DNA from: Porphyromonas sp.
GTDB lineage: Bacteria > Bacteroidota > Bacteroidia > Bacteroidales > Porphyromonadaceae
NCBI RefSeq assembly: GCF_030529325.1
Contig: NZ_JAUMXC010000007.1
Coordinates: 1-64,000 of the forward strand
DNA: 64,000 nucleotides
Direction of reading: 5' to 3'
The position numbers were made by a program, and so were the translations under genes. Every line of letters begins with the position of its first letter. Within the stretch, counting starts at the first letter, position 1. The notes under the pieces were generated by a model. The model saw only the letters and a list, made by a program, of their open reading frames with translations, ran no database searches and was not told the origin of the DNA. Positions 1 to 64,000 of this stretch are shown in pieces.

Positions 1-1886
1 ATACGGTTAGGAGTTAAGATATTAGGAGCTGTTTCCTCAAAAACACCATTCTTTGCCAAATCCACAAGAGCCTTACCAGCTCTTTGTCCGGGAGCAAATC
101 GAACAGGAAGAAGATCTTTGGGGACTTTAATCTTACCGTCTGGACCGGTTACAAACTCATGATTAGGATCTGTAACTCCAGGAATACCCTTAACCTTAAC
201 TCCATCTTGAACCTTATTTCCGTCTTTATCAAAAACTTGGAATGACACCGATCCATCTGTAGGATCAACATACTCTCTCAACTTACCATTGAAGAATACA
301 GGAAGGACATTAGGTCGTCCAATTTCAACAGCCTGACCCGGCTCACCATCTTTGCCATCCTTTCCATCGCTACCCTTAGGCCCTCTCAAGTAATCCCAAA
401 AATCATTCTGAGTTACTCTACTACATATCCACGGCTTAGTTGGGTCATGTGGATTCATTACCTGATTTACTGGATCGCCACAATTTTCTTCAACTTGCTT
501 CTTCCAAAGCTCATAAGCACTCTTACCGTTAACACCGTTAAGACCATTCTTACCATCCTTACCTGCAAGGAATCTCCAGAAGTCCTGTTCAGAGTTTTCA
601 TTTGGATTCCACATTTCTGTAGGATTGTGTGGATTAGGGACATTGCCCGGCTCGATGTACTTTTTCCAGATTTCGTACGCGCTCAAGCCATTTACGCCAT
701 CTTTACCGTTGTCACCCTTGTCGCCCTTTTCACCCTTATCTCCCTTGAGATATCTGAAGAAATCAGCTGTAGACACTTCATTAGTTGGCCAGCCTGTTAT
801 AGAACCGTCAAGGACACCCTTCTTCCAGATTTCGTATGCACTTGCACCATCCATACCACGTAGGTATCTGAGGAAGTCTTCCATACCCTTTTCATCGCAA
901 GGCCAGTTTTCTGTAGGCTTGTGTGGGTTCTTCATAGGATCGGCAGTACCACATCTCTTTTCGAGTTCCTCTTTCCAAAGTTCGTAAGCACTCTTACCGT
1001 CTACACCGGGGTTACCCTTTTCTCCCTTAGCACCTGTCAGATATACAAAGAAATCTTTCATTGTATTTTTATTTGCAGGCCATTTTTGACCGGGGTTATG
1101 AGGATCCTCCACATCACCTGATGATATATATTGATACCATACTTCATAAGCATTGAGACCGTTGAGACCGTCGACACCGTCTTTGCCGTCCTTACCGTCT
1201 TTACCCTTGAGATATCTGAAGAAGTCAGTCTCACCGACTTGATCCTTAGGCCACTTTATAGTACCATCAAGTACTTTTTCCTTCCATAGAGCATATGCAC
1301 TCTGACCATCAACACCTCTCAGATACTTATAGAAATCTTCCATGGTGTTCTTGTCGCAAGGCCATGGCTGTGAAGGATTGTGAGGATTCATGATCTGGTC
1401 TGCAGTACCACACTTGTCAGCGAGGTCTTTTTTCCATAGATCATATGCACTCATACCATCCTTACCGTCCTGTCCATCTTTTCCGTCCTTACCTGCAAGG
1501 AACATCCAGAAATCCTTTTCAGTATTTCTATTTGGATTCCATTTCTTACCCGGGTTATGAGGATCATCGGCATTGCCTGTAGAGATGAACTCCTTCCACA
1601 CCTCATATGCAGACTTGCCATCCTTGCCGTCTACACCATTCTTGCCATCTTTTCCGTCCTTACCTTTGAGGAATCGGAAAAAGTCATTGATATCGACTTC
1701 GCCCTTAGGCCAATCGATAGTACCGTTATTTACATTTTCCTTCCACACATCATACGCAGAAAGCCCCGGGTCTCCCTTTGGTCCCTTGGGTACTGTGATG
1801 TCTACGTTTGCCCCTATGCCTGTACAGGAATAAAGCAAAGCAACCAAAACCAGAAATACTCCGGTCGATAGAATTTTCTTTACCAT
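1..1886 (-). CDS. Collagen-like A-B-C repeat lipoprotein (3' end beyond window)
   Basis: Start ATG at 1884-1886; the frame stays open to the window edge (628 codons). The N-terminus has a basic start, a hydrophobic stretch and a lipobox ending LLYSC, so a surface or outer-membrane lipoprotein is likely. After a short Gly-X-Y segment come nine related modules, each starting with a SAY[DE]xWK-like motif, continuing to an aromatic DFxxxLxG motif and ending in collagen-like G-[KDE]-[DG] triplets. The modules cycle A-B-C three times. C modules carry two cysteines (CGTAD...WPCD), possibly a disulfide. After residue ~514 the protein changes to a non-repetitive region rich in beta-type sequence. Collagen-like proteins are common in Bacteroidetes, but I do not recognise a function; adhesion or surface-layer roles are only guesses. 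A related gene begins at 63577. Confidence 0.85.
   Translation of the reverse strand, partial: MVKKILSTGVFLVLVALLYSCTGIGANVDITVPKGPKGDPGLSAYDVWKENVNNGTIDWPKGEVDINDFFRFLKGKDGKDGKNGVDGKDGKSAYEVWKEFISTGNADDPHNPGKKWNPNRNTEKDFWMFLAGKDGKDGQDGKDGMSAYDLWKKDLADKCGTADQIMNPHNPSQPWPCDKNTMEDFYKYLRGVDGQSAYALWKEKVLDGTIKWPKDQVGETDFFRYLKGKDGKDGKDGVDGLNGLNAYEVWYQYISSGDVEDPHNPGQKWPANKNTMKDFFVYLTGAKGEKGNPGVDGKSAYELWKEELEKRCGTADPMKNPHKPTENWPCDEKGMEDFLRYLRGMDGASAYEIWKKGVLDGSITGWPTNEVSTADFFRYLKGDKGEKGDKGDNGKDGVNGLSAYEIWKKYIEPGNVPNPHNPTEMWNPNENSEQDFWRFLAGKDGKNGLNGVNGKSAYELWKKQVEENCGDPVNQVMNPHDPTKPWICSRVTQNDFWDYLRGPKGSDGKDGKDGEPGQAVEIGRPNVLPVFFNGKLREYVDPTDGSVSFQVFDKDGNKVQDGVKVKGIPGVTDPNHEFVTGPDGKIKVPKDLLPVRFAPGQRAGKALVDLAKNGVFEETAPNILTPNR
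345..1763 (-). repeat. Three A-B-C protein-coding supermodules (459, 459, 501 bp)
   Basis: Reading on the minus strand, the triads cover 1763-1305, 1304-846 and 845-345. In the first two, module A is 49, B is 54 and C is 50 codons, giving exactly 153 codons each; the third is longer (53+54+60) through extra Gly-X-Y triplets in A and C. A modules carry a short D/G-x-I-x-W(P) segment, B modules a DPHNP...W segment, C modules a Cys-containing NPH.P...WPC segment. The order is strictly kept, so the triad, not the single module, seems to be the unit of duplication. Confidence 0.88.
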
Positions 1887-2153
1887 TTAATTAAGATGAG
1901 TTGTGATAAAATTAGTTGTAATTCGTATTCCTTAGTTGTCTTGTACTCTTTTGATCCGATCCGGTATTTTTTCTCGAATCACAAGAATTCAAATTGCAGT
2001 AGATAAATTCTTATTTTTTCTCAAAGCGTCCCTTCAATTATTCAAACTATTGGATTTGAAATAAAATCAATCTTCTCTTTGTTGTAAAAAATCATGGAAT
2101 ACGGAACTTGCGTCTCCCATGGCAATCATTTATCATTTTATTTTTAATCGAGG

Positions 2154-2182
2154 CAAAGTTATGCATATTCTTTGATAAGCAA
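2154..2182 (-). promoter_or_regulatory. Bacteroidetes-type promoter for the collagen-like gene
   Basis: On the minus strand a TTG (2180-2182) is followed after 18 nt by TAACTTTG (2154-2161), a match to the Bacteroidetes -33/-7 pattern TTG...TAnnTTTG. Transcription would start near 2147, giving a leader of about 260 nt before the ATG at 1886. Confidence 0.55.
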
Positions 2183-2742
2183 CACAACCGCATGGTTAAA
2201 TAGTGCAAATTAACATCATAAAAACATTCATTTAATATAAAAAACAACACTTCAAACAACACCAAAACGAAGCCAAAAGTCTAATTATCAATAAAATAAA
2301 ATACACTTTCACTTTCACAACCAAATCTTCAGATAAACCTTGCCGAAGGAGAAAATGAAGACTTTTTTACAAAGGAGAATATCTCATGCCGCAGCACCGG
2401 ATTTATAAACCAATAATCCTTAGGGTAGAATCAAGTAAAGAAAAAGAGACATAACACGCTGATTATATGCCCCTAACATAACGAATCAATATAACTCCCT
2501 TGATAAATAAAGTATCTGACGTGATAAATCACAAGACAGCCCCTTTTTAACACCTTCAGAAAAGATATGATCATGAATGAATAGACATCAAAAGAACTTA
2601 AGATAAAAACGGATCGCCCCTATAAAAAAAAGGATCGGAAAATATCCCCTTGCACCTTGATCGCTTAGAAAGAAAACAAACAGCTGCCCCCAAAAGGAGA
2701 TCAATCGTCCCACACGCAGAAAGAGAATTGGCATATAAAAAA

Positions 2743-2782
2743 GAGTCGCCCGAGAGAAAGTCTCTCAGACGACCCTTTTTTT
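2743..2782. terminator. Bidirectional terminator-like hairpin
   Basis: An imperfect inverted repeat (GTCG.C.GAGAGA / TCTCTC.G.CGAC, 2743-2775) is followed on the plus strand by seven T (2776-2782) and on the minus strand by six T (revcomp of 2737-2742). It lies about 100 bp past the stop of the CNNM/CorC gene, whose operon runs leftward, so it probably ends that operon. Confidence 0.65.
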
Positions 2783-2873
2783 ATTAATTAAATCGGCATC
2801 TACATTGGCGATACTATATACCAAATATTTTTCTTGTTCTTTTTGCTAACGCTTGGACGGCCTATCAAGCAAA

Positions 2874-4127
2874 TCAAGGTTTGATGACTTTGAGTTTGAC
2901 CAAGCCGATCTTGTTGCCTGTCGATCTGATGATACGAAAGAGAAAGTGAGGAGGGTAATGTATCTCTTCGCCTCGTTTTGGAAAACCTTGATAGAAGTCT
3001 ATGAGCAAACCCGATATGGTCTTGTACTCATCGGACAAAGGGAGTTCGAGTTCTTCAAAAACCTCATTGACCTGATCGACCTCAGCACGTCCCGAGAGGA
3101 TGTATTCATCCTCACTCAGCTTTCGCATTACCACAGACTTGATATCATGCTCATCCTCAATCTCACCAAAGATCTCTTCGACGATATCCTCCAGTGTGAC
3201 GATACCTGCAGTCCCGCCAAGCTCATCGACTACAATGGCAATACTCTTTTTCTTCTGCATCAAGAGACGCATCACCTTGTCTGCCGCCTGTGTCTCAGGG
3301 ACGTATATGGTAGGATTGATGTGCTGTTGCCAATGGTCGGCATTCTTGAACATCTCGATGGCATGAATATACCCGACCAAGTCGTCTATGGTATCCTTGT
3401 AGACAAGGATCTTGGAGTAACCGGTAGAGTCAAAGATCTCGATAAGTTCGTCCTTTGTGGTGTCGATGTTGACAGCTGTTATCTCATTACGAGGGACGAG
3501 GCAGTCCCTCACCTTCACATCCGGAAAGTCAAGAGCATTTTGGAGTATCTTTACCTCATTGTTCAGAGAAGGTTGGTCTCCCTGAGCATTTGACTCTATA
3601 TAGTTGTCGAGATCAAGACGTCCGAGACGAACATCCTTTTCGTCCAGATCTTTGATTCTGAAGAGCTTGAAAAGGATCTTACTCAACCACGACGAAAATA
3701 AAGCTATGGGATAAAGTAAGATATAAAGCAGAAAGAGAGGTAGCGCAAAGTTGCGTAACTGCCAATTGGGATTCAGCTTGGATACAGCCTTGGGGATAAA
3801 CTCAGCTACGATGAGTATAAGGATCGTCGACACAAGCGTCTGAGCGAAGACGACCATGAAGTCATTGGAGATAAAATCATGAAAATATGGCTCGAGCAAA
3901 AGAGCCATGAGAAGACCATAGATGACGAGGGCAATGTTGTTACCGACGAGCATCGTTGTGATAAACAAGTCGGGGCGATCGAAGAAAATCGCGAGCATCC
4001 TTGAGTAAAAACGCCCGTGAGACTTTTCCAACTCTATACGAAGTCTGTCTGCTGAGACAAAGGCTATCTCGCTGGCACTGAAAAATGCTGAAAACATCAG
4101 CACTACTATGATCCAAAAGTATATCAT
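2874..4127 (-). CDS. CNNM/CorC (HlyC)-family membrane protein
   Basis: 417 aa. The N-terminal half holds about four hydrophobic segments (residues ~1-25, ~55-80, ~95-120, ~130-155) typical of the DUF21/CNNM transmembrane domain. A CBS pair follows (residues ~205-330, starting VRDCLVPR and including the conserved DELGGTAGIVTLEDIVEEI segment split between CBS2 and the linker). A CorC/HlyC-type domain ends the protein (~345-417). Family members are linked to magnesium or cobalt efflux; Bacteroidetes relatives include GldE, associated with gliding and T9SS assembly. Which subtype this is cannot be decided from sequence alone. Last gene of an envelope operon, 32 nt after lptC. Confidence 0.85.
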   Translation of the reverse strand: MIYFWIIVVLMFSAFFSASEIAFVSADRLRIELEKSHGRFYSRMLAIFFDRPDLFITTMLVGNNIALVIYGLLMALLLEPYFHDFISNDFMVVFAQTLVSTILILIVAEFIPKAVSKLNPNWQLRNFALPLFLLYILLYPIALFSSWLSKILFKLFRIKDLDEKDVRLGRLDLDNYIESNAQGDQPSLNNEVKILQNALDFPDVKVRDCLVPRNEITAVNIDTTKDELIEIFDSTGYSKILVYKDTIDDLVGYIHAIEMFKNADHWQQHINPTIYVPETQAADKVMRLLMQKKKSIAIVVDELGGTAGIVTLEDIVEEIFGEIEDEHDIKSVVMRKLSEDEYILSGRAEVDQVNEVFEELELPLSDEYKTISGLLIDFYQGFPKRGEEIHYPPHFLFRIIRSTGNKIGLVKLKVIKP

Positions 4128-4159
4128 CGTGTTCTCTTTAGTCGGAAGTATCGCATCTT

Positions 4160-4849
4160 TTATCTCAAACTTGGATCAAGCGTCTCACTGATAGCAATAC
4201 TATCTGCCTTGATAGAATCCTTGGGAAGAGTCGGAGACGTAGCATCCTTGTCCACATCCATATGACCGGACGAAGTAAAGATCATATAGCTTGTCATGTC
4301 CTGGTTACTCTTGAAACCATACTTCCCTCTCAACTCCTGCCCCTCGGATCGTATGATACGCACAGAGTCATGAGAGTAGACCTCTTCTCTCTCCTGATTC
4401 CAAAACAGGGAGTTGGAGAAAAACTTTTGCCCCTCTCTATTCATGACTTCCACATTACCCATGAGGTGCCACAACTTCTTGGCTTCATAATAGTAGGCAG
4501 AGTCAGCCTTTACCGTAGCTTGTGCATTGAAGAGGGTATCAAACTGCTCAAGGTATATACCTTCGGGAAAGCGCCACTTCTTTTCGGGCTGATCATAAGT
4601 GTACCAAAGCTCTGCAACGAGCTTATACTTTGTCACCCCGGAGTCCGAGACAAGGGTCTCTACCCCTCTTGTCATGGTCGTGAAGACAAGAGTGTCTACT
4701 TCACTTTTGACGGTGTCTCCTTTACCCGGACCACAGGCCGTTGCCGACCAGATAATATATAGAAAGACACCGACACACCCCCAAAAGGTGGGGCGTGTCA
4801 GTGTCTTTGTACTGTTTTTTTCCTGTTTATGACTGTCTTCTATATCCAC
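4160..4849 (-). CDS. lptC: LPS export protein LptC (lipoprotein-like)
   Basis: 229 aa. After a polar N-terminus of ~22 residues comes a single hydrophobic segment ending SATAC, which reads as a lipobox at Cys39. The rest matches the beta-jellyroll LptC domain (residues ~55-205): the YKLVAE..W, FPEGIYLEQFD, A.SAYYYE..KLW.L.GNV and IRSEGQELRGK segments are typical of Bacteroidetes LptC. The protein should bridge LptB2FG and LptA/LptD in LPS transport across the periplasm. It lies 12 nt after the TPR gene. Proteobacterial LptC has an uncleaved anchor; here lipid anchoring is plausible but unproven. lptB is encoded far away at 49642. Confidence 0.88.
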   Translation of the reverse strand: MDIEDSHKQEKNSTKTLTRPTFWGCVGVFLYIIWSATACGPGKGDTVKSEVDTLVFTTMTRGVETLVSDSGVTKYKLVAELWYTYDQPEKKWRFPEGIYLEQFDTLFNAQATVKADSAYYYEAKKLWHLMGNVEVMNREGQKFFSNSLFWNQEREEVYSHDSVRIIRSEGQELRGKYGFKSNQDMTSYMIFTSSGHMDVDKDATSPTLPKDSIKADSIAISETLDPSLR

Positions 4850-4861
4850 GGAATGTAGAGA

Positions 4862-6211
4862 TTAGTTGGTCACACGGATAGTTGTAGTCTCTCCGATCCA
4901 ACCTCCGACAGTGAACGACTGGCCTTCCGAAAGATCAGGGTGCAAGAATACATCTTCCTTACGTGGGAAGTGACGAGAGTAAGTATTTATGAGCTTGTTG
5001 GCATCATCCGCGATAGATGGGTCTATAGCCTTTGCTCTCACACACTTATCTACCACAAGACAGTAAACTATCTGCTGCATGATAGCATCATTAGGATACA
5101 CCGAAGATGCTGTAGCTGCATACATACTTGCAATGAGGATCATAGGCTTACCAAAGTTGGGGCGCTCTTCCATAGCCTTGAGACAGTGTTGCCTTGCTTT
5201 GTTGTACTGTCTTTGTTCGTAAGCTATTGTTGCCATTGCATAGTGTGCTTCACCCTTTACTTCAGCATCTGTGCTGAGTTTGAGAGCTTCTTCATAGAAC
5301 TTCGAAGCTCTGTCAAACTGCTTTTGCATGATTGCCTGACGAGCGATACCGATAGCACCCTCAGCTGTCGGAGTGATTGCATATAGGTATTCAGCAGCCT
5401 TGAAGTACACAGGGCTATCATCACATCTCAAACGGCGTAGCATTGTGATGATCATTTCGAGGTATTCCTTGTTTTCCTTATTTTCATCAAGTTTAGGGCC
5501 GAATACTTCTGCGACTGTCTCACAGCTTGCAGCTCCACTTGCAGCAAAGTTGGTATCTGTACCATTCTTACACTGTATGTAGAATGAAGCCACATCTTCA
5601 TTTTCCGCATCTCTGGCAGCCTTGAGACCTTCATCCAAGTATCCTGCCACAGCCATGTAGTCTGAGATGTATTGAGATTTCAAGTTTGGGTCTCTCATCA
5701 TTCTCTGCATTGAAGAATAAGCAAAGAGGGAAAGAGCCAAAGGATCTGTCGCACCCTTCTTCTCATCCACTGCGGGTTTAAGCCAAGAGTAAAGGAGGTT
5801 GAAGTCAGTCTTGTTACCCTTAACTCTCATATAGTCGTCAGCCTTTGCTGCCAATATGTAGTCGGTACCGGTACCGGGATCATTGCCAAAGTACTTGATA
5901 CGGCTGTCATACATCCCCATAAGTTCGTTGAAGTATGTTTCCTTTTCTTCCGGAGTCTTTGCATTATCGATCATCCAGTTCAAGATCTTTGCACCGACGA
6001 TGTAGATATCCTTGGTTTCGCCCGGACATAGACTGTATGCTTTCTTCCAAAACTCGTACGCATCGACATAGTTTTGGCTCTTTGCATGCGTCTTGAAGAA
6101 CATAATGTTGCGACGGCATTCGATACTGTCGTTGCCGGCTGTAGCCGGATTCTGTGCAAAGGCAGCCACACTCATGAAGAGGGCTACTGCCACCATGATC
6201 ATTCTTTTCAT
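4862..6211 (-). CDS. Secreted tetratricopeptide-repeat protein
   Basis: 449 aa using the ATG at 6211; a longer frame reaches 6277, but the internal start is preceded by AAAGGGA and begins a clear signal peptide (MKRMIMVAVALFMSVAAFAQ). TPR-like helices are visible from ~residue 30 to ~400, best around residues 300-370 (FDRASKFYEEALKLS, AHYAMATIAYEQRQYNKARQHCLKAM). TPR proteins of this kind are periplasmic scaffolds. The gene sits between a FadL-like barrel (stop 38 nt upstream) and lptC (12 nt downstream), suggesting an outer-membrane biogenesis role; the exact function is not recognised. Confidence 0.85.
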   Translation of the reverse strand: MKRMIMVAVALFMSVAAFAQNPATAGNDSIECRRNIMFFKTHAKSQNYVDAYEFWKKAYSLCPGETKDIYIVGAKILNWMIDNAKTPEEKETYFNELMGMYDSRIKYFGNDPGTGTDYILAAKADDYMRVKGNKTDFNLLYSWLKPAVDEKKGATDPLALSLFAYSSMQRMMRDPNLKSQYISDYMAVAGYLDEGLKAARDAENEDVASFYIQCKNGTDTNFAASGAASCETVAEVFGPKLDENKENKEYLEMIITMLRRLRCDDSPVYFKAAEYLYAITPTAEGAIGIARQAIMQKQFDRASKFYEEALKLSTDAEVKGEAHYAMATIAYEQRQYNKARQHCLKAMEERPNFGKPMILIASMYAATASSVYPNDAIMQQIVYCLVVDKCVRAKAIDPSIADDANKLINTYSRHFPRKEDVFLHPDLSEGQSFTVGGWIGETTTIRVTN

Positions 6212-6249
6212 TGTGATTATTCCCTTTAGGTTGTTTGTTTCGTTTTGAT

Positions 6250-7557
6250 TTAGTATATCCTCAGCTTCTTGAACCACGTTTCACTGAAGTTGATGCTGAG
6301 AGAGAGTCTCACCATATCCTCTGAAAAGACATTGTTGCCACCCGAAGGAAGTCCCTTGATATACTCGAGAGACAAGTTGACATACGAAGTACGCTCATTG
6401 TATGGAGACACCGGGAGCCCGATACCGAGGGCTGCGCCCACTCTGTCTACCTTCCCCACTATGGGTAGGTCGGTGTACGAGGTTTCATAATTGACACCGC
6501 CACGGTAGATGATCTTGTCCGCATAGTCTCTCGAGAATCTGTCTTTAGAGTACTCTGCACCCAAGGAGACCTTGTACGAGTCCTTCAGCATAAGTTTATC
6601 ATTTGCGAAGATATTGGGGACACTTCCCCATCTTGTCATTTGGACGTCACTTGCGAGCAAAAGTTTATTGCCTTTGTTCCAAGACACCCCAAAACCGGCC
6701 TTTAGAGGGAGCTCAGTATCCGGTTTCAATTCTTTTTTTATGATCTCGGGCTGTATGGCAGCTCCTGCATTTTTGTTTTCGACGAGAGTGAGTTCCGGAC
6801 TCATTTTCGCGGCAGGAGAAAACGTAGCACCAAGGACGATGTAGTTCTCGTCACCATATGTCAGCTTATACTGTGCTCCGAAATCAAAAGAAAGTGCAGA
6901 GACGCGTATATCGCTTGACTTCAAAGTCCGGTTGAACAGTGTCGAACTTGGAGTCGTCTGAGATGTGTGAGTGATAGCCCCAAACGTATAGCGAACATTT
7001 GCACCCAACGAAAGCCCTCCGAAGACCTTCGCTCCCAATCCCCCATAGAGAGATTGTATAGAGCCGGTACCCTTGAACGTCTGCTGGAACATCTCTCCGG
7101 GTCTCTCGCTATTTTCGATGCGGATAAGATTTTTCAATCCGTAACCGGCTGTCGAAAACGGCACAATACCCGTGCTGAATATCAGACGATCCTTGTACAG
7201 CGAAAACTGCATGGCAAGATAGTCAAGATTACCAAGAATGGCACTCTTGGATACCTTTCCATCGCCATAACGAGACCAATTGGCACTCACCCCGATATCC
7301 ATAATGAACGAAAGTGAGTCCGATGCTGCATAGGCGGCAGGGTTTGCAAAGTTGACAATCTTGTCGCTCTGCACTCCGATAGCCGCTCCTCCCATACCCT
7401 TCAGTGCCGTAGACACGGGAGTATTGAGGAGTCCGTACCCGAATCTCGAATAAGGGGAGGATGTGACATCCTGCCCTTCAGCCATGATCGGGAAGAGCGC
7501 GAGAGTTGCAGCCACAAGAGCCGACTTTACTATCGCATATATATTATTGTATGACAT
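6250..7557 (-). CDS. FadL/OmpP1-like outer-membrane beta-barrel protein
   Basis: 435 aa with a signal peptide ending about MAEGQ (residue ~29). The mature start (SPYSRFGYG, GMGGAAIGV, NPAAYA) is the pattern of FadL/OmpP1/PorV-type barrels, where a hatch segment rich in G and NPA precedes 14 or so amphipathic beta strands. The protein ends in the aromatic F-x-K-x-x-x-Y pattern usual for barrels. First gene of the operon barrel-TPR-lptC-CNNM. The substrate is unknown; hydrophobic-compound transport is known for FadL itself, while relatives in this phylum may serve other roles. Confidence 0.8.
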   Translation of the reverse strand: MSYNNIYAIVKSALVAATLALFPIMAEGQDVTSSPYSRFGYGLLNTPVSTALKGMGGAAIGVQSDKIVNFANPAAYAASDSLSFIMDIGVSANWSRYGDGKVSKSAILGNLDYLAMQFSLYKDRLIFSTGIVPFSTAGYGLKNLIRIENSERPGEMFQQTFKGTGSIQSLYGGLGAKVFGGLSLGANVRYTFGAITHTSQTTPSSTLFNRTLKSSDIRVSALSFDFGAQYKLTYGDENYIVLGATFSPAAKMSPELTLVENKNAGAAIQPEIIKKELKPDTELPLKAGFGVSWNKGNKLLLASDVQMTRWGSVPNIFANDKLMLKDSYKVSLGAEYSKDRFSRDYADKIIYRGGVNYETSYTDLPIVGKVDRVGAALGIGLPVSPYNERTSYVNLSLEYIKGLPSGGNNVFSEDMVRLSLSINFSETWFKKLRIY

Positions 7558-7875
7558 AACTTCAATTGTTAAATGCTCATCAAATAGTGCACCAATAGTA
7601 TAATGTCACTATTCAAAATACAAAGATGACATTTTTTGCCCTTTTAGCAAAATATATGGGGTATTATGCCGTTAAAAAATTTCAATCTTGCCGATATGTA
7701 GAGACTTATCCTCCCAAAAATCTCGCGAAAGACACAGACAGACATGATCATACCACAATACAGCGGGTATCACCACAAATCAGGAAAGCCTCGACAATAT
7801 CATCTATTGAAAGCAAGAGGAGGACGAAACTTTGATTTTCGTCCTCCTCATATACAGCAATCTTACAAGCTGTAG
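7558..7875. other. Intergenic region with terminator (318 bp)
   Basis: Separates the barrel operon from the broken LRR gene. It holds the hairpin at 7817-7849 and otherwise nothing I can interpret; a CAAAGATG at 7621-7628 is a one-mismatch match to the reverse of TAnnTTTG and could be the promoter of the barrel operon. Confidence 0.5.
7817..7849 (-). terminator. Hairpin downstream of the broken LRR gene
   Basis: Perfect 13-bp inverted repeat, GAGGAGGACGAAA (7817-7829) and its complement (7837-7849), with a 7-nt loop, just past the LRR gene stop. The following minus-strand sequence (TTGCTTTC) is only moderately T-rich. Part of the same sequence recurs past the stop of the intact paralogue near 9668-9685. 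Confidence 0.6.
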
Positions 7876-9314
7876 TTAGGGCTCATTACAGTCATAATTG
7901 TCAAACTTATATCCATCCTTCTGTGGACAAGCCCGAGCCGATCGTTTTTCCGTGAAACAGTCCGGAAGTATTCCCGTGAGTTTATTCCACCTAAGATCAA
8001 TTCCTCCTCTGGAAGTGAGATTACAAATATTGGGAGGTATGCTTCCTGTAAGGTCGTTATTTTGTAAGTATAAAAAGAGCGCCTCATTTATGTCGCCGAG
8101 ATCTTTAGGAATTGGACCTGTCAAGGAATTGTTCTGAAGTTTTATGAATCTTGCTCCAACCAAAATCGAAAAGCCTTCAGGAATAGTCCCTTTGAGGTTA
8201 TTATCAGGTAAGGTGATTCTGTATATTCCCCCATTCAGATCATCCCCGGCTCTTACTGACACACCATACCATTCGGAGATAGGTTTGTCTGAAAGCCAAT
8301 TCGTATTATTCTTCCAATTTTCTCCTCCTGTCGAGTGATAAAACTTGATGAGATATGCCCTTTGATCCTCTGCAAGATTGCTCTTCTCTTGGGCAAATTT
8401 TACGGTAAGGAGCGAACGCCCCTTGTACAGAAAGTGAAGCGTACGCCCCCGCTCTCTTGCTATATGATTTATTGAGCAGGAGACGTTTAACTTATTCCCA
8501 TCTACAAGCTCAAATTTAAATGCACTAACAGGGTTGTAAGGGTGTGCTTCGATCTCGATATCTCGATTAGTCTCAAAAGGCAGTATTTGCACTCCACCCA
8601 AGTAGTGGAAGACTTTAGGCTCCTCTGTCAGCCTCACATAAGCCTTGGGCGCTTGGGAGATTTCTATTTGGGCACGAATCTCATTTGCTTCAAGGATAAC
8701 AACACCTTTTCGCTCTATTTCCATGAGATTTTTGTCTGCCTGCACAGTAAGTCCGGTCTCGGACTTTGTGATTGTTATCCAGTCCGGCTTTTCCAAGACC
8801 GCCCATGCTTTCGCATTTGTGTCTATTTTTACATCCACGGGATCATTAACATCATCAAACTCTATCTTTTTGACCTCCGTTTCAAAGTAATAATCCATAG
8901 GCCTTGCAGCTTGCTCTATGCTTACACTGCGCTTCAGATCCCCATTGACAAAGACGATCTCACCCAGCCTCGCCTCTTCTCCATCGTTTCGGAAAACGAT
9001 GATCAGAGCTGTACCATCATCAACCTTTTTCACGTAAATCCAATCGGGCAATCCCTGCCAACTCCAAAATTCAGATGAAGACTTTATCACTATAGACTTA
9101 CTCTCTCTTTTCGACATCATTGGTTCGGTTCCCTTTCGAATGAAGACTTTATCACTATAGACTTACTCTCCCCGTCTGAGACGAAGGATAGTTTATCAAT
9201 AGACACTTCTAACATATCTGCATCCTCACTTTTGCGATTACATGAGATAATGAGGATCATAAGAATGAGTCCGATTATTCGCGCTCTGTTCATGGATATA
9301 AATGTTTTTTTCAT
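7876..9314 (-). pseudogene. BACON + leucine-rich-repeat lipoprotein gene, disrupted by a 65-bp insertion
   Basis: Two frames together match the intact paralogue at 9710-11077. The first (9117-9314) gives the lipoprotein signal (ILIISC) and the start of the first BACON domain, then reads 7 foreign residues and stops. The second (7876-9120) resumes with MMSKRESKSIV and carries the remaining BACON-like domains, the linker (FYHSTGGENW.NNTNWLSD) and plant-type LRRs (LxGxIP) to the Cys-rich end. The break is a 65-bp insertion consisting of a repeated 31-bp segment plus 34 bp. The stop of the first frame and the start of the second overlap as ATGA (9117-9120), so reinitiation is conceivable, but the second product would lack an export signal. 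Start chosen as in the paralogue. Confidence 0.82.
9075..9170 (-). repeat. 31-bp direct repeats flanking 34 bp (gene-breaking insertion)
   Basis: Positions 9075-9105 and 9140-9170 are identical; 9106-9139 has no counterpart in the intact copy. Loss of one repeat plus the spacer (65 bp) would restore the exact reading of the paralogue, whose single copy lies near 10903-10933. Confidence 0.9.
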
Positions 9315-9507
9315 CGCCTGCCTGTACCCTGGAGACAGACAGTTGATCAGTGATACATATGACTTCGATCTCCGGTCAATCAGTTTTTGGACGGGGTGAA
9401 AATTACCAGGTCCGTACAAATTACTCTTTTCATGATTTAGTTTACATTTCAATGGTTCTTCTGCAAGTATTAAAGCCGTGTGTGCCTTTCACGAACACCG
9501 AACAATG

Positions 9508-9535
9508 CAAACTTTTCTATAATCATGCCTGACAA
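9508..9535 (-). promoter_or_regulatory. Promoter-like site of LRR copy 1
   Basis: On the minus strand TTG (9533-9535) is followed after about 17 nt by AAAGTTTG (9508-9515), close to the Bacteroidetes pattern although the TA of TAnnTTTG is AA. Identical to the site at 11271-11298. It implies a leader of about 190 nt. Confidence 0.4.
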
Positions 9536-9709
9536 TTTATAAATAAAAAACATAACAAGAAAGCAATCGGAGAAAAACATCGTTGTTCAAGCTCAGGTAT
9601 CAAGAGCAAAATTAGGGCAACAGGTCGATTCAGCTATTCACGAAAAGAAAGAAAAAGAGAAAAATCAAAGTTTCATCCTCCTCATATACAGCTATCTTAC
9701 AAGCTGTAG

Positions 9710-11077
9710 CTATAGTTTGGGTTCATTACAATCATAATTGTCAAACTTATATCCTTCCTTCTGTGGGCAAGCCTTTTTTGAGATTTGTTCTATGAAGCAT
9801 TCCGGCAAGACTCCACTAAGTTTGTTCCATCTCAGGTCTATGTCTCTCAGAGAATGGCTATTGCAAATTTCAACAGGGATACTACCCGTTAAGTTATTAT
9901 TGGACAAGTCCAAAACGATAGGGACCGTAAACTTGCTCGCCTCTTTTGGGATGGAACCCTCCAACTCATTATTGCAGAGTTTTATCGTTCGGGCACTGTA
10001 CAGAATAGAGAAACCTTCAGGTATAGGTCCTTTCAGATTATTGTCTGACAGGTCTACCCTAAACACGAAACGCCCATCCGAAGTCATTCGGATTCCGTAC
10101 CATTCAGACAAGGGCTTGTCCGAGAGCCAATTGGTATTATTTTTCCATTGAGCACCTCCGGTCGCATGGTAAAACGCAATGAGGTATTTCCGTTGATCCT
10201 CTCTCAGTCTGCTCTTTCTTTGATTGACTTCGACCTCGAGAAGTACTCGATCCTTGTACTCGAACGTAAACGAACTTGCGATATCCTTCTCTCTGTCATT
10301 TACTCTACAAGAAACTTGCAATTCGTTATCGCTCACAACATTGTATCCAAAATGATCAAACTCACCATATAGTGGGTTGACCTCTACTTTTCTATTGCTT
10401 ACAAAGAAGATGGTTTGCTCACCACCCATATAGTCAAAAGGTTCGAGTCCACGTGACAATCTCACATAAGCCTTGGGTGCTTGGGAGATTTCTATTTGGG
10501 CACGAATCTCATTTGCTTCAAGGATAACAACACCTTTTCGCTCTATTTCCATGAGATTTTTGTCTGCCTGCACAGTAAGTCCGGTCTCGGACTTTGTGAT
10601 TGTTATCCAGTCCGGCTTTTCCAAGACCGCCCATGCTTTCGCATTTGTGTCTATTTTTACATCCACGGGATCATTAACATCATCAAACTCTATCTTTTTG
10701 ACCTCCGTTTCAAAGTAATAATCCATAGGCCTTGCAGCTTGCTCTATGCTTACACTGCGCTTCAGATCCCCATTGACAAAGACGATCTCACCCAGCCTCG
10801 CCTCTTCTCCATCGTTTCGGAAAACGATGATCAGAGCTGTACCATCATCAACCTTTTTCACGTAAATCCAATCGGGCAATCCCTGCCAACTCCAAAATTC
10901 AGATGAAGACTTTATCACTATAGACTTACTCTCCCCGTCCGCCACGAAGGATAGTTTATCAATAGACACTTCTAACATATCTGCATCCTCACTTTTGCGA
11001 TTACATGAGATAATGAGGATCATAAGAATGAGTCCGATTATTCGCGCTCTGTTCATGGATATAAATGTTTTTTTCAT
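9710..11077 (-). CDS. BACON + plant-type leucine-rich-repeat lipoprotein (intact)
   Basis: 455 aa from the ATG at 11077; a longer frame to 11215 adds 46 residues before the signal peptide with no support. Signal and lipobox end ILIISC (Cys25). Residues ~33-205 form two BACON-like beta-sandwich domains (W.GLPDWI.V, SIEQAA; KPDWITI, IEISQAP), and ~205-290 a third, more diverged one. A linker with TGG.QWKNNTNWLSD (~300-335) leads into LRRs of the LxLxxNxLxGxIP kind (~345-430) and a Cys-rich end (ACPQKEGYKFDNYDC). BACON domains are thought to bind carbohydrate or protein, and such LRRs bind proteins; this is probably a surface adhesion protein, with no known ligand. Confidence 0.85.
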   Translation of the reverse strand: MKKTFISMNRARIIGLILMILIISCNRKSEDADMLEVSIDKLSFVADGESKSIVIKSSSEFWSWQGLPDWIYVKKVDDGTALIIVFRNDGEEARLGEIVFVNGDLKRSVSIEQAARPMDYYFETEVKKIEFDDVNDPVDVKIDTNAKAWAVLEKPDWITITKSETGLTVQADKNLMEIERKGVVILEANEIRAQIEISQAPKAYVRLSRGLEPFDYMGGEQTIFFVSNRKVEVNPLYGEFDHFGYNVVSDNELQVSCRVNDREKDIASSFTFEYKDRVLLEVEVNQRKSRLREDQRKYLIAFYHATGGAQWKNNTNWLSDKPLSEWYGIRMTSDGRFVFRVDLSDNNLKGPIPEGFSILYSARTIKLCNNELEGSIPKEASKFTVPIVLDLSNNNLTGSIPVEICNSHSLRDIDLRWNKLSGVLPECFIEQISKKACPQKEGYKFDNYDCNEPKL

Positions 11078-11318
11078 CGCCTGCCTGTACCCTGGAGACA
11101 GACAGTTGATCAGTGATACATATGACTTCGATCTCCGGTCAATCAGTTTTTGGACGGGGTGAAAATTACCAGGTCCGTACAAATTACTCTTTTCATGATT
11201 TAGTTTACATTTCAATGGTTCTTCTGCAAGTATTAAAGCCGTGTGTGCCTTTCACGAACACCGAACAATGCAAACTTTTCTATAATCATGCCTGACAATT
11301 TATAAATAAAAAACATAA
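10461..11318 (-). repeat. Near-identical duplicated segment, copy 2
   Basis: Partner of 8633-9555, without the 65-bp insertion. Left edge: identity begins at CTCACATAAG (10461), upstream of which (towards the gene 3' end) the two genes diverge. Right edge: identity ends at CATAA (11318), in the leader/promoter region. Confidence 0.85.
11271..11298 (-). promoter_or_regulatory. Promoter-like site of the intact LRR gene
   Basis: Minus-strand TTG (11296-11298), 17-nt spacer, AAAGTTTG (11271-11278). Same sequence as upstream of the broken copy. Confidence 0.4.
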
Positions 11319-11475
11319 TAAGCAAAGCAATCAGAGAAAAACATCGCTATTTTAACAGAATATCAAGATTTAATAACAACATAATCTTCTGATCACTTCA
11401 AAAAGTCCTTAAATGAAGGAATTCATGAGCAACCTGACACTTACTCACCGGCCATGATTGGAAGGCATCTACACC

Positions 11476-12621
11476 TCAAATCACAAGGAGAGCTGCAAAT
11501 CGGCTTTGAGGTGTAAGGGTGTTGAGCGGGTAAGTCCCGGGAGAGAGGGATTGAACAGAGATATCCCTCTGATAAAGAGGAGTTGTAGAGGCAAGAAGAG
11601 GAACAAGATCTCTTTGGAGCGCATCAGCACTCGGGAAGTGTACCAACTCAAATCTCCCATTCATACCTTCGGGAAGATAGCGTTCGGCAAGAGATATTGC
11701 GAGCCAACCCATGGTTGGGCGTATGTTGATCTCTATGCAGGGATGCAGATGAAGCCCTCGGGCATCCTCATACACAATGGTATCGATACCGATGGGTCCT
11801 TGGTAGGAGCCCAATTGCAGTGTATCAAGGGCTTGGAGAAGTTGATTGACATAGGTGTCATGAGAGGGACTTGTCGGCTCTTGTCGCCAACGTCTGTGTA
11901 TACTTTCGGCAGGCTCTATCACATTGCCGACATAACGCCCTTCGATCGTCTTGAAGTCCGAAGGCCCCACATAGGTCACATGCCCCTCGGCATCTCGATA
12001 AAACTCATAACCCCTATCGCCTACTTTTGAGTAAAAGTTTTCGAGATATATCCGCTTGTTGGCGGATTTATTCTGCCTTTTGGAGAGGATTTCGGAGACT
12101 TCGCTTCCCCGTACAAAAACCACTCCACGACCGGAAGACGAGAACTCCTCTTTCAACACATACTTTTTCTCCATATCCAATCCTTGGGGTATGGACTGAT
12201 CCGTGATGGCGTATGGCAAAAAGCCTCTGTCATAGTCGATCGGGAAAAGGGTAATCAACCGCTCGACAAGAGCATAAGTATTTTGTCTCGAACTCCACAA
12301 ACGTATCTCATCGTATGAGAAAGAGACCAGCGATGCGAGTTTACCGTATTTGAGTTCAGGCGCCCAACCCCATGGTGCGAGGGTATACTCGGATAGAGTG
12401 GCCTGTGGGGGCAGATGCTCCGGATTGAGTACGATGTCATCGGCTCCGGCATAGTAGTAGGGAAGCTCCCACAGATCCCTCCGCATCATCTGTACCATGC
12501 CGGAGGGTGTGTAGGACTTGTCGCCCAAGGCTACCGATGCTTCGTAGCCGGGATTGAAAAAGTGCGCACAAGGCTTATTGCCTCGCACGCACTTATAGTT
12601 ATGCCATGAGTCAAGACTCAT
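11476..12621 (-). CDS. ATP-grasp superfamily protein of unknown substrate
   Basis: 381 aa. The middle region has features of an ATP-grasp fold: a VLKEEFSSSGRGV segment (~residue 155-168) resembling the Lys/Gly-rich nucleotide loop, and an acidic EINIRPTMG segment (~residue 301) resembling the metal-binding E.N motif near the fold's end. A histidine-rich HLHPCIEI strand precedes it. ATP-grasp enzymes join a carboxylate to an amine or thiol using ATP; neither substrate nor partner can be read here. Related proteins in Bacteroidetes are annotated as hypothetical, as far as I know. It lies 57 nt after the DUF349 gene on the same strand, so co-transcription is likely. Confidence 0.65.
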   Translation of the reverse strand: MSLDSWHNYKCVRGNKPCAHFFNPGYEASVALGDKSYTPSGMVQMMRRDLWELPYYYAGADDIVLNPEHLPPQATLSEYTLAPWGWAPELKYGKLASLVSFSYDEIRLWSSRQNTYALVERLITLFPIDYDRGFLPYAITDQSIPQGLDMEKKYVLKEEFSSSGRGVVFVRGSEVSEILSKRQNKSANKRIYLENFYSKVGDRGYEFYRDAEGHVTYVGPSDFKTIEGRYVGNVIEPAESIHRRWRQEPTSPSHDTYVNQLLQALDTLQLGSYQGPIGIDTIVYEDARGLHLHPCIEINIRPTMGWLAISLAERYLPEGMNGRFELVHFPSADALQRDLVPLLASTTPLYQRDISVQSLSPGTYPLNTLTPQSRFAALLVI

Positions 12622-12678
12622 TTCTTTTTTTGCTTTAGGTCAAGCCAATCCTTTTGGGATGCCCTGCAGGGGGAGGGA

Positions 12679-14487
12679 TTACTCTCCCTTTTGGCGAGAC
12701 TTGATGTCTGCGACACGCTCCTCAAACCTCTTGATATCTGCCTTGAGGTTGTCGATCTTACGCTGTATCTGCAGAGTGAGAGGATTGACTTTCTTTTCTC
12801 CCGTAGGTTGGAAGAACCACATATTCTTTTCGTACTGCTTGATCTCCTCTTCGATACGGCCGATGATGCGAGTCAGGCGACGCTGTTCGTCGGAGAGCTG
12901 TTCAGGTGTATAGGTCGAGAGGTCTTGATCAAACGAAGACTTCTTGCCACCGCCCCTGGTTTCACCTCTTTTGGCATTGCGTTGCAACTCTCTGATGAGA
13001 CCGTAGTATGCATCGTTGATCTCGTCCTTGTTTTTGTTGGGGACATGACCAAGAGCCTGCCACTCCTCTTGTAGAGCCTCTATATCATCCTGCAGATCTT
13101 CGGTAGGCTCTGCTCTGAGAGCTTCAAGCTTGGCGATGATTTCCTGCTTGGCTTTGAGGTTTTGCATGCGCTCCGCATTTTTCTCCTTGAAGTCGGCATG
13201 GCGAGTCTTGAAGAATGCGTTGCAAGCATCAGAGAATGTGTGCCACAACCTTGTAGCCTCCGCAACACGAGTGCCGAGACCACCGACAGCCTTCCACTCC
13301 TCTTGGAGTTTGACGATCTTTTCGGTCGTCTTTTTCCACTCTTTGCTGTCCTTGAGAGCTACGGCTTGTTCGGTAAGTTTTCTGTACTTCTCGAGCTTTG
13401 CATCCACATCGATGCTCAACTCTTTGAGGAATGTCCTACGCTTGCTGTAGAGGTCATTGAGAGTAGTCTTGAATCTTTGGTATATCTCGTTGTTATGCTT
13501 CTTAGGAGCAAAACCGATACCGCGCCACTCTTCTTTGAGGGCGTTGATCTCGTCCATGAACTTCCGCCAGCCTTCGCGAGAGTCGGGAAGGTTGGCACTG
13601 AGGGCTTCGATACGCTCGCACAGAGCCGTCTTTGCCTCGAGGTTTTCGACCTCTTTGGCACGGAGAGCCGTGAAGTGATCCTGGTGTCTTTTGTTGACTA
13701 CGGTAGATGCCTGCTTGAACTCTCTCCACATCGGCTCACGATCATCATAAGCCACGGGACCGGTCTCTTTCCATCTGTCATGGAGTCCTTGTAGTTCGTT
13801 GAATGCCTTGATGACATCCGGCTCTTCGCCAAGGGCTTTGGCGCGCTCTATGAGATGAGTTTTCTCCTCTTTATTCTTTGCGAAGTCGTACTCCCTGAAC
13901 TCATTGGTGATGGCATTGATCTCGTAGAACTGCTCCATCTGTTCTTGATACATCTTGAGCACCTCTGCCTTTTCGTTCTGAGGGACATCCCCTATCTGAG
14001 ACCATTCCTCACGTATCTTACGGAACTCCGTTTTGATCTTGCCGAAGTCTTCGGTCGAAGTCAGCAAGTCCTTCATCCTTGAGAGGAGGGCAGTCTTCAC
14101 TTTGAGGTTTTCTTCGAGTTGTTTTTTCAACTCCTCATTCGCCTTGTGTCTCAACTCCTTGTAGCGAGTCTGGAGGTTGATAAATCTCATGATGAGGGCA
14201 TCCTCCACACCGGACTCGGGAGCCTCATCGAGATCTTGCTCTTCGTGCTCTTCATCTTCATCGGCAGTAGCAACCTGAGGCTTGCGATAGATAAGTGCCG
14301 TGAGACGGTCCATCTCAGCCTTTTCGGGTAAAGTGCCTGCTTTCACCTTCTCGGAGATCACCTGCAAGAGGGTCTCTACTTCATTAGACTTAGGCATAGA
14401 CTCTGCCGCTGCTTGGGTAGGCTCGGTCGTAGCGTTGATTTCTTCGTTAGTCACATTGGTCATTTCAAGATCATGCTCCATAGTCAA
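12679..14487 (-). CDS. DUF349 repeat protein
   Basis: 602 aa, highly charged and helical, without signal peptide or membrane segment. Five DUF349 repeats are recognisable from their W-x-x-[IVL/T]-G cores: EEWSQIGDVP, DRWKETGPV, EEWRGIGFAPKK, EEWKAVGGLG and EEWQALGHVP. An acidic, Ala/Glu-rich N-terminus (~1-85) and a C-terminal coiled coil (~540-602) frame the repeats. DUF349 proteins are widespread in Bacteroidetes and actinobacteria; the molecular role is unclear. Probably cytoplasmic. Confidence 0.88.
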   Translation of the reverse strand: MTMEHDLEMTNVTNEEINATTEPTQAAAESMPKSNEVETLLQVISEKVKAGTLPEKAEMDRLTALIYRKPQVATADEDEEHEEQDLDEAPESGVEDALIMRFINLQTRYKELRHKANEELKKQLEENLKVKTALLSRMKDLLTSTEDFGKIKTEFRKIREEWSQIGDVPQNEKAEVLKMYQEQMEQFYEINAITNEFREYDFAKNKEEKTHLIERAKALGEEPDVIKAFNELQGLHDRWKETGPVAYDDREPMWREFKQASTVVNKRHQDHFTALRAKEVENLEAKTALCERIEALSANLPDSREGWRKFMDEINALKEEWRGIGFAPKKHNNEIYQRFKTTLNDLYSKRRTFLKELSIDVDAKLEKYRKLTEQAVALKDSKEWKKTTEKIVKLQEEWKAVGGLGTRVAEATRLWHTFSDACNAFFKTRHADFKEKNAERMQNLKAKQEIIAKLEALRAEPTEDLQDDIEALQEEWQALGHVPNKNKDEINDAYYGLIRELQRNAKRGETRGGGKKSSFDQDLSTYTPEQLSDEQRRLTRIIGRIEEEIKQYEKNMWFFQPTGEKKVNPLTLQIQRKIDNLKADIKRFEERVADIKSRQKGE

Positions 14488-14948
14488 AGATAATTTTCAA
14501 GATAGATCCTCAACTCGATGACGCACAGCGAACTGTCGCCCCGCAGTGAGGGGGTAGTACAACAAAACGGCAATCCGGTCTCCCGCATTACCTATATCCG
14601 AGTGCAAGGTACGAAAAAAAACGAAAAAGAGGCTTGATTATCATTACTATATGTACACTCTTTCTGAAAAGTCTCTCATCGTGGCAGGAGACAGGCAAGG
14701 AGGACGGACGGTATAGGCTTGGTTTGAGGGATCTCCCGGACTCATTTTGATGCTCGGCAAGCCTTATCCGACACAAAGTAAAGAAGAGTCAAAATGAAGT
14801 TGTCTAACTTGTGATCGAAGGTTGTCTAACTTGATTGATCAAGTTAGACAACCTTTTTGGGGCTCTATGGGGTGCAACGCAGACACCACCGGAGGAAGAC
14901 TTCCGGTGAGCATAATATTATATATGTGTGATGAGGGAGGGTTGGATT
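14488..14948. other. Intergenic region with dispersed repeat copy 1 (461 bp)
   Basis: Lies between yfcE-like (stop at 14949) and the DUF349 gene. It holds repeat copy 1 (14795-14858) and a short hairpin (CACCGGA 14887-14893 / TCCGGTG 14902-14908) without a T run. Nothing else is clear. Confidence 0.6.
14795..14858 (-). repeat. Dispersed three-arm repeat, copy 1
   Basis: Arms GTTGTCTAACTTG at 14799-14811 and 14821-14833, and the complement CAAGTTAGACAAC at 14840-14852, followed by CTTTTT. Reverse orientation relative to copies 2 and 4; the distal end is shorter than in the other copies. Confidence 0.85.
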
Positions 14949-15443
14949 TTACTTCGGATGAAGTTCGATGACTTCGAGATCGCGAGGGATCCCTGAGTCG
15001 ATGGTGAATCGAATGAGCGTACGTACGACCTGAGCCCCGTAAGTCCCGGCTGCTCCGGGGTTGATATAGAGGGTATCGAAGGTCTGATCGTACTTGACCA
15101 TCAGGATGTGAGAGTGTCCGGCAACGAGGATCTTGGGACGCTCGACGCGTAAGCGGGTCGGTATGCCGAAGGAATACTTCCCCGGACGTCCTACGATATG
15201 GCGTATGAGGACCTTTGCTCCTTCGACTTCAAAGACTTGTTCGACAGGACATTCGCGCCGTATCGCAGCTCCGTCGATATTGCCGTAGACAGCTCGCACG
15301 GGGCATATCTTACGGAGCTCTTCGAGGACAGAGATATCTCCGATATCGCCGGCATGCCATATCTCATCGCACTCGGCAAAGTGATGAGCAAATCTCTCAT
15401 CCCAAGTACTATGGGTATCGGAGAGTATCCCTATACGCTTCAT
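14949..15443 (-). CDS. YfcE/MJ0936-type metallophosphoesterase
   Basis: 164 aa. Metal-binding motifs of calcineurin-like phosphoesterases are in order: SDTH (residues ~8-11), HAGDIGD (~31-37), GNIDG (~55-59), HIVG (~81) and GHSH (~109-112). The size fits the small YfcE family, which cleaves phosphodiesters in vitro. It begins inside the end of murD with a 4-nt ATGA overlap (15440-15443), so it is translationally coupled to the cell-wall cluster, an arrangement that replaces the usual ftsW. Confidence 0.9.
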   Translation of the reverse strand: MKRIGILSDTHSTWDERFAHHFAECDEIWHAGDIGDISVLEELRKICPVRAVYGNIDGAAIRRECPVEQVFEVEGAKVLIRHIVGRPGKYSFGIPTRLRVERPKILVAGHSHILMVKYDQTFDTLYINPGAAGTYGAQVVRTLIRFTIDSGIPRDLEVIELHPK

Positions 15444-16801
15444 GGTTTTGATGCACGCTTGAGGACTTCTTCCTTGAATACCTTGCCTCTATGTTCGTAG
15501 TTTTTGAACAAGTCGAAGCTCGCACAAGCGGGCGAAAGGAGGACCACATCTCCGGCTTCGAGGCTGAGTGTGCCGACAAAGTCGAGAGCTTCGGCAACGC
15601 TGTGAGCGTCAGCAGTCGGTACTCCGAGGTTGTCAAAGGCTGCGTGCAACTTCGCGTTGTCTGTGGTGAGATAAATGAGGGCTTTGGCCTTGGCTTTCAC
15701 CAGATCATAGATCATGCTGTAGTCGTTGCCCTTGTCTGTCCCTCCGAGGAGGATCACCGTCTTATGATCGGGCATTGCGGAGAGGGCATAGTGTGTGGAG
15801 TCGATATTGGTAGCCTTGGAGTCATTGATGTACCTTACTCCGTCGATGACGGCTACAGGTTCCATACGGTGTTCGACAGCTTTGAAGGTGCCGAGAGCCT
15901 TCTTGATGCCTTCGATGTCTATGCCCATACTGAGGGCTACCATGGTGGATACCATCATGTTGTAGACGTTGTGGATACCTTGGAGCGGAAGATCGGCATA
16001 CGCTACCGAATAAGTAATTCCTTTGTGAATGATATAAAAGTTGGTGTCATCAGCGTATGCTCCTCGATCGGTGTCATTCCCAAGACCGAAAGTGAGGATT
16101 TCGCTCTTGAGGGGTTCGCCCCTGCGCGAAAGCATGGCTACCGTCACTTCATCGTCGCGGAAATAGATCGATATGTCCTTGTCTGTTTGGTTTTGAAATA
16201 CTCTCCCTTTGGCATCGGCATATTTCTCAAGGCTGTACTCGTACCTGTCGAGGTGATCGGGAGTGATGTTGGTAAGCACTGCAGTATCAGCGTGAAAGTC
16301 GTACATGTGATCAAGCTGAAAACTACTCAACTCGACGACGTACACAGCGTGTCTGTCTCTGACGGCACACTGAGCGAGAGACCGGCCGATATTACCACAA
16401 GCAATGGCATCGATACCATTTTCCTTGAGGAGGTGGGTGATGAGTGAAGTCGTGGTGGTCTTGCCATTGCTTCCGGTGATGGCTATCACCCGACTGTCGC
16501 CGATGTATCTGTATGCATATTCTATCTCCGAGATGATGGGAAGACCGATGGCAAGACATCTCTGTATGACAGGTGCTTTTTCGGGAATACCCGGGCTTTT
16601 GATGACTTGGGTGGCCTGCTCGATGTCGGGTAGGACGTGTCCGTTTTCTTCGTAAGGAATATTGTGCGCTGTCAACTGTTCTTTACTTTCGGCAGACAGA
16701 AGGCCGTTATCCGAGAGTAAGACGCGGTCTCCTTGTTGTGCTGCGAGGATTGCAGCCCAAAGACCGCTTTCACCGCCACCGAGGACGATAGTATATGCCA
16801 T
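15440..16801 (-). CDS. murD: UDP-N-acetylmuramoylalanine--D-glutamate ligase
   Basis: 453 aa from the ATG at 16801 (MAYTIVLGGGESG), the usual MurD start with a Rossmann-like GGGESG; the frame extends to 16888 without support and would run into mraY. The ATP-binding loop GSNGKTTT, the central-domain NITPDHLDRY and the C-terminal NDSKATN and GGTDKG motifs are present. MurD adds D-glutamate to UDP-MurNAc-L-Ala in the cytoplasm. 29 nt after mraY. Confidence 0.96.
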   Translation of the reverse strand: MAYTIVLGGGESGLWAAILAAQQGDRVLLSDNGLLSAESKEQLTAHNIPYEENGHVLPDIEQATQVIKSPGIPEKAPVIQRCLAIGLPIISEIEYAYRYIGDSRVIAITGSNGKTTTTSLITHLLKENGIDAIACGNIGRSLAQCAVRDRHAVYVVELSSFQLDHMYDFHADTAVLTNITPDHLDRYEYSLEKYADAKGRVFQNQTDKDISIYFRDDEVTVAMLSRRGEPLKSEILTFGLGNDTDRGAYADDTNFYIIHKGITYSVAYADLPLQGIHNVYNMMVSTMVALSMGIDIEGIKKALGTFKAVEHRMEPVAVIDGVRYINDSKATNIDSTHYALSAMPDHKTVILLGGTDKGNDYSMIYDLVKAKAKALIYLTTDNAKLHAAFDNLGVPTADAHSVAEALDFVGTLSLEAGDVVLLSPACASFDLFKNYEHRGKVFKEEVLKRASKP

Positions 16802-16830
16802 GATTTTATGCTTTGATAAAAGGGGAGAGA

Positions 16831-18096
16831 TTATCTGAGTTTGAGCGTGATGATGGTCAGAGATGCGAGGATGATGCCGACGATCCACATTCTGAAGACG
16901 ATCTTGGCTTCCTGCACCGGAGCAAACGGACGTTGGATCACAGCGTCTATACCTGCATTCCCGGGCTTTTGGAAGTGGTGATGGAGAGGGGTCATCTTGA
17001 AGATACGTCTGCCCTCACCATACTTCTTCCTTGTGTACTTGAAGTAAAAAACCTGTATCATCACAGAAAGGCTTTCGACCAAAAAGATCCCGCAGAGGAT
17101 AGGTAATAGCAGTTCTTTGCGTAGGACTATGGAATAGACCGCGATGATACCACCCAGAGTGAGACTGCCTGTGTCGCCCATGAATACCTGAGCGGGATAA
17201 GAATTGTACCACAGAAAACCGACGATAGCTCCGATAAAGGCAGCAGCAAAGACTACAAGCTCTTCGGCTCCGGGGATAAACATGATGTTGAGATAGGAGG
17301 CAAACTCGATGTGCGAGGACATATAGGCAAGGATACCAAGCACAACTCCAATGATAGCGGAGGAGCCTGCCGCAAGGCCGTCAAGACCGTCGGTAAGGTT
17401 GGCGCCGTTGGAGACGGCTGTGACGATGAAGGTACTTACAATGATGAGGATAAGGAAAGTCACAAGGTCTTTATGACCGTCAAGACCGAGAATATCTGCA
17501 ACTCTGCTGTAGTCGAGATTATTGTTTTTGACGAAAGGTATAGTCGTCTGTGCGCTTTTGTGCTCAATCTTGGTGTAGTGGACTTGTGTCGTACCATCCG
17601 GATTTATGGCCTGATTATTTTCCTTGATGACCACGGCAGGACTCATGGTAAGCGTCACCGCAACGAGGACCCCAAGACCTATCTGTGCGACTACTTTGTA
17701 CTTGCCTCTCAATCCATCTTTATGCTTTTTGAAGACCTTGATGTAATCGTCCGCAAATCCCAACACGCCGAGCCAGAGAGTGGTGACGATCATCAGGATA
17801 ATGTATATATTGCTGAGCTTACAAAACAAAAGGCTTGGGATAAGCAGCGCGATAATGATGATGATACCGCCCATCGTCGGAGTACCTTTCTTGGAAAGCT
17901 GTCCCTCCAAACCCAAGTTGCGTATCGTCTCTCCGATCTGCATGAGTTGGAGCTTATTGATGATGCGTCTACCTACAATGGTGGCGATGAGCATAGACAA
18001 GATAAATGCCAATCCGGCACGGGTAGTCACATAGGTAAAGGCCCCGATACCGGGAAAGTCTAAAGAGTTGAGGTATTCAAACAAATAGTACAACAT
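16831..18096 (-). CDS. mraY: Phospho-N-acetylmuramoyl-pentapeptide transferase
   Basis: 421 aa, about ten membrane segments. MraY signatures: FADDYIK (~residue 114), [10 protein letters not shown] (~235), the [10 protein letters not shown] loop and TPLHHHF near the C-terminus. An insertion of ~60 residues between the second and third motifs (~165-215, including [12 protein letters not shown]) is typical of Bacteroidetes MraY. It transfers phospho-MurNAc-pentapeptide to undecaprenyl phosphate, making lipid I. 23 nt after murE. Confidence 0.96.
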
Positions 18097-18119
18097 ACTG
18101 TCCTTCTCCTATAAATATG

Positions 18120-19589
18120 TTATGATAAAGGTTTTTCTGTCTGCGTAATCTCATTAACTATCTCAAAATCTGAGAAGTGAGTCTTCACACCCTTGATCTC
18201 TTGATAGGTCTCATGTCCCTTACCCGCGATGAGGATTATATCCTTGGGGAGAGCCATGGTGCAGGCTGTGCGGATCGCTTCTCGTCTATCAGTGATACTG
18301 AGGGTACGAGCAGCTGCTTCTGCATCGAGACCTTCCTGCATCTGTCGGATGATCTCGACAGGATCTTCATCACGAGGATTATCAGAAGTCAAGATAAGCA
18401 GCTGACTATGCTTAGCACCTATGGCAGCCATTACGGGACGTTTGCTTATATCTCTATTACCGCCACATCCAACAACGGTGATGAGTCGTCCACCCGTGTT
18501 GCTCGTCAGGTCCGTAAGTGTCGTAAGGACATTTTCAAGAGCATCGGGAGTATGTGCATAGTCCACAACTGCTACGTAACCTTTTGGAGACAAGATGGTC
18601 TGAAAACGTCCATCGACAGGTCTCAGATCACTCATGAGACAGAGGACCTCCTCTTTGTCTGCTCCAAGAAGGACGGCAGTACCGTAGACAGCCAAGAGAT
18701 TGTATGCATTGAAATTACCGACAAAGTGTGTAAACACCTGAGAGTTGCCAAAGAGCATATCTGTACCTTCGAGATGTTGCTCAAGTATCCTACCCTTGAA
18801 GTCTGCATCTCGCTTCAAAGCATACGTATGGATCGTGGCCTTACTGTTTTGTACCATGACACTTCCATTGGTTTCGTCAATGTTTGTGAGAGCAAAGGCT
18901 TCCTTACCGAGAGAGTCAAAAAAGCCTTGCTTCGCTCTAAGGTAGTTCAGGAACGTACCATGATAGTCGAGATGATCGTGTGTGATATTGGTAAATATAC
19001 CTCCGACGAAAACCGTGCCACCTACGCGGTGCTGACAGACTGCATGTGACGAAACCTCCATGAAAGCATATTGACATCCTGCCTCGACCATCTCTGCCAG
19101 GATACCTTGCAGAGTCAACGCATCAGGCGTGGTCCTCTCAGACTCCCTTATTTCATCGTTGATATATATGCAAACTGTCGATATGAGACCGACTTTATGC
19201 CCCAATCCTTTGAATAGACGGTACAGCAATGTAGCTATCGTAGTTTTCCCATTGGTGCCCGTTACTCCTATGAGTTTGAGCTTTTCCGAAGGGTGATCAT
19301 AATAGTTTGCCGCAAGGTCTCCGAGGATGACATCGGTGTGTTCGGTACGGATGTATGCGACCCCTTCGACTTGTTCCTCTGGAAACTCCTCACAAAGGAT
19401 AGCAGCAGCACCAGAGTTTATTGCCTGATCGATATAATTGTGTCCGTCGGTGATTGTCCCCTTTATTGCGACAAAAAGGTCTCCTTTTCCGACTTTCCGA
19501 GAGTCACTCGTTATCTTTTTTATTTCTACATTTGAGGCATTGCCGAGTTGTTCGTGCGAGACACCTTTGAGTAATTGGCTAAGTATCAT
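18120..19589 (-). CDS. murE: UDP-MurNAc-tripeptide synthetase
   Basis: 489 aa. Mur-ligase motifs: DSRKV.KGDLFVAI near the start, GTNGKTTIATL (~residue 109), NITHDHLDYHGT, and the C-terminal DNPR motif (SDNPRDEDP), which in known MurE enzymes selects diaminopimelate rather than lysine. Adds the third residue of the stem peptide. 24 nt after ftsI. Confidence 0.96.
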   Translation of the reverse strand: MILSQLLKGVSHEQLGNASNVEIKKITSDSRKVGKGDLFVAIKGTITDGHNYIDQAINSGAAAILCEEFPEEQVEGVAYIRTEHTDVILGDLAANYYDHPSEKLKLIGVTGTNGKTTIATLLYRLFKGLGHKVGLISTVCIYINDEIRESERTTPDALTLQGILAEMVEAGCQYAFMEVSSHAVCQHRVGGTVFVGGIFTNITHDHLDYHGTFLNYLRAKQGFFDSLGKEAFALTNIDETNGSVMVQNSKATIHTYALKRDADFKGRILEQHLEGTDMLFGNSQVFTHFVGNFNAYNLLAVYGTAVLLGADKEEVLCLMSDLRPVDGRFQTILSPKGYVAVVDYAHTPDALENVLTTLTDLTSNTGGRLITVVGCGGNRDISKRPVMAAIGAKHSQLLILTSDNPRDEDPVEIIRQMQEGLDAEAAARTLSITDRREAIRTACTMALPKDIILIAGKGHETYQEIKGVKTHFSDFEIVNEITQTEKPLS

Positions 19590-19613
19590 ATGTGGTTATA
19601 TTTCAGATAAGTA

Positions 19614-21788
19614 TCAGTGTAGTCTTAGTGTAATGATCGGATGACCGCTGAATGTCTGGCCCGCACGGAGAGACTGCTGAGCCACAGCCCCACCATGCCC
19701 GGTGATGGATACCTTGAGTCCCGCCCTTTCAGCTATGAATATGGCGTCGGTCGAGGACACCCCAAGCAAGTTAGGCACGACACCTTTTTCAGGGTCGAAG
19801 GCATTGAAGTCATTGAGCCCCTTCCTCTGCTCAGCATTCTGGTTGACGCTGAACCAATCTCCACTACCACTACTGTTGTGCAGGGAGACACCGGAAATAT
19901 CCGATGCGTGCTTGACCGCTGCCCGAGAGCCTCCATGTATGGCGATGTTGAAATGTGCGGTAGAGTCCGGAGTCAATTCCTTGATATCCATACTCATGGT
20001 TGTGGCAAATATCTGCTCGGCGATGTTACGCACCACCCCTCCGGCTATACGTCCTCCCGAAGGATAACCATTGCGAGGTCTGCTCACGGTGACCATACAA
20101 GTGTACTTGGGCTTCTCATAAGGGAAAAAGCCGCAGAACGACACATTGTGTCCCGCATTTCCATAACCTCCCGCACCGCTCGAGCGCTGGGCTGTACCCG
20201 TCTTTCCCGCTATGTCCACATGTTTTGAATCAGCATCTTTACCCGTTCCCGAAGTCACCACTCCCCTGAGCATTTCTTTCATCTGTTTGATGGTTTTGGA
20301 GGAAGCTATTTTCTTATTGACCACCTTGGGCTTGTGCTCCGAGATGACTTTGTTTTTATCCTTTATCGCAGACACGATAAAAGGCTCCATCATCTTTCCG
20401 TCGTTGGCTATGGCATTGTAAAAACGACATATATATATCGGAGGTACCATGGACTCGTACCCGAACGACATCCATGCCATCGAAGTCCTCGACCACCGGC
20501 TCACATCCCTCTGGATACGAGCTTTGGCTGTTCCCGGTATTTCAAGCTCTATAGGCTCAAAAAGAGACATTTTGTCCAAATGCTCTATAAACTTCTTTTT
20601 ATCCTTCTCAAATGCCTTCAATATCGTCTTCACGACACCTACGTTGGAAGAGTAATGGATAGACTGAGCCACAGATATCCTACCATATCCACCCTTGTGT
20701 GCATTGTGATCTCTTACGACACGTCCGCCATAGTTGTAGAGCCCGTTGCCCGTCTCTATGGAATCGCTTGGAGAACAACTCCCCTCCTCAAGTGCAGCCA
20801 TGATCGAAGGCACTTTGATGGTCGAACCCGGCTCAAGCAAGTCGGCCAAAGCGTGGTTGGTCTTCTCAGCGTATACACCCTCACGTATGCGGTCGAGGTT
20901 GGACAAGGCCTTGATCTCACCCGTCTTGACATCCATTACTATGGCACATCCCCAGTCCGCATCTACTTCCACAAGCATTTCGCGCAGACTCCTCTCCGTG
21001 ATGTCTTGTATCCCCACGTTGATTGTCGTGTGGACATCCACCCCATCTATGGGGCTTACTTTGGCTATACGTATGGTCGTACCTCCGATGTATCGTCTCA
21101 TGTCCACACCGGGAGTACCACACAGCAGAGAGTCAAACGCAAGTTCAAGACCGCTGCTGCCGTGCGTTCTTTTGAGGCTGTCCACATCCTGCTCGAGGTT
21201 GCCGATGGTGCGAGAAGCCATGGTGTTGAACGGCTTTTCACGTCTTACAACCATCTCTACCACCATCCCCGACTTATTTCGGTTGGGTATAGAGAGAAAA
21301 GGCATTTGTTTCAGTGCTTTAAGTTGCGTGTGTGTGATCTCAAAGGGCAAGAGACGGTATGCTCTCTTCTTGGCTTTGTATGCAGATAGCAGCTCGTTCT
21401 TATATGTCGCTTTGCTTTTGTTACCAAAGTAGTTTGATAACTCCTTGGCAAGAGCATCGAGGTTGTTCATGAAAGTAGAGTCCACTATCCCTTTAGCCCC
21501 AAAGTCCATACGTACCGTGTACTTGGGGATGCTTATCGCAAGGGCTGTCCCATTGTCGGAGTAGATATTTCCCCGAGAAGCCGGAGCATAGGCATCGGGC
21601 AATCGAGACTGAGTGTCCAACTCCCTCCAGTACCCTGCACTCGTCACGGCAACCCCAAAGGTAGAAACAAAGACAACTATCGCTGACAACACAACAACGA
21701 CCCCTATCAACATATAAGCGATAGAGGCAAACTTACTCCGCTCTGTGAGTATCTCCAATTTGCGATCTTTCTCTCTTTGACTTTCCAT
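19614..21788 (-). CDS. ftsI: Class B penicillin-binding protein / FtsI with PASTA domain
   Basis: 724 aa from the ATG at 21788 (MESQREKD); the longer frame overlaps ftsL. One membrane segment (~residue 22-48), a dimerisation/pedestal domain (~65-260) and the transpeptidase domain with motifs STIK (catalytic serine), SSN and KTGT. A single C-terminal PASTA domain (VVPNLLGVSSTDAIFIAERAGL...) ends the protein. It cross-links septal peptidoglycan with FtsW; ftsW itself is not in this window. 13 nt after ftsL. Confidence 0.95.
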   Translation of the reverse strand: MESQREKDRKLEILTERSKFASIAYMLIGVVVVLSAIVVFVSTFGVAVTSAGYWRELDTQSRLPDAYAPASRGNIYSDNGTALAISIPKYTVRMDFGAKGIVDSTFMNNLDALAKELSNYFGNKSKATYKNELLSAYKAKKRAYRLLPFEITHTQLKALKQMPFLSIPNRNKSGMVVEMVVRREKPFNTMASRTIGNLEQDVDSLKRTHGSSGLELAFDSLLCGTPGVDMRRYIGGTTIRIAKVSPIDGVDVHTTINVGIQDITERSLREMLVEVDADWGCAIVMDVKTGEIKALSNLDRIREGVYAEKTNHALADLLEPGSTIKVPSIMAALEEGSCSPSDSIETGNGLYNYGGRVVRDHNAHKGGYGRISVAQSIHYSSNVGVVKTILKAFEKDKKKFIEHLDKMSLFEPIELEIPGTAKARIQRDVSRWSRTSMAWMSFGYESMVPPIYICRFYNAIANDGKMMEPFIVSAIKDKNKVISEHKPKVVNKKIASSKTIKQMKEMLRGVVTSGTGKDADSKHVDIAGKTGTAQRSSGAGGYGNAGHNVSFCGFFPYEKPKYTCMVTVSRPRNGYPSGGRIAGGVVRNIAEQIFATTMSMDIKELTPDSTAHFNIAIHGGSRAAVKHASDISGVSLHNSSGSGDWFSVNQNAEQRKGLNDFNAFDPEKGVVPNLLGVSSTDAIFIAERAGLKVSITGHGGAVAQQSLRAGQTFSGHPIITLRLH

Positions 21789-21801
21789 GACGTCAGTAGT
21801 A

Positions 21802-22140
21802 TTACTTTTCGATGATGATAGGTGGTGTCTTGGGTATGGATATCTCAAGGTTTTCCTCCTTGACTCTTTCCTCTATGGCAGATATGCGTGTTGCACCCAT
21901 GAGCGTGGAAGATATGGAGACCTCTTCCATCCTCAAGTCTGTGATCTCCCTCTTCAGGTTGTTGATTTTTCTTAGTTTACGTATTGCCGTATAATTGTTG
22001 GCGATGAGGACAAGCGCAAGTATGGTGGCCGCAACGATCCATTTCAGATTTTGCACCTGAAAACCGTCACTGAGGAACTCTCCCCCCAGATAGCGCCATA
22101 GCTTCTTGGCCTTTTCCGTTCCGGTATTTTCGATTGCCAT
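21802..22140 (-). CDS. ftsL: Cell-division protein FtsL-like
   Basis: 112 aa from the ATG at 22140; the next upstream start would overlap the end of rsmH. Small bitopic protein: a cytoplasmic N-terminus, one membrane segment (~residues 33-50) and a coiled-coil stretch (AIRKLRKINNLKREITDLRMEE). Size, topology and position between rsmH and ftsI fit the Bacteroidetes FtsL family. Sequence identity alone is weak, so the call leans on context. Confidence 0.85.
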   Translation of the reverse strand: MAIENTGTEKAKKLWRYLGGEFLSDGFQVQNLKWIVAATILALVLIANNYTAIRKLRKINNLKREITDLRMEEVSISSTLMGATRISAIEERVKEENLEISIPKTPPIIIEK

Positions 22141-22166
22141 ATCTTTACCTGTTTTGTTGTGTTTTC

Positions 22167-23132
22167 TCAATCCTCCTTACGCACCCCTATACGGAGTTTT
22201 GCACTCCTCGAGCGGGGATTCGCCGCTATCTCTTCGGCAGAGGGCAATATAGGCTTACTCCCGAGAGGCTCCATCGGAGAGATGACAGCTCCGAAGACAT
22301 CTGTATGTCGCATGCCGTCGATATTGCCCGTTCGGATGAAGTTCTTGACCGGGCGATCCTCGAGAGAGTGGTATGTGATCACAGACAGACGTCCCCCGGG
22401 ACGCAGTAGCTCCACAGAGACTTCAAGCAGTTCTCGGAGAGCGTCTATCTCTTCATTTACCGCGATACGGAGAGCCTGGAATATCCTTGCCAGGTTCTTC
22501 TTGTCATGAGGGGGACACACCGGTCGGATCGCCTCAAGCATATCTGCTATCGTGGAGAGTTCGCCTGCCGCGTCAGCCTCCTTGAGTAAAGATGCTATTT
22601 TGTACGAACCTTTGACCTCGCCATAGGTCTTGAGTATCCTCGCAAGTTCCCCCACCTCAGTTTCCTTGATCAGCATTGCAGCTGTACGCCCACCGGCCTG
22701 ATTCATACGCATATCGATGGGAGCATCAAATCTGAACGAAAATCCTCTCTCCTCATCATCCAAATGGTGCGACGATACACCCAGATCGGCAAGTATGCCA
22801 TCCACTTTGTCTACCCCATAGTAGTCCATGAAGTGAGCTATATGTCGGAAATTGGACCGTACAAAAGTGAAGCGTTCGTCGTCAATGGTGCAGTTGTCGA
22901 GCGCATCGAGATCCCTATCTACCCCAAACAGTCTCCCACCCTCACCTAATCTGCTGAGTATCTCCCGACTGTGTCCGCCACCGCCATGTGTGGTATCTAT
23001 ATATATGCCGTCGGGGCGTATATCGAGGGCATCCACGCTCTCATGCAGGAGGACAGGGATGTGGTAACAACCGGCTATGACAATACGCTCTTCAGAGGTT
23101 TTGGTCGAAGATTTCTTTTTGCTTTTCGCCAT
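22167..23132 (-). CDS. rsmH: 16S rRNA (cytosine-1402-N4)-methyltransferase
   Basis: 321 aa. HIPVLLHESVDAL near the start, the SAM-binding D-T-H-GGGGHS (residues ~46-54), GILADLGVSSHHLD and RGFSFRFDAPIDMRM segments are diagnostic of RsmH/MraW. An N-terminal Lys/Ser-rich extension of ~15 residues precedes the core. First gene of the cell-wall cluster here; no mraZ is present upstream. Confidence 0.96.
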   Translation of the reverse strand: MAKSKKKSSTKTSEERIVIAGCYHIPVLLHESVDALDIRPDGIYIDTTHGGGGHSREILSRLGEGGRLFGVDRDLDALDNCTIDDERFTFVRSNFRHIAHFMDYYGVDKVDGILADLGVSSHHLDDEERGFSFRFDAPIDMRMNQAGGRTAAMLIKETEVGELARILKTYGEVKGSYKIASLLKEADAAGELSTIADMLEAIRPVCPPHDKKNLARIFQALRIAVNEEIDALRELLEVSVELLRPGGRLSVITYHSLEDRPVKNFIRTGNIDGMRHTDVFGAVISPMEPLGSKPILPSAEEIAANPRSRSAKLRIGVRKED

Positions 23133-23388
23133 GATCAGGGCGTCAAAATATGTTTGATAGGGATAAATACTTAGTCAGCGATAAAGATACACATTATCCG
23201 TTATAGAATAATACTTATGCTGCGATATTTTTGATGTTCGGATTTCACATGACGCATCTCATATGCAAGACTCATGAGTTTATTGAAGGTTCCACTTTTT
23301 GCCGGATTTACATCAAGGACTATCGCCATTGTTCCGATGTCGCGAATTAGAGAATCAGAGAGCTGCTCCGACAGTCTCTCGGCATCCG

Positions 23389-23465
23389 AAAAAAAGGTTG
23401 TCTAACTTGATGCAACAAGTTAGACAACTTCATTCATCAAGTTAGACACATTGATTTCGAAGGTT
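23389..23465 (+). repeat. Dispersed three-arm repeat, copy 2
   Basis: A-run, then GTTGTCTAACTTG (23397-23409), CAAGTTAGACAAC (23416-23428) and CAAGTTAGACACA (23438-23450), ending TTGATTTCGAAGGTT. Nearly the same as the reverse complement of copy 3. Confidence 0.88.
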
Positions 23466-23618
23466 ACACACCTGTTGCTGCATCTCGCCATCAGCGATCA
23501 AAACAGAAGAGAATGCTCCTGACAATTTTTCATCTCAACAAACAGAGAATAAGAGCATTATCTCCAAAGAAAAAGAAACCTGCAGAGACTACCGTGCTCA
23601 GAGCCGGAGGCATGACAC

Positions 23619-23655
23619 AAAAAAGTCCGAACACCCCTGACTGTGTCCGAACTTT
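23619..23655 (-). terminator. Rho-independent terminator of the uvrA-helicase-dut unit
   Basis: On the minus strand AAAGTTCGGACAC (23643-23655) pairs with GTGTTCGGACTTT (23622-23634) over 13 bp with two G-U pairs; the stem runs into TTTTTT (23619-23624). It lies about 20 bp after the dut stop. Confidence 0.8.
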
Positions 23656-23675
23656 CTTCCTTAGAGAAGTATCTT

Positions 23676-24125
23676 TTATTTCTTTCCGGTGTGCCCGAAT
23701 CCGCCCGCTCCACGCTCGGTAGCATCGAGGACATCCACTTCTTGCCACTCAACTTGAGCATGACGCGCGAGCACCATCTGACAGATGCGATCACCGGGCT
23801 GAATGGTGAATGGTTCGGAAGACACATTGGCAAGGATGACCTTGATTTCTCCTCGGTAATCCGCATCGATTGTACCCGGGGTATTGAGGAGTGTGAGTCC
23901 GTGCTTGAGTGCCCAACCGCTTCGGGGACGCAGTTGCATCTCATATCCCACAGGCAGAGAGATGAACAGTCCTGTCGGTATGGCTTGTCGCTCGAGAGAG
24001 CCAAGGGTCACGGGCTCGGAGATATGAGCATAGACATCCATACCCGCGGAGGCAATAGTGGCATAAGCAGGGAGTGAATACGGACTTTCGTTGATGATCT
24101 TGACGGTGACTTTATTGTCTTGCAT
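23676..24125 (-). CDS. dut: Deoxyuridine 5'-triphosphate nucleotidohydrolase
   Basis: 149 aa from the ATG at 24125 ([10 protein letters not shown]); a longer frame overlaps the helicase gene. All five dUTPase motifs are present: [30 protein letters not shown] and the C-terminal [10 protein letters not shown]. Hydrolyses dUTP to dUMP, keeping uracil out of DNA and feeding dTMP synthesis. 52 nt after the helicase. Confidence 0.96.
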
Positions 24126-24177
24126 AGGTTGAGAAATAATGTATCGACTGTGAGTTGTTATGGCTGTTCGTTGGATT

Positions 24178-26481
24178 TTACTCGGGACGTAAGCGGGCAA
24201 ACTTGGCAATGAGGACTTTCTTGCCCTCTTCTTCAAAATCGACATGCACCTTGATGCCTGAAAAACTGTTGCTAAAGCCCTCTACAAGACCTCTCCCGAA
24301 ACGATCGTGATATACATGATCGCCCTTTTTGAAGTCCATCCCATCCACTTCGCTCATGATCGTATCAAGTTCGTCCTCGGCCTTGGTAGCGGAAGACTTG
24401 CGGATGATGCGAGTCATTCGCTTGGGCGCAGGATCGGAAGTTGAAGAGGGTGAGGACGGCTTGCGATCGCCCGAAGGAAGACGGGTAGAGCGTTGCTTAC
24501 TCCGAAGTATCCCGGTATAATCCTCCACATACAAGGGATCAAGATCGAAGATAAACCTGCTGGGAGAACTGATATTGGTCTGCCCATGGATCATTCGCTC
24601 TCTTGCAAAGGATAGGGTACAAGCCTCTTTGGCTCTCGTGATTGCAACGTAGAGGAGGCGACGCTCTTCTTCGATACTTGCCTCGGAGTCGCTTCGACCG
24701 GATGGGATGAGGCCTTCTTCGAGCCCCACTATGTAAACATGAGGGAACTCAAGCCCTTTGGAGGCGTGCATCGTCATCAGGGTCACCTTGGGGCTGTCAT
24801 CATCCTCGACTGCATCACGATCGGTAAAGAGAGCCATCTCGCGGACAAAATCTTCGATCGTAGGAGTATCATCCCCTTCATCGGACTTACTGCGCATGTA
24901 CTCGGAGAGCGCATTAAGGAGTTCGTCGATATTCTCAAGTTTACCCTCTGCCTCTACACTGCCGTCACTATACATGGTAGGGATTCCGCTGGTATGTATG
25001 ACATACTTGAGGTAGGCATCGGCAGATAGTTCATCCTTGCGTGAACGCATCGTCTCGATGAGGCTGACAAAGGCAGATAGATGCTTGATGGCAGCCGACT
25101 TGAGACTTTCTTGGAGGAGGAGAGGATCCGAAGCCACCTGCATGCAGCTCTTGTCATACTTGAGAGCAAGAGCAGATACCGCAGCGAATGTCGTTGCTCC
25201 AATACCTCTTGTCGGAGTATTGTGCACTCGACGAAAGGCTTCATCATCGTTAGGATTGACAACAAGACGCAAGTAGGCGAGGACATCTTTGACCTCTTTA
25301 CGATCAAAGAAAGACAGACCTCCATAGATGCGATAAGGGACTCCGAACATGCGGAGATTATCCTCTATGAGTCGGCTTTGTGCGTTTGTGCGGTAGAGTA
25401 CGGCAATATCTTCGGGAGAGACACCTTTGTTTTTGATAAGAGCAAAGATCTTGGCAGCAATAGTTTGAGCTTCGACTTGCGCAGTGAAAGAACTGATAAG
25501 CCCCACTCTGTTCCCCTCTTCTGCCACAGCCTCGACGACTTTTGGTATACGCTTGGAGTTTTTCTCGATGAGCTTACCTGCCAGATTGACTATCGTACCT
25601 GTCGAACGGTAGTTCTTTGTGAGCTTGAGAAGGACAGCATCGGGAAAATTACGCTTGAAGTTGAGGATGTTGTCGATGACAGCTCCACGAAATGAATAGA
25701 TGCTCTGAGCATCATCACCCACGACACAGACACGTGTACCCTCGCCCTTGAGGAGCTTGACGATCTTGTCCTGCACTCTGTTGGTATCTTGGTACTCGTC
25801 CACGAGGATGTACTTGAACCTCTCGTGCATCTCATTCCTCACGATCTCATGCTGTGACAGGAGGCGATACATATTGAGCAACAAGTCATCAAAATCCATT
25901 GCATTGGCTCTATGACAGCGAGAAACATAAGCCGAGTAGACCTCCGGGAAACGAGAAATCTTTTTGATAGTGAAGTAGTTCATTGCCTGTTGATCCTGAG
26001 CCACCCGGTCAGGCATGACCCCTTCATTCTTTACGTTTGAGATGAGAGAAATGATCCTCTTCGGCTCATAAAATTTCTCATCAAGAGCCATCTCCTTCAG
26101 AATCATCTTGATGAGAGCTTTACTATCGGCGGAGTCGTAGATAGTATAGTTGTCACTGTACCCGAGCAAGGGGGCATAACGCCTCAGTAATCGGGCAAAG
26201 ATGGAGTGAAATGTCCCCATCCAGAGATAACGGGCAAAGTCATCCCCTATCATCGAACCGATACGCTCACGCATCTCTCCCGCAGCCTTGTTCGTAAACG
26301 TGAGGGCAAGTATCTGAGAGGGGACATAACCTTGGGTAAGGAGATACGCAATCTTGGTCGTGAGCACCCTTGTCTTGCCCGAACCTGCACCGGCAAGGAT
26401 GAGGCTGTTACCCTCGTTGTAGAGGACGGCAGCCCGTTGTTCGTCGTTGAGACAATCCAGTAATTCTTCTATCGAGATCAT
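24178..26481 (-). CDS. UvrD/PcrA-type SF1 DNA helicase
   Basis: 767 aa. Helicase motifs of UvrD/Rep: LNDEQRAAV (Q motif), [12 protein letters not shown] (Walker A, ~residue 31), FTNKAAGEM (Ia), DEYQDTN (II), [13 protein letters not shown] (III), LTKNYRSTG (IV), [21 protein letters not shown] (V, split by context) and VAITRAKE (VI). The C-terminus has a Ser/Pro/Lys-rich linker and a Tudor-like end ([17 protein letters not shown]) as in PcrA. 3'-5' unwinding in repair or fork clearance. Overlaps the end of uvrA by 4 nt (ATGA). Confidence 0.93.
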
Positions 26482-29333
26482 TTCTTCTTTGTTTTGGGGA
26501 AGAGTTCACGGCGCAAGTATTCGGCGGTATAACCCACGGTAGACTCCAGCATTTGCTCAGGTGTGCCCTCAAAGATGATCCGTCCGCCACCTTGACCACC
26601 CTCCGGCCCTATATCTATAAGATGATCGGAGACCTTGATCACATCCATATTGTGCTCGATAACAACGACGGTGTTCCCTCTGTCCACAAGTCTGTTGAGG
26701 ATATTCATCAGCATTCGGATGTCTTCGAAGTGAAGGCCTGTTGTCGGCTCATCAAGGACATAAAGGGTCTTACCCGTATCACGTTTGGAGAGCTCCGCTG
26801 CCAACTTGATACGCTGGCACTCCCCACCCGAAAGAGTAGATGATGGCTGTCCCAACTTGATATATCCCAGTCCCACATCCTGCAAAGTCTTGATCTTACC
26901 GAGGATGTGTGGGATGTTTTCGAAGAACTCCACCGCCATATTCACCGTCATTTCAAGGACATCCGCGATGGACTTGCCTTTGAATCTGACCTCAAGTGTC
27001 TCACGGTTGTAACGCATCCCTTTGCACGTCTCACAAGGTACAAACACATCGGGCAGGAAGTTCATCTCGATCCTCTTGTAACCATTCCCCTTGCACGTCT
27101 CGCATCGTCCCCCTTTGACATTGAATGAGAAACGTCCCGGTTTGTATGCACGCATACGGCTCTCCGGTGTTTCGACAAAGAGGTTGCGGATATCCGTAAA
27201 TACTCCTATGTATGTTGCCGGATTGCTTCGAGGCATACGCCCGATAGGTGACTGATCCACCGCCACGACCTTGTCTATGTACTCAAGTCCTTTCAAGTCT
27301 TCATAAGGCAACGGCTGAGCCAACGATCGGTAGAAGTGCTTGCTTAGAGCCGGATACAACGTATCATTGATAAGCGAAGACTTACCACTCCCCGACACCC
27401 CTGTGATACAAGTCAGTGTACCAAGAGGGATGGAGAGGGTATCCCCTTTGAGGTTGTTCCCCGTCGCACCTATGAGTTCGAGACGATGCTCGTTGCCTTT
27501 ACGACGCGCCTCGGGCACTTCGATCTCCTTCTCGCCCCTCAGGTACTTTGCCGTAAGGGTATCGGCATCCTTCATCTTGTCCGGAGTCCCCTCGAAGACG
27601 ACCTGCCCGCCCTTGCGTCCTGCACCGGGACCAAGGTCTACGACATAATCTGCCTCAAGCATCATGTCCTTGTCATGCTCCACCACGATGAGGGTATTCC
27701 CCTGATCACGAAGCTGTTTGAGCGAATGGATGAGCTTGATGTTATCCCTCTGATGGAGACCGATGCTTGGTTCGTCAAGGATGTAAAGGACATTGACAAG
27801 CCTACTGCCTATCTGAGTTGCCAGGCGGATGCGCTGTGTCTCTCCGCCCGACAGACTTCCGGTCGAACGGGACAAGGTCAGATAATGCAATCCCACATCA
27901 AGGAGGAAGTCCGTACGCGATACTATCTCCTTGATGATCTCCTTGGCTACGGTCTTACGCTTCGGATCGACAAGATCCGGCACTGTCATCGCCCACTGTT
28001 TGAAGTCAGGCAGAGACATCTCTGTGACTTCGATGATGTCTTTTCCCCCGATCTTATAGGAGAGCGGCTCTTGTCCCAACCTCTTACCGTGACACGAAGG
28101 GCACCGGGCATAGGTGTTGAACTGCTCCGCCCACTTCTGAGCCGAAGCCGACTCCGACTGTTCGGCTATCTCCTTGATGTACTCCGTAAGTCCCGAGTAA
28201 CTGAACAAGCGCTCCCACTGACCACTATCGTTTTTGACCCTCAAAGTATAGTCCACCCCGTTGAGGATATCATCCATGAGTTCCTCAGGATACTCGGATA
28301 TCGGATCATCTATGGCGTATCCGTGGTGCTCCGCTATGGCACGGAGTTGGTTGAATATCATGTTGTTTTTGAACTTCCCCAGCGGTGCCAAAGCTCCACC
28401 TGCGACACTCAGTTTGTCATCCGGGATGATCTTTTTCATGTCCGGAGTGGGCACAGTCCCCAGCCCCTTGCACTTCGGGCAACTACCCTGTGGGGCGTTG
28501 AACGAAAATGTATGCGGAGCCGGATCCGGAAAAGCTGTCCCCGACACAGGACACATCAGACTGCAACTGAAGTAACGCCCCTTATCAGGCGTATCGAAGT
28601 CGATGACAAGGATCAGATCCTTGCCGATCCTCAAAGCCATGCGTACACTCTCTCGCACACGCTCGTGGCTACCGGCATCGACTTTGAGCTTGTCCACCAA
28701 GACTTCGACCCTGTGGGTCTTGTATCGGGACAAAGCAAGCCCCGGTACGAGATCGATCATCTCACCATCGACACGGACTTGGATAAATCCACGCTTCCGC
28801 ATCTTTTCGAGAAGTTCGCGATAGTGTCCCTTACGATCCTTGACAATGGGCGCAAGGATATAAATACGCTTTCCCTCGAAGTCACGAAGTATCCCCGAGA
28901 CGATATCCTCTTCAGTAAATCTTATCATGGCTTCCCCCGTGGCAGGCGAATAAGCAGTGGCTGTACGTGCATAAAGGAGACGTAAGAAGTCGTAGATCTC
29001 TGTTGTCGTCCCCACGGTACTTCGGGGATTTTTGTTGGTTGTCTTTTGTTCGATGGAGATTACCGGACTCAGCCCCGTGATCTTGTCCACATCGGGACGC
29101 TCCAATCCCCCAAGGAAGCCACGAGCATAGGACGAGAACGTCTCTATATAACGACGGTTACCCTCGGCAAAAATAGTGTCAAAGGCAAGCGAAGACTTCC
29201 CACTACCACTGAGCCCGGTCATGACACAGAGGGCATTACGAGGCAAGTCCACATTGATATTTTTGAGATTGTGCACCCGGGCACCCTGCACCGAGATACA
29301 CTCTTTATGATGTTGATTATCTTTAATATCCAT
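26478..29333 (-). CDS. uvrA: Excinuclease ABC subunit A
   Basis: 951 aa from the ATG at 29333 (MDIKDN); the longer frame start (29387) lies within the promoter-like site at 29385-29392. Two ABC ATPase modules with Walker A loops GLSGSGKSS (~residue 38) and GVSGSGKSS (~650), signatures LSGGETQR and LSGGECQR, and zinc-finger cysteine pairs [14 protein letters not shown] and CETCKG. UvrA finds DNA lesions and loads UvrB. Grouped with the helicase and dut. Confidence 0.97.
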
Positions 29334-29384
29334 TATCCCCAAAGTCTCTCCCCACACCTCCACCATTGGCGTGTGGGTGAAACG

Positions 29385-29392
29385 CAAATATA
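29385..29392 (-). promoter_or_regulatory. -7 element upstream of uvrA
   Basis: Minus-strand TATATTTG, a perfect TAnnTTTG. No clear TTG at -33. It places transcription start near 29378 and supports the inner uvrA start. Confidence 0.5.
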
Positions 29393-29483
29393 CTCATTTT
29401 TCGCCCACCATTTTCCGTCATCGCTGTGTTTTTTCATCGGAAAAAGGACACATGATCCTACCCCACATCACGAGGTAAAGAAC

Positions 29484-29556
29484 CCTCGAAATTAATGTGT
29501 CTAACTTGATGAATTAAGTTGTCTAACTTGTTGCGTCAAGTTAGACAACCTTTTTT
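29484..29556 (-). repeat. Dispersed three-arm repeat, copy 3
   Basis: CCTCGAAATTAA, then TGTGTCTAACTTG (29496-29508), GTTGTCTAACTTG (29518-29530), CAAGTTAGACAAC (29537-29549) and TTTTTT. The reverse complement aligns with copy 2 along its full length. Confidence 0.88.
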
Positions 29557-29908
29557 CATCCTCTCCACAAAGCAAAGTCTACTAAAAAAACTGTCAGTAG
29601 GGAGAGACCAAAAAGAAACATATTCCGGCAAAAACATCCAACTGACATCGAGCATTTTCAGACATTGAAAGGATATCTCGACATTCCCCAATCGGAAGAC
29701 TTTATGGTGTAGGACAGAAAGCATCTTGTCGTGCGCCAGAAAAGAAAAATTGAAGCCAACGTACTCCTGCTTGCCCTCAGAGGGCACCTCCACTTTTGGG
29801 AAAACTCATTTTTAATATTTGAAACCATTTTTCCACACACAACAGAAAGGATAAAGAAAGACAGAAGTTAAAAACCAAACAAAATGACCAATTTTAACCA
29901 AATTACCC

Positions 29909-29939
29909 TTGACAAGCCAAAATATTTTCAACAACTTTG
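29909..29939 (+). promoter_or_regulatory. Promoter-like site for the surface operon
   Basis: TTG (29909-29911) and CAACTTTG (29932-29939) separated by 20 nt; one base off TAnnTTTG. Transcription would begin near 29946, leaving a leader of about 220 nt. Confidence 0.4.
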
Positions 29940-30169
29940 CGCCGATCGTTACCATAGCGGAAACAGAATTTGAACAGAGCGTCCCAAAAACACTCATCAG
30001 AATAGTAACATTATACTCTAAGTATGAAAACAATTTAAACTATAACCTAAAAAAATCAACCACTATTTAGCCAATAAAATAAACCTCGCAATATGCTTTC
30101 AGACATATGTCTTGATGCTGAGCGTCTTATACTTGACACCATTTTTGACACTAAAATAATATCTATGAA

Positions 30170-31747
30170 ATGAAAACATCTGTATTCTTTTTGGGGATAT
30201 TGAGTTGTTTATTACTCCTATCCTCATGCCGGAAAGACAGTATTGACACTTCATCTTGGCTCAAGGTAGATGCTGATGAAGTGATAAGACTGGAATCCGG
30301 CACCGGCGAGAAGATCATCGCAGTAAGTTCGAGTCAGGGGCAATGGGCCACCACAAGTAATGCGGACTGGCTGGAAGCCAGACAGGCAGGAGACTATCTT
30401 GTGCTCAACGCAAGACCTAATGAAACTCTTAATGTACGCAAAGCCCAAGTTCTGGTCGTTTCCTCCGGCATCAAAAAGGCTCTACAGATAGAGCAGGAAG
30501 GCTATCCTACCCTGATAGTGGAAACAGATCCGGCAGAGATCACGTTTGCAGAAGAAGAGGGACAAATGAGACTTATACTCAAGTCTAACAGTACCGAATG
30601 GACTGTAAACAATCCGTCAGAAGACTGGATAGAGACCATCGCTCGTCCTCGAGTCGGTGAGCTTGTCGTGAAAGTCAAAGCCAATGAAACCACAGATGCC
30701 CGTACGGCAGAGATAGCGATATCAGCCAATGACCGGATCAAAACCATCAAAGTCAAGCAAAATGGCAAGCTACACTTCTTCCTCCCCTTCTCAGACTGGG
30801 GCACAGACTTCGCAAGTGTACAGAAGAGAGAGCTTGCTCGTAAGAGTAAATTGGCAGGCACACCCAACCCCAATCTCGGTGTCAAAGACTATACCTTCTT
30901 CAGCGTAAGTAAAGTTTTCCAGCGTGTAAGGTACGAGTTTGAAGACTACGGCAGTGATATGCTGCAAGCTACCACGGTAATAGGAGACAAAACTGTCCCT
31001 TACACTAATGAATTTCATGAGTTCCTACTAAGTGAAGGTTTTGAGCGTATTACGCCATTGGATGGACGTACCAAAGGCTTGTTACTATATGTCCATAAGG
31101 AGAAGAAAATTGATATGTCGATATATACGACCCTTGACAAAGTAGAGAAGAGAGATGTATCGATCATATTCTGTCGTCCCATCGTAGAGCAACCCGGTCC
31201 TATGCCTACACTCTCTAAATTCGATACAGGCATGCTGAGATTTGGAGAAGCTACCAGCAAAGAAGTTGGAGATTGGGAAAAAGCCAATGGTGGCAAGTAC
31301 GATGAAGACTTTTCTGCAGCACTTGGGACTCCAATCTTTTTTGCCGAGAATCCATTCTATGCCAGAGGATACTTCTTTGACAAGGTTGGAGATACTCCCG
31401 AGACAAAGAAATTCATATTAAATGGATATTTATATCTCTACATAAGTCATGAGTTAGGTCTATACAGATACGGAGGTATGGAGTATTTGACCAATGAGTT
31501 CAAGGCATTGTTGGAACGCGAGGGCTTTGAGTTTATGTACTTCTACCCCGGTAACAGAAGCTACTACTTCAAAAATAAAACTAAGAAAGTAGAGGTAGCC
31601 ATCAAAAGTATCGTGTTGGGTCCTCGTAGATTGCTGCGTGTAAACTTCGGTCCGACACCGGAGAAAATAACCGGCACCTCACAGGCAATGGGAGCAACAG
31701 AGTCAAATAACATGATCAGTACTAACATTACAAACGTAGAGCTATGA
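30170..31747 (+). CDS. BACON-domain lipoprotein, surface operon gene 1
   Basis: 525 aa. Lipoprotein signal ending LLLSSC (Cys20) then RKDS. Two BACON-like domains follow (residues ~30-110 and ~112-200; cores W.TTSNADWLEA and W.VNNPSEDWIE, ending IEQEG and VKQNG). From ~205 a region shared with the next two genes starts with LHFFLPFSDWG and RKSKLAGTP, and contains two similar pieces: FHEFLLSEGFE (~283) and YLTNEFKALLEREGFEF (~443). I do not recognise this C-terminal region. Likely a surface or periplasm-facing outer-membrane lipoprotein. First gene of a tight five-gene unit; its stop overlaps the next start by 4 nt. Confidence 0.82.
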   Translation: MKTSVFFLGILSCLLLLSSCRKDSIDTSSWLKVDADEVIRLESGTGEKIIAVSSSQGQWATTSNADWLEARQAGDYLVLNARPNETLNVRKAQVLVVSSGIKKALQIEQEGYPTLIVETDPAEITFAEEEGQMRLILKSNSTEWTVNNPSEDWIETIARPRVGELVVKVKANETTDARTAEIAISANDRIKTIKVKQNGKLHFFLPFSDWGTDFASVQKRELARKSKLAGTPNPNLGVKDYTFFSVSKVFQRVRYEFEDYGSDMLQATTVIGDKTVPYTNEFHEFLLSEGFERITPLDGRTKGLLLYVHKEKKIDMSIYTTLDKVEKRDVSIIFCRPIVEQPGPMPTLSKFDTGMLRFGEATSKEVGDWEKANGGKYDEDFSAALGTPIFFAENPFYARGYFFDKVGDTPETKKFILNGYLYLYISHELGLYRYGGMEYLTNEFKALLEREGFEFMYFYPGNRSYYFKNKTKKVEVAIKSIVLGPRRLLRVNFGPTPEKITGTSQAMGATESNNMISTNITNVEL

Positions 31748-33204
31748 AATATTATATAATAGCAATCCTTGTAGCCCTATCTCTATGTATTACTTCATGT
31801 AGAGACGAGCAGGTATCTCCATCAAGACAAAAAACAGAATTGGTTGTGTCTCAGCAAGAGACTCTGACTCTACCTGCAGAAGCTACAGAGCACCGTGTAT
31901 CTGTACAAACCAATGTACAAGAGTGGACCTGTTTCTCCAAAAGCTCTTGGTTGCAAGCCAAGGCATCAGGTCGTGAAATAGTATTGTCTGTCTCCGCCAA
32001 TACCGAAGCTCAGTATAGAGAAACAACAGTGCAAATAGTAGCAGCAGATCAAGTATATAATTTTAATGTAAAACAACACGGGACTGCAATCACTCTGGCC
32101 CTAAGCAATCAGCCTGATATCATAGATCAGTGGGGAGCAGAGATCTTGGTGGATGTCAATACCAACGTAGAGACATGGACTGCAGAGTCAAGTGAGAGTT
32201 GGGTAGAAGTTACACCCAAACACAGGGACGATCAGCTATTGATCAAAGTCATTGCCAATGATTCTCGCTACAAGAGAAATGCCACAGTGACTGTCACAGA
32301 AACCACATCCGGTATCAAGAAGGAGTTTCAGCTCGTACAGAGAGGTATGGTCTATTTCATCCTTCCTTTTACAGGTTATGAGAGCAGCAAGGGAGAACTC
32401 ATAAACTTCGAAACCAATAGAAACAGTAACCTTGTACAGACTCCCACAGAGTACAACCCTGTGTACAAATTTGAGACGGTCAGCCCCATCTTCCGTACTA
32501 TACTGTACACCGTAGATATAGATGAGACAATCATGAGGAGTCAGGTATTCTTCGATACGAAGAAGATGACAACCGATCAGGAAAAAGCTGAATTTTACGG
32601 ATATCTGTCGGATGAAGGGTTTAATCACGAAGGGGACAACATCTACTACTCTACAAAACACCAGTCAGAAGCAGAACTTAAGGCCAATCACATGCTTTAT
32701 ACCTACTATCCTCTGGAGAAGGTTGCTACCCAGCCTATTGATGGCCTACCTCTTGAAAACACAGAGATCAACAGCACAACTCCCGATGAGATCAAGGCGT
32801 ATCAAAAGAATCTGGGTAGAGAGTACATAGACAGTCTGTCTAAGGAAGATAGAAGATTGGTGTTCCGTTCTTTTGATGGTGATAAAGAGGAGTTACACGT
32901 ATATTACTTTAGCTCTGTATCAGGCAAATTGATTGAAGCAATCCACTTCTATGAAAATATGCCAAGGTACATGTACACAGCGGATAATCAAAAGACTTAC
33001 TTCACGAGAGAGCTTCGTAAGGCTATCCGTAAGGATAAGTTCACCTTCAACTATTATTCAGACACCAAGCTCAGATATAGCTATCTCTCTCCGGACCGTA
33101 AGACTGAGATGCTTGTAGAGCAGGTGAAGCATCCATATCCGGAGAAAGGACAGACTCCTAAAAAGATGGTGAAGATCAAGTTCCAAATCAATCGTAATAT
33201 CTAA
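31744..33204 (+). CDS. BACON-domain lipoprotein, surface operon gene 2
   Basis: 486 aa. Signal ending LCITSC (Cys19). Two BACON-like domains (~residues 30-115, W.CFSKSSWLQA; ~115-200, W.AESSESWVEV, ending LVQRG), then the shared region: VYFILPFTGYE, NRNSNLVQTP, FYGYLSDEGFN and YFTRELRKAIRKDKF. It is the most diverged of the three in the last part. The start overlaps the previous stop (ATGA). Function unknown; see the neighbouring subtilase and barrel for context. Confidence 0.82.
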   Translation: MKYYIIAILVALSLCITSCRDEQVSPSRQKTELVVSQQETLTLPAEATEHRVSVQTNVQEWTCFSKSSWLQAKASGREIVLSVSANTEAQYRETTVQIVAADQVYNFNVKQHGTAITLALSNQPDIIDQWGAEILVDVNTNVETWTAESSESWVEVTPKHRDDQLLIKVIANDSRYKRNATVTVTETTSGIKKEFQLVQRGMVYFILPFTGYESSKGELINFETNRNSNLVQTPTEYNPVYKFETVSPIFRTILYTVDIDETIMRSQVFFDTKKMTTDQEKAEFYGYLSDEGFNHEGDNIYYSTKHQSEAELKANHMLYTYYPLEKVATQPIDGLPLENTEINSTTPDEIKAYQKNLGREYIDSLSKEDRRLVFRSFDGDKEELHVYYFSSVSGKLIEAIHFYENMPRYMYTADNQKTYFTRELRKAIRKDKFTFNYYSDTKLRYSYLSPDRKTEMLVEQVKHPYPEKGQTPKKMVKIKFQINRNI

Positions 33205-33223
33205 TTCCAGAAGATTAAATAAT

Positions 33224-34741
33224 ATGAAACACTTACTTAAATATACCACAGTCCTGATTGGTCTGCTCACCATTGGGTTATACGGGTGTACCAGAGATAT
33301 ACTACCGGATGAGGATAACTCCGTAGAGCTTACTCTATCTCAAAGCGTAGTCCTACTGGACAATACAACGACAAAAGCAGATGTGAATATCACCACTACA
33401 CGAGATTCATGGAGCTGTATTACATCCGCAGAGTGGTTGGAGTGCACAAAGTCTGAGAATAAAATGCACCTAATGGCTAAACTCAATGACACAGGCCATG
33501 AACGTGTAGCCACAGTCATTGTCACTGCCGGCGAGACTACAGAACAGGTTGTCGTCAAGCAGGCAGCAACCACTGGAGGCATAGGCGGATCTATCTCTAC
33601 AGACAAGACCGAGTTTCAGGTGGATCAGTGGGGAGATACCTTTGTGATACCTGTATATACCCACAGTAAAACCTGGGAAGTCATCTCTTCTGAAGATTGG
33701 GTCAGCGTACGTCCTAATCTTGTTAAGGGTTCTATACAGATTGTAGTAGCCGAAACAGAAGAACGTCCCGACAGAGAGGCTAATATCCTCGTCAGAGAGA
33801 CCAATACCGGAGACTATTTTTCTGTCAAGATTTCTCAAAAGGGTATCATGTTTATCATCCTTCCCTACCTGAAGTTTGGGACAACGATAGACCCTCTCAT
33901 GGAGTTTGAAGAAGCTCGTAAGAGTACAGTCATCGGTAGACCTGGGGATAACTCGGGAGCCTATGGAGCTGTCAACAAAGACCTATGGAAATTTGCAACC
34001 AAGAGTAAGCTCTTTACTCGTATGGAGTATCGCTTTGCCGGCGATAAGATGACTCAAGCATATGCATACAGTGATATTTACGAGCTGGATAAAGCGTATG
34101 ATGAGTTTACAGCTTATTTAGAAGATCTGGGCTTTATTCCGGATGATAAGAAGTTTAAGTTCTTCAATAAAAAGATGGAAATGATGGCTGAGTTGGGCTT
34201 AGGGGCAGGAGGTAATGAGATCTACCTACTCTATACATATCTTCCCAATCAGAAAGAGGCCTATCCCACCTTTGAGGTGTTCCCCGGACGTCTCTCCAAC
34301 ATAGAAGGGTGGACCGGCTATGACAAGGATAAAATTCATGAGTGGGAGACTGCCAATGGAGGTGTAACCAACAAGAAGGATGGCACTGTAAGCTCAATCT
34401 CCAAGACTCGTACTATCTATTACACATCCGTCAACCCTCTTGCACCTGAGAAGACAACATACACCCTCAAACCATCTGCGGAAGAGCAAGGCAAGGAAAA
34501 GATCACAGGATTTTCGCTCAAGTTCAGAGAAGTCGATACGAGCAAGTTCTTTTGGGAGAAAGATGGCAACTTCTATCTCACAAATGAGTTTATGTCCCTA
34601 TGTACCAAGTCCAAGATGAGATATGTAGGTAAGAATAGCGATGTACATATCTTCACCCACACAGAAACAGGCGCCTTCTATAGGATCAAGGTAACTGGAG
34701 ATCCCGGTAAGGCTTCTGTCACAATGGACGTTACACCATAA
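33224..34741 (+). CDS. BACON-domain lipoprotein, surface operon gene 3
   Basis: 505 aa. Signal ending LYGC (Cys22; TIGLYGC). Two BACON-like domains (W.CITSAEWLEC, VVKQAA; W.VISSEDWVSV, ISQKG), then MFIILPYLKFG, EEARKSTVIGRPG, FTAYLEDLGFI and YLTNEFMSLCTKS. Gene 1 and gene 3 share the EWE/DWEKANGG-type segment (~residue 375), which gene 2 has in altered form. 19 nt after gene 2 and 16 nt before the subtilase gene. Confidence 0.82.
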   Translation: MKHLLKYTTVLIGLLTIGLYGCTRDILPDEDNSVELTLSQSVVLLDNTTTKADVNITTTRDSWSCITSAEWLECTKSENKMHLMAKLNDTGHERVATVIVTAGETTEQVVVKQAATTGGIGGSISTDKTEFQVDQWGDTFVIPVYTHSKTWEVISSEDWVSVRPNLVKGSIQIVVAETEERPDREANILVRETNTGDYFSVKISQKGIMFIILPYLKFGTTIDPLMEFEEARKSTVIGRPGDNSGAYGAVNKDLWKFATKSKLFTRMEYRFAGDKMTQAYAYSDIYELDKAYDEFTAYLEDLGFIPDDKKFKFFNKKMEMMAELGLGAGGNEIYLLYTYLPNQKEAYPTFEVFPGRLSNIEGWTGYDKDKIHEWETANGGVTNKKDGTVSSISKTRTIYYTSVNPLAPEKTTYTLKPSAEEQGKEKITGFSLKFREVDTSKFFWEKDGNFYLTNEFMSLCTKSKMRYVGKNSDVHIFTHTETGAFYRIKVTGDPGKASVTMDVTP

Positions 34742-34757
34742 TATAATAGAAAAGATA

Positions 34758-37514
34758 ATGAACAATAAATATATTCTTTTGACACTGCTTGGTGCTTCAG
34801 TTGCCTTAGGCAGTTGTCGTCAGGATGATTTGGATCTTCCTACCCAAGACCTCGAACAATCAGCTGTACAAACAGTTGTAGACGATAGAGAGATTGCTTT
34901 GCCTAATGTCATTCGTGTTCGTTTCGCTAATAGTGAGGTAGAACGGATAGAACTTTTACTCAAAGACCAGCAGGGCTCGGACAAACTGGAGACAAGTTCT
35001 GTGCCCCTGCTTGAAGAGATCAAGGCAGTGCATATGGAACGTGTCTTCCCTCACGCAGGCAAGTATGAGGAACGCACCAGACGTGCAGGTCTACACCTAT
35101 GGTATGATATCACCTTGGAGGACGAAGTTTCGGAAGCAGAGCTTATGGCAGCACGTAACAAAGCGATGGAGTTGGCTGATAAGTCATCCGGCGTTACAGC
35201 GACAGAGCTTGTATATGTACCTAAGCTCCCTCAGACCAAGGTTGTCAAGTTTGATATGAATCAGCTCAGGAGCATCAGCACTACAGCGGCACTGCCAATG
35301 AACGATCCTATGCTATCCAATCAATGGCACTATCATAACGATGGAAGTCTTATCAGATCCAAGGCCGGAGCGGATATCAATCTATTCGAGGCATGGAAGA
35401 AAGAGTCAGGTAAGTCCGAAGTAATCGTATCTGTCGTAGATGGTGGTATCGATTTTGAACACGAGGATCTTAAAGACAATATGTATATCAATGAGGCAGA
35501 ACTCCGTGGTGTGGCAGGCAAAGACGATGACGGCAATGGGCATATCGATGACGTTTATGGCTACAACTTCTACCTCAAAAAGGGGACAATCAATGCCATC
35601 GACCATGGTACACATGTAGCAGGGACTGTCGCTGCACGCAACAACAACGGTATCGGTGTGTGTGGTGTTGCCGGAGGAAACGGTGAAGCCGGATCCGGAG
35701 TGAAACTCATGTCTTGTCAGACATTTGACATAGACCCCAAAGACAAAAGGATAAAGGGTGGTGGCTTTGCACAAGCGATCAAGTATGGAGCGGACAATGG
35801 TGCTGTAATCAGCCAAAACTCTTGGGGGACTCCCGGTACAACAAGAATCTCGCCCTCTACAAAGGAAGCTATCGACTACTTTATTAAGAACGCAGGATGT
35901 GATACTGAAGGAAACCAGCTACCTAACTCTCCTATGAAGGGAGGTGTGGTGATCTTTGCGGCAGGTAACGAAGGTACTGACTATGCAGCCTCACCCGCTG
36001 CCTACACAAAGGTCATATCTGTGTCGGCAATGAGTACAGATTTCCGAGTATCGCCATACTCCAACCGTGGAGACTGGGTAACTATCATGGCTCCGGGTGG
36101 AGACATCTACCAACACAAAGGTCAAGTACTCAGCACACTGCCAAACAACGAATATGGCTATATGCAGGGTACCTCGATGGCTTGTCCTCATGTATCCGGT
36201 GTTGCTGCTTTGATTGTATCCAAGTTTGGTGGTCAAGGATTCACTGCAGAAGAACTAACTAAGCGTCTCAAGACTGCCATCTCATCCGTGGATATCAACG
36301 AGATGAACCCTGAGTATGCCGGACGTTTAGGTGTAGGATATATAGATGCCAATATTGCAATATCAGGCAAAGCCTCTACGACTGCTCCGGATATGGTTCG
36401 TTGGGAAAAGGTAACATCTACTCATACAGGACTTGATCTGACTTGGCACGTAGCCGGTGATGAGGATGATCAAAAAGCATTTGGTTATAATATCTACATG
36501 GATAAAAAGCCATTGACCAAGGAAAAACTTGCCAAGGCACATAAGATCACCGTTACCAAGAGTGCAGCCAAGTTAGGAGAAACAATAGACTATCAGATAA
36601 AAGGCCTTAGTCCCAAGACTCGCTACTATTTGGCTATCGAAGCATACGACAGATGGGGTAATGTGAGTGAACCGGCTTTCAAAGATGGAGAAACTCTATC
36701 CAATCATAATCCGGTAATCACAGTTCCCGATCATGCAGCTATTCGCCTCTCAGGCAAGGATACTTATGATCTCACACTATCTGTATCCGATCCTGATGGA
36801 CACAAATGGACTCATAAGATCGCAGGTCCATCACATGGTGTGACAGTGGAGCGTGTGGGTGATGAGCTCAAGCTACATTTCCGTGTAGTTGTAGCACAGG
36901 GATCATATACTATCAAGGTCGTTATTACAGACGAACTCGGAGGAACAGTTGAGCAAGACATCTCATTTGAAGTCTATCAGAATGTGGCTCCAAAGCAGAT
37001 CAAGCAGTTTGAAAAGGCTTATCTACCTATGCATACAGAACCTCTGAAGTTTGATCTTGACACCTACTTCAGCGATGCCAACAAGGATGCCCTCAAGTAC
37101 TCCGTACGCACTATCGGGGCAGGTAGTTCAGTGGCTGTTATCATAAATGAGTCGAACATGACTGTCAAAGGTGCGAATCTTGGTCGTGCGGCCTTAGAAA
37201 TTACAGCTACAGATCCCAAGGGTATGCAAGCCAAAGCTATTCTCGAGCTGGAAGTCGTTCAAGATGAGTTGGTTCATATTATTTATCCAACACCGGTAAG
37301 TAGCACGTTGAACATACGTTTTGCATCTCGCTTGCGAAGCGCCTTGGTTAAGGTCTTCACACCCTCAGGAGAAAAGGTTTTGGATCATACGGTCAATCTT
37401 CCGGAAGGGCAACCTGTTTCCCAACTGGATGTACGTAGTCTATCTACAGGCACTTACATCTTGCACGTAGAAGCAGAAGGTAAAGAATATCGTCAATCAT
37501 TCATCAAACGCTAA
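34758..37514 (+). CDS. S8 subtilase with lipobox and T9SS sorting domain
   Basis: 918 aa. N-terminus MNNKYILLTLLGASVALGSC reads as a lipoprotein signal (Cys20). Residues ~45-190 form a propeptide-like region. The peptidase S8 domain (~195-540) has Asp228 (SVVDGGIDFEH), His283 (DHGTHVAGT) and Ser473 (GTSMACPHVSG), so it should be active. A fibronectin III-like domain (~550-640) and two cadherin/Ig-like domains (~650-835) follow. The last ~80 residues (YPTPVSSTLNI, LDVRSLSTGTYILHV, QSFIKR) match a type A T9SS C-terminal sorting domain. T9SS cargo usually has an SPI signal, so the lipobox is odd. Its neighbours are lipoproteins upstream and a PorV-like barrel 12 nt downstream. Confidence 0.9.
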   Translation: MNNKYILLTLLGASVALGSCRQDDLDLPTQDLEQSAVQTVVDDREIALPNVIRVRFANSEVERIELLLKDQQGSDKLETSSVPLLEEIKAVHMERVFPHAGKYEERTRRAGLHLWYDITLEDEVSEAELMAARNKAMELADKSSGVTATELVYVPKLPQTKVVKFDMNQLRSISTTAALPMNDPMLSNQWHYHNDGSLIRSKAGADINLFEAWKKESGKSEVIVSVVDGGIDFEHEDLKDNMYINEAELRGVAGKDDDGNGHIDDVYGYNFYLKKGTINAIDHGTHVAGTVAARNNNGIGVCGVAGGNGEAGSGVKLMSCQTFDIDPKDKRIKGGGFAQAIKYGADNGAVISQNSWGTPGTTRISPSTKEAIDYFIKNAGCDTEGNQLPNSPMKGGVVIFAAGNEGTDYAASPAAYTKVISVSAMSTDFRVSPYSNRGDWVTIMAPGGDIYQHKGQVLSTLPNNEYGYMQGTSMACPHVSGVAALIVSKFGGQGFTAEELTKRLKTAISSVDINEMNPEYAGRLGVGYIDANIAISGKASTTAPDMVRWEKVTSTHTGLDLTWHVAGDEDDQKAFGYNIYMDKKPLTKEKLAKAHKITVTKSAAKLGETIDYQIKGLSPKTRYYLAIEAYDRWGNVSEPAFKDGETLSNHNPVITVPDHAAIRLSGKDTYDLTLSVSDPDGHKWTHKIAGPSHGVTVERVGDELKLHFRVVVAQGSYTIKVVITDELGGTVEQDISFEVYQNVAPKQIKQFEKAYLPMHTEPLKFDLDTYFSDANKDALKYSVRTIGAGSSVAVIINESNMTVKGANLGRAALEITATDPKGMQAKAILELEVVQDELVHIIYPTPVSSTLNIRFASRLRSALVKVFTPSGEKVLDHTVNLPEGQPVSQLDVRSLSTGTYILHVEAEGKEYRQSFIKR

Positions 37515-37526
37515 CATCACTAGTCT

Positions 37527-38462
37527 ATGATAAAGAAAATCATATTGTTCTGCCTGGGATTCTGCGCTCTAGGCACGACATTAAATGGTCAGACGCAGAC
37601 CCTTCCTATTTTGGGTATGGGAAATGATATGCGCTCTGCCGGTATGGCAGGAGTCAATCCGGTCTATAGCCTTCAAGGTAACTTATACTCAAGTCCAACC
37701 TCTCTGCTATATGGTACAGACAAAGGGATACGCCTCAGCTATCAGATCGGCTTCCATCACACCACAGATGCCAATAGCGTCACATATCATCAAGCCTCAG
37801 CAGGCTATCGTCTGGGGCAACTCCGGGGAGTTTACTTGGGATGGCGCTACTTGGGAGGTACGGAAGTCCCTTATGTCAATGCTATGGGTATTACACGTGG
37901 TATGATTCATCCTCGAGACTGGGCAGTAGAACTGGGTTATACACGTCTCTTTGGAGAAGCATTTTCAGGTTGGGGACGCGTAGGTTATCTGCAGTCTTAC
38001 AACTCGGTAACAGCTGATGTTGTCACAGCTTCTTTGGGAGCTGACTATCGTTGTCGTGGGTTCTATGACGACTTTGGAGATTGCATGTTGAGTCTTTCTG
38101 TGGAAAACTTTGGCTCTAACGTAAAGTATGCGAAGTCCGCCGAAAGCTTCAAGCAGCCTACTCTTGCTCGGCTTGAGGGTAGTGTCAGCTTCCTAAAGGA
38201 TCGCAACCTCACGTTGGGAGCAGGAGCTCGTTACTTGTTTACAGGTAATGACAACAAGAAGATGATCTACAACTTCGGCGGGGAATACCGTCCGGGCAAA
38301 CTCATAAGCCTCCGCAGTGGTTATACATTGTCACCTTATGGCAATGTCTTGAGCTTAGGATTAGGTATCGGGTACAAGGGCTTCTTGTTGGACGGAGCTT
38401 ATGACAAACACGAGGTCAAGGAGTTTAACATGATTCGCCTGGGTATTACTTGGGCTTTGTAA
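37527..38462 (+). CDS. PorV/PorQ-like outer-membrane barrel
   Basis: 311 aa with a signal peptide (to ~LNGQ, residue 22). The mature start GMGNDMRSAGMAGVNP, then SPTSLLYG, is typical of PorV/PorQ/FadL-type barrels of Bacteroidetes, with amphipathic strands to a C-terminal aromatic-rich end (GITWAL). PorV carries T9SS cargo to the attachment complex and PorQ works with PorZ; this protein is shorter than PorV and its pairing with a sorting-domain subtilase suggests a dedicated helper, which is an inference. Last gene of the operon; a terminator follows at 38499. Confidence 0.75.
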   Translation: MIKKIILFCLGFCALGTTLNGQTQTLPILGMGNDMRSAGMAGVNPVYSLQGNLYSSPTSLLYGTDKGIRLSYQIGFHHTTDANSVTYHQASAGYRLGQLRGVYLGWRYLGGTEVPYVNAMGITRGMIHPRDWAVELGYTRLFGEAFSGWGRVGYLQSYNSVTADVVTASLGADYRCRGFYDDFGDCMLSLSVENFGSNVKYAKSAESFKQPTLARLEGSVSFLKDRNLTLGAGARYLFTGNDNKKMIYNFGGEYRPGKLISLRSGYTLSPYGNVLSLGLGIGYKGFLLDGAYDKHEVKEFNMIRLGITWAL

Positions 38463-38498
38463 TCCGGAAATTCCTTTTCGTAACTTTTTATAAGATGA

Positions 38499-38536
38499 GG
38501 GTGTGTCAAAATGGAATTTTTGGCACACCCTTTTTT
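38499..38536 (+). terminator. Terminator of the surface operon
   Basis: GGGTGTGTCAAAA (38499-38511) pairs with TTTTTGGCACACCC (38517-38530) with one mismatch (T.G), then six T. 36 bp after the barrel stop. Confidence 0.85.
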
Positions 38537-38910
38537 GTACTTAACTCCTCTTACCTCTGCACCTCACGCCCAATTCAATACCACTACCCTGAAAGATAAA
38601 CCGACATATTCAGATATCCGCAAGGAAGGCGATATTATGTTCCATGAAAATCAGGGAAGAAAGGATGCTCGAATGAGTATCAAACATTGAAAGGCTCGAT
38701 GTAATCTAAGTCTTAAAGACTTTTGCTTCATTCATCTTAGACATCAAAGTAAGTTTTGTAGCACACTGCGAGTTTATAACATTCCTCATATTATCAAAAA
38801 AAATACCTGAAAAAATCAGACGTAAAACAAAGTGTGAAAACACAAATACTTTTACGACAAATATTAACACTATTTATGTAATACAGATTATCTCGATATA
38901 TTTTTCTTGT

Positions 38911-38918
38911 TAGATTTG
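38911..38918 (+). promoter_or_regulatory. -7 element upstream of susC-like gene
   Basis: TAGATTTG, a perfect TAnnTTTG, 45 nt before the ATG at 38963. The -33 region is AT-rich without a clear TTG. Confidence 0.5.
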
Positions 38919-38962
38919 CAACACTTTATTTAGTTAATGAACTAAAATGTAAACAAATCACT

Positions 38963-41900
38963 ATGACACATCAGTTATCTAAATTAATGACATGTCTTAG
39001 GGTTATGCTGTTATTGATCCTCCTGAGTCCGGTTTGGCTCGCAGCAGGTCAACAGAAAACCCAGCGAACTATTACCGGGACAGTGTATGATGATGAACGC
39101 CTACCTTTGATCGGGGCAAGGGTCAAGATCGAGGGAACAAAGATCGTCACAGGCACAGGGGCAGAGGGGACTTATACCGTGAAAGTTCCCGTGGATCAAG
39201 ACATTGTGCTGATCGTATCTTTTGTGGGTCTGCAAACAACCAAAGTGGTGATCCCCAAGGGAAGCACAGATATCAAAAAGGATATTTCCCTCCAAGGAGA
39301 TACTAAACTGAAAGAAGTTATCGTAACAGGTATCTACACCAGACCTATGGGGAGTTATACCGGATCTGCCACAACGATAAAGGGGGAAGAGATCCGTAAG
39401 GTCGGAGGGCAAAATCTTTTGCAAAGTCTCAAAAACTTAGATCCATCTATCTACCTTCCGGACAATATCTCTCTCGGCTCTGACCCGAACTCTGTGCCGG
39501 ACATTTCACTCCGTGGCAATTCGGCGGTACTCTCGGAAGAGTCGAGCAACCTACGCAGTACGAGATTCAACCCCAACCAGCCCTTATTCATCGTCGATGG
39601 TTTCGAGACATCTATCGAAACCATTATGGACATGGACCTCAATCGTATAGAGTCTCTGACTGTCCTCAAGGATGCTTCGGCAAAAGCGTTGTACGGATCA
39701 AAGGCGGCCAATGGTGTGATCGTCATTGAGACCCGAAAGCTACAAGGTGGTCAACAAAGAGTCACTTATGCCGGGAGCCTCAACTTTGAACTTCCTGACC
39801 TCACAAGCTATAGCCTTACAAATGCTCGCGAAAAACTGGAGGTAGAGCGTCTCAACGGAGTATACACTGCAGATACACAAGGAAGGCAGTATGAACTCGA
39901 CAAACTCTACCAGTCGAGATGGGCGAAAGTTGTCGGAGGGCTTGATACATATTGGCTTGCCAAACCTCTACGTGCAGGGATAGGCCACAAGCATAACCTA
40001 TCTATAGAACTGGGAGACGCTCAAAGCCTGAAGGGAATCATCGACTTCAGCTACAACGAGATACAGGGAGCCATGAAGGGGTCATCTCGTGTCAATGTAT
40101 CAACATCGGCAAACTTCTCTTATCGTAAGGACAACATCATCTTTCGCAACATCCTGACAATCGCTTCCAACAAAGCCACGGACTCCCCATATGGTTCGTT
40201 TGGTGAGTATGCTCGTATGAACCCATATTGGGAAGCTGTCGATGATAAAGGGAACATCAAAAGATGGGCCGAAAACAACATCCCTAACCCCTTGTACAAT
40301 GGGACAATAGGGACTTCGTCCGTCAACGAATACATTGCCATAACCAACAACATATATGCAGAGTGGCATATCCTCCCTCAACTCAAGTCTACTCTTCGCC
40401 TCGGTATCAGCGAACGCAGAGCTGAGGGCAATGTATTCTTGCCTCCGATGCACTCGGCATTTGCCCATGTGAAAGAAGTAGATAAACGAGGTCGATACAC
40501 GCTGGATAACGGAAGAGAGTCCAACTACACCGGCGACTTGAACGTCAACTACAACACAAATATCGGAAAGCATTCATTCTTCGTCAACGGAGGGGCTTTC
40601 ATCGGTTCAAGATCAAGCAGCAACTACCGTCACATCGCTGAGGGCTTTTCCAACAACCAGCTGACCGATGCAACGTTCGCAAAAGGTTATGCCGAGAACT
40701 CCAAACCTCAAGGGATACAGAGTCTGATACACGACCTCAGCTTCCTCCTCGCGACATCGTACGACTATGATAGCAGATACCTTATCGACCTTACACTCAG
40801 AGAGAGTGCTTCTTCTCTCTACGGAGCTAACTCTCGATGGGCAAGCAGCTGGAGTGCCGGCCTGGGTTGGAACATCCACAACGAATCTTTCTTGAAGGGT
40901 AAAAAATGGTTGCAAGTGTTGAAGTTGAGGGCTTCACTCGGTCTGACAGGAAACCAAAATTTCCTCGCCAACTATTCTATCCCCACCTACCTCTTTATCA
41001 ACAATCAGGGATACACCGGTCTCACAGGTGCTTACCTCAAGAATATGCCTAATCCAGATCTCAAGTGGGAACAACGCATGGACTACAATGCAGGGATGGA
41101 TGTACGAATGGGACCTGTCGCTCTATCTTTGGATCTCTACCAATCTGATACTCGTAATATGCTCACGGATCTGACTATCCCCGGCTCTACAGGCTTTGGA
41201 ATCGTGAAAGACAACCTCGGTATGGTACGTAACACCGGTATCGAAGGTAAGATGACCTACAGGCTATGGGGTGATGCCAATGGTAACTACATCAATCTCT
41301 TCGGGTCGATGATACACAACAAAAACAAGATCGTATCACTCAGCCAAAGTCTTAAGGAGTACAATGACCGTATGAGACAGGAGGCAGTACAAAACAACAG
41401 GCAGGCTCCGGTATTGATGTACGAGGACGGACAGTCTCTGACTACCATCTGGGCAGTAGAGTCTGCAGGTATAGACCCGTCTAACGGTCGTGAGATCTAT
41501 GTCAAAAGAGATGGAAGCCTGACTTATGTATACAGTGCAAATGACCTCATCGCAAGCGGTAATACCGAGCCTAAGATCAGAGGGAACTTCGGCTTCAGTG
41601 GAGAGTATCGCAACTTCGGTGTCAACTTGTACTTCAACTACCAAGTGGGTGCGATGATGTACAACTCCACTCTCGTAGACAAGGTGGAAAATGCCAACGT
41701 AGACTACAATGTCGACAGACGTATCATGCAAGGACGTTGGCAAAAACCGGGAAACAACACGCCGTTCAAGAGATTTGATACTGCCAATCGCACCCGTGTG
41801 ACAACGAGATTTATACAACGTAGAGATGAGTTGCAGATATCTGCACTATCCGTCTACTATGAGGTGCCTAAAAAGTGGGCCAATCGCTTGCGTAGCGAAC

Positions 41901-42019
41901 GCCTGCGCTTGGCGTTCAACATGAACGACTTGGCGACATTCTCTACCATCCATGTGGAGAGAGGTACGACTTATCCTTTCGCACGTAAATTCTCTTTTTC
42001 TCTCACCTCTACATTCTAA
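38963..42019 (+). CDS. SusC/RagA-family TonB-dependent transporter
   Basis: 1018 aa. Signal peptide (~1-30), a carboxypeptidase-regulatory-like domain (~35-115; TITGTVYDDE.LPLIGARV), the SusC-type VIVTGIYTR junction (TonB-box region), a plug (~125-250, with LSRNSAV-type and IESLTVLKDASAKALYGSKAANGVIVI segments split around residue 225) and a C-terminal barrel. SusC proteins import large substrates with the lid lipoprotein SusD. Gene content downstream resembles peptide-import loci rather than sugar loci, as there are no glycoside hydrolases. Confidence 0.94.
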   Translation: MTHQLSKLMTCLRVMLLLILLSPVWLAAGQQKTQRTITGTVYDDERLPLIGARVKIEGTKIVTGTGAEGTYTVKVPVDQDIVLIVSFVGLQTTKVVIPKGSTDIKKDISLQGDTKLKEVIVTGIYTRPMGSYTGSATTIKGEEIRKVGGQNLLQSLKNLDPSIYLPDNISLGSDPNSVPDISLRGNSAVLSEESSNLRSTRFNPNQPLFIVDGFETSIETIMDMDLNRIESLTVLKDASAKALYGSKAANGVIVIETRKLQGGQQRVTYAGSLNFELPDLTSYSLTNAREKLEVERLNGVYTADTQGRQYELDKLYQSRWAKVVGGLDTYWLAKPLRAGIGHKHNLSIELGDAQSLKGIIDFSYNEIQGAMKGSSRVNVSTSANFSYRKDNIIFRNILTIASNKATDSPYGSFGEYARMNPYWEAVDDKGNIKRWAENNIPNPLYNGTIGTSSVNEYIAITNNIYAEWHILPQLKSTLRLGISERRAEGNVFLPPMHSAFAHVKEVDKRGRYTLDNGRESNYTGDLNVNYNTNIGKHSFFVNGGAFIGSRSSSNYRHIAEGFSNNQLTDATFAKGYAENSKPQGIQSLIHDLSFLLATSYDYDSRYLIDLTLRESASSLYGANSRWASSWSAGLGWNIHNESFLKGKKWLQVLKLRASLGLTGNQNFLANYSIPTYLFINNQGYTGLTGAYLKNMPNPDLKWEQRMDYNAGMDVRMGPVALSLDLYQSDTRNMLTDLTIPGSTGFGIVKDNLGMVRNTGIEGKMTYRLWGDANGNYINLFGSMIHNKNKIVSLSQSLKEYNDRMRQEAVQNNRQAPVLMYEDGQSLTTIWAVESAGIDPSNGREIYVKRDGSLTYVYSANDLIASGNTEPKIRGNFGFSGEYRNFGVNLYFNYQVGAMMYNSTLVDKVENANVDYNVDRRIMQGRWQKPGNNTPFKRFDTANRTRVTTRFIQRRDELQISALSVYYEVPKKWANRLRSERLRLAFNMNDLATFSTIHVERGTTYPFARKFSFSLTSTF

Positions 42020-42025
42020 ACGATT

Positions 42026-43534
42026 ATGAAGCACTTGAAATATATTTCATTCATCCTTGCCATCTTTGCTATGAATGCTTGCAACAGTTGGCTTGATGTA
42101 TCTCCCAAGTCGGAAATTCGTGGAGAAGACCATTATAAAACGGTCGATGGGTTCAAACAGACCTTGATCGGTTGTTACATCAGTATGACTCATGCTGATC
42201 TCTATGGCAAAAATCTATCTTGGTACATGACTGAGATTCTTGCCAATCAGTATGAGAAAGACTATCGAGACGACCAAGGCAAGGCTCTCTATGAGCATCA
42301 GTATCAAAACTCCGGAGTCGTCATCCTTACGAAAAACATATGGGATAAGATGTACAATATCATCGTCAATGTCAACGATGCCTTGAGATACCTTCAAGAC
42401 TCGGAAAACAAAATGACACCCATAGAATACAGACAGATACGAGGAGAACTGTATGCTCTCAGAGCGTACTTGCACTTCGACTTGATGCGTCTGTACGGCG
42501 AAAGTACGCCTAAAAAGGACTTCGCAAAGTGGGCAAGTCTCAAGTCCATACCTTATCAGACAGATGTGACAAAAAACTTCCCTCCTCAAAAGACAAATGC
42601 TGAGACTGTCGCGATGATAATGGAAGACATCGAGAGGGCTTTGGAGGATCTGAAATCATCAGACCCATTGGTATCGGAACACCCATTCAACTCGTACAAT
42701 GAGATCAATTCGGATGGCTTCTTCAATCTTCGCAACCTTCGTCTCAATTATCTGTCTGTGCTTGCCCTCAAGGCACGCCTATTCCAATGGCAGGGGACAC
42801 CCGAAAAGATGAAAGAGTGTCGCTCCGTGGCGGATATGATACTTAATCTCGTCACAGAAGCTACCAATAGGGGTGCGCATTTTGACACCAAGATCGGGAT
42901 GATACCTGCCAAGAAGGTAAAGGCTTCAAACTTAAATTTGTTTGAGGAGTCTCTCTTTGGTCTTGAAGTACCTAAAATATCAGAGAAGATAGCTTCTTAT
43001 CTCCGCATCGACTTTGCCAACAAAGTGTATGCCATGTGGATAGCAGAGTCAAGGGCTAAAGCGATCTTTGAGAACTCAAACATCGATATCCGATTTACCA
43101 AACAAATGATCAAAGGGACAGGCTATCCGTCCGGTTATGTGCCTGCCAAACTTTTTCAAGCGGATTTGGGTGAAAACAGGGGACGCCTCTCCTTGTTAAG
43201 ACTTTCGGAGATTTATTTGATGGGGGCAGAGGCTTCACTCTTGTCCGAAACGCCAGACATCGAGCACGCTCGCGAGTTAGTATCTATGCTACGTTTGTTC
43301 AGAGGACATACTACAGAAATCAAGGCAGATGTCTCCTCTGAAGAACTACTACAAATCATCTATAAAGAGTACCAAAGAGAGTTTTTTGCTGAAGGAGTAC
43401 AGTTTTTTGTCTACAAAAGATTGGGACTTGAAAAGATCTCAAGCAATGAAGACTCAAAGATGACTCCGGAGGATTACAGACTTCCGTTCCCGGACTTTGA
43501 GATCAATGCGGGACGTACACAAGCTTCAAACTAA
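42026..43534 (+). CDS. SusD/RagB-family substrate-binding lipoprotein
   Basis: 502 aa. Lipoprotein signal ending AMNAC (Cys19), then NSWLDVSPKSEI, the classic SusD start. Helical TPR-like scaffold with LYALRAYLHFDLMRLYGE (~residue 150) and RLSLLRLSEIYLMGAEA (~395), both hallmarks of the family. It caps the SusC barrel outside the cell and binds substrate. Six nt after the SusC stop. Confidence 0.94.
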   Translation: MKHLKYISFILAIFAMNACNSWLDVSPKSEIRGEDHYKTVDGFKQTLIGCYISMTHADLYGKNLSWYMTEILANQYEKDYRDDQGKALYEHQYQNSGVVILTKNIWDKMYNIIVNVNDALRYLQDSENKMTPIEYRQIRGELYALRAYLHFDLMRLYGESTPKKDFAKWASLKSIPYQTDVTKNFPPQKTNAETVAMIMEDIERALEDLKSSDPLVSEHPFNSYNEINSDGFFNLRNLRLNYLSVLALKARLFQWQGTPEKMKECRSVADMILNLVTEATNRGAHFDTKIGMIPAKKVKASNLNLFEESLFGLEVPKISEKIASYLRIDFANKVYAMWIAESRAKAIFENSNIDIRFTKQMIKGTGYPSGYVPAKLFQADLGENRGRLSLLRLSEIYLMGAEASLLSETPDIEHARELVSMLRLFRGHTTEIKADVSSEELLQIIYKEYQREFFAEGVQFFVYKRLGLEKISSNEDSKMTPEDYRLPFPDFEINAGRTQASN

Positions 43535-43547
43535 ATCATTTTACGCT

Positions 43548-44423
43548 ATGAACTTATATATGAATATTATACGAGGATGCTTACCTTTCCTTTTTATAGC
43601 TTTACTCTCGAGCTGTACTCAGGTGGAGCCATCCGTTTTTGACAGTAAGTGTGACTCGGCGCGTTTCCCTCACCGAAGGGAAAAAGCTCCCGAAGCTGAA
43701 GGGTATGATGTAGAGAAGCAGGCATTCCTGTCATCATTCTCTTTCATAGATGTAAATATGCCTAAGGAGCACACTATATCTATCCCGTTGGTTCTTTCCG
43801 GGAATCCTGCACCAAGAGAGCGAAAAGTGACTGTCGAAACCATTGCTGAGGAATCCAACGCCCCCAAAGAGGCTTACAAAATCCTATCAGCAGTCATCTT
43901 TGCTGACACTGTGGTTGGAGAAGTGAAGCTACAACTCTACAACCTCCCTGAACTAAAAGAAAACACCTACACTCTATCTCTAAAAATAAAGGATAGCAGT
44001 GACTTAAGAGCCGGTCCGAGCGAAGACACCAAAGCTGTTTTCACATGGAATGCGACCATCCCCATACCTACGGCATCTGCTCTCATCATGTCATACAACA
44101 TGTTGATAAATAGTTCTATTGACTATAATTCCACATCGGATGATTTTATCAGCACCAGGGCATTGGAGGTGATTGCCGAGTGTTTCAATTGGTATGACTT
44201 GGATGATGTAAAAAAATGGGGGGCCAAAGCCAATGATGCATCCGTCGGCAAGTACAAATATCTGTTGAACAGCTATTGGCTTGGGGCAGGAGGAGCTCAG
44301 AGGCTCTATGCAAAGCGGCTTGCTGCGTTCATCAAGGACTACAATGCCAAGCACCCTGATGCACCCCTCGTGCACAACTCAGGGACTGATAAGGGTAAAC
44401 CCATACAGGCGAGAAAATATTAG
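43548..44423 (+). CDS. DUF4843-type lipoprotein
   Basis: 291 aa from the ATG at 43548, 13 nt after the SusD stop; a longer frame overlaps SusD. Signal and lipobox end IALLSSC. The mature part (FSFIDVNMPKEHTISIPLVLSG, YTLSLKI..SSDL.AG, FTWNATIP) matches the layout of DUF4843 proteins encoded next to SusCD pairs, and the C-terminal WYDLDDVKKWG...LNSYWLG segment is also typical. Probably a surface subunit of the importer, as in the Bacteroides thetaiotaomicron BT2261-2264 peptide system (established for that organism; homology here inferred from organisation). Confidence 0.8.
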   Translation: MNLYMNIIRGCLPFLFIALLSSCTQVEPSVFDSKCDSARFPHRREKAPEAEGYDVEKQAFLSSFSFIDVNMPKEHTISIPLVLSGNPAPRERKVTVETIAEESNAPKEAYKILSAVIFADTVVGEVKLQLYNLPELKENTYTLSLKIKDSSDLRAGPSEDTKAVFTWNATIPIPTASALIMSYNMLINSSIDYNSTSDDFISTRALEVIAECFNWYDLDDVKKWGAKANDASVGKYKYLLNSYWLGAGGAQRLYAKRLAAFIKDYNAKHPDAPLVHNSGTDKGKPIQARKY

Positions 44424-44444
44424 ACTTATACTGCACCAATTTTT

Positions 44445-46064
44445 ATGAAAACATATAAGATCATGAATAAAATATTTCATGCATTCGCGCTGAGTTTGTT
44501 GGCACTTTCTGTTGTAAGCTGTTACAAGGATCAGAGTAGCCTTCAGACCACCCCGACTCCGGAGATCACAATAACAGTCGAGGATGTTGACAAGGAAATA
44601 CACATCGATGGCGAGGAGATCCTAACGATACAACCCAAAGTATCGGCACCTCAAGGCGCTGAACTCACATACAAGTGGGAGCTCTCACGCAAAGCAGGAG
44701 ACTACGAAAAGGACATGGAGGTGATCTCGACCGATCTTGCATTGAAAGATTACAAAGTCACTCGTCCGACAGACTCCAGTACACCATACTATTTGCGTTA
44801 CACCGTGACCAACAAGTCATTTGGAGATGTAGAGACTATCCTGTTGTGGAAGTTGTATGTCAGCCCGGTTCTTTCAGATGGGTTACTTTTCTCTTACACC
44901 AAGGACGGAAAGACTTCTGACCTCGGCTATATCAAGTCGCAAGAGTTTACAAGGGATTATATCGGTGGCAAGCAGATAATCCTCACCGGGCTCTACGAAA
45001 AAGTGGCGGGGAACGCATGGGATGGACTGATCAAAGCTCTCAGCTTTTCAGTAAAAGGAAATGTCTACTTCAAACACACTCCCTATGCTTGGGCGGTGAC
45101 TGCCGATCACAAGCTTTTGCGTTTTGACCCTCTCAACTATTCGCTTGACGGATCATCAGACCGCAATGACCTTATGATGGTAGAAGAAGAGTCTCCCAAG
45201 GTACTTCAATTCTCCCACAACTCATCCAATATCTTTATCCGCACAGAGAAGCGCGCTTACCGATGTCCATCAAATGCACTGAACTTCTTCTCTGAACCTA
45301 TCGAAGGTTGGGATGCCGAGACAGTTTCAGGAGACATCACTGCAGCACATGGTTGTCTCAAAGATAGAGGAGGTATTGTGTGGTACAACAGTACTCAAGG
45401 GATGTTTAAGACTCTTGATCAGAACAGTGTTACGACTTTCAAGAAGTCCGAACACTTCGACCCCAATATACTTCCCAATCAGGAAGCCATCACAGCAGCC
45501 ACGACAATCGAAGGGCCAAGAAAAGAACCGGGTAAATCATTGTTCCTCCTCAAAGATCAAGTCTCGCAGGAGTACAACATATATGAACTTGATCTCACTC
45601 CCTCCCATGATCTTCAGGCAGATCGTAAATACTCACTCTCCGGAGAAGCCAAAGCACTGCTCGACAGACGAGTTGATGCCTCATTTGCAGTACGCCAACC
45701 CGTACTCTACGTCGCAACTCAGGATGGTATCCATGTCATCAACTGGAAAGGCGACGGTACTACGAGTGTCAACACCGCTGCATTTCTATCGTTGGCAAAG
45801 TTTGGCAAAGTGAAGTCTATACGATTCTATCGCCAAGGAGAATGGATCATACAGCCTCACCGTGCACTCTTTAAGCTCTCTGAGTACAACGAAGCTGCTC
45901 TCATTGCGGTGACAGAAACCTCTGACGGCAACGATCAAATACACTTCATCCCGATGGCTACGGACAACACTGCGTCATTGGGAGCATTGCAACCCGAGAG
46001 TGAGATCAGGACATTCTCGCCAAAGGTCGGAAAGATCTTGGATGTCATTCCGATGGGAAAATAA
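44445..46064 (+). CDS. PKD-like-family lipoprotein of the Sus locus
   Basis: 539 aa; the ATG at 44463 (MNKIFHAF) is an equally good start. Lipobox SVVSC. Residues ~25-155 contain a PKD/Ig-like pair (ILTIQPKV....LTYKWEL; YLRYTVTNK), followed by a beta-propeller-like region with repeated D/G-rich strands (VYFKHTPYAWAVTADHKLLRF, RTEKRAYRC, VLYVATQDGIHVI). Such PKD-like lipoproteins commonly follow DUF4843 genes and probably decorate the SusCD complex. 21 nt after the previous stop. Confidence 0.8.
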   Translation: MKTYKIMNKIFHAFALSLLALSVVSCYKDQSSLQTTPTPEITITVEDVDKEIHIDGEEILTIQPKVSAPQGAELTYKWELSRKAGDYEKDMEVISTDLALKDYKVTRPTDSSTPYYLRYTVTNKSFGDVETILLWKLYVSPVLSDGLLFSYTKDGKTSDLGYIKSQEFTRDYIGGKQIILTGLYEKVAGNAWDGLIKALSFSVKGNVYFKHTPYAWAVTADHKLLRFDPLNYSLDGSSDRNDLMMVEEESPKVLQFSHNSSNIFIRTEKRAYRCPSNALNFFSEPIEGWDAETVSGDITAAHGCLKDRGGIVWYNSTQGMFKTLDQNSVTTFKKSEHFDPNILPNQEAITAATTIEGPRKEPGKSLFLLKDQVSQEYNIYELDLTPSHDLQADRKYSLSGEAKALLDRRVDASFAVRQPVLYVATQDGIHVINWKGDGTTSVNTAAFLSLAKFGKVKSIRFYRQGEWIIQPHRALFKLSEYNEAALIAVTETSDGNDQIHFIPMATDNTASLGALQPESEIRTFSPKVGKILDVIPMGK

Positions 46065-46260
46065 CCGGAGCCTGTCTGAAGCATCTAAACGCAGACTATA
46101 CAAAACATCGACCGACAAGAGCTCGAGGTTCGACTTCGGCAATCAAGATCATAGATCTCATAATTTTTCATACGAGAGTTTTATGGGATCTATGAGTCTC
46201 TGGAGTGGGCATCACTATATGGTAAATCATATCAGCACTCATAAAACATCAAAAAATCTT

Positions 46261-47388
46261 ATGAAAAAAAGAAATAATCTAAAGAACTACTTCAAAAAAA
46301 GCAAGACTCTTTTACTCCTTTCAGGCTCTATTTTCGCCCTTTACGGTTGCATGAATTCACCTGTCTCTGTGCTTCGAGGTGATGGTATACCTGCCGAATA
46401 TGAAGGTAAGCATATGTTTATCGAAAACTCAATGACCGGGACAGTCGACTCTCTTAAAGTTGAGTCCGGGACTTTTAGCTATACCTTACCTGTCGACACA
46501 ACCATTCTTTACCGTGTTGATATTGAGGGCAATGAGGCTGGGAATGTGTTTTTTATAGCAGAGGAAGGCGAGCACAGACTCCAACCCAAACACGAAGCCA
46601 TAGGATTTCATATAGAAGGAGGAAGGCTCAACAACGAACTCAGAGCAATGATATCAAAAGTATCAGAAATGAATAACGAACAGGCACAAGGGGTCATGGC
46701 AAATTTCAGAAACTCTAAGCTCAGTAATGAGGAAAAAGCATATGCCAATCATCTTCAAGCCATTCAATACAGAGAGATGGCGACAAACTTGTATTCTGAT
46801 TACCTGAGTCGTCACTCCGATAATGCCATTGGTATGCTAGCATTTTCACGACTCGAATATAAGGATGACGACGAATTTATCAAAGCATACGAGGCTCAAT
46901 CCGAAGTCGTTAAACAAGGTTTTGCCCAACGTATGAGGTACGAAAAGATTTTCAATAACAGGAAGACGCAGGAAGGCATGCCCTATTCAGACTTTGAAAT
47001 CAATATGGTAGATGGTAAGACCATCAAGTTTTCAGACTTCATGGAAGAGGGAAAGTATCTGCTAGTAGACTTTTGGGCCTCATGGTGTGTCCCTTGTCGT
47101 AAAATCATGCCTTATGTCAAAGATATGATCAATCGTTTCCCCTCTGACAGCCTTACAATGGTCAGCATCGGGAGCTTTGACAAGCCCGAACCTTATACAA
47201 AAGCGGCCAAAGAAGAGGATATACCATGGAGAGATGTTCTCGACGTAAACTCTAATGGTGCCCGCGTATACGGTGTGACATCGATACCTCATTTTATCCT
47301 GATCTCCCCACAAGGAGAGATTGTCAAACGAGCTTCTAATGTCCTACACGTAGAAGCCGTCCTCGAAGAAAGACTGCTCAACAAATAA
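46261..47388 (+). CDS. TlpA-like thioredoxin-fold lipoprotein (DUF4369-type N-terminus)
   Basis: 375 aa from the ATG at 46261; upstream in-frame codons overlap the PKD-like gene and carry no signal. Signal ends FALYGC. Residues ~45-130 resemble DUF4369 (VLRGDGIPAEYEGKHMFIENS), then a helical linker and a TlpA/thioredoxin domain (~240-375) with the redox motif WASWCVPC (Cys276, Cys279) and cis-Pro TSIPHF. Thiol-disulfide oxidoreductases of this type are often encoded in Sus-like loci; substrate unknown. The 196-bp gap before it may weaken coupling to the upstream genes. Confidence 0.88.
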   Translation: MKKRNNLKNYFKKSKTLLLLSGSIFALYGCMNSPVSVLRGDGIPAEYEGKHMFIENSMTGTVDSLKVESGTFSYTLPVDTTILYRVDIEGNEAGNVFFIAEEGEHRLQPKHEAIGFHIEGGRLNNELRAMISKVSEMNNEQAQGVMANFRNSKLSNEEKAYANHLQAIQYREMATNLYSDYLSRHSDNAIGMLAFSRLEYKDDDEFIKAYEAQSEVVKQGFAQRMRYEKIFNNRKTQEGMPYSDFEINMVDGKTIKFSDFMEEGKYLLVDFWASWCVPCRKIMPYVKDMINRFPSDSLTMVSIGSFDKPEPYTKAAKEEDIPWRDVLDVNSNGARVYGVTSIPHFILISPQGEIVKRASNVLHVEAVLEERLLNK

Positions 47389-47415
47389 TACTTCTGAGCA
47401 GGCATCGATATAAAA

Positions 47416-47470
47416 GGTCGCTCCCTAAACTGTTTCCGATAACCGAAGTAGTTTAGGGAGCGACCTTTTT
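47416..47470. terminator. Bidirectional terminator between convergent genes
   Basis: Perfect 15-bp stem GGTCGCTCCCTAAAC (47416-47430) / complement (47451-47465), flanked by AAAA on the left and TTTTT on the right, so it serves both the TlpA-like gene (+) and the HIT gene (-). Confidence 0.92.
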
Positions 47471-47501
47471 GTGTCAGCTCTGAGTCAGGGACCGGTGTCC
47501 T

Positions 47502-47888
47502 TTAGAGTTTTGATCTGATCCCCTCAGCTGTCTTGGCAAGGGCGACATGATCGGTATCCTGTTTTTTGTTGAAGTCAAGATCCCCCATCTTGTTCATCGG
47601 GATGAGGTGGATGTGTGCGTGGGGCACTTCGAGTCCGATGACAGACACTCCCACTTTGACACAACCGGTATGAGCCTTGATAGCCTTGGCAATAGCCTTG
47701 GCGAAGACGATCATTTCGCCGAGTTCCTCATCTGAGATGTCAAAGATGTAGTCTTCCTCTTTTTTGGGGATGACGAGAGTGTGCCCCTCTTGCACAGGGT
47801 TGATGTCCAGGAATGCAAAGAACTTATCGTTCTCAGCAATCTTGTGACATGGGATTTCTCCATTGATGATGCGTGAAAAGATAGTCAT
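47502..47888 (-). CDS. HIT-family nucleotide hydrolase
   Basis: 128 aa. IINGEIPCHKIAE near the start and the histidine triad HAHIHLIPM (residues ~96-104) place it in the Hint/HIT group, which hydrolyses AMP-linked substrates. Located 33 nt after greA, a common Bacteroidetes pairing. Confidence 0.95.
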   Translation of the reverse strand: MTIFSRIINGEIPCHKIAENDKFFAFLDINPVQEGHTLVIPKKEEDYIFDISDEELGEMIVFAKAIAKAIKAHTGCVKVGVSVIGLEVPHAHIHLIPMNKMGDLDFNKKQDTDHVALAKTAEGIRSKL

Positions 47889-47921
47889 AGTACGTAGGAA
47901 TTTTAGGAGACGAGAAGGATA

Positions 47922-48392
47922 TCAGAAAGATATCTCTTCTATCTCAAATGTAACCTTTCCATTGGGTACTTCGATCTCTGCGACATCGCCGACCTTTTTG
48001 CCTACAAGACCCTTGGCGATGGGTGTGGATATAGCAATCTTACCGGCTTTGAGGTCAGACTCTGTATCAGAGACGATAGTGTATGTCATAGACTTGCCCG
48101 TAGCGAGATTTTTGATCGTCACCTTGTTAAGCATCTGCACAGTATCGGTACTGAGGTTTGAGGTGTCGATGATACGTACGTTTACGAGTTGCGAACGTAT
48201 GCCGGCGATACGAGCTTCGAGGAGTCCTTGCGCTTCCTTTGCTGCCGAGTATTCGGCATTCTCTGACAAGTCTCCCTTATCTCGAGCCTCTGCAATGGCA
48301 CGGATCACCTCAGGGCGGTCTACTGTCTCAAGTTTTTTGACTTCTTCGAGTAGCTTGTTATAGCCCTCTTCAGTCATATAAATGTATTCCAT
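47922..48392 (-). CDS. greA: Transcription elongation factor GreA
   Basis: 156 aa. YMTEEGYNKLLEEVKKLE and the coiled-coil tip AEARDKGDLSENAEYSAAKE (acidic D and E that enter the RNA polymerase channel) are diagnostic; the C-terminal FKBP-like domain has ISTPIAKGLVGKKVGD. Rescues backtracked polymerase. Length is usual. Confidence 0.97.
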   Translation of the reverse strand: MEYIYMTEEGYNKLLEEVKKLETVDRPEVIRAIAEARDKGDLSENAEYSAAKEAQGLLEARIAGIRSQLVNVRIIDTSNLSTDTVQMLNKVTIKNLATGKSMTYTIVSDTESDLKAGKIAISTPIAKGLVGKKVGDVAEIEVPNGKVTFEIEEISF

Positions 48393-48695
48393 ATATGCTA
48401 TATTGTCTGTTTTGTCTTTGGATAAAATAAAAACAATCCTGAACGAAGTAGCACTTGTCCAGAATCGTTACATCATCTATGTATCTCTGCTCGAGAGCTG
48501 TCTTTATGCCCTCTTAGCACCGGCAAAGATACGGCAACTCTTTTAGATTTCCAACTTTATCACTATAAATCCCGTATAAAACATCAAATATCAGAAAAAT
48601 GCACCTGCTTTCAGATAGAATCTGTCGACAGATAATCAATCCTCCCCTCTTTAGTGCTGAGGAGAGGAGCTATCGTACAGAGAAAGAGACAGATG
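48393..48695. other. Intergenic region upstream of greA (303 bp)
   Basis: Between the small membrane-protein gene and greA, all on the minus strand. A weak hairpin (CCTCCCCTC / GAGGAGAGG, about 48642-48668) lies past the small gene but has no T run. No promoter motif stands out. Confidence 0.45.
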
Positions 48696-48929
48696 TCACT
48701 TTTTCTTCTTTCTATTGAACGTCTGTGTGGCGTCATCGGCCCGACCTTTGTTGAACCTGTAAATAAGGATAGGCAGGATGACAAGTAGAAAAACCAAGCC
48801 AAGCCCCAACTGGATATACTCCACAGTCTCATGCAGTCTCACGGGGATAAAGTCCATGGAAAACTTCAGGAGGACGATTATAAGCAAAACAGTAAGTGCG
48901 ACGTTACGGATGCCGATAAACTTGTTCAT
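48696..48929 (-). CDS. Small two-helix membrane protein, unknown
   Basis: 77 aa. Two hydrophobic segments (~residues 9-24 and ~39-59) separated by a short polar loop (RLHETVEYIQ), then a basic tail ending in KKKK. No family recognised. It follows recR on the same strand (62 nt), after lptB, so it may be co-transcribed. The clear membrane pattern and positive-inside tail favour a real gene. Confidence 0.6.
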   Translation of the reverse strand: MNKFIGIRNVALTVLLIIVLLKFSMDFIPVRLHETVEYIQLGLGLVFLLVILPILIYRFNKGRADDATQTFNRKKKK

Positions 48930-48991
48930 AGTATCAAGGGTAAAAAAACTTATGACACAAAGGTATCGATTTCCGACCTGAATAACAACGT

Positions 48992-49618
48992 TTACAGGTG
49001 TTTCAGCGTAGACTCAAAATCGATACGGTGGTCGATGCTTCGTCCGAGCGTGAGCTCGTCAGCATATTCGAGTTCGTCCCCGATGGAGACCCCGCGTGAA
49101 ATGACAGAGATCTTGACGCCCGTATCCTTGAGCATACGGTAGATGTAGAAGTTGGTTGTATCGCCCTCCATGGTCGTACTGAGAGCGAGGAGCACCTCCT
49201 TGACCCCCTCACGACGCACACGATCGGGAAGATCTTGAAGATAGAGATCTGACGGGCCTATACCGTCAAGGGGAGAAATAATCCCCCCAAGGACATGATA
49301 CAAACCCTTGAAGTTGCCCGTGCGCTCTATGGCGATGACCTCTCGCACACTCTCCACGACACATATCATAGACTCGTCTCTACGAGGATCTGCACATACC
49401 TGACACACCTCCTGATCACAAATATTGTGACACACACGGCAGTGGCGGATGCCATCTATGTAGTTGCGGATATCATCGCAAAAGCTATGGGTAAAAGCAG
49501 GTTCCTGCTTGAGAAGATGTAATGCCAACCTAAGCCCCGATTTAGGACCTATTCCCGGCAGAGACGCAAATGCATCAACAGCTCTTTGCAAAAGGAGTGA
49601 ATAGTCTTCGATCTTCAT
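48992..49618 (-). CDS. recR: Recombination protein RecR
   Basis: 208 aa. Helix-hairpin-helix LPGIGPKSGLRLALHLL, four-cysteine zinc finger C-x2-C...C-x2-C (CRVCHNICDQEVCQVC), Toprim segment (ICVVESVREVIAIE) and the LGRSIDHRIDF Walker-like end typical of RecR. Works with RecO and RecF in loading RecA. 23 nt after lptB. Confidence 0.96.
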   Translation of the reverse strand: MKIEDYSLLLQRAVDAFASLPGIGPKSGLRLALHLLKQEPAFTHSFCDDIRNYIDGIRHCRVCHNICDQEVCQVCADPRRDESMICVVESVREVIAIERTGNFKGLYHVLGGIISPLDGIGPSDLYLQDLPDRVRREGVKEVLLALSTTMEGDTTNFYIYRMLKDTGVKISVISRGVSIGDELEYADELTLGRSIDHRIDFESTLKHL

Positions 49619-49641
49619 CTTGGAAGAAGAGGCACAGAGAC

Positions 49642-50385
49642 TCAGACGTTAGAAAAATCTTTTCGTCTCAACTCAAAGTCTTTACCAAGGTATTTCTCAC
49701 GCACGACCTCATTCTCAGCGAGTTCTTCGGCAGTACCCTGAAAGAGGACTTTACCCTCAAAGAGGAGATATGCCCTGTCCGTGATTGAGAGGGTCTCGTA
49801 CACGTTGTGGTCTGTGATGAGGATACCTATATTCTTATTTTTAAGTCTTGCCACAATAGTCTGTATGTCTTGTACCGCGATAGGATCGACTCCCGCAAAA
49901 GGCTCATCAAGCATGATGAACTTCGGGTCGATAGCCAGACAGCGGGCGATCTCGGCACGACGACGCTCACCACCGGAGAGGCGTTCGCCGGTATTGCGAC
50001 GCACCTTTTCGAGACCAAACTCACTGATGAGACTTTCGAGTCTCTCTATCTGCTCCTTACGTGTACGACCGGTCATCTCGAGCACCGAAAGGATGTTGTC
50101 CTCCACTGACATCTTGCGGAAGATCGACTCCTCCTGTGCCAGATAGCCTATACCTTTGCGCGCACGTTTATAGATAGGCTCATCGGTGATGTCCTTTTCA
50201 TCGAGGAATATCTTCCCATTATTGGGCATCACAAGTCCCACGGTCATATAGAATGTGGTTGTCTTTCCGGCACCGTTGGGGCCGAGGAGACCGACGATCT
50301 CACCCTGAGAGACCTCGATGGAGACGTGATTGACGACAGTACGGTTTCGGTATTTCTTGACTAAGTCGTAAGTTCTTAATTTCAT
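49642..50385 (-). CDS. lptB: LPS export ABC transporter ATP-binding protein
   Basis: 247 aa from the ATG at 50385 ([12 protein letters not shown]); a longer frame to 50448 adds no homologous sequence. Walker [12 protein letters not shown]-loop [17 protein letters not shown], signature LSGGERRR, Walker [14 protein letters not shown] and the H-loop [10 protein letters not shown] are all LptB-like. Powers LPS extraction with LptFG; LptC is encoded at 4160. Confidence 0.95.
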
Positions 50386-50573
50386 TGTCCGTGCGTGAGA
50401 TAATTGAATAGCAACAAAGTTACAATATTTTCTCAGAGCCGATTGCATTATCCCACACTGAGTTCACTTTTGTCAGACTGCATGCCCCAAAACTCATTTC
50501 GATGACCGATAAGCGGATTAGACTCTCATACATGGGCAATCACTCCGGCGTGGATCAAAGAGTAGAAGCCATG

Positions 50574-50648
50574 AAAAAAGGTTGTCTAACTTGAGACATC
50601 AAGGTAGGCATCTTGATTCATCAAGTTAGACACATCGATTTCGAAGGT
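50574..50648 (+). repeat. Dispersed three-arm repeat, copy 4 (degenerate middle arm)
   Basis: A-run, GTTGTCTAACTTG (50581-50593), a decayed middle arm (CAAGGTAGGCATC, 50600-50612) and CAAGTTAGACACA (50622-50634), ending TCGATTTCGAAGGTT. Same orientation and tail as copy 2. Confidence 0.85.
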
Positions 50649-50707
50649 TCTATACCTTATTCCTTTTGGTCGCATTGGCAAGCACTGAAAATTTTGAATT
50701 AAATATT

Positions 50708-50715
50708 TATATTTG
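50708..50715 (+). promoter_or_regulatory. -7 element of the 50746 operon
   Basis: TATATTTG, a perfect TAnnTTTG, 31 nt before the ATG. No well-spaced TTG at -33. Confidence 0.45.
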
Positions 50716-50745
50716 CACAGATCATCAAGGCTTTTCTAAAAAGAG

Positions 50746-51306
50746 ATGAGAGAAGTTAGACACATTGCCTGTTTGATCTTCATGCTTTTATCGTCATGTA
50801 CGAGGGGGAAAAATGAAGTAATCTGGCGCGGAGAGGGGGGAAGATCTCGTGTATATCTGGAGCGAGTGACGGACACACTGTACACCTTGAATCTTACTTG
50901 TCATGCCGATGACAAGCATACGATATGGCGACTCCCCTACCCTGTATATAGATTTGATCACGGCGACCTGTGGGGTGACGAGACCCCGGAGATCGTTGTC
51001 GGGGTCATCAAGGCAACGAGGTTTGACAGCATCGTGCGTAAGCGGCTGTTTATATACCGCATTGCGGACGGGACTTATATACGTCCGCTTTGGCTTGGAT
51101 CACGAGTGAGTCAGCCTCTCGAAGACTTTGCCGTCGATCGTAGTTGTCACCCTGCTCACATCCGTACGATAGAGAAAGAAAGGTCAGGAGCTTATCTCGT
51201 TGCGGAGTACAAGTGGAGAGGTTTTGGACTTCGATTTGTCCGCTACCTTGCGAGAGAACAAGCACTGAAAGATGCCGATGATCTACTACATAAGAGAGAC
51301 CGATAA
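50746..51306 (+). CDS. Lipoprotein of unknown function
   Basis: 186 aa. Signal MREVRHIACLIFMLLSSC with lipobox at Cys18. The mature part is beta-rich: WRGEGGRSRVYLERV, a FDHGDLWGDETPEIVVGVIKAT segment (residues ~66-88) resembling an FG-GAP/VCBS-like loop, and WRGFGLRFVRYL near the end. Family not recognised. First of three tightly packed genes (next starts 18 nt on). Confidence 0.7.
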   Translation: MREVRHIACLIFMLLSSCTRGKNEVIWRGEGGRSRVYLERVTDTLYTLNLTCHADDKHTIWRLPYPVYRFDHGDLWGDETPEIVVGVIKATRFDSIVRKRLFIYRIADGTYIRPLWLGSRVSQPLEDFAVDRSCHPAHIRTIEKERSGAYLVAEYKWRGFGLRFVRYLAREQALKDADDLLHKRDR

Positions 51307-51324
51307 CAGCACTATAAATCAATA

Positions 51325-53766
51325 ATGGAAAAAACTATGAAAAAGTTTGTGACCTACTTTTGTCTCATATTGCTCGTATTCTGGAGTTGCACCGGAGGGA
51401 AAAAGGGCAAAGGAGAAGAGAATAACCGACAAATCGATAAGGCAGTCAACTTCTTGAGCGAAGAAATACTTCCCCGGTCCGTAGATATCAATCAAGATAT
51501 CCAAGATTACTCGTTGCAAGAGTTACGCCTGCTCAAGGCTTATGTTTATGCCATTCATGGGCTGTTCTTCATGGAAGCCGACATAAACGCATATTTCACC
51601 AACAACACCGATTGGTATGGGCTTTTGACAGAACAGCTATTCAATGAGTCCGAAGAAAAGCAGACAGAGTTTGCGACGGAGTATCATCAGATAAAACTAT
51701 CTCCTGAAGAGACAGAGTTCGTGACAAAAATAGAGGCTCGCATCAAAGAGCTTCAAGCTCAGCAGATGACAGATCAAGGAGGTTATAAACTCGGAAATCC
51801 TGAAATGACAGCCAATCTATTTCAGTTCAAGGATGTAGACTCCACTCTGATAGCAAAATTGAAGGAATGCAACTTTGCCATAGGATATGGCGGATACGAG
51901 CAACTCTTTCATCTCTATGAAGAAAATGATTACAGAAAGATCCCAAGTTTCGTAACATCGGATCTTTACCTGCAAGCTATGCACATGTACTTCTCATATG
52001 TCATGAAGTCGCTCGAGCAAGAGCACTTCATACCGACGATGAAAGAAATAGCTCTTGCGATGTACAAGGAAGCTACAAAAACATCGGAAGAATCGACAGA
52101 TGAAAAAATCAAAGACATAGCATTACACACGGCAACATTTTATGCCATTCCATATTACATACTCACTCAGAAAGAGGTCGCTCTACCGGAAAAATATCAA
52201 CGACTATTCAAAGCTGAGGTGACGAATATCATGAAAGAAGAGCCTGAGTCGTCAGAGTTTCTCGAAACCGGGTCTCTCACATTTCCATATGACCTGTTTA
52301 AGCCCCGAGGGCACTACACACGGAAGGATGAAACACGTGCGTACTTCAAGGCTATGATGTGGCTACAAGTTGCTTACTTTTGCCGTGATGATGTCAAACA
52401 ACTTGAGCGCGCGATATTTCAAGCTCATCTACTCCGCAAGGCAAAGACGGCAAAGGGTATAAGTGTCATGCAAGAGTACAACAAAGTATATGAGCAGATC
52501 ACATTCCTCACAGGGACATCCGACAATCTTTCGCTCATGGACGTTGTTGATGTCATGCGCCAAAAATCCATCGGCAGCCTCAGTGATGCCCTCAGCAACA
52601 GTGGCATAGAAAAGATCAGCGTCGCACTCGCCTCTATTGCCGAAAGCAAAAACGTGATCAAACCTAAGATCGAAAGGACATGTAGAGACAAAATCAACTT
52701 CATGCCCCAGAGATATCTCCCGGACAACGAAGTGCTTCAAAGTCTTGTAGATCCCCAACCCAACAGTGTGCGAGCATATCCCAAAGGCCTCGACATCTTT
52801 GCTGCCAATGGGATAAAACAAGCGGAAGACATCCTCTTCAACCTCTACAAAGAGGATAAAAACTGGGATGAGTATGCACAAGAACTTGATCTGTTGAAAA
52901 ACAAGTTCCGCTCTTTCAAGCCGGCTTATATGTCTCTGTACGATCTCTGGCTCAACTCCCTTTTTGCAATGAACAACGTGAGCAAAGAAGCTCCGAGCTT
53001 CATGCAAACACCCCAATGGGGGTATAAAAACCTCAATACAGCCCTTGCATCATGGGCAGAGCTCAAGCACGATGCCATCCTCTACGGAGAGCAGCCGATG
53101 ACAGCCGAGTGTGGCGGCGGTGGGCTTCCGACTCCGGATGTTGTAGGATATGTAGAGCCCAATATGCCCTTGTGGGAAAAGATGCGCGAAATAACCGATA
53201 CAGCGGTGACACTGTTGCGTAAGCACGGATGTCTCACACCCGACTTGGAAAGTAAAAGTGAGAACCTTGCTGCACAACTTGATTTTCTCATCTCGGTGAC
53301 AAAAAAAGAACTTACGGGCCGGCACCTGACCTCCGAGGAGCTTAACAGTATAAGTATCATCGGTTCGAGTGTCGAACTATTCACACTGTCGGTGCTTGAT
53401 CCGGGAACAAGTCTTGACAATTGGCAACTTGTGGAAGGGCCGGACAAGTCTATCGCTGTTGTTGCGGATGTCTACACACGCAATGTATTAGGCTGTGATA
53501 AGCAGGGTGTCCTGCATGTCGGTACAGGTACGGGCAACCCCATATTTGTGCTCGTAGAGATCAATGGTTATCTCTATCTCACGAGAGGAGCAGTACTGAG
53601 TTACTATGAGTTTGTCCGTCCTCTTGACGAAAGGCTATCGGACGAGGAGTGGCAGGAGATGCTCAAAAACGGCAACGCTCCAAGTGTACCCGAGTGGATT
53701 CAAAAAGTCATGATCGGTAAAACTCCGAAGTCAGACGACAGGGTCTTTTATAGTTCAGGATGCTAA
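51325..53766 (+). CDS. DUF3160 lipoprotein with YARHG-like domain
   Basis: 813 aa; the ATG at 51337 (MKKFVTYF) may be the true start. Signal ends FWSC (lipobox VFWSC). Residues ~60-105 (LRLLKAYVYAIHGLFFMEADI, YFTNNTDWYG) resemble a YARHG domain. Residues ~170-800 match the large DUF3160 domain: IPSFVTSDLYLQAMHMYF, TRAYFKAMMWL, CGGGGLPTPDVVGYVEP and VHVGTGTG-like segments. Role unknown; outer-membrane lipoprotein likely. Ends 7 nt inside the CapA-like gene. Confidence 0.85.
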   Translation: MEKTMKKFVTYFCLILLVFWSCTGGKKGKGEENNRQIDKAVNFLSEEILPRSVDINQDIQDYSLQELRLLKAYVYAIHGLFFMEADINAYFTNNTDWYGLLTEQLFNESEEKQTEFATEYHQIKLSPEETEFVTKIEARIKELQAQQMTDQGGYKLGNPEMTANLFQFKDVDSTLIAKLKECNFAIGYGGYEQLFHLYEENDYRKIPSFVTSDLYLQAMHMYFSYVMKSLEQEHFIPTMKEIALAMYKEATKTSEESTDEKIKDIALHTATFYAIPYYILTQKEVALPEKYQRLFKAEVTNIMKEEPESSEFLETGSLTFPYDLFKPRGHYTRKDETRAYFKAMMWLQVAYFCRDDVKQLERAIFQAHLLRKAKTAKGISVMQEYNKVYEQITFLTGTSDNLSLMDVVDVMRQKSIGSLSDALSNSGIEKISVALASIAESKNVIKPKIERTCRDKINFMPQRYLPDNEVLQSLVDPQPNSVRAYPKGLDIFAANGIKQAEDILFNLYKEDKNWDEYAQELDLLKNKFRSFKPAYMSLYDLWLNSLFAMNNVSKEAPSFMQTPQWGYKNLNTALASWAELKHDAILYGEQPMTAECGGGGLPTPDVVGYVEPNMPLWEKMREITDTAVTLLRKHGCLTPDLESKSENLAAQLDFLISVTKKELTGRHLTSEELNSISIIGSSVELFTLSVLDPGTSLDNWQLVEGPDKSIAVVADVYTRNVLGCDKQGVLHVGTGTGNPIFVLVEINGYLYLTRGAVLSYYEFVRPLDERLSDEEWQEMLKNGNAPSVPEWIQKVMIGKTPKSDDRVFYSSGC

Positions 53767-54662
53767 GGCTGATCTTATCACTTTTCCTATTCACGAGCAT
53801 TGCTATCTCTTCGGAGGGGCAACGACTCTCCATACTCTTTACCGGGGATGTCATGCTCGACAGGGGAGTGCGCCGACAGATAGAAAAAAGGGGAGCCGAT
53901 GATTTGTTTTCATCGGTCGCCCCTCTCTTTCGTAGTGTCGATGCGACTGTGATCAACCTTGAGATGCCTATCACCTCAAGAAAGACTCCTCTGCGCAAGA
54001 AATTTATATTCAGAGGAGAACCGGGATGGACAGCCACTCTGAGACGGGCAGGCATCACCCACGCTGCCATGGCCAACAATCACACCAATGATCAGGGATA
54101 TAAGGGATTGGAAGATACTGCACGACACCTCCGAGATGAGGGTATCACCCCTTTGGGATACGGACTCACCTCGGAAGAGCGAGTTGCCCCGACTCTGATC
54201 ACCAAAAGCGGTATCACGGTCGCTCTCTTCAACTCCGTGACGATACCTCTCGAACACTGGTTCCAAACTGAGGGAAGACCCGGAGTCTGCCAACACTCCC
54301 CAAAAGAACTTGCCAAAGCAATCAAAGGCCACAAGGCTTCCCACCCTCATCATCACATCGTAGTCATACTACACTGGGGGCAAGAATACTCACCCACCCC
54401 ATCACTGCACCAACGACATGGTGCCCGTATACTGACACAGGCAGGCGCAGATATCATTGTGGGACATCATCCTCATGTCATCCAATCGGCAGAAAAGATC
54501 GGAGAGAAATATGTGTATTACAGCATCGGTAACTTTGTCTTTGACCAAAAAGGGGAAAGAGAATCCGAAGCTCTTATCTTACGCCTCGACTTTACGACCC
54601 GAAGCGTCTCTCCCACCACTTACAACGTCAAGATCACAGACTGTCGCCCCGACCTCCGATGA
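53760..54662 (+). CDS. CapA-family (poly-gamma-glutamate synthesis-like) metallophosphoesterase fold protein
   Basis: 300 aa with a signal peptide (to ~SSEGQ, residue 20). CapA motifs: LFTGDVMLDRG, INLEMPIT, MANNHTNDQG, VVILHWGQEYSPTPS, GADIIVGHHPHV and SIGNFVFDQ. CapA in Bacillus helps make poly-gamma-glutamate, but most Bacteroidetes members have no synthetase nearby, and none is seen here; a hydrolase role is possible. Overlaps the DUF3160 gene by 7 nt, so the two are coupled. Confidence 0.88.
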   Translation: MLRLILSLFLFTSIAISSEGQRLSILFTGDVMLDRGVRRQIEKRGADDLFSSVAPLFRSVDATVINLEMPITSRKTPLRKKFIFRGEPGWTATLRRAGITHAAMANNHTNDQGYKGLEDTARHLRDEGITPLGYGLTSEERVAPTLITKSGITVALFNSVTIPLEHWFQTEGRPGVCQHSPKELAKAIKGHKASHPHHHIVVILHWGQEYSPTPSLHQRHGARILTQAGADIIVGHHPHVIQSAEKIGEKYVYYSIGNFVFDQKGERESEALILRLDFTTRSVSPTTYNVKITDCRPDLR

Positions 54663-54815
54663 GTCTTGCGATCCGATACTCGTATCCACCAAGAAGATGG
54701 TGCCTACCTTGATGTGGCAAGTTAGACGAGTTCTTTTCGACACATATCAATTTGATTGTAGCTAAGTTGTTTTTCTTTTTTCCAAGGCTGTGCATGGTGT
54801 TGTTTTACATTTGAG

Positions 54816-54841
54816 CCTTTCATCTAAATCTCGTACATTTG
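54816..54841 (+). promoter_or_regulatory. Two tandem -7 elements upstream of RNase R
   Basis: TACATTTG occurs at 54816-54823 and again at 54834-54841; a TTG at 54810-54812 lies 21 nt before the second. Transcription from the second would begin near 54848, upstream of the ATG at 54890 but downstream of the longer frame start (54839), supporting the inner start. Confidence 0.5.
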
Positions 54842-54889
54842 TACATAAGTGGGAGAGGAGTGCCTTCTTCCCAAATCAAACCAAAACAT

Positions 54890-57091
54890 ATGAGTAGTAA
54901 ATACATCCCAAGGAGCAAAGCTTCAGGGCGTAAGGCTAGAAAGTCCAGAGCCGGTGCCGGCAATGACTTTGTCGACAAGATGCCTTCTATCACACGATTG
55001 AGAGGTAAGATCATGGAGTACTTCCGTGAGCGTCCCAATAGTCCCGTCAATTACAAACAAATAGCTGCTGCCATCGGAGTGCATGGAGATATCGCTTACG
55101 AAGTGGTGTCTGAACTTGTTACGAGCCTTTCAGACGAAAAGATCATCCAACGCTCGGGGCGTGGCAAATATTTCTACAAAGCTCCAAGCAAGAGCCTAGA
55201 AGGGATATTCCGCCGTACCGGAGGCAGGGGGCACAATTCGTTCGTTCCCGATGACGGAGGCGCGCCCATCCGCATAGCGGAGCGCAACTCCCGCAACGCC
55301 ATGGATGGCGACCGCGTGGTGATTCAGCTCCATGCCAAGCGCAGAGGCACAGCCCCCGAGGGAGAAGTCGTGCAGGTCATCGAGCGTGTGGAAGCCAACT
55401 TTGTGGGCAAACTCGAAGTCAACAACGGCGTATCATTCCTCCTCACAGAGAGCAATAAGCTGGCAAACGATATATTCATCCCGGATCGATTTGTCCGCGG
55501 AGCGAAAGATGGCGACAAGGTTGTCGTCCGTGTGATCGAATGGAAAGAAGGAGCTAAAAATCCTGTTGGTGAGGTCATCGATGTCATCGGTCGTGCCGGT
55601 GAAAACGATACAGAAATGCATGCCATCCTTGCGGAGTTTGGTCTGCCATATGTTTACCCTAAGGAGGTCGAAGCTGCAGCTGATCGTATCGATGAGCAGT
55701 CTGCATACGATCCAAAGTACAATCGTGAGGACTTCAGAGAAGTTCCGACACTGACAATAGACCCCAAAGAAGCAAAGGACTTCGACGATGCTCTCTCTTA
55801 CCGCGTACTTGAGGATGGCAATTTCGAAGTGGGGGTACACATCGCCGATGTGACCGCATACGTCCATGACAATGATATCATAGATAAGGAAGCTCAGAAG
55901 CGTGCTACGAGTGTGTATCTCGTGGATCGTACCGTGCCGATGCTACCGGAGAGGTTGTGCAACGACCTGTGTTCGCTCCGCCCCAATGAAGACAGACCGG
56001 CTTTTTCGGTGATCTTCAAACTCAACGAAGATGCCAAAGTGCTGGACTATCGTATCGTACGTACGGTGATACACAGCGATGCGAGGTTGGCTTATGAGGA
56101 AGCTCAAGCCGTGATAGAGGGTGAGGATGGAGTCTTGAAGGAAGAGATACTTGCACTCAACACCTTGGCTCAAAAATTGAGAGCCGAACGTTTTGCCAAC
56201 AACGCCATAGACTTCGACCGCAGCGAACTCAAGTTTGAGATAGATGAGGCCGGTAAGCCTATTGCGGTCAAGAGTATCGTCAGCAAGGAGGCCAACAAAC
56301 TCATAGAGGAGTTTATGCTCCTTGCCAACCGTACCGTAGCAAGACACATCGGCAAGGCTGAAGCCGGCAAAAAAGCTCCCGTCTTTGTGTACCGCGTACA
56401 CGATCTGCCGGATCCGGAGAAGCTCCAAAATCTTGCAGAGTTTGTGATGCGTTTTGGTTACAAACTCAAATATATGGGCACTCCAAGCGCAACGGCAAGA
56501 TCCATCAACGAACTACTGGATGCCGTGCAAGGCAAGCCCGAAGAAAAGTTGATAGAGACCATCACGATACGAACCATGGCAAAGGCGACATACACAGTGG
56601 ACAACATCGGCCACTACGGATTGGGATTTGAGTACTACACGCACTTCACCTCCCCTATCCGTCGTCATCCGGATATGCTTGTCCATCGCTTGCTGACACA
56701 TTATCTCGCCGGAGGGAAGAATGTGGATAAGCGAGCTTACGAACAGATGTGCGAACACGACTCTGCAATGGAAAATACCGCCGCTCAAGCCGAGCGAGCT
56801 TCGATCAAGTACAAGCAGGTTGAGTACATGATGGAGCGTATAGGACAAGAGTACAAGGGAGTAATCTCGGGGGTGACCGACTGGGGTCTGTATGTAGAGA
56901 TCATAGAGAACGGCTGTGAAGGCTTGGTGTCTATCCGTGATCTGGATGATGACTACTATGAGTTTGACGTGAAGAACTATTGCCTCAGAGGATTCCACAA
57001 AAACAAGAAATACAGCCTCGGGGATGAGGTCACGGTCAGGGTAGAAAATGCAGATCTCGAACGCAAACAACTTGACTTTACCCTCATCTAA
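54890..57091 (+). CDS. rnr: Ribonuclease R
   Basis: 733 aa from the ATG at 54890. Basic N-terminus, a winged-helix domain (~35-110), two cold-shock domains (~110-255), the RNB catalytic domain with TIDPKEAKDFDDALSY (aspartates that bind metal, ~residue 290) and HFTSPIRRHPDMLVHR (~590), and a C-terminal S1 domain (EYKGVISGVTDWGLYVEI, ~655-733). A 3'-5' exoribonuclease that degrades structured RNA. Confidence 0.96.
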   Translation: MSSKYIPRSKASGRKARKSRAGAGNDFVDKMPSITRLRGKIMEYFRERPNSPVNYKQIAAAIGVHGDIAYEVVSELVTSLSDEKIIQRSGRGKYFYKAPSKSLEGIFRRTGGRGHNSFVPDDGGAPIRIAERNSRNAMDGDRVVIQLHAKRRGTAPEGEVVQVIERVEANFVGKLEVNNGVSFLLTESNKLANDIFIPDRFVRGAKDGDKVVVRVIEWKEGAKNPVGEVIDVIGRAGENDTEMHAILAEFGLPYVYPKEVEAAADRIDEQSAYDPKYNREDFREVPTLTIDPKEAKDFDDALSYRVLEDGNFEVGVHIADVTAYVHDNDIIDKEAQKRATSVYLVDRTVPMLPERLCNDLCSLRPNEDRPAFSVIFKLNEDAKVLDYRIVRTVIHSDARLAYEEAQAVIEGEDGVLKEEILALNTLAQKLRAERFANNAIDFDRSELKFEIDEAGKPIAVKSIVSKEANKLIEEFMLLANRTVARHIGKAEAGKKAPVFVYRVHDLPDPEKLQNLAEFVMRFGYKLKYMGTPSATARSINELLDAVQGKPEEKLIETITIRTMAKATYTVDNIGHYGLGFEYYTHFTSPIRRHPDMLVHRLLTHYLAGGKNVDKRAYEQMCEHDSAMENTAAQAERASIKYKQVEYMMERIGQEYKGVISGVTDWGLYVEIIENGCEGLVSIRDLDDDYYEFDVKNYCLRGFHKNKKYSLGDEVTVRVENADLERKQLDFTLI

Positions 57092-57115
57092 CCCCTTCTC
57101 TCCTCAACGACGACA

Positions 57116-58174
57116 ATGAAGATGCAAAACAATAATAACAATCTGGGGGATTTTGACATCAGAGCCATCGAACCCGAACGACTCAAGGATCAACAGTCTG
57201 ATCCCGACAGAGCCCTCAGACCTTATACTTTCGATACATTCAAAGGACAGGATGCAGTCGTGGACAACCTCCGTGTCTTTGTCATGGCGGCCAAGATGCG
57301 TGGAGAGTCGCTTGATCATGTACTCTTGCATGGACCTCCGGGACTGGGGAAGACAACCCTATCTCAGATCATAGCCAACGAGCTTGGCGTGGGGATAAAG
57401 GTGACTTCAGGCCCGGTCCTTGACAAGCCGGGAGACCTTGCGGGTGTCCTTACGTCTCTTGAGCCCAACGATGTCCTCTTCATCGATGAGATACACCGTA
57501 TGCCTCCGGTAGTGGAGGAGTACCTCTACTCGGCTATGGAGGACTACCGCATAGACATTATGATCGACAAGGGGCCGGGAGCAAGGAGCATACAGATAGA
57601 TCTCAATCCCTTCACCCTCATAGGTGCGACGACTCGCAGTGGTCTTTTGACAGCTCCGCTGAGAGCTCGTTTCGGTATCAACCTGCACCTCGAATATTAC
57701 GATATCGATACCCTCATGGGGATCGTCCTCCGAAGTGCAGGTATCTTGGGCATAGAGTGCGAAAAGAATGCCGCACAGGAGATCGCCGAGAGGAGTCGTT
57801 GTACACCTCGTATCGCCAACGCCCTGCTCCGTCGCGTACGTGACTATGCTCAGGTCAAAGGCTCGGGGCGCATCCATCATGATATAGCTTGCTACGCCCT
57901 CGAAGCCCTCAATATAGATCGTCATGGATTGGATCAGATCGACCATAAGATATTGACAGTAATCATGGATAAGTTTGGCGGAGGACCCGTGGGACTGGGC
58001 ACAATAGCCACAGCGATAGGAGAAGATCCCGGTACTGTGGAAGAGGTCTATGAACCGTTCCTCATCAAAGAGGGATTCATGAAGCGCACCCCTCGCGGAC
58101 GAGAAGTGACAGAGCTGGCATACAACCATTTTGGTCGCACAATGTTTCCGAGAGCACACTCGCTCTTTGATTAA
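57116..58174 (+). CDS. ruvB: Holliday junction branch-migration helicase RuvB
   Basis: 352 aa. [11 protein letters not shown], Walker [12 protein letters not shown], Walker B FIDEIHR, sensor [19 protein letters not shown] and the C-terminal winged helix ([17 protein letters not shown]) identify RuvB. An Asn-rich N-terminal extension of ~10 residues is present. 24 nt after rnr; 17 nt before the flippase gene. Confidence 0.97.
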
Positions 58175-58191
58175 AATACTCTTCAAAGAAA

Positions 58192-59700
58192 ATGAGTAAT
58201 ATCAAGGTCGATAAGTCCACAGGCCTGGGAGGACTTGCCAAGGATACAGTGATATATGGTATCACGAATATCGTAAGCAAATTCCTCAACTGGCTATTGG
58301 CTCCATTTTATATCCGTATCCTTGCAGATAGTGCGGAATACGGAATAGTCACCAATCTCTATGCATGGGTGAGTGTGATCCTGGTGGTGCTAACCCTTGG
58401 CCTGGAGACGGGACTATTCAGGTATATGAATACCTCCGACACCCCCAACCGGGTCTATGGTACGACACTCAGGATATTGGGGGTGGTTGTCGGCCTGTTC
58501 CTCGCAGTAGGATGGTTCTTCGTAAATGATATTGCTTCGGGGTTGAGTTATCCCGATCATCCCGAGTATATAGGCATTTTTGTGACCATTGTCTCTATGG
58601 ATGCCTTACTGTCGTTGCCATTTGCCTATCTGAGACATACCAAGAGGCCGTTGAAGTTTGCATTCTTCAAGTTTCTATTTATCTTCTTGAATATCATCTT
58701 CAACATATTCTTCCTCGTCCTTTGTCCATGGCTCTACAAGCATCATCCGGAGACGATATCATGGTTTTACCGAACAGACTACGGAGTGGGATACATATTT
58801 ATCTCCAACCTCTTGGCAACCATGATCGAACTACTCTTTATGCTTCCGGTGATACGCCCCGGGCTGAAGTCATACGACAAAACACTTGTAGGTCCCATGT
58901 TGCGCTACTGCCTTCCTCTGATGTTACTCGGAGTGATGGGCAACTTCAGCCGTATGGCAGGGCAGATACTCATCCCCGAGCTGTATGCCGATAAGGCTTA
59001 CGCCATGAGTCAGCTGGGTATCTATGGAGGTTGCCTCAAGATCTCAGTGGTGATGGTGATGTTTATGCAGGCCTTCCGGTTTGCCTACGATCCCTTTGTG
59101 TTTTCAAAGATGAAAAAGGATGATGCCCCACGAGCATACAGGGTGGCGATGAACTACTTCTTGCTCTTTACCTGTATCATCTTCCTTGGTGTGATGTACT
59201 GGATAGACTTTTTCAAACACATCGTACGTCCGGAGTACTACGAGGGCTTGAGGATAGTCCCAATCGTCATGGCGAGTGAAATCATCTTCGGGATCTACTA
59301 CAACCTCTCGATGTGGTACAAGCTCAGTGACCGCACCTATTTCGGCACTGCATTTTCTCTCATAGGATTTGTCATCACGGTAGGACTCATCATAGTCTTT
59401 ACCCCCAAATACGGCTATGTGGCCTGCGCTTGGGCATCGCTCATCTGTAATGTGGTGATGATGCTGTTGTCATACGCCTTCGGTCGCAAGTACCACCCTA
59501 TAGAGTATGATGTACTCAAACTCATTGGTTTGGGAGCATTTACGATGATATCCTACTACGCAGGTATGCAGATCATGACAGAAGCAGTATCTTTGCGTAT
59601 TGCGTTACGTACAGGATTATTATTTGTGTTTGCCGTCGTTGCTCTCAATATCATCAATCCTAATTTTCGACAAACAATAAGACAACTTAGAAAATCATGA
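58192..59700 (+). CDS. Polysaccharide flippase (MATE/MVF-like, Wzx type)
   Basis: 502 aa with about 12-14 membrane segments. The start GLGGLAKDTVIYGITNIVSKFLNW is typical of oligosaccharide flippases of the polysaccharide biosynthesis family. It could move lipid-linked O-antigen, A-LPS or other glycans; no glycosyltransferases are nearby, so the substrate is open. Its stop overlaps the DUF389 start (ATGA). Confidence 0.88.
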   Translation: MSNIKVDKSTGLGGLAKDTVIYGITNIVSKFLNWLLAPFYIRILADSAEYGIVTNLYAWVSVILVVLTLGLETGLFRYMNTSDTPNRVYGTTLRILGVVVGLFLAVGWFFVNDIASGLSYPDHPEYIGIFVTIVSMDALLSLPFAYLRHTKRPLKFAFFKFLFIFLNIIFNIFFLVLCPWLYKHHPETISWFYRTDYGVGYIFISNLLATMIELLFMLPVIRPGLKSYDKTLVGPMLRYCLPLMLLGVMGNFSRMAGQILIPELYADKAYAMSQLGIYGGCLKISVVMVMFMQAFRFAYDPFVFSKMKKDDAPRAYRVAMNYFLLFTCIIFLGVMYWIDFFKHIVRPEYYEGLRIVPIVMASEIIFGIYYNLSMWYKLSDRTYFGTAFSLIGFVITVGLIIVFTPKYGYVACAWASLICNVVMMLLSYAFGRKYHPIEYDVLKLIGLGAFTMISYYAGMQIMTEAVSLRIALRTGLLFVFAVVALNIINPNFRQTIRQLRKS

Positions 59701-61085
59701 ATACTTCGACCCCGGAGGATCAAAAGACAACTGAACCTCGCCAAAACCTTTGGGATTTTCTGATTACCTACTTCGATGTCAAAGGAGAAAAGGAAAATGA
59801 GTTCCTCACCATCGAAGCCATGAAAAGTGATGTGGACTTCCGTGGCACCAAGGCCTGGATCCTCATCTGTGCGATCATCATAGCCTCTCTGGGACTCAAT
59901 ACAAACTCTACAGCTGTCATCATAGGTGCCATGCTTATCTCCCCACTCATGGGACCGATCATAGGATTAGGGCTGGGGCTGGGGATATTGGACTTCAGGC
60001 TTGTCAGAAAGGCTTTGCGCAACTTTGCGATTGCGACCGTCATAGCTCTCCTCACATCGACCCTGTATTTTCTCATCTCGCCTATCTCAACGGCTCAGAG
60101 CGAACTATTGGCACGTACCCAACCGACATTGTACGATGTCCTCATCGCTCTTTTTGGTGGTATAGCGGGAGTGCTTGCCGGTGCAACAAAGTCGAAGGGT
60201 AATGTCATCCCCGGTGTGGCTATCGCAACGGCTCTCATGCCGCCACTATGTACAGCAGGGTATGGTATCGCTACAGGGCAACCGAGCTTTTTCTTCGGGG
60301 CATTTTACCTGTACCTCATCAACTGTGTCTTTATAGGCCTGGCCACTTATATGATGATCAAGCTGATGAAATACCCTAAGGTCAGCTACATGAATCCGGT
60401 CAGAGCAAAACGTCTGAGCTACCTTGTATTTGCGATTGTAACTTGTACAGCCGTACCGAGTGTCATCTTAGGTTACAAACTCATCCGTTCGAACATTTTT
60501 GAAGAACAAGAGAAGAGGTTTGTGCGTACGGAATTTGTTTTCCCAAATACCCAGTTGATCAAACACAATGTTACTCACAGGGGAGACAGCAACTTTATCG
60601 AAATCTCACTCATTGGTGAAGAGCTCCCTCCATCTGTGATCCATGCCCTCCAAGCAAAGCTTACTGAATATGGACTCAAGAACACAGCATTGATCGTTCG
60701 TCAGGGATTTGGGAATACCAATCTTGATGCATTCCGTTCTGACATCATGCAAGATATAACAAGATCTTCGGGAGACTACATCAAGTACCAACAGCTCCTC
60801 ATAGACTCTTTGCGCAATGAAATCAACAATAGTCAAAAACTTTCGCACCAGGCTATTTCTATATCTTCAGATCTCAGGAGACTATTCCCGGAAGTCATCA
60901 GAGCAGACTTTTCGAGCAGCTACTCCGTATCTATAGATCAAATGCAATTGGAGACCGTAACAACCGTCATGTTGGTGTCGGAGCGAGCAATCTCACCTGA
61001 CAGCCGCAAGCGTATCGAAAGGTGGCTTGAAGGTATCTTGCCGGGGGTTCGAGTGGAGTATCAGAGCCTTTCCAATGGGAGATAA
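59697..61085 (+). CDS. DUF389 membrane protein
   Basis: 462 aa. Five to six membrane segments between ~residues 45 and 270; the signature segments TNSTAVIIGAMLISPLMGPI (~80-100) and GVAIATALMPPLCTAGYG (~175-192) are diagnostic of the DUF389 family. The C-terminal ~190 residues are soluble and partly helical, longer than in the shortest members. Function unknown in bacteria. Last gene before the dipeptidyl peptidase. Confidence 0.9.
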   Translation: MNTSTPEDQKTTEPRQNLWDFLITYFDVKGEKENEFLTIEAMKSDVDFRGTKAWILICAIIIASLGLNTNSTAVIIGAMLISPLMGPIIGLGLGLGILDFRLVRKALRNFAIATVIALLTSTLYFLISPISTAQSELLARTQPTLYDVLIALFGGIAGVLAGATKSKGNVIPGVAIATALMPPLCTAGYGIATGQPSFFFGAFYLYLINCVFIGLATYMMIKLMKYPKVSYMNPVRAKRLSYLVFAIVTCTAVPSVILGYKLIRSNIFEEQEKRFVRTEFVFPNTQLIKHNVTHRGDSNFIEISLIGEELPPSVIHALQAKLTEYGLKNTALIVRQGFGNTNLDAFRSDIMQDITRSSGDYIKYQQLLIDSLRNEINNSQKLSHQAISISSDLRRLFPEVIRADFSSSYSVSIDQMQLETVTTVMLVSERAISPDSRKRIERWLEGILPGVRVEYQSLSNGR

Positions 61086-61116
61086 GCACAAAACTTTTTA
61101 CTCATAAAGAAATGAG

Positions 61117-61124
61117 TATCTTTG
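61117..61124 (+). promoter_or_regulatory. -7 element of the DPP7 gene
   Basis: TATCTTTG, a perfect TAnnTTTG, 51 nt before the ATG at 61175; the -33 region is TTTTTA (61095-61100). Confidence 0.55.
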
Positions 61125-61174
61125 CGAACAAATGGATCTCAACTTAACTTAATAACCATAAACAGACAAAAACA

Positions 61175-63277
61175 ATGAGACTAAAAAAACTTGCCTTGAT
61201 GGCAGTCGCTCTCTTGGCTTTGAGCCCTATGGCAAAAGCAGACAAAGGGATGTGGCTCCTCAATGAGCTGAAGAAGGAAAACATCCAGAGGATGAAGGAA
61301 CTTGGGTTCACACTTAACCCTGAGGCTCTTTTCAACAATGACGCTCCCAGCATTGCTAACGCAGTGGTTATCTTCGGACGTGGATGTACCGGTATCACAA
61401 CATCCAATCAGGGATTGATCTTCACCAACCACCACTGTGGTTATGATGCTATCCAGAGCCAAAGTACTGTAGAACATGACTACCTCCGTGATGGGTTTGT
61501 CTCCTATGACAAGTCTCAAGAACTTCCCATACCGGGGCTTACAGTAAGCTATCTCAACAGTATCAAAGATGTCACAGCTGAAGTTGAAGCGGCCGTGGCA
61601 GGCATCACCGATGAGATGACACGTATCGGCATGATCAGCGAGACACTCGAAAAGCTTGCTGCACCATACAATAAGGATAAGAACACAAAGGCTCAGGTAT
61701 ATCCATTCTACGAAAACAACGTCTACTATCTCATCATTTACGATGTGTTTACAGACGTGCGTATGGTATTTGCACCACCCAGCTCCATGGGTAAGTTTGG
61801 TGGTGACACAGACAACTGGATGTGGCCTCGCCATACCAATGACTTTGCGGTCTTCCGTGCTTATGCAGATGCTAAGAACAGACCTGCAGACTACTCTCCA
61901 AAGAACAAGCCTTATCGCCCTAAGTACTTCGCTAAAATTTCTCTCAAGGGTGTGAAAGAAAAGGACTATGCTATGACTATCGGCTTCCCCGGTTCGACAG
62001 ACAGATACCTCAGTTCATGGGGTGTTGACAACCTTATCAAGTATGAAAATGAGCCTCGTATCCTTGTTCGTGGACTTAAGCAAGAAGTATGGCTCAAGCA
62101 CATGAAGGCAAGCCAGGCTATCAACATCCAATATGCATCTAAGTACGCTCAGAGCTCTAACTACTGGAAGAACTCTATCGGTATGAACAAGGGCCTTAAG
62201 CGTCTCAATGTCATCGAAGAAAAGCGTAAGATCGAAAAGGAATTTGCCGAATGGGTAGCACGTGACCCTAAGCGTCAGGAAAAGTACGGCTTTGTCCTTG
62301 ACAGCCTTCGTCTTCCACTCATAGACCAAGCTCGCTACCAAAAAGACTTCACAGTCCTTACAGAAGCCCTCTCAGGTATGGAGCTTAGAGGCCTTGTCCG
62401 TCTACCGGAAACAGCTAAGGATTTCAATGTTGAAGCTCGTTACAAGGACTTCAACCCTATCGTAGCCAAGGAGACTCTACCGGTGATGCTCAAGGTGGTT
62501 AAGGAAAATGTAGCTCCTGAGTTCCTTCCACAAGTCTTTGCAGCGATTGATGAGCACTTCGGTGGAGACTATGTTAAGTTTGCCGAATTGCTTTACTCTA
62601 ATTCTGTTGTTGTCGATCGTGACAGAGTAGTCAAGGCTATGCAAGATTATCCCGCATTCAAGGCAGCTATTGATTCCGACCCCGCGACTCTCCTCGTCTC
62701 AGACTTCATGCAATCGATCTCTAAGGTTGGAGGCAAGATAGGCGCTACAACAGGTCAACACCTTAAGGGTCGTCGCCTATTCTTCGCAGGTCTCAAAGAA
62801 ATGTGGCCGGATAGAGCTCTTCCATCCGATGCAAACTTCACCATGCGTATGAGTTATGGTTCGGTCAAGGGTTACAAGCCTTTTGATGCGGCAATTTACG
62901 ACTACTACACTACCGAAGCAGGTATCTTCGAAAAGCAAGATCCGGAGAGCCATGAGTTTGCAGTACAACCTGAAATCCTCAAGCAACTCGGAGAAAAGGA
63001 CTTTGGTGATTATGCAGACGCAGACGGCACACTTCACCTGTGCTTCCTTTCTGACAACGACATCACCGGAGGTAACTCAGGTAGCCCTGTCTTTGGCAAA
63101 GATGGCCACCTGATCGGTCTTGCTTTCGACGGCAACTGGGAAGCGATGAGCGGTGATATCGAGTTTGAACCAAACCTCCAACGTACTATCAGCGTTGATA
63201 TCCGCTATGTATTGTGGGCTATCCACAAGTGGGGCAAGGCTGAAAATATCATCAAAGAACTTGAGATCGTGCGCTAA
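61175..63277 (+). CDS. dpp7: S46 dipeptidyl peptidase, DPP7 type
   Basis: 700 aa, the usual S46 size, with a signal peptide (to ~AKA, residue 22). Chymotrypsin-like triad: His at TNHHC (residue 87), Asp in WPRHTNDFAVF (~220) and Ser635 in GGNSGSP. The specificity position is Gly653 (AFDGNWE); in Porphyromonas gingivalis enzymes Gly here marks DPP7 (prefers hydrophobic P1 residues) while Arg marks DPP11 (Asp/Glu). The protein removes N-terminal dipeptides in the periplasm, feeding peptide catabolism. Own promoter and strong terminator, so a single-gene unit. Confidence 0.93.
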   Translation: MRLKKLALMAVALLALSPMAKADKGMWLLNELKKENIQRMKELGFTLNPEALFNNDAPSIANAVVIFGRGCTGITTSNQGLIFTNHHCGYDAIQSQSTVEHDYLRDGFVSYDKSQELPIPGLTVSYLNSIKDVTAEVEAAVAGITDEMTRIGMISETLEKLAAPYNKDKNTKAQVYPFYENNVYYLIIYDVFTDVRMVFAPPSSMGKFGGDTDNWMWPRHTNDFAVFRAYADAKNRPADYSPKNKPYRPKYFAKISLKGVKEKDYAMTIGFPGSTDRYLSSWGVDNLIKYENEPRILVRGLKQEVWLKHMKASQAINIQYASKYAQSSNYWKNSIGMNKGLKRLNVIEEKRKIEKEFAEWVARDPKRQEKYGFVLDSLRLPLIDQARYQKDFTVLTEALSGMELRGLVRLPETAKDFNVEARYKDFNPIVAKETLPVMLKVVKENVAPEFLPQVFAAIDEHFGGDYVKFAELLYSNSVVVDRDRVVKAMQDYPAFKAAIDSDPATLLVSDFMQSISKVGGKIGATTGQHLKGRRLFFAGLKEMWPDRALPSDANFTMRMSYGSVKGYKPFDAAIYDYYTTEAGIFEKQDPESHEFAVQPEILKQLGEKDFGDYADADGTLHLCFLSDNDITGGNSGSPVFGKDGHLIGLAFDGNWEAMSGDIEFEPNLQRTISVDIRYVLWAIHKWGKAENIIKELEIVR

Positions 63278-63305
63278 GCCGAAGATCTGAAATACCTATA
63301 TCCCT

Positions 63306-63350
63306 CAAGGGACAGTCTCACTTAGAGTGAGACTGTCCCTTGTGCTTTTT
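63306..63350 (+). terminator. Terminator of the DPP7 gene
   Basis: CAAGGGACAGTCTCACT (63306-63322) pairs perfectly with 63326-63342 around a 3-nt loop, followed by TGCTTTTT. Confidence 0.9.
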
Positions 63351-63476
63351 ATATCCCCACTGCGTTGTGTGGGTGATTTTATGGCTACCGTCCGTACATT
63401 GAGTACCATTGATAGAATATTCTCATAAAAAAGCATCTCCAATTAAGAAAACCTCGAACAAATACAATATTTTCAT

Positions 63477-63484
63477 TAAATTTG
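63477..63484 (+). promoter_or_regulatory. -7 element of the second collagen-like gene
   Basis: TAAATTTG, a perfect TAnnTTTG, about 93 nt before the ATG. No good TTG at -33. Confidence 0.45.
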
Positions 63485-63576
63485 CACATCTAAAACAAAG
63501 AAAGATTTAAGGTTTACTTTTAATTTAGGACAATTCTGTCCGATTAACCACATGTATAATTTTACTAATAACTAAA

Positions 63577-64000
63577 ATGAAGAAAACTTACATTTTGGGG
63601 GTTGTGACGCTACTTTTATTGGCGTTTGGCTGGGGAGCCTGTAACGAGATTGACATTGTTTCGCCTCCCGGTCCAAGAGGGTTGAGCGCTTACGAAGTAT
63701 GGGTTGAGGCTGTCAAAACCGGCAAGGTCTCATGGAATGAAGGCACGGACCTTCCCAATTACTTTAAATTTATTAAGGGTGAAAAAGGTGATGCCGGCGC
63801 TGATGCTTTCTCTATTTGGAGAGATTGGATCAAGGAAGGGAACATTGACGATCCCCATAATCCTGGCAGAAAATGGAACCCGGAGAGAACTACCAAACGA
63901 GATTTCTACATCTTCCTCACGGGAGCTAAAGGTGAAGATGGACGTACTCCATTCATCAACGAAAAAGGTAATTGGCAGATCGGGGATATAGATACAGGAA
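63577..64000 (+). CDS. Collagen-like A-B module lipoprotein (3' end beyond window)
   Basis: 141 codons to the window edge, open at the end. Signal peptide ending FGWGAC (Cys24; a relaxed lipobox with Trp at -3). After NEIDIVSPPGPRG comes an A-type module (LSAYEVWVEAVKTGKVSW, then YFKFIKG) and a B-type module (AFSIWRDWIKEGNIDDPHNP, then DFYIFLTG), each followed by Gly-X-Y triplets. No C module follows in the visible part; instead the sequence turns to GRTPFINEKGNWQIGD. Same family as the gene at 1-1886 but a different protein. Function unknown. Confidence 0.85.
   Translation, partial: MKKTYILGVVTLLLLAFGWGACNEIDIVSPPGPRGLSAYEVWVEAVKTGKVSWNEGTDLPNYFKFIKGEKGDAGADAFSIWRDWIKEGNIDDPHNPGRKWNPERTTKRDFYIFLTGAKGEDGRTPFINEKGNWQIGDIDTG

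Follow-up and report, generated by a model that had tools for sequence, protein, structure and literature searches.

In the attachment complex of Porphyromonas gingivalis, PorU-PorV and PorZ-PorQ each keep an uncleaved type A sorting domain (CTD) on a barrel of the PorV family (PMC10202324), and type B CTDs are likewise held uncleaved by PorP/SprF barrels (PMC10202324, PMC9143113). In the type B pairs SprB-SprF and PG1035-PorP the barrel is encoded directly downstream of its substrate, with one barrel per substrate, and acts as the anchor (PMC9143113, PMC12618676). According to the current view, all type A CTDs use the single shuttle PorV, and barrels of their own are reserved for type B cargo (PMC12618676, PMC12635249). 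In the dentilisin operon of Treponema denticola (prcB-prcA-prtP) lipoproteins are encoded upstream of an acylated protease of the subtilisin family, whose lipidated propeptide is cleaved off and whose mature form is then held by its partners (PMC8167434). Finally, in the BAM complex of Bacteroidota, a FadL-family barrel binds a surface lipoprotein via its extracellular loops (BamG-BamH; PMC12578637).

Features of these systems come together in a five-gene unit of Porphyromonas sp., which lies in a window of 64,000 nucleotides (contig NZ_JAUMXC010000007.1, positions 1 to 64,000; Table 1). The genes are all on the + strand with gaps of −4, 19, 16 and 12 nt, exactly as given in the original prediction, and a terminator-like hairpin follows the last of them, in agreement with its claim of a single transcription unit. 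Pfam and NCBIfam profiles confirmed the products as three BACON lipoproteins, a subtilase with a T9SS CTD and a PorV-like barrel. A SusCD unit in the same window is set apart from the module by a terminator.

Table 1. Features of the five-gene unit and their positions in the window.
Feature	Position	Strand	Remark
BACON lipoprotein 1, 525 aa	30170..31747	+	two BACON domains at 30-200; C-terminal tandem alpha/beta part at 205-500
BACON lipoprotein 2, 486 aa	31744..33204	+	start within stop of gene 1 (ATGA)
BACON lipoprotein 3, 505 aa	33224..34741	+	by profile
Lipoprotein subtilase with type A T9SS CTD, 918 aa	34758..37514	+	catalytic D228, H283, N404, S473
Cys20 codon, predicted lipid-attachment residue	34815..34817	+	Cys in 64/64 rows reaching the column
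PF16361 Peptidase_S8_N, subtilase residues 51-196	34908..35345	+	propeptide-like; would bear the lipid
Type A sorting domain (CTD; TIGR04183/PF18962)	37281..37511	+	7 strands in model
PorV-family 14-strand outer-membrane barrel, 311 aa	37527..38462	+	NF033709 above cut-off
Rho-independent terminator-like hairpin	38497..38532	+	strong, 15 pairs, then T run; ends the operon

The subtilase is also a lipoprotein, with the lipobox MNNKYILLTLLGASVALGSC and Cys20, a feature absent from the original prediction. It matched PF16361, PF00082 and PF18962 of Pfam (the last with 35.8 bits, cut-off 27) as well as TIGR04183 of NCBIfam (31.8 bits, cut-off 23), and its S8 part gave a weak match to NF033595. Among its relatives PF16361 was matched in 24/24 and PF18962 in 22/24, and conservation across the aligned rows was complete for the lipid Cys (64/64), for D and H (65/65) and for N and S (66/66), so that every complete barrel-paired protease has kept both catalytic residues and lipid Cys. 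A structure-sequence search returned no PDB relative for the N-domain, and therefore its role as a propeptide is one that we infer. The protein thus carries a type A CTD but lacks the non-lipidated Sec type I signal peptide of type A cargo. The combination of a type A CTD with a PorV_fam barrel also differs from a type B pair of TIGR04131 CTD and PorP/SprF-type barrel, and no type B model was among the NCBIfam matches of the protease and the barrel, the two proteins scanned. Acidic residues occupied on average 1.68 of the six positions after the Cys compared to a background of 0.79, and at least two of them were present in 43 of 68 CTD-bearing lipoproteases compared to 19% of the background. 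As acidic residues after the Cys are the export signal of surface lipoproteins in Bacteroidota (PMC5080379), lipobox and acidic stretch fit this signal and surface exposure is predicted. Poras_1747, which a study of P. asaccharolytica lists as a serine protease having type IX as well as Sec/SPII signals (PMC8861167), probably belongs to the same lipidated CTD-subtilase family; the part of that study considered here does not mention a barrel beside it.

The barrel scored 103.6 bits with the family model NF033709 PorV_fam (cut-off 90), which also matched 20/20 barrel relatives at E 0.001, and stayed below the equivalog cut-offs for PorV (NF033710, 42.9 versus 250 bits) and PorQ (NF033711, 23.8 versus 220 bits). 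Its best PDB matches were PorV structures (8gl6_F, Z 31.8; 6h3i_F, Z 31.6), followed by weaker ones to FadL (Z 27.7) and BamG (Z 25-26), which identifies a 14-strand FadL-type barrel closest to PorV. PorV and PorQ formed one clade in the barrel tree (support 95/93), from which a single PorQ row in the wrong reading frame strays, and every module barrel lay outside this clade, ruling out a recent duplication of PorV as their origin. As the reading frame of the CTD continues across two stops into the barrel, both could be folded with AlphaFold2 as a single read-through chain (82-row alignment), leading to a model with pLDDT 89.7, pTM 0.86, seven strands in the CTD and 14 in the barrel. Co-folding of the barrel with the sorting domain, as proposed along with the original prediction, thus gave a confident fold, but a single-chain model with neither PAE nor a non-cognate control does not prove the interface.

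The genome of the window (2.18 Mb, 94% complete) contains six subtilase-barrel modules, each with zero to three upstream lipoproteins, a CTD subtilase of 912-936 aa with lipid signal and a barrel of 311-319 aa located 2-73 nt downstream. TIGR04183 gave five matches in it, and its PorV-family barrels number seven. Six of these belong to the modules and the remaining one has the size of PorV, so that with one PorV and six module barrels no PorQ is left. When 38 Porphyromonadaceae genomes were searched with subtilase, barrel and CTD profiles and 48 further regions were read, 48/48 readable CTD-bearing subtilases were followed by a same-strand barrel at a distance of −1 to 90 nt, with the 49th running off its contig, but none of six CTD-less subtilase relatives was (Fisher p = 2.4e-7 with the contig-end case counted against the association and shared descent not removed). 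Module carriers include Porphyromonas macacae, P. levii and other Bacteroidales, and an order-wide search of 247 genomes revealed more modules. In the synteny check suggested along with the original prediction, the protease-barrel pair thus recurs within and beyond the family. Over all loci, 63 genes with lipid signal and CTD had a barrel, compared to none of the 20 with a lipid signal and no CTD (18 without barrel, two further ones at contig ends), and no barrel lies alongside the long non-lipidated CTD subtilases of the wider Bacteroidota. Pairing depends on both lipid signal and CTD. A strict 1:1 rule can be ruled out, as two proteases share one barrel at the loci L117 and L223. Further deviations are L132 with lipid signal and CTD and no barrel within 1.1 kb up to the contig end, L112, a protein of 2583 aa whose lipobox call is probably false, and three orphan barrels (L216-L218) with no CTD gene nearby. 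Cargo other than S8 was not found next to module barrels. The modules are also not decayed T9SS remnants, with lipid and catalytic residues intact and CTD and barrel kept or lost jointly.

Judged from 66 pairs, barrel divergence follows the CTD rather than the protease domain: the partial correlation between barrel and CTD given S8 was 0.49, which none of 2000 label permutations reached, whereas that between barrel and S8 given CTD was 0.09. The test leaves gene adjacency and relatedness in, and joint recombination of the adjacent CTD and barrel genes could contribute to the signal. Such a pairing may also be read as a barrel that acts in the outer membrane as a translocator or flippase dedicated to its lipoprotein, Slam-like in effect, with the CTD engaging it from the periplasm and the protease being moved to the surface. 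The rule of one barrel per CTD lipoprotein, the fact that lipid and CTD both accompany the pairing and the dispensability of SprA would suit this idea. However, CTD-less lipoprotein relatives occur without a barrel, and no folded protein as large as the protease is known to pass through a 14-strand barrel of the FadL type with its N-terminal plug region. We consider this explanation very unlikely. We also find it improbable that CTD and PorV-like barrel form a stand-alone system for lipoprotein export and display, predating the T9SS or having split off from it, with the barrel itself delivering the lipoprotein; if true, barrel-driven export would offer one explanation for the display of lipoproteins on the surface of Bacteroidota.

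Within Porphyromonadaceae the module tracks the loss of the PorU sortase. PorU was above cut-off in 17/38 genomes and not in the other 21, its profile was not found in the genome of the window, and the module was present in 19/21 PorU-less compared to 3/17 PorU-bearing genomes (p 7.5e-6, uncorrected for shared descent). TIGR04183 matches numbered 13-45 per PorU-bearing and 0-5 per PorU-less genome. In several genomes of the family, PorU and PorV matches are neighbours by coordinates. As SprA and PorV-family barrels were found in 38/38 of these genomes, with SprA in all and PorV in nearly all module carriers, the Porphyromonas protease might be a T9SS substrate that is exported by SprA, with the PorV-like barrel replacing PorV first as carrier and then as anchor, as SprF does for SprB, and with a derived route in T9SS-less carriers. 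The barrel gene directly downstream would agree with this, as it is the arrangement of type B substrates (PMC12618676). Against it, ordinary type A CTDs could make do with PorV, which is there as well; lipidation, as seen in the protease, is not described for SprB-type cargo in the literature surveyed; and 15 of 16 carriers outside Porphyromonadaceae gave no SprA match, as judged with a single profile on mostly MAGs of unstated completeness, and had no full-length, high-scoring PorV. Assembly gaps are an unlikely reason for the missing SprA in these 15, as four other genomes in the same search matched strongly and full-length PorV was missing too. Of the genomes that hold long non-lipidated subtilases like those of the T9SS, 3/3 have SprA. 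The 15 SprA-less module genomes have 0-3 PF18962 matches each, and among the matches listed these CTDs adjoin PorV-family barrels with one exception, a second gene in G059. In three genomes of the order-wide search, each 99% complete, the module barrels were the only PorV-family barrels found (G165, G185 and G264). Bacteroides ihuae, a control genome, matched the CTD and PorV-family profiles but not that of SprA. A T9SS substrate is therefore a less than likely description of the protease, although with a real chance of being correct for Porphyromonas. Since the pair occurs in the 15 genomes without SprA match, its barrel does not have to work as a shuttle from the T9SS translocon, and a type A tail cannot always mean T9SS secretion. 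Of the T9SS-type protease with dedicated shuttle proposed originally, the dedication of the barrel to the protease via the CTD was borne out by pairing and co-variation; the shuttle role was not, given the lipidated protease and the 15 genomes without SprA.

Pairs of protease and neighbouring lipoprotein gene are also known from Tannerella forsythia, where KLIKK proteases are encoded beside potempins, and the original prediction had compared the BACON lipoproteins to these inhibitors. This likeness was not confirmed, as the module lipoproteins are about 500 aa long, combine two BACON domains with a C-terminal tandem alpha/beta part and showed no inhibitor similarity; a literature search on potempins gave nothing useful. 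The AlphaFold2 model of lipoprotein 1 (pLDDT 89.5) matched the BACON domain of BoGH5A (3zmr, Z 12.6) with its BACON part. The fold search of the full chain listed no match for the C-terminal part, and the only noteworthy matches of the lipoproteins were to BACON. Two BACON lipoproteins are encoded upstream of 4/6 CTD-less, barrel-less subtilase relatives, and therefore they follow the protease and not the barrel; they are probably surface partners of the protease in substrate binding, folding or activation. SusC/SusD-type genes lie within or adjoin many modules, as in the order SusC-SusD-lipoproteins-protease-barrel-thioredoxin of L220, which makes feeding on protein a plausible purpose. They could also point to a nutrient locus in which proteolysis products or lipids pass through the barrel as a FadL-like channel and the CTD merely tethers the enzyme. 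As SusCD genes abound in these genomes, the SusCD unit of the window is separated by a terminator, and to our knowledge no transport role has been shown for PorV relatives, we consider such a channel highly improbable.

The explanation that we favour with reasonable, not high, confidence is a dedicated docking pair, a protease-display module in which CTD and barrel keep a lipoprotein-exported protease on the surface. From surface location, export route and binding to propeptide removal, retention and the role of the lipoproteins, we infer the following course. The subtilase would be made as a lipoprotein and then be exported to the cell surface, most likely via the general surface-lipoprotein route of Bacteroidota. 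There its type A tail probably docks on its own barrel, binding to the extracellular face and remaining uncleaved, and the BACON lipoproteins would act as partners. Since the lipid sits on the propeptide-like N-terminal part, self-activation would strip it off, and both the barrel-held uncleaved CTDs and the dentilisin precedent suggest that the CTD-barrel dock then retains the mature protease. If this is right, the annotation 'T9SS-secreted' derived from a type A CTD is wrong for a whole class of proteins, PorU-less Porphyromonas with a reduced T9SS exist, and small genetic systems would allow tests of CTD-barrel recognition and lipoprotein display without a T9SS.

In the open-access literature searched, two papers use the term 'PorV-like', neither of them for such protease-barrel pairs. 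The dentilisin operon resembles the module in its lipoproteins upstream of an acylated subtilisin-family protease and in the weak NF033595 match of the S8 part, and unlike the module it has no CTD or barrel described. The module barrel is structurally nearer to PorV (Z 32) than to BamG (Z 25-26), which moreover is tied to BamA. Compared to the type B pairs, the CTD is of type A (TIGR04183/PF18962), the barrel of the PorV type and the cargo a lipoprotein, and SprA is often absent. From PorU-PorV and PorZ-PorQ the module differs in its lipidated subtilase as cargo, in barrels outside the PorV and PorQ clade and in its occurrence where SprA is undetected. The modules thus represent a wide range of type A CTDs that are joined to lipid anchors and have barrels of their own, also in genomes where the T9SS translocon is undetected.

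In profile searches, 21 of the 38 Porphyromonadaceae genomes were found to have kept the translocon SprA and PorV-family barrels, with no PorU sortase above the cut-off and only 0-5 matches to the type A T9SS C-terminal domain (CTD). Judged from these sequence searches, the T9SS of these 21 genomes is sortase-less. For two of them, G003 and G006, the CTD profile TIGR04183 gave zero matches. PorV-family barrels with no CTD gene nearby were detected at loci L216, L217 and L218, and partners other than CTD proteins are possible for these barrels. Subtilases lacking both CTD and barrel were observed at L094, where two 644-aa lipoprotein subtilases lie in tandem; the same genome (G024) holds a normal module at another site.

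The C-terminal part of the BACON lipoproteins, e.g. residues 205-500 of the protein encoded at 30170-31747, matched no Pfam family; in the predicted structure it appears to be built of tandemly repeated units, each of the form helix-strands-helix-strands. For the BACON plus leucine-rich-repeat proteins at 7876-11215, the BACON domain is the sole tie to the module. No + strand gene with a clear end was seen at the hairpin 5' of the operon. At L219 and L220, a protease and a barrel are grouped with the same kinds of genes as those 3' of the module's terminator.

Further features of the window's genome
Feature	Position	Strand	Location
BACON plus leucine-rich-repeat proteins	7876-11215	-	
Hairpin GTTGTCTAACTT...AAGTTAGACAAC and T run	29518-29549	+	5' of operon
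SusC, SusD, DUF4843, 539-aa ORF, thioredoxin-like protein	38963-47388		3' of module's terminator
HmuY-family lipoprotein (PF14064)	L043 9541-10338		immediately 3' of the barrel of a different module in the window's genome
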